Assembly: GCA_017623685.1 (NCBI GenBank)
Contig: JAGAOP010000036.1
Location: 1-37,384 of the forward strand
From: Spirochaetaceae bacterium
GTDB lineage: Bacteria; Spirochaetota; Spirochaetia; Treponematales; Treponemataceae
Reading direction: 5' to 3'
Length of the DNA stretch: 37,384 nt
Shown: positions 1 through 37,384 of the stretch, in pieces
How positions within the stretch are numbered: position 1 is the stretch's first letter
How the letters are laid out: the number at the start of each line of letters is the position of its first letter
Translations under genes and position numbers: made by a program
The notes under the pieces: generated by a model
Told to the model about the DNA's origin: nothing
Databases searched by the model: none
The model's input: only the letters and a program-made list of their open reading frames with translations

Positions 1-98
1 GTACTTTTGTGATTGGAAAGAGATCCATCTTCCAGTCTGAACTGTACATAATAATTTCCACTGTGCCGACGTGTGTATAAATAAAAAGGCTCAGCCAT
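1..98 (-). CDS. Tyrosine recombinase / phage integrase, N-terminal fragment
   Basis: This is the first 32 codons of a gene that runs off the left edge of the window. Translation from the ATG at 98-96 begins MAEPFYLYTRRHSGNYYVQF, followed by a short stretch ending in DGSLSNHKS. As I recall, treponemal phage-type integrases open with a similar arm-binding motif (PFYLYxR, then YYVQF, then DGSL). The start is supported by a strong Shine-Dalgarno, AAGGTGG, five nucleotides upstream. A tyrosine recombinase would insert or excise an element at an attachment site. The gene points away from the initiator tRNA gene located 137 bp upstream, the standard arrangement for elements integrated at a tRNA 3' end. 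The catalytic domain lies outside the window, so activity and intactness cannot be judged. A second open frame (ATG at 49) was considered less likely. Confidence 0.75.
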   Translation of the reverse strand, partial: MAEPFYLYTRRHSGNYYVQFRLEDGSLSNHKS

Positions 99-177
99 GG
101 TTACCACCTTAAATTACCGTTCAAAAGACTTTCTACCAAACCTTTCAACCATTCATTAAGTAGTTCCACGCTGAGCC
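88..177 (-). promoter_or_regulatory. Leader hairpin over the integrase start, terminator-like
   Basis: An 8-bp inverted repeat, GGCTCAGC at 88-95 and GCTGAGCC at 170-177, closes a long imperfect stem in the minus-strand transcript. The stem continues through the start codon (paired region 97-100 with 166-169), then pairs the Shine-Dalgarno (103-107 with 160-164) and a TTAA/TTAA step. The 3' arm is followed by TTTTTATTT, so the structure also resembles an intrinsic terminator placed at the start of the integrase. Inferred role: keep integrase synthesis low and stop read-through from the tRNA promoter. Confidence 0.5.
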
Positions 178-187
178 CATTCAGTGA

Positions 188-227
188 TAGGTCAGAAGTG
201 ACCTAAATCCATATAACATAAGGATTT
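188..227. repeat. Two short hairpins between tRNA-fMet and the integrase
   Basis: TAGGTCA (188-194) and TGACCTA (199-205) form a perfect 7-bp stem with a 4-nt loop. AAATCC (205-210) and GGATTT (222-227) form a second 6-bp stem sharing one base. They sit immediately 3' of the tRNA gene, where the attachment-site arm and recombination-protein sites of a tRNA-integrated element would be expected. A CCATTCA direct repeat (149-155, 177-183) lies nearby. The role is inferred only. Confidence 0.4.
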
Positions 228-234
228 AACTTTA

Positions 235-307
235 TAGCAGGAGTAGGACTTGAACCTACGACCTCCGGGTTATGAGCCCGACGAGCTGCCAACTGCTCTA
301 TCCTGCG
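235..307 (-). tRNA. tRNA-Met initiator (anticodon CAU)
   Basis: Reading the minus strand gives a 73-nt cloverleaf with a CAU anticodon in the loop CTCATAA. Initiator hallmarks are visible: three consecutive G-C pairs at the base of the anticodon stem (GGG with CCC), an A11-U24 pair in the D stem, and an unpaired first base, C1. Position 72 is U, giving a C1:U72 mismatch instead of the usual C1:A72. CCA is not encoded. It is transcribed from a consensus promoter just upstream and is the likely integration target of the neighbouring recombinase. Confidence 0.9.
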
Positions 308-321
308 TCGTACGGTTGTAT

Positions 322-350
322 ATATTACTGCTAAAACAAAATATTGTCAA
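322..350 (-). promoter_or_regulatory. Sigma70-type promoter of tRNA-fMet
   Basis: On the minus strand the -35 TTGACA (350-345) and -10 TAATAT (327-322) are separated by exactly 17 nt. The -10 ends 14 nt before the first tRNA base. This is the best consensus promoter in the left part of the window. Confidence 0.8.
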
Positions 351-403
351 GTATAAAAAAATAAATTTATAAAAACTATATTATGTGTTTCTTTTCAAAG
401 TAC

Positions 404-432
404 TTGTAAATCAGTCTAAAAAATTATATTCT
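404..432 (+). promoter_or_regulatory. Possible promoter of the Lrp-aminotransferase pair
   Basis: TTGTAA (404-409) is followed 17 nt later by TATTCT (427-432). The surroundings are very AT-rich and other -10-like hexamers overlap (TATATT at 425, TATTAT at 435), so the exact promoter is uncertain. Confidence 0.3.
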
Positions 433-480
433 TTTATTATAAATTAAATGAATTCTTTGTGTTATTTTGGAGACTATTTT

Positions 481-966
481 ATGGACGAAATTCTTAATCT
501 TTTGCAAAACAATGCACGACTTTCTTCAGAAGATATAGCTGCTATGACAAAAAAAACCCCTGCGGAAGTTGATGCAATAATCAAACACCTTGAAGATGAA
601 GGAATAATTCTAAAGTATTCAACAATTATTAATCCCGAAAAAATTGCAGAAACAAAAGAAAAAGTACGTGCACAAATCGAAATACAAGTTACTCCAGAAC
701 GTGAACACGGCTTTGATGCTCTAGCCGAACGAATTTACAGATTTCCTCAGGTAAAATCCTTGTATCTTATGTCAGGGGGTTACGATTTTCAAGTAATAAT
801 CGAAGGGGATTCCCTTCAAGAAGTCGCTTTCTTTGTAGCAAAAAAACTTTCTACTCTAAATGGAGTAAAAAGTACGAAAACTCACTTTGTCCTAAAAACC
901 TACAAAGAAAACGATGTACTTTATGTTGATGAAAAAAAAGATCGCCGTGAAGGAGTCTCTGCATAA
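481..966 (+). CDS. Lrp/AsnC family transcriptional regulator
   Basis: A 161-residue protein with an N-terminal winged helix-turn-helix (about residues 1-55, from MDEILNLLQNNARLSSEDIA) and a C-terminal RAM/AsnC ligand-binding domain (about 70-145), the standard length and order of the Lrp/AsnC family. These proteins bind DNA as dimers or higher oligomers and respond to amino acids. I chose the ATG at 481 because GGAG lies 8 nt upstream and the protein then starts like other family members; an upstream ATG at 448 lacks a ribosome binding site. The aminotransferase gene follows with no gap, so the regulator probably controls its own operon in response to an amino acid or keto acid. The effector cannot be read from sequence. 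Confidence 0.9.
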   Translation: MDEILNLLQNNARLSSEDIAAMTKKTPAEVDAIIKHLEDEGIILKYSTIINPEKIAETKEKVRAQIEIQVTPEREHGFDALAERIYRFPQVKSLYLMSGGYDFQVIIEGDSLQEVAFFVAKKLSTLNGVKSTKTHFVLKTYKENDVLYVDEKKDRREGVSA

Positions 967-2136
967 ATGAACACCCGTAGCGACAAATTTTCAGCAAAAA
1001 TAACAAATACACCTCCTTCCGGAATTAGAAAATTCTTTGAATTAATTCAAGGACGTGATGATATTATTTCTTTAGGAGTGGGAGAACCAGACTTTTCCAC
1101 TCCCTGGGTAATGAGAGAAGAAGCATATTACCATTTAGAACAGGGTCATACATCTTACACTTCAAACTGGGGACTTCCTGAGCTACGAGAAGAAATAGTA
1201 AAATACCTTACAAAATATACTCTAAATTACAATTCTAAATCCGAAGTGTTAATAACAATTGGGGTTTCAGAAGCAGTTGATGCGGCTTTACGTGCGATTC
1301 TAAATCCAAACGATGAAATAATCATTTGTGAACCTTGCTACGTTTCTTATCAACCACTAGCAGCTTTATGTGATACAAAACTAATTCATCTAGATACCTC
1401 AGAAAATAATTTTTATCCCACAGCAGAACAAATTGAAAAAGCAATTACACCTGCCACAAAAGCCTTAATGCTTTGTAGTCCAAGCAACCCAACTGGTCGC
1501 ATTATTCCTAAGGATGAACTAGAAAAAATTGCCAAAGTAGTTAAAAAACATCAAATTTGGGTTATTTCTGACGAAGTGTATAGTGAGCTGGTTTTTGATG
1601 ATAACAAACACACTTCTATCGCTTCTTTTCCCGGAATGAAAGATTATTCTATTGTCCTAAACGGTTTTTCCAAATCTTTTGCTATGACAGGTTGGAGAAT
1701 TGGGTTCATATGCTGTCCAGAAGATTTAATGGAACAAATATATAAACTTCATCAATATTCATCTATTTGTGCTCCAATTATGAGTCAATACGCAGCTATG
1801 GAAGGTCTTCGTAACGGATGGCACGAAGTAGAAAAAATGCGCATTTCTTATCAGCAACGTAGAAATCTTATGTATAAAGCCCTAACTAAAATGGGCTTAG
1901 AAGTAACAGAACCAGAAGGTGCTTTTTATATCTTCCCAAACATTAGTTCCACAGGATTAAGCTCCGAAGAATTTGCAACTAAATTAATTGAAAAATATCA
2001 AGTTGCAGTTGTACCAGGTACTGTTTTTGGAAAAGGAGGAGAAGGCTTTATTCGTTGCTGCTATGCCACTGATACAAATAAAATTAAAATTGCTCTTGAG
2101 CGTATGGCACAAATGGTTACTAGTTACAAAAAATAA
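967..2136 (+). CDS. PLP-dependent class I/II aminotransferase
   Basis: A 389-residue fold-type I aminotransferase of the AspC/PatA type. Visible motifs are GVGEPDF near residue 37, SPSNPTG at 171-177 (substrate and PLP contact Asn174), SDEVY at 201-205 (the PLP-pyridine Asp202), and GFSKSFAMTGWRIGF with the Schiff-base lysine Lys236. It transfers an amino group between an amino acid and a 2-oxo acid in the cytoplasm; aspartate, aromatic amino acids or alanine are all possible substrates. Its ATG follows directly after the stop codon of the Lrp-type gene, with GGAG upstream inside that gene, so the two are translationally linked. The pairing with a feast/famine regulator argues for amino-acid-controlled expression. 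Confidence 0.9.
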   Translation: MNTRSDKFSAKITNTPPSGIRKFFELIQGRDDIISLGVGEPDFSTPWVMREEAYYHLEQGHTSYTSNWGLPELREEIVKYLTKYTLNYNSKSEVLITIGVSEAVDAALRAILNPNDEIIICEPCYVSYQPLAALCDTKLIHLDTSENNFYPTAEQIEKAITPATKALMLCSPSNPTGRIIPKDELEKIAKVVKKHQIWVISDEVYSELVFDDNKHTSIASFPGMKDYSIVLNGFSKSFAMTGWRIGFICCPEDLMEQIYKLHQYSSICAPIMSQYAAMEGLRNGWHEVEKMRISYQQRRNLMYKALTKMGLEVTEPEGAFYIFPNISSTGLSSEEFATKLIEKYQVAVVPGTVFGKGGEGFIRCCYATDTNKIKIALERMAQMVTSYKK

Positions 2137-2188
2137 ATATTGAAAATAAAGTGTTTTTGAACTTTAAATCACCTCCCAAAAAAATGAA

Positions 2189-2776
2189 TTATAAGGAAGA
2201 TTGCTTAAGTTTCATTTCTCCAAAGCCCTTTATTTTTTTGCTAGTTCTACTTAAAGAACGTTCCGTTACACCACCATAATAGTCCGTGGAATCAATGAAG
2301 TAAATTTTATCTCCAATTCTATTGGTAAAGATTCCCACGTGGTTTATTGTAGAAGAATTTTCTTCACCCATAAACACAAGGTCGCCAGGTTCAGGATTAT
2401 CTGTGTGGTAACTTGCATCTGTATACATATAGGAACTGGACATATCTGACAAAAGAAGTTCGTAACCAGTATTTTGCAAAGCATATTTGTAACATCTAAT
2501 AACTAATCCAGAACAATCAACTTTTATTGAATATAATGGATCTTGTGCACCATATTTATAATCTGTGTCAGCATTTTTATATTGAACCGCATAGTAAACT
2601 ACTCTTTCTTTTATAGTTTCTGGGATTTCACCTTCTTTTATAATTGTTTCATATCCAGTTCCTCCTGTATTTTCTGGAGCATCAAAGTATTCATTCATAA
2701 AGTCCAAAAAGTTTTTACAGGAAACAAATACAAAAAATATTATTGCTAATAATATAAAAAACTGACATCGTTTCAT
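2189..2776 (-). CDS. NlpC/P60 family lipoprotein (cell-wall peptidase-like)
   Basis: A 195-residue protein with a short basic start, a hydrophobic stretch (about residues 5-19) and a cysteine at position 20 that fits a relaxed spirochaetal lipobox (FVSC). The mature part is one NlpC/P60 domain: catalytic Cys88 in DCSGLV, His146 in NHVGIF and a polar residue near Asp162 complete the expected triad. Family members cut gamma-D-Glu-diaminopimelate or related bonds in peptidoglycan stem peptides, so a periplasmic wall-remodelling role is likely. The start has no Shine-Dalgarno; a good promoter ends 6 nt before the ATG, so the mRNA is probably leaderless. It lies 118 bp downstream of the antiporter gene but appears to have its own promoter. 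Confidence 0.85.
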   Translation of the reverse strand: MKRCQFFILLAIIFFVFVSCKNFLDFMNEYFDAPENTGGTGYETIIKEGEIPETIKERVVYYAVQYKNADTDYKYGAQDPLYSIKVDCSGLVIRCYKYALQNTGYELLLSDMSSSYMYTDASYHTDNPEPGDLVFMGEENSSTINHVGIFTNRIGDKIYFIDSTDYYGGVTERSLSRTSKKIKGFGEMKLKQSSL

Positions 2777-2782
2777 GCATGA

Positions 2783-2811
2783 ATTGTACTACAGAAAACA
2801 GACTCTGTCGA
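2783..2811 (-). promoter_or_regulatory. Promoter of the NlpC/P60 gene, leaderless type
   Basis: Minus strand: -35 TCGACA (2811-2806), 17-nt spacer, -10 TACAAT (2788-2783). Only six nucleotides separate the -10 from the ATG at 2776, so transcription should begin at or next to the start codon. Confidence 0.65.
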
Positions 2812-2894
2812 TATTTTTTTCTCCAGTTTTTACAATACAGCAAAAACTTTTTGGCCGAATATCCAACAAATAAAGGGCTAGGAAAATGAATTTT

Positions 2895-4358
2895 TTAGGT
2901 AACATCAGCTCCCGCAGAAGATAAAACTTCTTTAACTCTAGCAGGCTCACCCATAATGAATAAAATATCATTGTTCATTAACATTGTATTTCCTCGAGGT
3001 GAAATAATTTTGCCATTTCTAACCATGGTAGAAACAACAATATCCTCTGGCAAAGCAAGTTGGGCAAGTCTATGGCCATTCCAAGGAGAATCTTCGTGAA
3101 TCTGTACGTCTACCACATCGAATTCCGTTTTGTCTAATGCAAACAATTCCAAAGAATATGGTGAATGTGTATGACTAGGGAGGGATAATTTTAATTTTTT
3201 AGCAAAAAAGGAAAGGGTTGTACCTTGTAATAAGCAAGATACAGAAACCACAAAAAAAACAATATTAAAAATAAGCCTATTTTCATCTAATCCAAAAGCT
3301 GCTGGATAAGTTGCAAGGATAATAGGAACAGCTCCTTTTAATCCACCCCAGGAAATAAATAATTTTTCCTTTATAGAAAACTTGAAAGGTAAAGTACACA
3401 AAAAAATGGTTACTGGTCTTGCAACAAAAATCAAGGCAGCTGCTAAAACCATACCCTGTTTCCAAACCTGAAGCATACTTTTAGGATAAACTAGCAATCC
3501 CAGCAAAAGGAAGACTGCCATGTTTGAAAAAGAGGATAATCCTGAAATAAAATGAGAAATTCCCCGCCTAAAAACAAATTCAGAATTACCCATCCAATAA
3601 CCAGCAAAAAAGACTGCAATTGTTCCATTAGCACCAATAAAATCTGCCACACCATAAATTGTTAGAACAAGTCCCACGTATAAAACATAGAACATAGCTT
3701 GATTTCCACTGCCAAAATGATTAAAAAGCCATTTTCCTGCTATACTTAAAACCTTTGCTACAAGAATTCCTCCGAAAAACTGCCAAATTAATTGAGCTAC
3801 AAATATTAAATAATCTGAAACGGCGGAAGCTCCTGCGTTTGAAATTAAGTTAATAATAAACAATGTAAGCAAAATTGCCATTGGGTCATTGGCTGCAGAT
3901 TCGATGCTTAAAGTTGCAGATACGTTTTTCTTTACAGGTCGTTCTCTAAGTATTGTAATTACAGCTGCGGCGTCTGTAGATGAAATAATAGAACCAATTA
4001 GCAAAGAATATAACCAATCAATATTTAATAAGAAATGTATTAAAACCCCAAGAATCACTGCAGTTACAACAATTCCCAAGGTAGCTAAAGAAAGAGAGGG
4101 TCCCTTATAATTTCGTAAATCTTCTCGCTTAGTATTAAAACCACTTTCAAACAAGATAAAAATAAGGGCTAGGTTTGCTGCGTCTCTGGCAAAAGTAAGG
4201 TTGCCAAAATCGATTAAGGCTAAAAAGTCACTTCCTGCAATCATACCGATTACAAGAAATACTAATAAAACTGGTATTCCAAATCGTGAACTAATTTTTG
4301 AAGAAAAAGTTCCTACGATAATTAAAACACCAAAAATTAACATTAAAGAGGCAGACAC
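2895..4358 (-). CDS. CPA1-family K+(Na+)/H+ antiporter, NhaP2/CvrA-like
   Basis: A 487-residue membrane protein. Residues 1 to about 390 form a Na+/H+-exchanger domain with roughly a dozen hydrophobic segments and the ion-site signature SIESAANDPMAI near residue 150, which contains the Asn-Asp pair expected of CPA1 proteins. The C-terminal part, about 405-487, is soluble and resembles a TrkA-C (RCK_C) ligand-binding domain, as in CvrA/NhaP2. The role is proton-coupled exchange of K+ or Na+ at the inner membrane for pH and volume control; which ion cannot be decided. The start is a GTG at 4358, chosen because GGGAGG lies 5 nt upstream. It is the middle gene of three on the minus strand but follows a terminator and a candidate promoter. 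Confidence 0.88.
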   Translation of the reverse strand: MSASLMLIFGVLIIVGTFSSKISSRFGIPVLLVFLVIGMIAGSDFLALIDFGNLTFARDAANLALIFILFESGFNTKREDLRNYKGPSLSLATLGIVVTAVILGVLIHFLLNIDWLYSLLIGSIISSTDAAAVITILRERPVKKNVSATLSIESAANDPMAILLTLFIINLISNAGASAVSDYLIFVAQLIWQFFGGILVAKVLSIAGKWLFNHFGSGNQAMFYVLYVGLVLTIYGVADFIGANGTIAVFFAGYWMGNSEFVFRRGISHFISGLSSFSNMAVFLLLGLLVYPKSMLQVWKQGMVLAAALIFVARPVTIFLCTLPFKFSIKEKLFISWGGLKGAVPIILATYPAAFGLDENRLIFNIVFFVVSVSCLLQGTTLSFFAKKLKLSLPSHTHSPYSLELFALDKTEFDVVDVQIHEDSPWNGHRLAQLALPEDIVVSTMVRNGKIISPRGNTMLMNNDILFIMGEPARVKEVLSSAGADVT

Positions 4359-4401
4359 AACATCCTCCCAACAAGATTGTCTATCAACAAATGAAAAACT
4401 A

Positions 4402-4431
4402 TATATATAATAATAAATTTATCGATTACAA
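4402..4431 (-). promoter_or_regulatory. Candidate promoter of the antiporter gene
   Basis: Minus strand: TTGTAA (4431-4426), 18-nt spacer, TATATA (4407-4402). It lies between the asnS terminator and the antiporter start. The region is AT-rich, so the match is only suggestive. Confidence 0.4.
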
Positions 4432-4443
4432 GAAATACTATGA

Positions 4444-4467
4444 AGAAAAAAATTAGAAAATTTCTAA
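4444..4467 (-). terminator. Intrinsic terminator of asnS
   Basis: The palindrome TTAGAAAATTTCTAA at 4453-4467 is followed on the minus strand by a T-rich run (complement of 4444-4452). It lies 5 nt after the asnS stop codon. The stem is AT-only, so its efficiency is uncertain. Confidence 0.55.
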
Positions 4468-4471
4468 AAAT

Positions 4472-5926
4472 TTAAAAATCTGCTAATTTTGAAGCTCTTG
4501 CATAAGGAATTACATCTCGAATATTACCCATTCCAGTAACATAAAGTAATAATCTTTCAAAACCTAATCCAAAACCTGAATGAGGAACTGAACCAAATTT
4601 GCGTAAATCCAAATACCACCAATAATCTTCTGGGTTCAAATTAAGTTGTTTTATACGATTAAGTAGATTATCATAATCTGCTTCACGTTCAGAACCACCG
4701 ATTATTTCTCCTAAACCAGGAACTAAAACATCCATGGCTCGAACAGTTTTTCCGTCTTCATTAAGTTTCATATAGAAAGATTTAATTTCTTTGGGATAAT
4801 CTGTTACAATAACTGGACGCTTGTAAACTACTTCGGTTAAATATTTTTCATGTTCACTTTGAAGGTCGCATCCCCAGAATGGTTTAAACTGAAAATTATC
4901 AGCATTTTTTTCTAGTTCTTCAACAGCTTGTGTATATGTTATACGAGCAAAATCTGAATTTACAACATGGGTTAAAGTATCGATAAGGCCCTTTTGTATA
5001 CGCTCATCAAAGAACTTCATGTCAGAGGCGCATTTTGTTAAAGCCCAGTTCAACAGATATTTAACAAATTCTTCGGCAATATCCATATTATCTGTCAAAT
5101 CAAAAAAAGCCATTTCTGGTTCAATCATCCAGAATTCAGCAAGGTGCCGTGTTGTATTTGAATTTTCTGCTCTAAATGTAGGCCCAAATGTGTAAACTCT
5201 AGAAAGTGCTGTAGCATATGTTTCCGCTTCTAACTGACCAGAAACAGTTAAGCTCGCTTTTTTCCCAAAAAAGTCTTTGGAATAATCCACAAGGGCCGCT
5301 GCTTTTTCTACAGCCATTCCCTTTGCTCCAGCAGAAACCGCTTTTTCTGCTAATTTTTCCATGGACAAAGTTGTTACTTGAAACATTTCTCCTGCACCTT
5401 CACAGTCGCTGGCAGTTATAATTGGGGTGTGAACATATTGAAAACCCCTCTCTTGGAAAAATGTGTGAATGGCATATGCCATTTGGTTTCTTACACGAGC
5501 GACAGCCCCAAATGTATTTGTTCTAGCTCTAAGATGAGCGTTTTCTCGTAAAAACTCCAAAGAGTGATTTTTTTTCTGAAGAGGATAACTATCTACAGGG
5601 GCTTCACCTAAAACAGTTATAGAAATAAGTTGAATTTCAACAGCTTGTCCAGAGGCAGGAGAAGGAACCAACTTACCAGTGGCACGAACTGATGCACCTG
5701 TGGAAATCTTTTTCAACTCAATTCCTATTTGATTTAAATTGACAGAAGAATCTACTGGATTTTCATTATCCAAAGTAAGTTGCAATGATGCAAAGCAGGA
5801 GCCATCATTAACTTGAATAAAAACCAAGTTTTTTGACTCACGTTTTGTACGTACCCAACCACAAATTTCAACAATCCGTCCATCTGGTTCGGAAACCAGA
5901 ATATCTTTTATCAATTCAGTTTTCAT
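4472..5926 (-). CDS. asnS: Asparaginyl-tRNA synthetase
   Basis: A 484-residue class II aminoacyl-tRNA synthetase that charges tRNA-Asn with asparagine in the cytoplasm. The N-terminal OB-fold anticodon-binding domain occupies about residues 1-110 ([20 protein letters not shown]). The catalytic core shows motif 2 ([21 protein letters not shown]) and motif 3 with the family's C-terminal signature, [20 protein letters not shown] then IPYAR. Its length is close to the usual 460-470 residues, with an alanine/lysine-rich insertion around 195-235. A direct AsnRS means Asn-tRNA need not be made only by transamidation of Asp-tRNA. There is no Shine-Dalgarno; an extended -10 promoter ends 9 nt before the ATG, so the transcript is nearly or fully leaderless. 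Confidence 0.96.
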
Positions 5927-5935
5927 AGCAGTGTC

Positions 5936-5964
5936 ATAATAGCATAAAGACTATTTATTGACAA
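5936..5964 (-). promoter_or_regulatory. Promoter of asnS, near-leaderless
   Basis: Minus strand: -35 TTGTCA (5964-5959), 17-nt spacer, -10 TATTAT (5941-5936) preceded by TGC, an extended -10. The ATG at 5926 begins 9 nt after the -10, leaving a leader of at most a few nucleotides. Confidence 0.75.
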
Positions 5965-6020
5965 CTGATTTTTTTTATTCTATTTGCCACAAAATAAATA
6001 ACTAACTACTTTAAATTGTT

Positions 6021-6075
6021 AAAGGTTACTAAACCCCTCTTTTTTTCAGATGGAATTTCGTAACCTTTTTTTTTT
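6021..6075 (+). terminator. Inverted repeat with a T-run facing the plus strand
   Basis: AAAGGTTAC (6021-6029) and GTAACCTTT (6060-6068) form a perfect 9-bp stem with a 30-nt loop. A run of ten T residues (6066-6075) follows on the plus strand, ending at the dps stop codon. Both flanking genes are on the minus strand. It may stop an antisense transcript or act weakly as the dps terminator. Confidence 0.4.
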
Positions 6076-6514
6076 AACTTAGCATTGAATTTATAAACCA
6101 AATGTTTTTGTTATAAGCTGTGATATTATCTTCCATCATGTTTGAAGTACAAAATGAATCATCGTTTAATGCTAAAATTCGGATTCCTTCTGCTTCTTTC
6201 TTTAATAATTTCATATCAGACAAAACAATTTCCAAAGCTGTTTTTGTGTCCTGAATTGTACCATCTAGTTCTTTTATAATTGCCAAAGAAAGAAATTCCT
6301 TCATACTAGCAACAGGAATATATTCATTCATCCTTAACAATTCAGCAACTTCATCCAATATGTCTGCGAAACTATCGTACAAAGTCTCTAAATATTCATG
6401 CACAGCTTTAAACTGCGAACCTTTTAAATTCCAATGCAAATTATGTAATTTTATGTATGAAACACCAATATTTGAAATGTAGGTGTTCAATTTGTTTACA
6501 AGCTCTTTTTGCAT
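6074..6514 (-). CDS. dps: Dps-family ferritin-like iron-storage / DNA-protection protein (TpF1-like)
   Basis: A 146-residue four-helix-bundle protein. The Dps ferroxidase signature is clear: LHNLHWNLKG with His27, then VHE with His39, then the acidic patch DILDEVAE (about residues 51-57). In Dps dodecamers these residues from two subunits form the site that oxidises Fe(II) with H2O2 and stores iron, lowering Fenton damage. Treponemes have a well-known homologue, the antigen TpF1. There is no basic N-terminal tail, so direct DNA binding is doubtful. The start has GGAG 9 nt upstream. A promoter-like TTGACA lies about 57 nt upstream of the ATG, between this gene and tRNA-Ala. No clear PerR or Fur palindrome was recognised. 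Confidence 0.92.
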   Translation of the reverse strand: MQKELVNKLNTYISNIGVSYIKLHNLHWNLKGSQFKAVHEYLETLYDSFADILDEVAELLRMNEYIPVASMKEFLSLAIIKELDGTIQDTKTALEIVLSDMKLLKKEAEGIRILALNDDSFCTSNMMEDNITAYNKNIWFINSMLS

Positions 6515-6548
6515 ACCATTTTACTCCTTATTTTGTTTTATACTTTAA

Positions 6549-6576
6549 ATGGTATGGCTTTATTGCTGAATGTCAA
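6549..6576 (-). promoter_or_regulatory. Candidate promoter of dps
   Basis: Minus strand: consensus -35 TTGACA (6576-6571), 16-nt spacer, weak -10 TACCAT (6554-6549). The weak -10 and the short spacer leave the assignment tentative; activator-dependent initiation is possible. Confidence 0.45.
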
Positions 6577-6612
6577 ATTTTTAGAAAATATTTTTTAATA
6601 CAAATATCAAGA

Positions 6613-6685
6613 TGGAGATAGTCGGATTTGAACCGGCGACCTATTGATTGCGAACCAATCGCTCTACCAACTGAGCTATATCCCC
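6613..6685 (-). tRNA. tRNA-Ala (anticodon CGC)
   Basis: A 73-nt cloverleaf on the minus strand starting GGGGATATAGCTCAGTTGG. The anticodon loop TTCGCAA gives CGC, which reads the alanine codon GCG. The G3:U70 wobble in the acceptor stem, the main alanyl-tRNA synthetase identity element, is present. One C50:A64 mismatch sits in the T stem. CCA is not encoded. It lies between the HD-GYP gene terminator and dps. Confidence 0.92.
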
Positions 6686-6701
6686 GATTAAATAAAAGGT
6701 A

Positions 6702-6741
6702 GAGTCAAGATTTTACACAAATTAAATGTAAACCTTGACTC
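6702..6741 (-). terminator. Terminator hairpin after the HD-GYP gene
   Basis: GAGTCAAG plus a TTTTACA arm (6702-6717) pairs with TGTAAACCTTGACTC (6727-6741) around a 9-nt loop, with one small bulge. On the minus strand it is followed by CTACCTTTTATTTAA. It starts 6 nt after the HD-GYP stop codon and separates that operon from tRNA-Ala. Confidence 0.7.
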
Positions 6742-6747
6742 CAAAAC

Positions 6748-8169
6748 TTATACAATAGAATCCAAAACCTTTACAATCGATTCATCATACAATTCAGGAT
6801 GATTCATCAGTTCTTGGACTGCTGACTCCTTGTCATAAATTGCACGATAATTTCTTCGTGATATCAAAGAAACAAAACTTTCCACCACGTGAATCATTCG
6901 TGCGATTTCTGGAATTTCTGAGCCTACTAAACCAGAAGGGTATCCAGAACCATCCATATTTTCGTGATGAGTTGCAGCTGCTTGCTTAAACACAGATCGA
7001 TATTTTTCGGGTATAAAGTCGAAAGCATCAGAAGCTGGTTTAACATGAGCACGAATACTGTATTTTTGTTCTTCTGTTAAAGAATCAGCCTGAAGTAAAT
7101 CCTTATCTAACTCTAAAAAACCAATATCATAAACCATGGCAGCACAGAAATAGAGCATTGCAGTATCTTTTCTAATTCCAAGTTCCATACTAATTTTATA
7201 AACCATTTCGGATATGTTCTTAGAATTATTTTTTCTTCCTGTCATTACGTCAATTTCGTTACCAATTTGTTCACAGCGAACAGCAAATTCTCGGATAAGT
7301 TGCATTTCTTTTTCGTCAACTTCCGGTTCAGGAAGCCCATTTGCATTTACAGATGAACTACCTACAAGGCGCAACTGTGAATCTCCGTAAACTCCTGTTA
7401 CACCATCTAACATTAAATGCTCAGATGGAATTCTGGACATTTCTGCTACAACTTGTAAAGTTGCGGCAAATTGTTCCTGTTGTCGTTTTGAATTTTTTGC
7501 ACTAACTACAACACCAATTATAATAACAATAAACACAATTATCAAAGCACAACCAACGCCTAAGACAATTAACAAAATTGTCTTGTTCATATTTTCACTT
7601 TGTTGAGAACTTAGTTCCATTGCACGTTGGAAAGTTTCATTTTGAGAAGAAACTTGGCTAAGCATTTCAGCTTCTTTTTCTATTGTTGCTGCCAATTCTT
7701 TAAGTAAGGTGTCGTCATGGGCAACCCCTCCTCCAGAAGAAGCACTAGCAGCCTTTGCAGCTTGAACTTCTGCAGCTTGGGCAGCAGCAATTTCTTTTTC
7801 TTTCTTTTCTATGTCCTTTTCAAAAGAAGCAATAAGGGTTCTAATTCGAGATGATTCAACTGCTGGAAAATCCTGAAGCCACACTTTTACAAGATCAAGA
7901 TTATCTTCGTCACCTGCGGTTCGTAGCTGTTGCAAATAGGAATAATAAATCATCTCTGCCATAACGGCTGCATTTTCTGGCAAAAGCCCTCCACGATACA
8001 TAGCAAGTACTTTATTGATATATTCGTAGGCTTTTTCGTAATTTCCTGCTGAGTATTGATCGTTTGCAGCAGACATAAATCTATCAGCTATGGGATCCTC
8101 TGCAAAAAGAGTTCCAGCAAAAAGAAGCAAACATAATATCCAAAAGATATTCTTTGTAATTTTAATCAT
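6748..8169 (-). CDS. Membrane HD-GYP domain protein with degenerate metal ligands
   Basis: 473 residues: signal peptide (about 1-23), TPR-like helices (about 28-110), alanine-rich coiled coil (about 115-190), one transmembrane segment (about 197-223), then a cytoplasmic HD-GYP-type domain (about 285-465). HD-GYP enzymes normally hydrolyse cyclic di-GMP. GSGYPSGL (407-414), His401-His402 and His375 are retained. However, the HD pair reads Tyr347-Asp348, the first metal histidine aligns with Asn318, and the late Asp aligns with Glu430. The protein may therefore be a sensor or scaffold rather than a phosphodiesterase. The periplasmic TPR/coiled-coil part would sense an envelope partner. The ATG overlaps the last base of the upstream gene's stop codon, with AGGAAA before it, so the two are translationally coupled. 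Confidence 0.8.
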   Translation of the reverse strand: MIKITKNIFWILCLLLFAGTLFAEDPIADRFMSAANDQYSAGNYEKAYEYINKVLAMYRGGLLPENAAVMAEMIYYSYLQQLRTAGDEDNLDLVKVWLQDFPAVESSRIRTLIASFEKDIEKKEKEIAAAQAAEVQAAKAASASSGGGVAHDDTLLKELAATIEKEAEMLSQVSSQNETFQRAMELSSQQSENMNKTILLIVLGVGCALIIVFIVIIIGVVVSAKNSKRQQEQFAATLQVVAEMSRIPSEHLMLDGVTGVYGDSQLRLVGSSSVNANGLPEPEVDEKEMQLIREFAVRCEQIGNEIDVMTGRKNNSKNISEMVYKISMELGIRKDTAMLYFCAAMVYDIGFLELDKDLLQADSLTEEQKYSIRAHVKPASDAFDFIPEKYRSVFKQAAATHHENMDGSGYPSGLVGSEIPEIARMIHVVESFVSLISRRNYRAIYDKESAVQELMNHPELYDESIVKVLDSIV

Positions 8170-9266
8170 TAATTTCCTACCCTTAAACTAAAAATGCATT
8201 TTAAGTTATTGTCCATTCCATCAGTATACATATAAACTGAATCAGACAAACCTAGGTTCAAACCCATGTTCACGATATCGCCCTGTACCAAAGGAATAAA
8301 AACATTTCCTCCTGCGGCAAAAGCAACCTTCATATCTTCTTGAGCAAGATGCCCTATATAATAATCGGCATAAAAATCAAATCCCAGTTGTTTTCCGCCA
8401 AATTTTTTATAACTAATTCCAATAATCGGTGACATAAAATTGCTTTCATTAAAAAATCCTATACGGAAAAATAAATTTTGTGACAAAGCTGCAACAGAAA
8501 AAGAAGGAACGGCTTTAACTGAAGCGGATAATTCTTTTGGTCCAAAAAATGAAAGCAAAGACATATCTACAACAACTTCACCACCAACTGTTACAACATC
8601 TGTAGAATAAAAGAATTCTCCCTCCATAGACAAGCCGTATTTTAACGCAGGGTCCTTACGGCCAGTTTGTAAAATCAAGTCTGCAAAGCCAAGAGATACT
8701 TCCCAGTTTATTGGAGACAAAGCGGATTCAGCTTCTGTAGAATAATAAAAGGTTTCACCAGAAGTTACATTCATAACAGGGGTATAACTTTTATCTGGCA
8801 CAGAAATATCTTCCAACTTTGCATGGTCTGCTTCCAGAATAGCGGCTAATCGTTCTTCTTGAGCTTTTTGTTCAGCTAACATTTGAGCTCGTCTTTCAAT
8901 AGCTCTTGTTGTAGATGAATACACTGCCAATGCATCTTCATTGTCCATGTTATTATCAATCATAATCATAGAAGCAGCTTTAGCAAAATCCAACTCATTC
9001 AAAACAACAAACTGGCGAATTTTCTTTAGAGTATAGGCTTCTAATTCACCATAATCCCGTGCTGAACGATTTGCTGAAAGAACTTGACCTAGTTTTTCAG
9101 AAGAATGTTCAGAAAATGCCACATCCACAGCTCGCAACGAATCCGCAGACATAGCTACTTGAGCATGAACCTTGAATCCTAGACAGAGAAAAAACACTCC
9201 ACAAAACAGAACTAACTGTTTTACAAAACCATATCTTCTCAAAACGCACCTCTGCTTTTTATTCAT
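8169..9266 (-). CDS. Exported envelope protein, probable outer-membrane beta-barrel
   Basis: A 365-residue protein I do not recognise as a named family. It has a long basic start and a hydrophobic signal (about residues 15-36) ending in VHAQ, a signal-peptidase-I-like site. Residues 37-155 are helical and charged. From about 185 onward, alternating polar/hydrophobic segments of 8-12 residues, rich in aromatic residues and glycine, look like beta-strands of an outer-membrane barrel or a beta-rich periplasmic domain. The gene overlaps the following HD-GYP-type gene by one base, which suggests the two products work together across the envelope. The ATG at 9266 lacks a clear Shine-Dalgarno; MNKKQRCVLRRYGF is basic and plausible, but later starts cannot be excluded. 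Confidence 0.65.
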   Translation of the reverse strand: MNKKQRCVLRRYGFVKQLVLFCGVFFLCLGFKVHAQVAMSADSLRAVDVAFSEHSSEKLGQVLSANRSARDYGELEAYTLKKIRQFVVLNELDFAKAASMIMIDNNMDNEDALAVYSSTTRAIERRAQMLAEQKAQEERLAAILEADHAKLEDISVPDKSYTPVMNVTSGETFYYSTEAESALSPINWEVSLGFADLILQTGRKDPALKYGLSMEGEFFYSTDVVTVGGEVVVDMSLLSFFGPKELSASVKAVPSFSVAALSQNLFFRIGFFNESNFMSPIIGISYKKFGGKQLGFDFYADYYIGHLAQEDMKVAFAAGGNVFIPLVQGDIVNMGLNLGLSDSVYMYTDGMDNNLKCIFSLRVGN

Positions 9267-9328
9267 AAGAAGACAAACTTATCTATCTTCATATAGAATA
9301 TCATATAAAAATTTATATCGCAATCACA

Positions 9329-9357
9329 TTGCTACATAACTAGAGATATGCTATCAT
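9329..9357 (+). promoter_or_regulatory. Promoter of the 9363 gene, leaderless type
   Basis: TTGCTA (9329-9334), 17-nt spacer, TATCAT (9352-9357) preceded by TGC. Five bases separate the -10 from the ATG at 9363, so the start codon itself is the likely 5' end. The minus-strand gene starting at 9266 diverges from this region; a possible promoter for it is TTGCGA, 17 nt, TATTCT on the minus strand. Confidence 0.65.
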
Positions 9358-9362
9358 AAACT

Positions 9363-10526
9363 ATGAATATCTCTAGAAAGCACTTAATTATTACCCTTGC
9401 CGTATTTCTTGTATTAACGGCAACTTTAATCACATTTTTTGTTCTAAAACAAAAAACATTTACCATAGCCTTTTATAACACCCCTGAAAGTGTTCAAAAA
9501 ACAATTATAAAAGCTACAGAAGATTTTTTTCTTGCCCAAAGTAAAATAGAAGGCAAAAAAACTTCTTCTATTAACCTTAAAACCCTTGCTTTATCAACAG
9601 AGCAACCTATCAATAAGCAACTAACTGGCAGAAACAAGCCAGACTTACTCATTTGCCCCGCTGGATATGCAGCTAATCAGGCTATAAACCTTGCACAAAT
9701 AAACAAAGCAGGAGTTTCTATGGAACACTTGTCCCAAATGCCTCCTTTTGTAGCCGATAGTGCCAGCATCAAAGACAAAAAAGTTTTTGCCCTTCCTCTA
9801 CTTATTGATCACTATGAATTAGCTATCAACAGAGGAAAAGATGGAAATCCACAACTGTTGCTAGCAGGTGGAAATCCTCAGATTCTAATGGCATTTGTAG
9901 GTGCCATTGCAGAATCTCAGTTTGGACTTGAAGCAGCCAAGGAACTAATTTTAGATTGCCAAGAACATAAAGCTCAAGACATTCCGCTTATCCATGAAAT
10001 TGCAAAAATCTTAGCTAATGCAATTACCCAAGGATATTTACCTCAACAAGCCCTAAACATGAACCAAGAGGAACTAATTTTTTACATAGAAAAATCTTCC
10101 CCTAATCATGTATTTATGCCCCTATCTTTTCATCGGCTACTTCCCTTTGAGCCGTTAAAAAAATACGACAGCCATTTTTTGCCTAGCTCCAAACAAACCA
10201 TTAGAGCTCTTACCGCTCCAGTTTATTATGGAATTCCCCTTTCCGGTAAGAAAAAAGAAATTTCCACATTAGAAGGGCTATTTGCACAACTTACTTCCAT
10301 CGAGGGACAGGGCTTTTTATCTCAAGCCACTGGCTTAGCACCTACTCATGCTTCAGCTCCAACCCCAGATGTTCAGGCTGACGATGTTCGCTACTGGGTT
10401 GCAGCCACGAACTTGCCTTTACCTGCTTTAAGCGATGCATCCTTTAGCACCAGTTCCGAATTAGCCACCTTTGCCAGCGACTTTCGGAATTTAGTACTAG
10501 AATACGTTCACTCTAATTCCCGCTGA
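9363..10526 (+). CDS. Membrane-anchored extracellular solute-binding-like protein
   Basis: A 387-residue protein with an N-terminal membrane anchor or signal (about residues 8-28) and no lipobox cysteine. The rest looks like a type II periplasmic binding protein of the sugar-binding class: a KTFTIAFYNT opening strand, KPDLLICPAGYAA, then FALPLLIDHYELAINR, where such proteins read 'alP...d...l.yN'. No transporter genes are adjacent, so it may be an orphan sensor or scavenging protein. It starts at an ATG with no Shine-Dalgarno directly behind a promoter. Its last 30 bases overlap the end of the giant gene on the other strand. Function beyond ligand binding is not supported. Confidence 0.6.
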   Translation: MNISRKHLIITLAVFLVLTATLITFFVLKQKTFTIAFYNTPESVQKTIIKATEDFFLAQSKIEGKKTSSINLKTLALSTEQPINKQLTGRNKPDLLICPAGYAANQAINLAQINKAGVSMEHLSQMPPFVADSASIKDKKVFALPLLIDHYELAINRGKDGNPQLLLAGGNPQILMAFVGAIAESQFGLEAAKELILDCQEHKAQDIPLIHEIAKILANAITQGYLPQQALNMNQEELIFYIEKSSPNHVFMPLSFHRLLPFEPLKKYDSHFLPSSKQTIRALTAPVYYGIPLSGKKKEISTLEGLFAQLTSIEGQGFLSQATGLAPTHASAPTPDVQADDVRYWVAATNLPLPALSDASFSTSSELATFASDFRNLVLEYVHSNSR

Positions 10527-13500
10527 TATTTGAGGAATTAGAGAGTTAATATTTGTTTCTCCTGCCTGAACGTCAGTAGGCAAAAACCATAACTGACCTT
10601 CTGTATACAATGAGAAGGTTCTGAACATCTTTTGATCCTGTAGAGTAACTCTAGGGAATTCAATTTGCGCCAGAACAGCAGAAAGCATTTGAGGCTTTCC
10701 ACTTTGGGTTTCTGTAAACATAGAAAAGTTTGCACCAATAGCAAAACCCGCAGAAAGCCATTGCCAATCAGGTCCAAAGAAATATTGGAATGGAACATAA
10801 GCAATATTAGCCAACAGTTTAAGCCCAAATACATTACCTCCATATCGCATCTTTAAGCCTGATGCATCAAACAAATCCCGTTGAGACTGAGTAAACTGAC
10901 CAAATTGAGCTTGAAGTTTTACGTTGTCGTCAAAGAAAGTTAATCCCAAACCAACATCGTAAAGGGTCGCACCCCAGAAATGCCAGTCAAAATACAACCC
11001 TTGGATAAAGGTAGGCACTTCGTAAGAAGATTTATCTCCACTTCGCAAAGAGAAAGTAACATTACTCAATCCCATATCATCTGAAGATAAACCAGAAAAT
11101 TCAATCTGTTCGTTAAAGCGACCACCTTCACCTGGCGATATCAGTTTAATATATGGCAAGGTTTTATCAATTTGAATAATAGTTCTGGTAATTGCAACTT
11201 CTCCATTTGCCATTGTAGCTCTGGCTACAATAAAGTGATATCCTTCATCCAAATAATCATTTTCTAAACGATAACTCCAAGTTCCATCTTTTGCAACTTT
11301 TGTAAAGGTTTTACCATTATCAAAACTAAGTTCAACCTTTTCTACCTTTTTCTTTGCTAAAAGCTTCTTTTCTGCCTTAGAAGTTTCTTTAGATGATAAG
11401 GTGTCCATATCCGATTGAGTTAGAACATAACCTGCTCTACCTTCTAGATAAGGTCGCCGTACGGCATAATCTAATAAGGTAAAATTGTCTATACTAATCC
11501 AAGGCCCAGAAGCTTCATAGAAAATATAATGACTATTGGATTCTACAATAGCTTGATTTGTTGTAACTGCCCGTACCGTAATTTTATGTTCACCAGAAGA
11601 AACGAGTTCTGGAGTAAGTTCAAACTTAAATGCGTTGGTTTTAGAAAGTTGAGTTTCTGCACAGAAATTGCCATCAACATACATCAGCATTCGTTCAATT
11701 GGAGTTTCTGAAGAAACCGTACCATAAACATTAAAAATACCTTGCATATGTTCCCCGTTCATTGGGTACATAAGATTTACTTTTGTTGCTGCAACAGATT
11801 TATCCAAGCGAATATTTCTAGAAACTCGTCTAGTATTTTCACCAGCATCCGAACCTGTTAATTCAACATTGTAAAATCCATCTGGCAAAGTAGATAAATC
11901 CACAGCCTGAGTAATAATTTGAGCTGGCACCAAATCAATACGTTCTAGATGAGGAGGCAAGGCTGGTGCATCAGGATCCAAGGCACGAATTGTAATATAA
12001 AGATCAACCAATTCAACGTTATCAATAGTTTGTCCAGAGAAGAAAACCATTCCTGAAGTGGAAGAATCGTCAAGAGGTAATTCTAGGGTAATATCTGGTA
12101 TCGTATTGTCTATTGTAATCAAACTAGAATATAAAGCTTCAATTCCGTAGTTATCATATATTCGTAAGAAAACTACGTGTGTACCGTCTTGAATCATACG
12201 GGTGTCAAAACTGTATTCCCATTCCTCTGTACCCACTGCATCGTTGTAAGTATTTCCATTATCCAAAGAAACTTGAACTAGAGAAATTCCATTTTTGTCA
12301 GAGGCCCAACCTTTCATCACAATCGAACCCTTCACAGTGTCTTCAATGGCAGGCTCTGTTACAGCACCCTTTGGTTCTTCCAAAGATACACGGAAATTAC
12401 GGCTTACTTCTTCCCCCTTGACCCCATGAATATCTTCTGCATACACATAAATTGTATGTTCATTATCTGTCATGGTTTCAAGAGGTATCTCGATAGAATA
12501 TGCTGTTCCATATTCTTCAAGTTGAATATATTCGCCATCGTCAATTCTGTAACTGACTTTAGATTCACCGTCGTCATCAAAAACTACACCAGAAATAATA
12601 AAATCTGTGGTTATTATTTGGTTATCTTCTGGCAAATGAATTTCTGGCCGAGGCAAATCAGATTGATTATCTATAACAAAATCCCATTGTGTTACAGTTT
12701 GAACATTCCCTATAACATCACTAAATTGGAAACTCATTTCTGCTTCCATAGGGGCATCTACAGTACCTACTGTTGCCACTGGCAAAGAAGAAAGTTCTAC
12801 AGCAACTTGACCTGCAGATGGATTTTCTGCTGCGACCTGTTGTGTTCCTACTGGAGCAAAATATGCTCCCGATACAAGTTTACCATTGTCCTTAACCTTA
12901 AACACAACAGTAGTTTCACCATTCACCACATCCTCTGCAGCAGGAGTAATAATTTGAACCTCTGGGGCTATAGTATCCTTGTGAATCGCTTTTGATACAA
13001 CATAACTAGCACCTAAGGAATCTGTAACTTTTATATCAACTGGAATAAGTCCGTCATTAAATGTAACAAAATCCAATTCTGTATCAATGACGACATTTTC
13101 TTTGGTTCCTGTTGAAGAAAGCGTAACAGGAGACCATGTAGTTCCACCATCTAATGACAATTCTACAGAAGCAATTCCGTTGGCATCTGTGGCAGTTCCA
13201 GTTAATTTTACCTTATTTTGTACCCATTGATTATTAATAGGTGAAGTCAATTCAATCTGGGGAATATGATTATTTACTTGGAAACTGATATCAGAAGAAA
13301 CATATTGAACACCTTCTGAATCCTTTGCTACAACAGAAATATTTTCATAAACACCACACTTTTCAGAGCTTAGAGTTACCATATTTCCATCAACAGTGGC
13401 TGAAATTGTTCCAGTATTAGTTTTTTCTTGAACAGAAACTTCTATTGGTTCACGAACATTAAAGTACCCAGAAACAATATTGTCCCTTGATTTTAGCCAA

Positions 13501-16500
13501 TAAATTTCTTCTTTATCATTTATTAAAGTTGCATCCTTGTTTCTAATTGAACCAAAAGTAGCATTTTCTGTGGTAGTACCACTTTCAGTTTCAACACTTA
13601 CAGAAACACCATACCACTGAACTGGCAGATTTTGTAAAGGTATATCTGCTTCAATTACAGAAGGGTTGGTTGTCTTTCTTATTGTAGCTTTACCACTTTG
13701 AGATGAGCTACCACCATAAATTACAGGTTGGTTTTCTATTTCTTTTAGTGGCTTAATAGAATAATTAACTGCTTTTACTGTTTCGCTACTGGTTATCTTT
13801 AAAGAAAGAAGTGGCATACCTGTTTTTACAGTTTCAGAAGAAACTTGAATTAATTCACCTGCACTATAAGCAGCTGAACCAATTTTTGTAAATTCAATCT
13901 GTGGCTGAACCTTAAAATTCGAAGTATATTTTGAAGAAATTGATGAATCTCCAGCTTTACCCGTCAAAACAATAGAATTCACTCCTGGCTTCAATTTATC
14001 TCTAGAAATAATTCCTGCTTCTTGTGTTAAATTTGTAACATTTCCACCATTTAGAGTACAAGCCACAGTTGAAACTTGACCTTGATAAACTATGGTATAA
14101 TAAATGTCTTTCCCTTCTACCCAAGTTACAATGGGCTTTCCTGCTTTTACAGTTTTTTTCCCAGTAGCTGAAGGGGAAGGAAGATTTGGTATATTTCGAA
14201 CAAATTGAGAAGCGTAGCTTTCCGTTCCATCGCTATTTTTAGCAATCACTTCGATAATATGAATTCCTTTCCCAAAATTAGAAGCTGGAAGTTCTATATC
14301 AAATTTTCCATCAGCAGACAATGGTAATTCTTTTGTTTCGCTGGGAGGAGCTGCAACTGCAGTTGAAATAAGTCCATCTGGAGTTGTTTGCACTTTAACC
14401 GATATAATTCGGTAAACAGCAGAAACATCCCACTTAGAAGAAACCTGTCCTCTTAAAGCCACAGGATTATTTCCTTCCACAATGCCGCTGGTTTCTAATA
14501 CTAAATTAGGAGCATCTGTAGGATTTAAAAAACAAAGCTCCTTTGATTCATATTCAAAACCTCTGTCACTTGTTACAACAACTTTTACAGGTTCAGAAAG
14601 ACCTCTTTCTTCCCCAGCAACAAGTCGGATTGTATTTCCATCCAATGATACATTGGCAAATTTTGTAGCAGGTCGTAATTCTACAGAGGAGGCATTTCCT
14701 CCTGCAAAGAAACCAGTTACTTCCTTATTTTTAGAAAAATCAACCTTGCCTTCTTTGGAAACAGAGCTATCTTCAAAAACAACAGTCTGTGAACTATCGA
14801 TTTTAGTAAGATTTGTTAAATAAAGCAAAAATTCTTGTTTACTTTCACGATCATAAATATCTTTTGCAACAACATCCACTGTTACTACTCCCCAAGGAAT
14901 AGATGAATTAAGTGGTAATGTAATAGTTGAAGTAGTTTCAGCCTTACTAGGAACATACTTTCCGTAAGCTTTACCGTTTACAAACCATTCAACAGAAGTT
15001 ATTCCACAGGCAGCAGTAACTTTTGTAACAAAATTTGTGCCTGATTCTGGATGAACTTCTATACCTGGTTTATAATCTTTGCTTTCTTTGCTAGAAGAAA
15101 TTTTTGTAGAATTAAATACGGGTTTTTCGCCCTTTGCCACAAAATTTATTGTTACAGGAACACCTTTAACTCCATGAATATCTTCTGCATACAAAGTTAT
15201 TTTATGGCTACCATTAGCAAGAACTTTATTGTCTGCACTAGACATTTTCTTTGCAAAAGCTTCTTTTAAGTCAACACAAAAAACTCCATCACATTCTACT
15301 GCTGATTCAGTTCCATCATCTACAGAATAATATAGTTTTGAAACTCCATCATCATCTTTAACAATACCTCGAACAAAGAGTTCTTGTTCTGTAGCATCCA
15401 TTACAGCGGAAGTAGCTGGATATAAAACTTCTATGACGGCTCTATCTGCAGCTGAATCTACAGAAATTGTTCTTTTTTCTGTGCGACGGTTTCCAGCAGT
15501 ATCTGTAGCTGTAATACTAAATACTACAGATTTTTTTTCGTAATTTCGTAGGTCGAATTCTTTTACCCAATAAGGGTTACCAGCTACAATCTCAAATTCA
15601 CCTGAAGTATCTCCAAGGGTCCATTCCAATTTAGAAAGACCTACTGTGTCAACTGCAGAACCAGCTACAGAAAAAATACCATTTACGGATTCATTTTTTT
15701 CGGGAGATAAAATTCGTACTGCTGGCTTTGTATTATCTACAAAGAACAAAAAGGATGAAAGCCCTGTACTTCCTTGCTTATCCACAGCTTTAAACCAACA
15801 CACTGCTGCACCATCTTTCATTTCAAAAGTATCGATTGGTGCGCTAAAGAAACCATGTCCTGTTTTTTTGTCAATCTCTAATTTTAAGTTTTTGTATGTA
15901 ACCCCACCATCTACAGAATATGCCAAGGATTCTATTCCGTTACCATCAGAAACCCTTCCCTTAAGATTAATTTCTGCGGAAACTAAGGAACCAATTTCGT
16001 AGTTTGTAACTTCTGTTACTGGTTGGCGACGGTCTAGATGCCAAGATACTTCTACCGGATGCCCTTGGACTCCATTTATATCAACGCCATAAACCTTTAT
16101 AGTATGTCGACCTTCTGCTAAATTTGTCGTGTCAAGATAATAAGACCAAAAATCAGTACCTTCTGCTCGAATCACATTGGATTTATCATCATCCAGTATT
16201 AATTCAACATATCCAACTGCATCATCATCAACACAAATACCAACAATATTCAAGTTGCCAGGAATTCGCATATCCATAATAGGGTTAGTAATCGAAATAT
16301 TTGGCAAATCTGAATCTGGATCTATCATTACGTTATAAGGCCCTGCTGTATTTTGATTTCCACCTTGATCCTCTGCTGTAACAACAATATTATACTTACC
16401 AGGCTTCTTATCCGTTATATCAAAAGATTCTTGCCAACTGTCAAGAGTTTCGGCCTGCTTTTCTGTTATGTCTTTTTTTCCACCAGCAAAGATAGCAAAA

Positions 16501-16547
16501 GAAAACATAAGGCAAAATAATGTAAATGTAATAAATCGTTTAGTCAT
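10497..16547 (-). CDS. Giant exported Ig-repeat protein with C-terminal barrel-like domain
   Basis: A 2016-residue protein. Residues 1-21 form a signal peptide cleaved near FAIFA-GG. The next 1800 residues are tandem beta-sandwich (Ig-like) modules of about 90-100 residues, each with an entry strand such as IxITNPIM, a DDDG-type acidic turn and an inter-domain 'VDNTxP' linker. A cassette ending in (A/V)xDIxGVxG recurs near residues 155, 455 and 1370. A lysine-rich linker lies near 1720. The last ~170 residues (about 1845-2016) are aromatic/glycine amphipathic strands ending in Phe (GIRVNVF), like a small outer-membrane barrel. Inferred role: an envelope-spanning or surface adhesin/structural protein. 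It is downstream of the 3144-residue gene with a 14-nt gap and a good ribosome binding site (AAGGAAGGG). Confidence 0.75.
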   Translation of the reverse strand: MTKRFITFTLFCLMFSFAIFAGGKKDITEKQAETLDSWQESFDITDKKPGKYNIVVTAEDQGGNQNTAGPYNVMIDPDSDLPNISITNPIMDMRIPGNLNIVGICVDDDAVGYVELILDDDKSNVIRAEGTDFWSYYLDTTNLAEGRHTIKVYGVDINGVQGHPVEVSWHLDRRQPVTEVTNYEIGSLVSAEINLKGRVSDGNGIESLAYSVDGGVTYKNLKLEIDKKTGHGFFSAPIDTFEMKDGAAVCWFKAVDKQGSTGLSSFLFFVDNTKPAVRILSPEKNESVNGIFSVAGSAVDTVGLSKLEWTLGDTSGEFEIVAGNPYWVKEFDLRNYEKKSVVFSITATDTAGNRRTEKRTISVDSAADRAVIEVLYPATSAVMDATEQELFVRGIVKDDDGVSKLYYSVDDGTESAVECDGVFCVDLKEAFAKKMSSADNKVLANGSHKITLYAEDIHGVKGVPVTINFVAKGEKPVFNSTKISSSKESKDYKPGIEVHPESGTNFVTKVTAACGITSVEWFVNGKAYGKYVPSKAETTSTITLPLNSSIPWGVVTVDVVAKDIYDRESKQEFLLYLTNLTKIDSSQTVVFEDSSVSKEGKVDFSKNKEVTGFFAGGNASSVELRPATKFANVSLDGNTIRLVAGEERGLSEPVKVVVTSDRGFEYESKELCFLNPTDAPNLVLETSGIVEGNNPVALRGQVSSKWDVSAVYRIISVKVQTTPDGLISTAVAAPPSETKELPLSADGKFDIELPASNFGKGIHIIEVIAKNSDGTESYASQFVRNIPNLPSPSATGKKTVKAGKPIVTWVEGKDIYYTIVYQGQVSTVACTLNGGNVTNLTQEAGIISRDKLKPGVNSIVLTGKAGDSSISSKYTSNFKVQPQIEFTKIGSAAYSAGELIQVSSETVKTGMPLLSLKITSSETVKAVNYSIKPLKEIENQPVIYGGSSSQSGKATIRKTTNPSVIEADIPLQNLPVQWYGVSVSVETESGTTTENATFGSIRNKDATLINDKEEIYWLKSRDNIVSGYFNVREPIEVSVQEKTNTGTISATVDGNMVTLSSEKCGVYENISVVAKDSEGVQYVSSDISFQVNNHIPQIELTSPINNQWVQNKVKLTGTATDANGIASVELSLDGGTTWSPVTLSSTGTKENVVIDTELDFVTFNDGLIPVDIKVTDSLGASYVVSKAIHKDTIAPEVQIITPAAEDVVNGETTVVFKVKDNGKLVSGAYFAPVGTQQVAAENPSAGQVAVELSSLPVATVGTVDAPMEAEMSFQFSDVIGNVQTVTQWDFVIDNQSDLPRPEIHLPEDNQIITTDFIISGVVFDDDGESKVSYRIDDGEYIQLEEYGTAYSIEIPLETMTDNEHTIYVYAEDIHGVKGEEVSRNFRVSLEEPKGAVTEPAIEDTVKGSIVMKGWASDKNGISLVQVSLDNGNTYNDAVGTEEWEYSFDTRMIQDGTHVVFLRIYDNYGIEALYSSLITIDNTIPDITLELPLDDSSTSGMVFFSGQTIDNVELVDLYITIRALDPDAPALPPHLERIDLVPAQIITQAVDLSTLPDGFYNVELTGSDAGENTRRVSRNIRLDKSVAATKVNLMYPMNGEHMQGIFNVYGTVSSETPIERMLMYVDGNFCAETQLSKTNAFKFELTPELVSSGEHKITVRAVTTNQAIVESNSHYIFYEASGPWISIDNFTLLDYAVRRPYLEGRAGYVLTQSDMDTLSSKETSKAEKKLLAKKKVEKVELSFDNGKTFTKVAKDGTWSYRLENDYLDEGYHFIVARATMANGEVAITRTIIQIDKTLPYIKLISPGEGGRFNEQIEFSGLSSDDMGLSNVTFSLRSGDKSSYEVPTFIQGLYFDWHFWGATLYDVGLGLTFFDDNVKLQAQFGQFTQSQRDLFDASGLKMRYGGNVFGLKLLANIAYVPFQYFFGPDWQWLSAGFAIGANFSMFTETQSGKPQMLSAVLAQIEFPRVTLQDQKMFRTFSLYTEGQLWFLPTDVQAGETNINSLIPQISAGIRVNVF
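10511..10543. terminator. Hairpin across the convergent gene ends
   Basis: CTCTAATTCC (10511-10520) and GGAATTAGAG (10534-10543) form a perfect 10-bp stem with a 13-nt loop. The plus-strand gene's TGA stop (10524-10526) lies in the loop, and the minus-strand gene's stop is 12 bases to the left of the stem. T-runs are weak on both sides, so it may be a bidirectional 3'-end hairpin rather than a strong terminator. Confidence 0.45.
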
Positions 16548-16561
16548 ATTTTAACCCTTCC

Positions 16562-19500
16562 TTATTCTGAAACCCATGTACCAAATTCAAGATTTGAACC
16601 AAGATAACCAACAACAGGCTTTCCTTCACTATTGAAGTCTAGACATACATTTTGGAAGGTTGCAGCACCTCCTTGAGGAACTGTAATTGCAGGAACCGTC
16701 ATATATTCCCATTTTCCTGTTGTATATCCTTCATCATCAACACCAGGTACTACAGTTTCAATTCCATTTACAGCTGAATTTGCATAAGCAAGTTTAATAG
16801 AATCTTTACCACCGGCTTCAGTTGCATTATAGTAGGCAATGTAAGGAACATTGTCTTTCAATTTAATTTGTGTCCAGTTACCCACAGCTGATGCTTGGTC
16901 AACTCTAACCATTTCATACTCAGTTTCTAAGAAATGTTTAACATAAATGTATACAAGATCTGAATCGCCAGAGTCGTAAGCTGAAATATGAACACCACCT
17001 GATGAATCAAGACACATAGAAACATAAGATCCGATATAGTCAGGGAATACAATTGAAGAGGTGTCAAATTCCCTTGCTGCAGATGGATTACTACCATCTA
17101 TAGATGTCGCAGAAACTTTCATTACCAAACGGCCTAAAGATTCGTCATAATAAACAATTACAACTCTACCCGCTCCTGATACATCAAAACTAAAATGATT
17201 TGAAGCACTAGTTGCTGCCGTAATTCGTGTTGCATTATAATCAGAGTCACCTAAAGTTGAAACTTGAGAATAAGTTCCACCATCAGTAGCATATCCACCA
17301 GAGAATAAAGGATAATCACCTTCGTTTCCTACTTTGAAATTACGGAAAATAAGTTCTTTATTAGTTGTATTTGCATCAAAATATAATTGATATATACTTG
17401 CAGCACCGGTAACTGAATTACCTTTTGCTATAATCTTAGGATACTGATATCTACCAAGTAACAATCCTTCACCATAATCCACATATTCCAATCTAATTGC
17501 ATTATTATTAGAATGACTAGGTTTCGATCCATCAAAACCACTATAAGTAACTCCATCTCCCCAACCTTTACCAGATGGATGTAATTCAGCAAATCTATCG
17601 TAAATATAAGCCATTGAAGATCCATCTCTGTTGTACAAAGTAATATGGTGGAATCTACCAGATTCATCACGAGCCATTCCCATTTGATCCCAAATAGAAG
17701 CTTTTATTAAGTATTCTGTATAAATTCTGCTACCATCTGTACCATTAATTTTAGCACGTTGTGGCATAGCATGAGAATCATAATATTTACCAGCACCACC
17801 ATCATCAATAATACCTTCAATGCCATCATCTCTTTCTGGATCTATTGGACCACCTTTTAAATCAATATATCCAAACACAGGGTCATCACCTTCCATTATC
17901 ATTGTAGGATAATAACCATTTTTAATACCTGTATCTTTCATATCAAAGAAGCGTAAATATCTATCATCATTTAATAGAATATTCTTTGTTTGAAAATAAT
18001 CAGGTTCGCGGTTTGGCATTTCACCATAGTCATCTATAGTTATAGTACCTTCTGTTCCTGTTGCAATAAAGCTACCTAGGGAATCATTATTATTCACATT
18101 GTTTAATGTTCTTATTCCGTTAGTAAATAATTCAACATAGCCAGAATTTGCCACATTATTTGAAAGTGTCAAAGAAGTATAATCTGTAGCAATATTAGAA
18201 TAAGCTATAGCTGTACCACTAGTACTGGTTGCTGTTTCCATAGATGCTGAATCGACTATTCTAACAGCACTTGGATTAAGGTTAAAACCGTTTACAGAAA
18301 TAAAGTTCGCTGTTGTTCCTTTAATTACAGAATATTTACCACTAGCTGAACGAATATTATTCGCCTTTAACCCACTTAAAGTTCTGTTTGGAGTTGAAAT
18401 TCCTGTTATGTAAGGAACAATATCCATTTGATAAGTTGGCTTATTGTAATCATTTTGACCAAGAGTTCCTTGTTTAGTAGAAGGAGAAATATTAATAGCG
18501 GAATTGGTATGATCCACAGCCATTACTTTAAAATCGACATCAAGGGCAGCCACATTTGTAATCTTTGAAGTATCAAAACTCAATGTCCAAACTACTTTAT
18601 GTCCCTCTTGGTTTAGGAATCCACCGTCAACTTCATCTTCTGAAATAGTTACTTCCCAACCATTGCTTTCAATAGTAGCAGTTGGAAGAATCCACCCTGT
18701 ACCAATTTTATAATAAGCAAACTGGTAATAACCACTTGAAACACCAGAAGAACCATATCCACTATTTGTTACGTAATTAGTTGGAGTAAATCCAGGTATT
18801 TGCATCCACAAAGATGAAAGTCGAACATCGTCGTAGGCATATCCTCTAATTGTAATTCTTCCAGAAACCTTTGGATCTATGTCATAAATTCCAGTTCCTG
18901 ATTCTGTAAAAATAGTGTCAGGCAAATCGGATTCAAATTCAATGTGGCCATTTTTACTACTATTGGCATAGAGAGAATTATCCTTGCTACCTTTCCAATA
19001 GAATGGGTCAATTACGATTTTTGATGATACTGCATCTGTTAAGTCCTGTTTCAACGTGGCATTTAGCACTGTCCATTGAGAATCCACACCAGGATCTGTT
19101 TCTTCTGTACTATCCCAGAAACTAAACCTATATGTATTTGTACTGTCTTCGCCATCTGCACCAATAGTATTATTTGTAAGAGTAAACCCGTCATTTATAT
19201 CGAATACCTGTACTGAACCAGTTTCAGCCACATTTAAACGTTCTCCGGAAGTACTCTTACTGAATCGATAATACATCGGTTCTGTGCCACCGACAAATTG
19301 AGGTTTAACCGCTAATCCAGATTTTACAGTCCAAGTTCCAGTGTTCAAATCCCAAATGTCTGTACCAAATTCAGTGTTTCCTGTACCATCTTCGTTAAGT
19401 AGCAAATAGAATGTAGTGTATTCTTTTTCTTCGTAAGAACCGTTACCACTTAAGTCTGTTCCTAATTTTACAGAGGTAATTCGGGGTCTATTGTTCGATA

Positions 19501-22500
19501 CTGTTGAAGTAACCTGTCCAAAGCGGCTGTTACCTGCTTCGTCAAAGGCCACAACACAAACTTGAATAGGACCATCTGGTATATTCTTTGAATTTACACT
19601 AATATCCCAGGTGTAGTCATAACCACTCTTTGAGTAGGTTTCTACCATATCATCGCCGTCATCATTTTTTACAGTACCATTTGAATTCAGGCTTTCACCA
19701 GTATTATCTAAAACCAAACCATAAACGAATTCAGCTTCTGTAAATTCAGTTGAACAAGATGGACTAAACTTAATTTCATTTCCATCTATATTGGAAATCA
19801 ATCGATAAATTCCACCAATCTTTACAAGTCCACCAGGGCGAATATTTTTGTTTGTTGAAGCTCCATCAAATGTTAAGAAGTCAGAACTACTTTCGCTACC
19901 GCGGCCTAAAGATGTTTTTTTAAGGACTGGCAAATTATCATCATTAATATATATGCTACCATTTGTTGCATTTGCACTCGTCATGGAAAGGTTAAGATCT
20001 GTTCTGTTATCCGAAGATTCCATTACATTGTAAACACGAGTCGTATCACCTTGGCGCTTAAAGAAAATAACCATTCTGTCAAAACCGCTTCCATCTTCGG
20101 AAACACGGCCAGCCAAAGTGAACAAACCATTACTGTTTTGTACAGCTTCTGTTGAAGAAAGAAGAATTCCCGTGTTGCCATATGCGTTTTTGTACAACAA
20201 TGGAGTATTAACTGTTGCTCCATCAAATATAGGAGCTTCGTTATCTATGTTCAAAGAAAAATCTCTAACCGAAGTTTTAGGAGATTCACTGTCATCATCT
20301 TCTGCCACAACATTTATAGTCCAACTTCCTGAACCGCCGTCGCTTCTAACAACAGGAATCTTCATATCGTACCAAGTGTTGTTTCCTATGGTATGTGCTG
20401 TAAACCAGTCGGATGTATTCAAATTACCATTGGAAGAACCAGTTACAGTAATTGCTTTTAATCCATCATCATCAGTTATGGAACCAGTTAAGAACCAATC
20501 TGTGCCTTTAATATACATATCTGTACTATATTCTTGTTCGGCTATAGCTTCTCCGTTGGAGTTAAAGCGTTTCAGTTTTAAAGAATCGTAAGAACCAAAC
20601 TGAGGTACACTATTGTTTACTGAAATATGAATTATATCAGACCAAGCACCAGCTAACTGACCATTTTCACTGTCATTATCTATTGCCACAGCTCTTACGT
20701 TTAGTGTAGCTCCGTTATTTTCAGAATAGTTCAAACCTGTAAGACCTGAAACTTGTAACGAAGAAGACCAACTTACTGAACCTGTAGCTTTTATACCATA
20801 TTGTCCAGATAGTCCCGTGATTTGCAAAGGAGTTATACCAAATAAGTTTTTATATAAAGCTGCATCTGTGTCATTTGCAGTTGCCCAATCAAAATCACCG
20901 TCACCATTTAGGTCATATTGTAACCAAACAGAATCTATACCTTCGTTATCTTCTGCTGACCCAGTAATACGAACAGTTCCACCCATAATAACGTAACCAA
21001 AATCTCCAACTATTTGGTCATGCCGTGGATAAGTAATTTCAACTCTAGGTTTGTCTGCATCTGGATTGTATCTAATTGTTGCAGCATCAGTTATATATCC
21101 TAAATTTCCTGCCTTGTCTGTAACCCTAAACCAAATTGGTAAGTCATACAAACCAGAACCAGAGCTTGTTTCATATCCAGAATATTTCGACTTCAAAGAA
21201 GATAAAGCAAAGTCACCAACATAATCTCCTAAATCGGTAAAGTTTATTGCCCAAGAAGTTGTATAGAAAGATGACATTTCCTTCCAAGAAGAAATAGTTG
21301 CTGGATTTGTAGTTCCGTACGGAGGCAACGCATATTGCATTGATAAAATACCAGAATTACCATTGGATTCATCTGCAACAAATCCACTCATTGAAACTTC
21401 GCCTGTAACTTCTGTTGTTTTTGAAGGAATAACGCTTGAAATTGAATCTGGTGAATCATTATCGATTATCACGACTCTAGAAAATTGACCAGTCATTCCT
21501 GATTCGTCTTTGGCAATAACTGTTATTGTGTATGATCCACTTGGTGAATTAGAAAGATCTAATAACTCAGTGTTATAATAATGATATTCAGAATAATTCA
21601 TAGTTGTAGAAGTCAAATTGCCAAGATTTGTTAAAGAAACAGACAAATTTCCTGGAGTTGTTACTGTGTCTTCTGCCTGTGTTCTAAAATATAGCTTGGA
21701 CATTGCACCGCCTGTTCCACCACCAAATACCATATTATTTGTAACGGCGGAAAAACTTGTGCCATCAGTAGAAACTTCTAATTCCAATACTGTCGGTGGA
21801 TTTGTATCAAGTCCGAAAGTTATAGGGTGCCAAACTTTTTCTACCGACTGATACTGAATATATGGACGTTCTAAAACATCATTATCCTCATTATAAATGG
21901 TAAATACTGTATTTTCTGTATCAACCACTTTGAAATATGCAATATATGATCCATCTGTTCCTGTTGATTCAAAAGAATACAACCAGTTTCCATCAACAAT
22001 GGTTAATTCCTGCCAATTACTATCATTAAAAGAATCCCCTTCTCTTACCACTTGAATATAAAAACCATCTATTCCATCATCATCTGTAACCGTACCCGAA
22101 ATTTCTGCACTACGTAAAATTGTTGTACCGGCAGTATTTACGTTACTTAGTTTTACAAGAGGTCGGTCTGTGTTTTGGTCTGCAGAAAGCATAAGAGTAT
22201 CATCTGTTGTGGAATTGCCTGCTTTATCAGTAAAAGCTACCATCAATAAAATCTGAATACCTGCTTTGCTACCGTCTCTGTCAAATGTTGCGGAATCAAA
22301 TACGCTTGTGTCAAATCCAGAAATTGTCCACATTCCACCTACCATAGGACTAATATTCAAGCCATCTATTTTCACATCGCTATCTACTGTATTACCAATA
22401 GTTTTAAAATTATCGCTAGTATCTTTTGCATAAAGAATTGGCATTGCCCCTTCTTCGATGTTTACATCTGTAACAGTTCCAGTAATAGTGATTGTTTTGT

Positions 22501-25500
22501 TCACTGTAGCATTTGAATTATGAGAAGTATATATCACACCAGGAGCTGTAACATCCCGAATAAAACTTCCAAGTTTTACATCTTCTGTAGAATTTCCTGC
22601 TACATCTTCTAATCTTAGATATAAAGTGTGACTATTTTCTGCAAAACTAGAAATGTCAACGTTAACAGAGGATTCTCCATTTACCAACAGTGTACCAGAT
22701 GAAATAGCCAATGCTTTTTCAAAACCGTGACTTGTTCCTATATAATATTTACTTAACCCACTAGTTGCATCAGAAGCTGTAAAGGTTACTGTTACATTGT
22801 TAGATGATGTTACAGAATCTGCTACATCTAAATTGTAACTTTCCAAAACAGGGGCTTCTGTATCAATATTCAAAGTTGAAATTAAGAAAGAAGCAGGATT
22901 TTCAGCTTTATCTTTCAAGGTGAGTGAAACAGTATGAGAACCTTCAAAACCGAAACTTTCTGTTACGTTAAAGTCGTTGAAAGGTGTAACAATTACTTCT
23001 TTCTTTGTAGATTCATCACCTTCGTCTAAATAATAAGTCATTGTAATAGAACTAAGATTTGCTTCTGTAATACTTCCACTTAAAGTCAAAGCTGATTGAG
23101 TAAACCAAGGCTTTGAACCTTGTGCCAAAGGATATGAAACCTTTGTACTTCCTTGGGAAACATAAACTGTTTGTAACTTAGGTGAGTTCTTGTCTACCTT
23201 ATAAGAAACGCTAGTTTCAGCTTGACGATTATAAATATCTGTAACTCGATAAGTCTGAGTATAAATTGCACTTTCATCAACTTGAGAATCAAGTAAAGCA
23301 ACATTACAACTCCAGTTTCCATAGTTATCGCTAGTTGTAACTGAAGGAGCAGGATTCAAAGTGAGTTCTGCATTGTTCTTTTTGACAGAAACCAATTCTA
23401 CAGAAGCAATTCCATTCGCATCACTTGCAGTTCCTACAACTGTTACAGATTGAGAAGCAAATTCGCTAGATGGTGATGTTATTGCTATAACTGGAGCGTC
23501 ATCATCTATATTAAATGTAACTTCAGATGTTGTTTCTTCTAACCCATTAATATCAGTTAAAACAAAACATACTGTATGGCTTCCACTTGTTCTTTTTTCT
23601 TCTGGTATTGTATAAGATATAGACTGAGATGTAGTTCCGTTAAGTTGGGCTTCTGTGTAAAGTTCAATTGGTTCTTGATCATCTAGTTTAATCTTTACAG
23701 ATTTTAGCCCATCATCGTCTTTTGCTGTACCATATATTGTCCAGCTTCCCATACCCAAAAGATTCTGTGCAGAATTATTATCTTCGATTAAGTTAGAATA
23801 AGAAACTGTTGGTTTATCTGTAGCTTGGTTTATATACACTGTTTTTTCAACTGGATTACAAGTATTACCGGCTGAATCTGTTGCTGTAACGATGATTTTT
23901 AGATTACGCAAATCTATAAAAAAGGAATTATCTGTTGTGTCCAATTCTAAAGTAAAAGCAGCAGAAGCATTAAGTGTTCCAGAAACCACGGGAACATCTC
24001 CAAAGTTTCCTTGCTCATCCTCTAAAAATAAATCGTATTTTACACCATCTACAGCTTTGAGCATATAATTATCAGATATAGTACCTTGAATTTTTATACG
24101 CCCGTTTACGTTATCAACCCTAATTCCGTCATCTACTAAAGGTGAAATAGTGGAAATAGTTAAATCTGGATCTTTTGTATCTAAGTTTACATATCTTACA
24201 ACACCAGCACCTGTTTCATTGTTTACGCTATCAAAAGGTGTAAAGGTTAATGTCATTGAATACAAATCTTCCCCTAAAGGTGTTGCAAAACAAGTCTCAT
24301 CAATATTTACTGTCCAGTTTCCGTCTTCGTCTATAGAAATTTTTTCTGTTGGAATAGACACATTATTGTAACCGCTAACAATTGTTCCAGTTGAATCAGT
24401 TACTGTAATGTTACAACTTTTTAACTCTGGCAATCCTTCTGCTGAATACAAAAAGATTTTACCACTATAGGTTAATTCCATTTCGTTGATTACAGAATTA
24501 TTTTCAGGACCAGAAGAAACTTTTAATTCAGGCGGCTTATTATTTGAAATTACCCTAAAGCCATATCCGTTTACAGAATTGGGCAACAAGCTATTGGTTT
24601 CAAAATCTCGACCTTCTACAACAACATCGTAAGTATGGCCGCTAACAAGGACACCAATGGAAAGACTTATTGTGTAAGAAGTATCCACCATTTTTACTGT
24701 TGCTTTTTGCCTTTGGGTTTCCGCAGCAGTTTTTTCTGCCTCGGACATATTCGCTATATTTTCACTAGATTCATATAAAACTGCAACTTCTTGATCATTT
24801 TCTGTTAAAATTATCCTAATCGAATCTTCTACCAAATCAATGTTATCAGGACCAGGTGAAATAGAAACATTTATTGTCCCTTCATTAGATACGTCTGTAT
24901 ATTCTTCTCCACTTTTTATTGAATACCCACCAACGTCATAGGTAGGATTATTTTTGGGGTTTAATGAAAATTTTGAAAGCCTTTCTGATGAAACTTCTTC
25001 TGTCGGAATCTTGTAGCTATCAAGGATTCCCATAATATCTTGTATTTGACTCGCTGAGCCATAAGTTCCGTTCATTACTTTTATAATATCCTGATTGGTA
25101 AGCCCCAAACCATTATCGCTATAAATATCGTTATATATTTCTGAATATAAATAATATCCTGTGGAAATGTTCCCTTCTACTTCTCTTTCTCTTTCTCCTC
25201 CTCGACTTTCTTCTGGCGGATTATATTCTTTCGCTAAATCTTCTACTTCTATCCCACAATATATATTTTCTTTTGTTTCTTCCGCATCTCCATAATATGC
25301 CTTATATACTTGATACAGTTTTTTCTCGCGTTCGTTTGTCGGCTCCTCTGCATAATACTGCCCTACTATTAACTCTAACCCTACTCCTGATATATTCTGG
25401 AACCTTTGGGTTTCACCTATCTTTTCTAACCTTCCATCTTCTAACTTGTTATACGCTGTAAAATATAAAGCTCCTAATCCGGTGGTATCACTTATGTCAC

Positions 25501-25996
25501 CTGTTATTTTTATCGTTTGCCCAAAAGACGAATCTAACGATGGACTTTTTATTACTACTATTGGAGCTGTATTGTCTATCGTATACAATGATTCCGCCAC
25601 CGATGTTCTTGAGGCTGAGTCCTTCGCGGTTACTGTTACTCCGTATTCTCCATCCGGTATACTAAATTCTCCATCTCGCTTTTCGTTTATCACTACGGAC
25701 CAAGTTCCTTCCTTCTTGTCTACCTTCCCCTTGTATGGTCCATATTTTTTTCCCTTTTCTGTATTTGATGTGAACAATACACTTACTTCTTGAACATATG
25801 TTTCATCATCTGTTGTTCCTTTCATTGTGAATGTATTTCTTATTACTGCTCCCTTTCCTGGACTTGTTATAGCTACTACAGGAGGCTGTGTATCTACTGA
25901 TGTTCCAAGTCCTACTTCACAGTCAAAAAATGAAAAAGCTATTATAGCTACCAATACTAATATAGATAAATTCGTTTTAAAATTATTTTTTGCCAT
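16562..25996 (-). CDS. Giant Ig-repeat putative lipoprotein with propeller-like C-terminus
   Basis: A 3144-residue protein. I place the start at the ATG at 25996 because AAGGAGAAGGA stands directly upstream; the open frame extends to a GTG at 26020 that would swallow this site. A hydrophobic signal (about residues 8-24) ends in FFDC followed by EVGLG, so Cys26 may be lipidated, although Asp at -1 is unusual. Residues ~35 to 2400 are tandem Ig-like modules with TQPPVVAITSPG-type openings and repeated DDDG turns. A Glu/Tyr-rich insert occupies about 210-305. The last ~260 residues repeat a blade-like pattern (CLDSSGGVHISAYDSG, IKLKDNVPYIAYYN, VCLDFNSEGKPVVGY), suggesting a beta-propeller. The first ~300 codons use ATA, GTA and TTA far more than the rest. 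Probable surface or periplasmic fibre; ligand unknown. Confidence 0.75.
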   Translation of the reverse strand: MAKNNFKTNLSILVLVAIIAFSFFDCEVGLGTSVDTQPPVVAITSPGKGAVIRNTFTMKGTTDDETYVQEVSVLFTSNTEKGKKYGPYKGKVDKKEGTWSVVINEKRDGEFSIPDGEYGVTVTAKDSASRTSVAESLYTIDNTAPIVVIKSPSLDSSFGQTIKITGDISDTTGLGALYFTAYNKLEDGRLEKIGETQRFQNISGVGLELIVGQYYAEEPTNEREKKLYQVYKAYYGDAEETKENIYCGIEVEDLAKEYNPPEESRGGEREREVEGNISTGYYLYSEIYNDIYSDNGLGLTNQDIIKVMNGTYGSASQIQDIMGILDSYKIPTEEVSSERLSKFSLNPKNNPTYDVGGYSIKSGEEYTDVSNEGTINVSISPGPDNIDLVEDSIRIILTENDQEVAVLYESSENIANMSEAEKTAAETQRQKATVKMVDTSYTISLSIGVLVSGHTYDVVVEGRDFETNSLLPNSVNGYGFRVISNNKPPELKVSSGPENNSVINEMELTYSGKIFLYSAEGLPELKSCNITVTDSTGTIVSGYNNVSIPTEKISIDEDGNWTVNIDETCFATPLGEDLYSMTLTFTPFDSVNNETGAGVVRYVNLDTKDPDLTISTISPLVDDGIRVDNVNGRIKIQGTISDNYMLKAVDGVKYDLFLEDEQGNFGDVPVVSGTLNASAAFTLELDTTDNSFFIDLRNLKIIVTATDSAGNTCNPVEKTVYINQATDKPTVSYSNLIEDNNSAQNLLGMGSWTIYGTAKDDDGLKSVKIKLDDQEPIELYTEAQLNGTTSQSISYTIPEEKRTSGSHTVCFVLTDINGLEETTSEVTFNIDDDAPVIAITSPSSEFASQSVTVVGTASDANGIASVELVSVKKNNAELTLNPAPSVTTSDNYGNWSCNVALLDSQVDESAIYTQTYRVTDIYNRQAETSVSYKVDKNSPKLQTVYVSQGSTKVSYPLAQGSKPWFTQSALTLSGSITEANLSSITMTYYLDEGDESTKKEVIVTPFNDFNVTESFGFEGSHTVSLTLKDKAENPASFLISTLNIDTEAPVLESYNLDVADSVTSSNNVTVTFTASDATSGLSKYYIGTSHGFEKALAISSGTLLVNGESSVNVDISSFAENSHTLYLRLEDVAGNSTEDVKLGSFIRDVTAPGVIYTSHNSNATVNKTITITGTVTDVNIEEGAMPILYAKDTSDNFKTIGNTVDSDVKIDGLNISPMVGGMWTISGFDTSVFDSATFDRDGSKAGIQILLMVAFTDKAGNSTTDDTLMLSADQNTDRPLVKLSNVNTAGTTILRSAEISGTVTDDDGIDGFYIQVVREGDSFNDSNWQELTIVDGNWLYSFESTGTDGSYIAYFKVVDTENTVFTIYNEDNDVLERPYIQYQSVEKVWHPITFGLDTNPPTVLELEVSTDGTSFSAVTNNMVFGGGTGGAMSKLYFRTQAEDTVTTPGNLSVSLTNLGNLTSTTMNYSEYHYYNTELLDLSNSPSGSYTITVIAKDESGMTGQFSRVVIIDNDSPDSISSVIPSKTTEVTGEVSMSGFVADESNGNSGILSMQYALPPYGTTNPATISSWKEMSSFYTTSWAINFTDLGDYVGDFALSSLKSKYSGYETSSGSGLYDLPIWFRVTDKAGNLGYITDAATIRYNPDADKPRVEITYPRHDQIVGDFGYVIMGGTVRITGSAEDNEGIDSVWLQYDLNGDGDFDWATANDTDAALYKNLFGITPLQITGLSGQYGIKATGSVSWSSSLQVSGLTGLNYSENNGATLNVRAVAIDNDSENGQLAGAWSDIIHISVNNSVPQFGSYDSLKLKRFNSNGEAIAEQEYSTDMYIKGTDWFLTGSITDDDGLKAITVTGSSNGNLNTSDWFTAHTIGNNTWYDMKIPVVRSDGGSGSWTINVVAEDDDSESPKTSVRDFSLNIDNEAPIFDGATVNTPLLYKNAYGNTGILLSSTEAVQNSNGLFTLAGRVSEDGSGFDRMVIFFKRQGDTTRVYNVMESSDNRTDLNLSMTSANATNGSIYINDDNLPVLKKTSLGRGSESSSDFLTFDGASTNKNIRPGGLVKIGGIYRLISNIDGNEIKFSPSCSTEFTEAEFVYGLVLDNTGESLNSNGTVKNDDGDDMVETYSKSGYDYTWDISVNSKNIPDGPIQVCVVAFDEAGNSRFGQVTSTVSNNRPRITSVKLGTDLSGNGSYEEKEYTTFYLLLNEDGTGNTEFGTDIWDLNTGTWTVKSGLAVKPQFVGGTEPMYYRFSKSTSGERLNVAETGSVQVFDINDGFTLTNNTIGADGEDSTNTYRFSFWDSTEETDPGVDSQWTVLNATLKQDLTDAVSSKIVIDPFYWKGSKDNSLYANSSKNGHIEFESDLPDTIFTESGTGIYDIDPKVSGRITIRGYAYDDVRLSSLWMQIPGFTPTNYVTNSGYGSSGVSSGYYQFAYYKIGTGWILPTATIESNGWEVTISEDEVDGGFLNQEGHKVVWTLSFDTSKITNVAALDVDFKVMAVDHTNSAINISPSTKQGTLGQNDYNKPTYQMDIVPYITGISTPNRTLSGLKANNIRSASGKYSVIKGTTANFISVNGFNLNPSAVRIVDSASMETATSTSGTAIAYSNIATDYTSLTLSNNVANSGYVELFTNGIRTLNNVNNNDSLGSFIATGTEGTITIDDYGEMPNREPDYFQTKNILLNDDRYLRFFDMKDTGIKNGYYPTMIMEGDDPVFGYIDLKGGPIDPERDDGIEGIIDDGGAGKYYDSHAMPQRAKINGTDGSRIYTEYLIKASIWDQMGMARDESGRFHHITLYNRDGSSMAYIYDRFAELHPSGKGWGDGVTYSGFDGSKPSHSNNNAIRLEYVDYGEGLLLGRYQYPKIIAKGNSVTGAASIYQLYFDANTTNKELIFRNFKVGNEGDYPLFSGGYATDGGTYSQVSTLGDSDYNATRITAATSASNHFSFDVSGAGRVVIVYYDESLGRLVMKVSATSIDGSNPSAAREFDTSSIVFPDYIGSYVSMCLDSSGGVHISAYDSGDSDLVYIYVKHFLETEYEMVRVDQASAVGNWTQIKLKDNVPYIAYYNATEAGGKDSIKLAYANSAVNGIETVVPGVDDEGYTTGKWEYMTVPAITVPQGGAATFQNVCLDFNSEGKPVVGYLGSNLEFGTWVSE

Positions 25997-26046
25997 AAGG
26001 TTCCTTCTCCTTAAAAGCACCGAGAAAAAAAATTATTATTTATATT

Positions 26047-26075
26047 ATTATCGGACAAAAACTCCATTTTGTAAA
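26047..26075 (-). promoter_or_regulatory. Promoter of the giant Ig operon
   Basis: Minus strand: -35 TTTACA (26075-26070), 17-nt spacer, -10 GATAAT (26052-26047). It gives a leader of about 45 nt before the ribosome binding site and the ATG at 25996. It is back to back with the XPB promoter, so the intergenic region is divergent. Confidence 0.6.
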
Positions 26076-26090
26076 GTTTTTATTTTTTAT

Positions 26091-26119
26091 TGCCTTTTTT
26101 CGATTGATTGTGTAAAATT
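26091..26119 (+). promoter_or_regulatory. Promoter of the XPB operon, leaderless type
   Basis: TTGCCT (26091-26096), 17-nt spacer, TAAAAT (26114-26119). The ATG at 26127 follows after seven bases, with no Shine-Dalgarno between, so the transcript probably begins at or next to the start codon. Confidence 0.6.
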
Positions 26120-26126
26120 GAACGTT

Positions 26127-27974
26127 ATGCAAATTGAAAACCCTCTAATCGTACAAAGCGATAGAACACTTTTACTAGATGTACACGCACCTAGAGCAGA
26201 AGAATGCAGAGCTGCTTTAATTCCTTTTGCGGAACTCGAACGGTCTCCAGAGCATCTTCATACCTACAGGCTAACCCCTCTTTCTTTGTGGAATGCATCT
26301 AGTGCAGGCTTTTCCCCAGAAGACGCCGTTAATGTCCTTAAAGATTTTGCTCGTTACGATGTTCCACAAGTTGTTTTAGCATGGATTACAGAAACTGCAA
26401 GTCGTTTCGGGAAAATTAGGATGATAGCCGATTCTGATTATTGTTCAACTACAAAGGAAAATTCAGTTGCATCAAAAACAGAAGATTCAATAAATCAATC
26501 TCAAGATACAATGGAAACCCTATTTCTTGTAACTGATTCTTTTATCATTTTCAAGATGTTGCAATCTACACCCAGCTTAAACAAATTTATTTTTCCTATT
26601 CCAGAACTTCTTTTGAAAGAAAAAAATTTGCCACCCCTTACGGAAAATGAAAAAAACTTTGCCTTTGGACTTAAACTTGCAGATCGAGGAAACATCAAAT
26701 ATGAATTATTAAAATTAGGCTGGCCTGTAAAAGATGAAGTCCCCATGTTGCCAGGAGAACCTTTAGAACTTAGTTTAAAACCTCATACTCTTTCAGGTCA
26801 AACATTTTCTATTCGTTCATATCAAAAAAATGCGGCAGAAGCCTTGGTTGGAAATAAAGGTCCAGGAACAGGATTTGGGACCATCGTCCTTCCCTGTGGT
26901 GCAGGAAAAACCATTGTGGGAATGCTGATAATGAATATGCTTCAAACTAATACATTAATCGTTACCACAAACATTTCTGCTGTACACCAATGGATTTCAG
27001 AATTATTAGATAAAACAAGCCTTTTGCCAGAAGACATTGCTGAATACACTGGAGAAGAAAAAGATATAAAACCAGTCACAGTTGCAACATACCAAGTTTT
27101 AACTTGGCGTCCAAACAAGGATGCAAACTTCCCTCATTTTCAACTATTTAGAAAAAGATCATGGGGGCTTATAATTTATGACGAAGTTCATTTATTACCA
27201 GCACCTGTTTTTCGAGTAGTAGCAGAGTTACAAGCAATTCGACGAGTTGGATTAACAGCCACACTTGTACGAGAAGATGGATGCGAAGGACATGTATTCA
27301 GTTTGGTAGGACCAAAACGCTACGATGTTCCCTGGAAGGACTTAGAAAAAACAGGATGGATTGCTTCTGCAGAATGTATAGAGTTACGAATTGATTTCCC
27401 TTCCACAGAAGAGGACATTCTTTATACTACAGCTACACAAAGACAAAAACATCGTAGGGCTAGCGAAAATCCAGCAAAAACAAGCATTGTTTTAGAATTA
27501 GTTAAGAGATTCCCTGAAGATAAAATAATTGTAATCGGGCAATATTTAGAACAACTAAAACTTTTAGCAACCGTATTAAATGCTCCTATTATAACAGGAT
27601 CTACACCTACTTCAGAAAGAGACTTGCTTTATGGTCGTTTCCGAAGTGGAGAAATAAACATTTTAGTTGTTTCAAAAGTAGCAAATTTTGCAATAGATTT
27701 ACCAGATGCTTCTATGGCTATCCAAGTTTCCGGTACTTTTGGAAGCCGTCAAGAAGAAGCCCAACGGCTTGGTAGAATTCTTAGACCAAAAGACAGAATA
27801 TCAAGGTTTTTTACCCTAATCACTAGAAACACTGTAGAAGAAGATTTTGGTTCTAATAGACAAAAATTTCTTGCAGAGCAAGGATATTCTTATAAAATCA
27901 TTCGATATAATTCTCCATCAGATTTAGACGAAATCACCCAAGCACTTCCCTGCAATATTCAAGGAGGTAAATAA
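26127..27974 (+). CDS. XPB/ERCC3-type superfamily 2 DNA helicase
   Basis: A 615-residue SF2 helicase of the bacterial XPB family, a 3'-5' translocase linked to DNA repair. An N-terminal domain (about 1-220) precedes the helicase core. Motif I is LPCGAGKT (255-262), motif II is DEVH (352-355), motif III is the TAT of GLTATLVRED (377-379), followed at once by the RED motif Arg382-Asp384, which is specific to XPB. The second RecA domain has SKVANFAIDLPDA and motif VI QEEAQRLGRILRP (542-554). I start at 26127, where similarity to family N-termini begins and a promoter sits just upstream; the open frame continues 300 bases further with no support. Its stop overlaps the start of the Helicase_C_3 gene by one base, the pairing also known from actinobacteria. 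Confidence 0.92.
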   Translation: MQIENPLIVQSDRTLLLDVHAPRAEECRAALIPFAELERSPEHLHTYRLTPLSLWNASSAGFSPEDAVNVLKDFARYDVPQVVLAWITETASRFGKIRMIADSDYCSTTKENSVASKTEDSINQSQDTMETLFLVTDSFIIFKMLQSTPSLNKFIFPIPELLLKEKNLPPLTENEKNFAFGLKLADRGNIKYELLKLGWPVKDEVPMLPGEPLELSLKPHTLSGQTFSIRSYQKNAAEALVGNKGPGTGFGTIVLPCGAGKTIVGMLIMNMLQTNTLIVTTNISAVHQWISELLDKTSLLPEDIAEYTGEEKDIKPVTVATYQVLTWRPNKDANFPHFQLFRKRSWGLIIYDEVHLLPAPVFRVVAELQAIRRVGLTATLVREDGCEGHVFSLVGPKRYDVPWKDLEKTGWIASAECIELRIDFPSTEEDILYTTATQRQKHRRASENPAKTSIVLELVKRFPEDKIIVIGQYLEQLKLLATVLNAPIITGSTPTSERDLLYGRFRSGEINILVVSKVANFAIDLPDASMAIQVSGTFGSRQEEAQRLGRILRPKDRISRFFTLITRNTVEEDFGSNRQKFLAEQGYSYKIIRYNSPSDLDEITQALPCNIQGGK

Positions 27975-30121
27975 TGCCTATTCCAAAATCTGGAACAGAT
28001 TCCAAAGTTCAAAAAACACTACTTTGGCGAGAAACAATTTCTCAAATGTCTGATAATAATTTCTTTGAATTAATAAGGATGTATCTGGGAGAAATAAAAA
28101 CTCCTTTTAATAAGCAAAAATTAATTGAATCATTAAGTATTTTTTTGCATAAACCAGAAATTCAAAATCGAATTATCAGCCTTTTAAGCAAAGAAGACTT
28201 ACAAATAATCACTGCCATTACCTGTTTGGAAAATCCAACACAACAATGTTTAATTAAATTTTTTGATGGAATTTTTTCATTTCCTGTTTTGTACGATAAA
28301 TTACTAAATCTTGAAGAAAGACTGATTTTGTTTCAATACACTGAACAAAAAAATAAATACAGGATTTATGCCATAAACCCTGTTCTTGAAAATATTTTAT
28401 TACCACTTACTTCTTATGATTTATTACTTTCTTCACCTACACAAATTGAACCAGTTACAAATAATTCTCCCAAAATGACACCCTTGCTATTAGCTTCTAT
28501 TCTTTCAGTTATTGACGGAAAACCTAATCTTTGCAAACAAAATGGGGAAGTAAAAAAAAGAAGTATTCAAACTATCAACGAGCTTTTCCCTGCCCTAGAA
28601 AATTTCCAAGTTTTCTTTCAAACTATAGTTTTCGCTTTAATCAATCTTTCTTTACTACTGCCAAATGAACAGGGGCTTGTTCCAAACTATAATCAGTGGG
28701 AAAAATTCGCAACCCTTTGCATTAAAAGTCAAGTTACACTTTTAGCTGCCGCCGCCTGTGGACCTTGCCCTAGAAGTGAACTTAATAAAAAAGCGAATCA
28801 AATTCTACAATTACTTTATTCAATTCCCAAAGAAGGTTTTTCCCTTACTGCCTTGCGCCAAAAAGAATTTTTAATCCTTAACGGGAAAAATCAAGAAAGT
28901 AAGGAAACCTTTCTTTTTAGCAACAGAAAAATAAGTCGACTTTCTCAAATAATGGAAGCAGGAATTCAAAAAGAAGATTCAGAAGAGGAAACTAGCATCT
29001 TTGTGCCAAAAACATCGACCTTAATTCAAGGGGCTATAAACCTTGGTCTTTTACAACAAATTGGTGTTACACTTCCAGATAATTCTTCTGAATCACAACC
29101 GGTTTTTGTTTCGATTCTTGATTCTCTAGAAGCTGAAGTTGCAGCATCTCAATTAGGTCTTGTAAATCTTGATGCAAACTTTTCTGTAATAATTCAGCCT
29201 GGTTTAAAACTTTCAGAAATGCTCTCTTTGGTAAAATTTATGGAACTTGTCCGATTTGATACCATTGCAACTTTTGAAATAAATCGAAACTCTTGTTTAA
29301 GAGCCTTTGATAAAAACATTACACCTTCTTCTATTATAGATTCCTTGAAAAAATATTTATTGTATTCTATTCCACAAAATTTAGAAGTTTACCTTGATGA
29401 TTGGTACAGTACCTTTTCATCTGCCATATTATACAAAGGATATTTGCTTCATATCACGGATAGTAGAAATATAGAAGAAAACCCGATTTTATCCCCCTAC
29501 ATTTTAAAGGTATTAGCTCAAGGTTTTTATCTAATGAACTTTGAAGATGACTTAACCGCAAAAGAAATCTTAAAAAAAAGTGGCTTCGATGCCATATCAT
29601 CAGCAAAAACTTTGACAAACAATCCCATAGGCTCTAATTTTGTAGAAATAACTTTACCAGAAAAAATAGCAATCACAGAAAATAAAAAGCCCCCAGAAAT
29701 TAATCAAGAAGAACAAAGTACTTTTTTTGCAGAACTAGAAAATCACCTAAAAACTCTTAATTTGCCTTCCCAACAATCTGAGGGTCTTAAAAATCGCATA
29801 TACAGAAAAATCATTCTTAGTCCGCAACAACTCCGTGGGGATTCAGTAAAAGGTGGCTTGTACGAAGCTAGTGGCATGGACTTTACTGGTAAAATTCATC
29901 TTACAGAACAAGCTATTTCTTCCAACTCTTTGTTAGAACTAACATATTCAGATGCAAAGGGAGAAAGAAAACAAATTTTAGGCACACCACTAAACATAAC
30001 AAAAAAAGGAACAGATGCCACCGTTGCTTTAAAAATACAACCCGATGGAACTATAAATAATTTTTCTTTAGGACAAGCATCAAATGTTCGCCGATTACGA
30101 GGTGCTATTTTTGAAACCTAA
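27974..30121 (+). CDS. XPB-partner protein, Helicase_C_3 (XPB/Ssl2-like N-terminal) family
   Basis: A 715-residue protein with no helicase motifs of its own. Its helical opening (SDNNFFELIRMYLGE, then LLSKEDLQIITAI) and long, weakly conserved body match the helicase-associated 'Helicase_C_3' proteins encoded next to bacterial XPB, for example in mycobacteria. In eukaryotes the equivalent N-terminal region is part of XPB itself, so a role as a partner or regulator of the helicase is inferred. The C-terminal ~100 residues (from about SQQSEGLKNRIYRKII) contain a beta-rich segment with LTEQAISSNSLLELTYSDAK, resembling a WYL-like fold. The ATG overlaps the xpb stop codon and has a perfect AAGGAGG 8 nt upstream, showing tight translational coupling. 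Confidence 0.8.
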   Translation: MPIPKSGTDSKVQKTLLWRETISQMSDNNFFELIRMYLGEIKTPFNKQKLIESLSIFLHKPEIQNRIISLLSKEDLQIITAITCLENPTQQCLIKFFDGIFSFPVLYDKLLNLEERLILFQYTEQKNKYRIYAINPVLENILLPLTSYDLLLSSPTQIEPVTNNSPKMTPLLLASILSVIDGKPNLCKQNGEVKKRSIQTINELFPALENFQVFFQTIVFALINLSLLLPNEQGLVPNYNQWEKFATLCIKSQVTLLAAAACGPCPRSELNKKANQILQLLYSIPKEGFSLTALRQKEFLILNGKNQESKETFLFSNRKISRLSQIMEAGIQKEDSEEETSIFVPKTSTLIQGAINLGLLQQIGVTLPDNSSESQPVFVSILDSLEAEVAASQLGLVNLDANFSVIIQPGLKLSEMLSLVKFMELVRFDTIATFEINRNSCLRAFDKNITPSSIIDSLKKYLLYSIPQNLEVYLDDWYSTFSSAILYKGYLLHITDSRNIEENPILSPYILKVLAQGFYLMNFEDDLTAKEILKKSGFDAISSAKTLTNNPIGSNFVEITLPEKIAITENKKPPEINQEEQSTFFAELENHLKTLNLPSQQSEGLKNRIYRKIILSPQQLRGDSVKGGLYEASGMDFTGKIHLTEQAISSNSLLELTYSDAKGERKQILGTPLNITKKGTDATVALKIQPDGTINNFSLGQASNVRRLRGAIFET

Positions 30122-30172
30122 GAATTCTATTTTTAGAGAATAATTAACAATAGCAATATATAGGGGCAATAC

Positions 30173-30201
30173 TTGACTTTGTTCTTTTTCTTCTCTAATA
30201 T
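30173..30201 (+). promoter_or_regulatory. Promoter of the lolA-rodZ-rimO-pcrA cluster
   Basis: TTGACT (30173-30178), 17-nt spacer, TAATAT (30196-30201). GGAG at 30216-30219 lies 11 nt before the ATG at 30231. This is the only strong promoter seen for the cluster. Confidence 0.7.
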
Positions 30202-30230
30202 AAATCAATATAATTGGAGAATTTTATATA

Positions 30231-30905
30231 ATGGATAAATTTTTTGTTGCTATTTCTGTCTTATTATTCACTTTATATTCTGTAACAGCACAAAATATTA
30301 TGACTGCTAGTTCCTTTTTTCAGTCTGTTTCTGAAAACTATGGAACTATAACTGATTATGAAGCTAACCTTGAAATTACTCAAGACGGGAACAAATATTC
30401 AGGAACAGTCTCTTTTAAACGTCCTAATTTACTGCGTATCGATTATACACGACCAGCAGAACAAGTAGTCGTTTTTAACGGAGATACCCTAACAATTTAT
30501 CTACCAGGTATACAACAAACCCTTTTGCAAACATTACCCTCTTCCTCTGACTCTGCTGGAATGAATTTAGCGACACCTCAAGGGCTTGGACTAATGAGTC
30601 GCTATTACACAATAGCCTACGAAATTGGCCAAAATGCTGTTCCTTTAGATGAAGCCAGTACAGAAATGGTTATTAAGTTGGTTTTATACCCTAAAACCAC
30701 ATCCGAAGGCTTTAGACAAATTAAGTTAGCAATTTCACCAGATTCAAAACTTATTCGGCGTGTAGAAGCAACTACAACCCAAGGTAAGTTTTTTATGTTC
30801 TTATTTTCTGATTACCGAATTAATCAGGGGCTTCCAGATCAACGTTTTGTTTATGATGCTCCTCCTTCGGCAAACAATTTTAATAATTTTCTATTTTCTG
30901 AATAA
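30231..30905 (+). CDS. lolA: Outer-membrane lipoprotein carrier protein LolA
   Basis: A 224-residue periplasmic protein with a signal peptide (about residues 1-20, cleavage after SVTA). The mature part fits LolA: an opening helix (ASSFFQSVSENYGTITDYEAN), then the strand pair GTVSFKRPNLLRIDY typical of the family, and GDTLTIYLPG. LolA shuttles lipoproteins from the LolCDE release complex through the periplasm toward the outer membrane. Spirochaetes have many lipoproteins, and this window encodes several. LolB and LolCDE are not in view. The next gene follows after 11 bases, with its ribosome binding site overlapping the lolA stop, so they are co-transcribed. Confidence 0.88.
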   Translation: MDKFFVAISVLLFTLYSVTAQNIMTASSFFQSVSENYGTITDYEANLEITQDGNKYSGTVSFKRPNLLRIDYTRPAEQVVVFNGDTLTIYLPGIQQTLLQTLPSSSDSAGMNLATPQGLGLMSRYYTIAYEIGQNAVPLDEASTEMVIKLVLYPKTTSEGFRQIKLAISPDSKLIRRVEATTTQGKFFMFLFSDYRINQGLPDQRFVYDAPPSANNFNNFLFSE

Positions 30906-30916
30906 AGGATTTTTTT

Positions 30917-32002
30917 ATGGAAAGCTTTGGAAAGCTCCTTAAAGATGCACGTGAATCAAAAAACATTGATATTGAAACAGCTGTAATTGAAACTTCTATT
31001 TCTCGAAATCATTTGGAAGCCTTGGAAAACGAACAAATTGAAAAGTTTCCAGGTGAAACATATCTTATTGGTTTTTTAAAAAATTATTCCAACTATTTAG
31101 GATTAGATACATCACAGATTTTAGCTCTGTACCGTGGAAAAAAAATTCAGGAAGCTCCACCCCCTAGAGCTCTTTTACAAAGACAACCTCCTGTTTTTCT
31201 AAAACCCCTTATCATCTTTTTTGTATTAATTGGAATTACTGGAATTTGTTTAGCTATATGGTTTATCTTTATTTCTCCCAAATTAGCAAAAGATGATTCT
31301 CAAACAGTTTTAGATTCTGTTTTAAAAGTAAAGACTCATCAGTTATCAAATCAACCTCTTTCCACAAGAGTTTACGAAGGAGATATTATTTCCGTTCCAT
31401 CCGAAGGCGGAAACATTGATTTAATCGTTTCTAGCACTTTGGAAAATTTGCAACTAATTACTCCTGCAGGAACTCAACTTTTAGAGTTAAGTGAAGAAAG
31501 AGAATTAGATATTGACGGTCAAACAGGATCAGAAATTATTGTTTATCTTTCAGATATTTCAAACACAGACGCATCAAGAGGTGCAGAAGTCCGAATAATG
31601 ACCAAAAACCCTGCATTGGCTCAGGTTGAAGAAACTAACATGGAAATAATTCCAGACTCATCTTCTGCAGGAAAACAACAATTAGTGATTCTTCAAGACA
31701 ACAGAGCCTATCCTTTTACCTTAAATATTTCTTTCCGTTCACCTTGTATTCTTCGTTATCGTAGCGACAACAACGAAGCTATCGAAGATTATTTTTTAAG
31801 TGGAGATTTATTAACTGTCCAGTCTAGCAACGGAACAAGACTTTGGGTTTCCAATATTAATGCAATTAAAATACAAGTAATTGCAGCAGGTCATACCTAT
31901 GACCTAGAAGTGGGAAAAGCAGGCAAGGTTGTAGCTCAAGATATAAAATGGGTTCGAGACACTAACGGTGTTTACAAACTGGCGGTTATTAACGTTGACT
32001 AA
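30917..32002 (+). CDS. RodZ-like cytoskeletal membrane protein (HTH_25)
   Basis: A 361-residue bitopic protein. Residues 1-75 form a Cro/C1-type helix-turn-helix (MESFGKLLKDARESKNIDIE, then FPGETYLIGFLKNYSNYLGLD), the RodZ HTH_25 domain that binds MreB rather than DNA. A proline-rich linker (79-95) leads to one transmembrane helix (about 95-119). The rest is a periplasmic beta-rich part ending in a DUF4115-like domain (about 265-345). RodZ couples the actin-like MreB filament to the wall-elongation machinery. AAAGGA lies 7 nt before the ATG. Its end overlaps the start of rimO. Confidence 0.85.
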   Translation: MESFGKLLKDARESKNIDIETAVIETSISRNHLEALENEQIEKFPGETYLIGFLKNYSNYLGLDTSQILALYRGKKIQEAPPPRALLQRQPPVFLKPLIIFFVLIGITGICLAIWFIFISPKLAKDDSQTVLDSVLKVKTHQLSNQPLSTRVYEGDIISVPSEGGNIDLIVSSTLENLQLITPAGTQLLELSEERELDIDGQTGSEIIVYLSDISNTDASRGAEVRIMTKNPALAQVEETNMEIIPDSSSAGKQQLVILQDNRAYPFTLNISFRSPCILRYRSDNNEAIEDYFLSGDLLTVQSSNGTRLWVSNINAIKIQVIAAGHTYDLEVGKAGKVVAQDIKWVRDTNGVYKLAVINVD

Positions 32003-33404
32003 ATTTTTTCTTGACCAATATGGCTGTGCAAAGAATCAAGTTGACGGGGAATTAATTATTTCTCGCTTGGAAAATTTAGGGTTAGTTTACACAGAACAAG
32101 AAGAAGAGGCTGACCTAATAATAATCAATTCCTGCGGATTTATTGAAAGTGCAAAACAAGAATCTCTTAATGCATTACTTCAAGCTAATGAATCATTTCC
32201 AAAGGCTAAAATTTTATTAGTAGGTTGTCTTGCAGAACGCTATGCAGAAGTTTTTGCAGAAGAATTACCTGAAGCTGACGGAATTGTAGGAAACGGAGAT
32301 TTAGTTGCCATAGACAATGCAGTACAACAATTATTACTAGGAAAAAGACCTGTAATAAAACCTTTACAAAAAGGTGTATGCTGTGGAGAACGCAACAAAT
32401 TACTTTCTTTTCCAGGTTCTGCCTATGTAAAAATTACAGAAGGGTGCGATAATCGTTGTAGTTTTTGTGCAATTCCCTTAATTCGTGGCAATCTACGCTC
32501 AAGATTAGAAGAAGACATACTAGAAGAAATAAAATCATTATTAAAGCAAGGGATTTTTGAAATTAATCTTGTTGGTCAAGATTCCGCTGCCTATGGGATG
32601 GATGGAATTTCACCTCACAATCCAGAAATATGGCAAGAGTTTGATGGCCTTCATGAAAAAGAAAGTCCGTTAGCTTCTTTGCTAAAAAAAATATCTCAAC
32701 TACAAGGAAATTTCTGGATAAGAATTCTTTATATTCATCCAGATCACTTTCCTTTAGATATTCTTCCTGTTATAGCTCAGGATAAAAGACTTTTGCCCTA
32801 CTTTGATATCCCTTTTCAAAGTGGTTCCGACAAAATAATTAAATCCATGAATAGAATTGGAAATAGTGCTTCATACATAAATTTGGTAAAAAAAATTCGT
32901 CATAGTTTAGAAAAAACAAATTACAAAAATATTGCTCTTAGAACCACTTTTTTAGCAGGTTTCCCTGGAGAAACAGACAAAGATGCAAAAGCTACGGAAG
33001 ATTTTTTAAATCAGATTAAACCAGATTGGTCAGGAACCTTTACCTACAGTCAAGAAGAAGACACTCCCGCAAGTCAAATGGAAAAGCAAATTTCATCGAA
33101 AATTGCAACTAAGCGAGCAAAAAATCTTGAAAAGCTACAAGGACAAATCACCTCTAAAGCTTTGCTTAAAAGATCTGGTCAAACCTACCAAGTACTAATT
33201 GAAGAAGTAATTGAAGGAGGCGACGGCGAAGGTACAGGACTTGCCATAGGTAGAGCCTGGTTTCAAGCTCCAGAAGTTGACGGAGCAGTTGTAATTCGCT
33301 ACGATTTAGATACAACTCCAACAGAAAAAATATTACCAGGAAAAGTCGTTTCTGTGCAAATAGTAGGAAGTAGCGGAGTAGATTTGACTGGCGACTTAGT
33401 TTAG
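31995..33404 (+). CDS. rimO: Ribosomal protein S12 methylthiotransferase RimO
   Basis: A 469-residue radical-SAM enzyme that adds a methylthio group to an aspartate of ribosomal protein S12. The N-terminal UPF0004 domain carries three cluster cysteines (Cys11, Cys47, Cys78). The radical SAM motif CDNRCSFC (Cys151, Cys155, Cys158) binds the second 4Fe-4S cluster. A C-terminal TRAM domain (about 395-469) ends in VDLTGDLV. Starting at TTG 31995 gives MTKFFLDQYGCAKNQ, which matches family N-termini; a GTG at 31968 would add nine atypical residues. The TTG overlaps the end of the RodZ gene by 8 bases, with a weak GGCGG upstream, so translation is probably coupled. MiaB is the nearest relative, but the DQYGCAKNQVD opening favours RimO. 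Confidence 0.9.
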   Translation: MTKFFLDQYGCAKNQVDGELIISRLENLGLVYTEQEEEADLIIINSCGFIESAKQESLNALLQANESFPKAKILLVGCLAERYAEVFAEELPEADGIVGNGDLVAIDNAVQQLLLGKRPVIKPLQKGVCCGERNKLLSFPGSAYVKITEGCDNRCSFCAIPLIRGNLRSRLEEDILEEIKSLLKQGIFEINLVGQDSAAYGMDGISPHNPEIWQEFDGLHEKESPLASLLKKISQLQGNFWIRILYIHPDHFPLDILPVIAQDKRLLPYFDIPFQSGSDKIIKSMNRIGNSASYINLVKKIRHSLEKTNYKNIALRTTFLAGFPGETDKDAKATEDFLNQIKPDWSGTFTYSQEEDTPASQMEKQISSKIATKRAKNLEKLQGQITSKALLKRSGQTYQVLIEEVIEGGDGEGTGLAIGRAWFQAPEVDGAVVIRYDLDTTPTEKILPGKVVSVQIVGSSGVDLTGDLV

Positions 33405-33452
33405 CCTAAAAGATTAATCTTTATATTCAAAATTTTAGAGGAGGAAATTAAT

Positions 33453-35771
33453 ATGTCTATGGATTTTATTCCACAACCTAGGACTTGTCCTTCCTCTCAA
33501 GAATACCTTTCTGTATTAAATCCAGAGCAACGAGCTGCGGTGGAACACCACGGTTCACCTCTTTTAATTTTAGCAGGTGCCGGTTCTGGAAAAACTCGAG
33601 TTATTACTACCAAAATTGCATATCTTATTGGCGAAAAAAATCTACCGCCCTATTCAATTTTAGCAGTAACTTTTACAAAAAAGGCAGCCACCGAAATGAA
33701 AGAGCGAGCCATTCGCCTTCATCCCGAAGCAAAAAATAGTCAGATTCGTACTTTTCATTCCTTTGGTTCTTGGTTTTTGCGTCGCCACACAGAAGAAGCA
33801 GGCATAGATGCAAGTTTTACAGTCTACGACGACGACGACATGGTAACCCTTTTACAAAAGGCTGTCCTTGGTTTAACTCGCCAAGAAGCAATCCATTTTG
33901 CTCATTCAATTTCAAGGGCAAAGGATTATTGCTTAGAACCTAATTCCCAACAGCTTTCTTTTATCGATGAAACTCCAAATTTTCCTCAGATTTATCAAGC
34001 TTACCAAAATCGACTTCGAGAAACAGGGAACATTGACTTTGGGGATTTAATAATGCTACCCGTTTTATTGCTTGAAAGAAAGCCAGAAATTAGGGAACAT
34101 ATGCAACGCCGATTTCAAGTAATTATGGTTGATGAATACCAAGACTCCAACGTAGCACAATTTAAACTTTTGCAACTCCTAGCAGGTTCAAACACCTATG
34201 TTTGTGTTGTTGGAGATGATGACCAGTCAATATATAATTTCCGAGGAGCAGAAGTAAAAAATATTTTATCTTTTCCAGAGCATTTTTCAGGAACAACAAT
34301 AATAAAGCTTGAACGAAATTATCGATCAATTCCACAGGTTTTAAATGTAGCAAATGATGTTATTTGCCACAACAAAAATCGCTTTGACAAAATACTGAAA
34401 CATACTCGTGCCTCTGGTGACACACCAGTTCTTGCATTTTTGGATAATAACTTTGACGAAACTGATTTTTGTGCCCAAGTGATTCAAAATGCACATAAAC
34501 AAGGAATTCCCTATAGCGATTGGGCTCTTCTTTATAGAACCAATAGTCAATCTTTAACTTTTGAAACAGAATTTCTTCATCGAAAAATTCCTTATGTAAT
34601 TGTAGGTTCTTTAAAATTTTATGACAGAGAAGAAATAAAAGATGCATTAGCCTATCTTGCTATTACCGCAAATCCAAAGGATGAAGTTTCTTTTCGTCGT
34701 GTAGTGAATAAACCTTCAAGAGGTATCGGAGAAAAAACCCAAGATAAAATCGTAATAGATTCTCGTAATTATGCAAAAAATTCTTTACTCGGTGAATCAA
34801 ATCTATTAGAAAGTTGTCGTCGCATAGCAAAAGATTCAACAAAAAAAGCAAAAGAAGGATTAACCACCTTTGTTTCTACCATGGACACTTTAATAAAATT
34901 GATTGACCAAGGGCAAAAAGCAGCACAACCATTACCAGTGGAACAATTAGCTCAACAAGCAACTAATAACCCAGAAATATCCACTAAAACAAATGCAACA
35001 TCAAATACAAATAATGCCCTCCCTGACGAAGCTCCTAAAAAACTTTCTTACCTTATCGAGCAACTTACACTTTTAAGTGGCTTAGAAGAATATCATCGTG
35101 GTCAAGATGAAATCTCTGGAACTCAAAGAGTTGCCAATCTTCAAGAACTTGCTAATAGTGCTGCTCTTTATCCATTAAGCAGGGACGGACTTTTAGACTT
35201 TTTAGACCACATTGAATTGGATAAAAGCCTTGATTCCCGTGACCAAGAAGAGACAGATGCTGTTACACTTATCACCATCCATAATACAAAGGGACTAGAA
35301 TTCCCCAGGGTACTTATGACAGGACTTGAAACTGGAATTTTTCCACGTAGTGACAAACAAGAAACGGAATTAGAAGAAGAACGCAGGCTTTTCTATGTTG
35401 GAGTGACTCGTGCAAAAGACCAACTTATAATAACATCTTGCAAAAAAAGATTTCGTTTCGGAAAAACCGATGAAATGTATCCTAGTATTTTCCTTTCAGA
35501 AATAAATCAAAAAAACATAAAAATTATTGGTGAAAAACCCATAGGATTCTGTTCCTCAACTTTAGCAAAAGAAGGCAATACAATTCACCCCTTAGCAAAT
35601 CGTTGGAAAAAAGGTGTTAGAGTTTTCCATGATGAATATGGCTATGGATATATAACTCGAAGTGCTGTAATTGAATCAGAATATGTTATCATAGTTCAAT
35701 TTGATAGTGGTGCTGAAAAACGATTTATGCCAGAATACCAAAACCATAGCTTAATGGTTTCAGAAGAATAA
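33453..35771 (+). CDS. pcrA: UvrD/PcrA-family ATP-dependent DNA helicase
   Basis: A 772-residue superfamily 1A 3'-5' helicase. Motif I is AGAGSGKT (41-48), motif Ia is FTKKAATEM, motif II is VDEYQDSN (226-233), motif III is GDDDQSIYNFRG (254-265), with HNTKGLEFPRV (motif V) and EERRLFYVGVTRAK (motif VI) near the C-terminus. A Tudor-like C-terminal module (VRVFHDEYGYGYI, then FDSGAEKRFMP) is the RNA-polymerase-binding domain of PcrA/UvrD. It unwinds DNA in repair and in clearing stalled complexes. A Gln/Asn/Thr-rich stretch around residues 490-525 is probably a disordered insert in the 2B domain. AGGAGG sits 8 nt before the ATG. Rep is an alternative, but the C-terminal module favours PcrA/UvrD. 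Confidence 0.92.
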   Translation: MSMDFIPQPRTCPSSQEYLSVLNPEQRAAVEHHGSPLLILAGAGSGKTRVITTKIAYLIGEKNLPPYSILAVTFTKKAATEMKERAIRLHPEAKNSQIRTFHSFGSWFLRRHTEEAGIDASFTVYDDDDMVTLLQKAVLGLTRQEAIHFAHSISRAKDYCLEPNSQQLSFIDETPNFPQIYQAYQNRLRETGNIDFGDLIMLPVLLLERKPEIREHMQRRFQVIMVDEYQDSNVAQFKLLQLLAGSNTYVCVVGDDDQSIYNFRGAEVKNILSFPEHFSGTTIIKLERNYRSIPQVLNVANDVICHNKNRFDKILKHTRASGDTPVLAFLDNNFDETDFCAQVIQNAHKQGIPYSDWALLYRTNSQSLTFETEFLHRKIPYVIVGSLKFYDREEIKDALAYLAITANPKDEVSFRRVVNKPSRGIGEKTQDKIVIDSRNYAKNSLLGESNLLESCRRIAKDSTKKAKEGLTTFVSTMDTLIKLIDQGQKAAQPLPVEQLAQQATNNPEISTKTNATSNTNNALPDEAPKKLSYLIEQLTLLSGLEEYHRGQDEISGTQRVANLQELANSAALYPLSRDGLLDFLDHIELDKSLDSRDQEETDAVTLITIHNTKGLEFPRVLMTGLETGIFPRSDKQETELEEERRLFYVGVTRAKDQLIITSCKKRFRFGKTDEMYPSIFLSEINQKNIKIIGEKPIGFCSSTLAKEGNTIHPLANRWKKGVRVFHDEYGYGYITRSAVIESEYVIIVQFDSGAEKRFMPEYQNHSLMVSEE

Positions 35772-35860
35772 TTTATTTAATAAAAATACACTGTAGAAAA
35801 AATTTGTTCACTTTGCCTCTCTTTTGACTAAAAATTCTTTGGTAGCATCTGTTTCATCAT

Positions 35861-35890
35861 TTGACACTCATTATTATTTTACAGTATTAT
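35861..35890 (+). promoter_or_regulatory. Promoter of the BspA-like lipoprotein gene
   Basis: Consensus TTGACA (35861-35866), 18-nt spacer, TATTAT (35885-35890). It gives a leader of about 90 nt to the ATG at 35985. Confidence 0.65.
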
Positions 35891-35913
35891 TCCATAAACA
35901 ACAAAATTAAAGT

Positions 35914-35965
35914 GATTCCTAGATAAATAGCATTTTCCCTTTCAAAAAACTATGTTATCTAAATC
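35914..35965 (+). promoter_or_regulatory. Hairpin in the leader of the BspA-like gene
   Basis: GATT (35914-35917), a CC bulge and TAGATAA (35920-35926) pair with TTATCTA (35955-35961) and AATC (35962-35965). The stem ends a few bases before the Shine-Dalgarno TAGGAG. It could modulate access to the ribosome binding site; this is an inference. Confidence 0.3.
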
Positions 35966-35984
35966 GCAACCTAGGAGATGCTTT

Positions 35985-37115
35985 ATGGGAAAGAAATTTT
36001 GGTTTGTGCTATTTGCACTATTAATTCTTGTAGTTGTAGGTTGTAAGCAATCTACTGGTAACGAAGAATATCAAAACCCTGAAAACCCAGGTATCACAGA
36101 TACACCAGGAAACCCTGAGAATCCAGGTATCACCGATACACCAGAAAACCCTGAGAATCCAGGTATTACCGATACACCAGAAAACCCTGAGAATCCAGGT
36201 ATCACCGATACACCAGAAAACCCTGAAAACCCAGGTATCACAGATACACCAGAATACGTAGAAACAGATTATCAAATATCCACCAGTGAATTAGAAGCCT
36301 TACTTCAAAGCCTTGATTCCACAAAAGGACCTTATAACATTACTGTAACAGATGAATCACCAGATTTATCTAAAATCAAAACCGCTTTAGCTTCCAATAA
36401 CAGCGTAAAAGTGAATCTTGACATATCTGCTTGTTCTGGACTTGCAAAAATCGGTGATTCTGCTTTTCAAGATTGTACTTCTCTTATTAGTGTAAAAATT
36501 CCTGAGGGGATAACTTCTATTACGTCTAGTGCTTTTTCTGGATGTACTTCTCTTACAAGCATAAACATTCCTGATTCCGTTACTTCCATTTATATTGGTG
36601 CATTCACAGGCTGTTCTTCCCTTACAAATTTCGATGTAGATAAAGGTAATTCCAGCTATTCTGCATCAGAGGATGGAAAAATTCTTTTAAAAAATAAAAC
36701 AGAATTATTCGCTTATCCTTCTGCCTCTGGCAAGGTAACTATCCCCACTGGTATTATTACCATTCAAGATTCTGCTTTCAAAGACTGTACTTCTGTTACT
36801 AACATATCTATTTCTAACAGTGTTACAACCATAAACTCCAGTGCATTCATGGGATGTACTTCCCTTACTAGCATAACCATCCCCAGTAATGTTACTGCCA
36901 TCGGCCGATCAGTCTTTAAAGATTGTACTGCTCTAAAAAAAATACACTTTAATGACCCTTATGGATGGTGTTATACAGCAAGTTATCCTAACTGGTTCGG
37001 GAAACATTCTGGTAATTCCTATTATGGAATGCTTAAAACAGATGATGGAACTAACGCAAACTTTATTAAAATGAAAGACACTTATTATTGGTATAAAATA
37101 GGCTCTGGTATATAA
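35985..37115 (+). CDS. BspA-like leucine-rich-repeat surface lipoprotein
   Basis: A 376-residue lipoprotein. The signal peptide ends in the lipobox LVVVGC (Cys about 20). A flexible spacer of five NPENPGITDTPE repeats follows. The body (about 105-335) is made of BspA-type (LRR_5) units such as AFSGCTSLTSINIPDSVTSI, which form a right-handed solenoid; TpLRR/BspA proteins of oral spirochaetes and Tannerella are cell-surface adhesins. A short C-terminal cap carries KIHFNDPYGWCYTASYPNWF. I chose the ATG at 35985 because GGAG is 9 nt upstream and the signal peptide then begins normally; an ATG at 35952 adds 11 residues without a ribosome binding site. It appears to be monocistronic. Confidence 0.88.
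   Translation: MGKKFWFVLFALLILVVVGCKQSTGNEEYQNPENPGITDTPGNPENPGITDTPENPENPGITDTPENPENPGITDTPENPENPGITDTPEYVETDYQISTSELEALLQSLDSTKGPYNITVTDESPDLSKIKTALASNNSVKVNLDISACSGLAKIGDSAFQDCTSLISVKIPEGITSITSSAFSGCTSLTSINIPDSVTSIYIGAFTGCSSLTNFDVDKGNSSYSASEDGKILLKNKTELFAYPSASGKVTIPTGIITIQDSAFKDCTSVTNISISNSVTTINSSAFMGCTSLTSITIPSNVTAIGRSVFKDCTALKKIHFNDPYGWCYTASYPNWFGKHSGNSYYGMLKTDDGTNANFIKMKDTYYWYKIGSGI
36075..36254 (+). repeat. Five tandem 36-bp repeats encoding NPENPGITDTPE
   Basis: Five head-to-tail copies of a 36-bp unit, differing by a few silent changes and one Gly/Glu change in the first copy. Each encodes 12 residues, so copy-number changes keep the frame. The repeat forms the Pro-rich spacer between the lipid anchor and the LRR domain. 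Confidence 0.95.
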
Positions 37116-37183
37116 TGCAGTATACGAAAATAACAGTTTAATTTCTTTTCTCAAGTTGAATGATTTTCATAAATAAAACCATG

Positions 37184-37192
37184 TGATATACT
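37184..37192 (+). promoter_or_regulatory. Extended -10 promoter of hflX, leaderless type
   Basis: TGA directly followed by TATACT (37187-37192) forms an extended -10. The -35 is poor (TTTTCA, 17 nt upstream). The ATG at 37199 begins after six bases with no Shine-Dalgarno. Confidence 0.5.
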
Positions 37193-37198
37193 AAACCA

Positions 37199-37384
37199 AT
37201 GATTGAAATCGAAGCAGAAGAAAGAAAAAAAGTTCGATGTTTTTTAATTTACGATTACGGAACTTGTGGAAATGAACTTCAAGGATTAACTGACACTTTA
37301 AACATGGAAACAGTAGGTTCTTTAACCTTACCTAAAAAAACAGAATCCCAAAGCATTGCTCGTTTTGGCATTGGTACAGGTAAA
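37199..37384 (+). CDS. hflX: GTPase HflX, N-terminal fragment
   Basis: The first 62 codons of a gene that runs off the right edge. The sequence contains ETVGSLTLPKKTESQSIARF and then GIGTGK, matching the N-terminal HflX domain, where family members read 'GS..Q....d...yiG.GK'. HflX binds the 50S subunit and rescues or splits stalled ribosomes. The GTPase domain is outside the window. The ATG follows a -10 box by six bases. Confidence 0.75.
   Translation, partial: MIEIEAEERKKVRCFLIYDYGTCGNELQGLTDTLNMETVGSLTLPKKTESQSIARFGIGTGK

Follow-up and report, generated by a model that had tools for sequence, protein, structure and literature searches.

A leader with two mutually exclusive, conserved hairpins precedes tRNA-linked integrase genes in Treponemataceae

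The integrase gene beside a tRNA-Met(CAU) gene of a Treponema-like bacterium is preceded by a leader that can fold into two alternative hairpins, A and B, of which B hides the ribosome binding site and the start codon. Both helices are conserved in related leaders with compensatory changes, both use the same arm, and both are tied to promoter-less, tRNA-linked integrase genes. Based on these observations, we propose, with a probability of roughly 0.6, that the leader is a two-state RNA switch that keeps the tRNA-linked integrase quiet on read-through transcripts. On this reading, translation would be lowered by B, A would represent the ON state, and switching would run from A to B.

Results

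The integrase gene at the tRNA junction

The window, a stretch of 37,384 nucleotides, is one contig end of a Treponema-like genome (Table 1). On the minus strand, the integrase open reading frame begins at position 98 and runs off the contig end at base 1. Its full-length relatives are tyrosine recombinases of 433-463 aa, the closest named ones coming from Treponema sp. MAGs. The neighboring tRNA-Met(CAU) gene can be read from its sequence as an initiator tRNA, since its anticodon stem contains three G-C pairs and positions 1 and 72 do not pair. Its promoter is the only promoter-like site found from the tRNA upstream region to the integrase start, and beyond it lies chromosome with an Lrp/AsnC-type regulator and an aminotransferase. 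Further into the window, two adjacent giant open reading frames on the minus strand (10497-16547 and 16562-26020; 2016 and 3152 aa) carry bacterial Ig-like repeats and probably encode surface proteins. Downstream of an XPB/ERCC3-like helicase gene (25827-27974, plus strand) lies a gene that matches Helicase_C_3 weakly (27974-30121, plus strand), and the two are possibly a bacterial XPB-type pair.

In three relatives with complete or long contigs (G051, G248 and G070), a 43-bp copy of the tRNA 3' end is found 21-36 kb away, followed in G051 and G070 by a strong terminator (e.g. AACTTCCTGAAATCTCAGGAAGTTTTTTTT), which marks these loci as tRNA-targeted integrative elements that displace the terminator of the tRNA gene. 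The duplicated 3' end typical of such elements was thus observed in these three relatives, the window itself being cut by the contig end.

Table 1 Features of the integrase leader and its surroundings in the window
Feature	Position	Strand	Sequence or description	Basis
Integrase gene, 5' end	1..98	minus	M A E P F Y L Y T R R ...	
ATG of integrase	98-96	minus		
Integrase codons 2-4	95-87	minus	GCT GAG CCT	
U-rich run	87-79	minus	TTTTTATTT, directly after stem, within codons 4-7	
Shine-Dalgarno	110-103	minus	AAGGTGGT	sequence
Hairpin B (putative sequestor)	88..178	minus		folding and covariation
Direct repeats in hairpin loop	129..151	minus	TGGTTGAAAG (151-142) and TGGTAGAAAG (138-129)	by eye
Shared arm	166..178	minus	GGGCUCAGCGUGG, pairs in A or in B	
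Hairpin A (putative anti-sequestor)	167..200	minus	CAC-UU-CUGA-CCUAU / AUGGG-C-UCAG-C-GUG	alignment, alifold
Imperfect palindrome P0	204..228	minus	TAAATCCTTATGTTATATGGATTTA, hairpin with GUU loop, directly after tRNA	
tRNA-Met(CAU) gene, predicted initiator	235-307	minus	3' part = attachment core (attL)	
tRNA promoter	350-322	minus	TTGACA-17-TAATAT	

Hairpin B encloses the ribosome binding site and the start codon

In hairpin B, the shared arm (178-166) pairs with 100-88, which comprises the start codon and codons 2-4, and the inner part (164-156) pairs with the Shine-Dalgarno region. The predicted MFE of 80-180 is -35.8 kcal/mol (z = -5.33), and none of 200 shuffles was as good. The start region of the integrase pairs with sequence far upstream of it at 0.81, compared with a mean of 0.13 at the control starts, which are those of 17 other open reading frames of the window and have a mean z of about -1. 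The original prediction had placed a hairpin hiding the Shine-Dalgarno sequence and the start codon at this site and had proposed folding the complement of 80-240; this folding gave z = -4.14. The placement of the hairpin holds, while the palindrome P0 and hairpin A are absent from that description.

Hairpin B is strongly conserved in an alignment of 33 distinct leaders, with 93.0% of the base-pair cells of its 16 pairs being paired, and pairing falls to 27-50% when the partner is slid. Eight of the 16 pairs have changed on both sides, yielding 58 compensated cells, which none of 500 shuffles reached; these covariation controls correct only partly for the relatedness of the leaders. The conserved pairs include bases of the start codon and of codons 2-5, and RNAalifold recovers the helix without guidance. 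Moreover, when arms were swapped among 24 leaders that are <80% identical, the average energy weakened from -27.2 kcal/mol (native) to -17.5 kcal/mol (swapped), and none of 2000 permutations was as good as the native combination. Compensatory changes in the block of the Shine-Dalgarno sequence and start codon, for which the original prediction had proposed a search in homologous junctions, are present at dozens of tRNA-Met/integrase junctions, and both elements lie within a stable, conserved leader stem.

Codon choice follows the same pattern. The Lys3 codon is AAG in 33 of 38 hairpin leaders, compared with 31% AAG elsewhere in these same genes; in a hairpin-less clade, it is AAA in all 15 leaders (AAG, 0/15). 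Among non-Watson-Crick cells, G-U outnumbers A-C by 84 to 8 in hairpin B and by 26 to 6 in hairpin A; in B, a single end pair contributes 26 of the G-U cells and the start-codon G-U another 32, and 26 versus 8 remain when both are set aside. This excess of G-U over A-C fits folding of the sense mRNA, rather than of the opposite strand or an inverted repeat in double-stranded DNA.

At some loci (L006, L007, L013, L015, L146 and L147), the hairpin still precedes an integrase gene that is frameshifted or truncated, indicating that current selection does not act on every leader. Many elements with a broken integrase look like immobile remnants.

Loss of the hairpin accompanies presence of a promoter-like site

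No promoter-like site was found between -135 and -1 in any of the 41 tRNA-Met-group hairpin leaders with a simple consensus scan (9 of 12 matches), which would miss other promoter types. A promoter inside the hairpin was ruled out on this count (0/41), and so the transcript start within the hairpin that the original prediction had named as evidence against itself has no counterpart in this consensus scan.

According to the protein tree, the MNKPYLLF clade is nested within the clade that bears the hairpin. It has neither an adjacent tRNA gene nor the hairpin, and all nine of its distinct leaders have a promoter-like site at about -65 to -70. This co-occurrence of a lost tRNA neighbor, a lost hairpin and a promoter of its own is what would be expected if the hairpin controls outside transcripts, and the clade serves as a natural control in which tRNA neighbor and hairpin have been lost together. 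The hairpin would then block translation of the integrase from RNAs that come in from outside, above all those from the tRNA promoter.

Hairpin A competes for the shared arm

Directly upstream of the shared arm, a CAC-UN-CUNA... sequence provides an alternative partner for it. The resulting hairpin A reads CAC UU CUGA CCUAU cacuga AUGGG C UCAG C GUG in the window, and relatives carry the variants CUAA/UUAG, CCAA/UUGG, CCGA/UUGG, CAAAA/UUUUG and CCCG/CGGG. Its ten pairs are paired in 93.3% of the cells of the 33 leaders, compared with 17-45% in slid controls, and five of them have changed on both sides (28 cells; 0/500 shuffles). Alifold run on the first 45 columns finds hairpin A unaided (0/500 column shuffles), and swapping its arms weakens the pairing (0/2000 as good). 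One G of the shared arm has two partners, a C in A and the U of the AUG in B, and is kept in 32 of 33 leaders. Since the same arm is used by both hairpins, A and B are mutually exclusive, and the leader therefore contains two exclusive helices, each conserved with compensatory changes. The earlier idea that integrase output depends on opening of the structure thus gains a specific candidate route, namely a competing conserved hairpin on the 5' arm.

Hairpin A is weak, at about -4 to -11 kcal/mol, so that at equilibrium B wins in every folded sequence. In equilibrium folding of the growing transcript of the window, A is favored (0.98) in nascent transcripts as far as the start codon; with codons 2-4 added, A drops from 0.98 to 0.00 and B rises from 0.00 to 0.99. 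Hairpin B alone could in principle act as a static guard against read-through, keeping translation low without any switching and leaving A as a by-product. This explanation accords with B being far stronger than A and with the hairpins occurring only where no promoter of the gene's own was found, but we regard it as unlikely, because the 5' strand of A has compensatory changes of its own that B does not need, and because A is retained, as judged by eye, in the held-out loci L144-L147 and L156 found by the covariance model.

At locus L052, about 65 bp are missing between the tRNA end and the shared arm, with P0 and most of A gone and much of B left, and this locus may represent a natural A-minus variant. 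A leader peptide starting at 180 (ATG GGC TCA ...) was ruled out, as the closest relatives have ATA for ATG.

The U-rich tail is explained by coding

The original prediction also assigned a terminator role to the hairpin. A U-rich tail does follow the stem in the window, but its counterparts in relatives read TATTTAAT, TATTCGTT and the like, and the U-run is conserved no further than coding explains. The 8 nt after the stem contain 5.30 U on average in the hairpin-bearing relatives and 5.67 in the hairpin-less clade; as the tail is no U-richer than in that clade, the conserved F/Y/L/I codons account for it. An intrinsic terminator that replaces the displaced tRNA terminator, with the Shine-Dalgarno pairing as a side effect, would suit the window, where TTTTTATTT comes right after a GC-rich outer stem, and the relocation of native tRNA terminators to attR. 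Such a function is nevertheless improbable as the main role of the leader, given that the pairing tracks the Shine-Dalgarno sequence and the AUG, which a terminator does not need, that the loop is about 60 nt long, and that a terminator scan of the window did not flag hairpin B. In the window, the U-run at 79-87 may be a weak terminator at which some termination is possible.

Distribution of the leader in spirochaetes

Searched at the DNA level, 274 genomes of the family yielded twelve homologous leaders with 68-98% identity. All of these except one belong to a different genus, as horizontal transfer would lead one to expect. Integrase relatives were found by protein search in 142 of the 274 genomes, and about 100 leaders were compared. 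In the tRNA-Met group, the order is tRNA end, palindrome P0, hairpin A, direct repeats, Shine-Dalgarno sequence and ATG. With a covariance model, this tRNA-Met form was detected in 20 of 393 genomes of the phylum, all of them Treponemataceae. No close integrase relatives were found in viral contigs.

Integrase genes at tRNA-Cys, Arg, Thr, Lys and Met genes of Treponemataceae have leaders unrelated in their letters, with an arm that is mostly GGGCGU... In these other-tRNA groups, the arm is again complementary to the Shine-Dalgarno sequence, the AUG and codons 2-4, and is preceded by an A-like hairpin (arm swap, 0/5000). The pattern is also visible in several loci of other spirochaete families. 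Beyond Treponemataceae, the swap test gave 19/5000 with a 110-nt upstream window and 31/5000 with a 100-nt window, but was not significant (2296/5000) with a 165-nt window that includes the tRNA. Because this support varies with window length, the extension of the leader pattern beyond Treponemataceae is only suggestive.

Repeats and palindrome at the attachment site

Repeats equivalent to the direct repeats in the loop of hairpin B recur near attR in G051, G248 and G070, and the loop repeats are likely candidates for integrase arm-type sites. The inverted repeats as a whole might likewise be parts of the attachment site (sites for the integrase, an excisionase or a bending protein, or a single-stranded DNA hairpin) rather than an RNA device, in line with the location of the region in the attL arm and the recurrence of the candidate arm-type repeats near attR, but this is very improbable, since the strong bias of G-U over A-C points to mRNA, as does an arm that follows the start codon and codons 2-4 even between sequence families that are unrelated, and since a double-strand binding site would conserve letters rather than compensate.

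Palindrome P0 (CCTTAYGTTRTAAGG, with a mostly fixed GUU loop) is present at most tRNA/integrase junctions, across tRNAs and spirochaete families, and seems to vary independently of the downstream leader (L122 versus L123, L082 versus L122). In the tRNA-Cys group, a T-run after P0 gives it a terminator-like look. The TGnTATAA match that would make P0 an extended -10 promoter does not persist in the other tRNA groups.

Promoter-like boxes pointing across attR are located about 50-90 bp before the far-end tRNA fragment in G051, G248 and G070; the box in G051 is TTGCAT-17-TAAAAT, in the region of about 29480-29610, on the reverse complement of L066-L068. In a circular form, these boxes would drive the integrase through the leader, like a circle promoter. 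In G248, a decayed second integrase leader (L162; G248:C1:2873711-2873797) lies directly after attR, and may testify to tandem or successive insertions at one tRNA-fMet gene. Whether the element is integrated or circular, hairpin B is predicted at 0.80-0.82, so that integration state alone does not flip the switch; a switch based on integrated versus circular form alone was ruled out accordingly.

Discussion

In the two-state switch that we propose, the element would occupy the 3' end of the gene for the initiator tRNA, and the leader would form the 5' end of the integrase mRNA. Insertion would carry the native terminator of the tRNA gene away to the element's other end, and with the terminator displaced, transcription from the tRNA promoter can enter the integrase gene. 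On the emerging RNA, hairpin A would fold first and leave the ribosome site free; after codons 2-4 have been copied, the more stable B would capture the shared arm and hide the Shine-Dalgarno sequence, the start codon and codons 2-4. With the balance tipping from A to B at this point, ribosomes would have only a short time before the start site closes. Very low integrase output from tRNA read-through would be the default, and the integrase would be switched on by a factor or condition that keeps A in place or opens B.

We also put forward, tentatively and with less confidence than the switch itself, that such leaders constitute an undescribed two-state class of regulatory RNA for integrase translation in tRNA-inserted elements throughout spirochaetes, in which the shared arm fits both its upstream partner and the start-codon context of its own integrase, and a cellular or element-borne signal times the exit from the chromosome. 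Binding of Int or a directionality factor to A, or processing of the tRNA transcript, may be examples of such signals.

Many islands and prophages lie downstream of tRNA genes and face strong promoters able to drive the integrase, and the usual explanation for why they are not excised all the time is that the integrase promoter overlaps attL. The leader family points to a different, RNA-level answer to read-through, shared by many elements within a single bacterial family and perhaps by others outside it.

Leader stems hiding the ribosome sites of mobility genes are already known, and an integrase leader with two competing hairpins was not found in the open-access literature, an absence that is weak evidence. 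Riboswitches and attenuators have two exclusive helices with a common arm, one of which hides the Shine-Dalgarno sequence. The present leader resembles them in its arm-sharing, exclusive helices but gave no Rfam match above the gathering threshold. In IS10 and IS50, the extra 5' arm of read-through transcripts hides the transposase start, and transcripts from the element's own promoter start inside this arm and escape. Fold-back hiding of the start on outside transcripts is predicted here as well, whereas no promoter of the IS10 type was found inside the hairpin (0/41 leaders, by consensus scan only).

A 5' stem-loop of IS200 tnpA hides the ribosome site and keeps movement rare (PMC12594629, citing Beuzon and Casadesus 1997 and Beuzon et al. 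2004). The likeness lies in a stable leader stem-loop over the ribosome site of a mobility enzyme, and the difference in that IS200 encodes a transposase, whereas here the stem belongs to a tRNA-targeted tyrosine integrase and extends into codons 2-5. The IS200 stem-loop is not known to have a second hairpin that shares an arm with it. KplE1 intS is autoregulated, with the integrase promoter overlapping attL (PMC2951348). In both cases the integrase lies beside a tRNA gene, and the arm-type sites in the KplE1 int leader have candidate counterparts here; KplE1 control is transcriptional, through the attL promoter, whereas no promoter-like site was found here between the tRNA and the start by consensus scan alone. 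In ISPpu9 tnp, too, a 5'-UTR structure buries the ribosome binding site of a mobility gene; weakening of the structure raised reporter activity 26-fold, and its opening is regulated, by the antisense RNA Asr9 (PMC8450116). The opener in ISPpu9 is thus an antisense RNA, whereas the competitor in the integrase leader is a sequence in cis.
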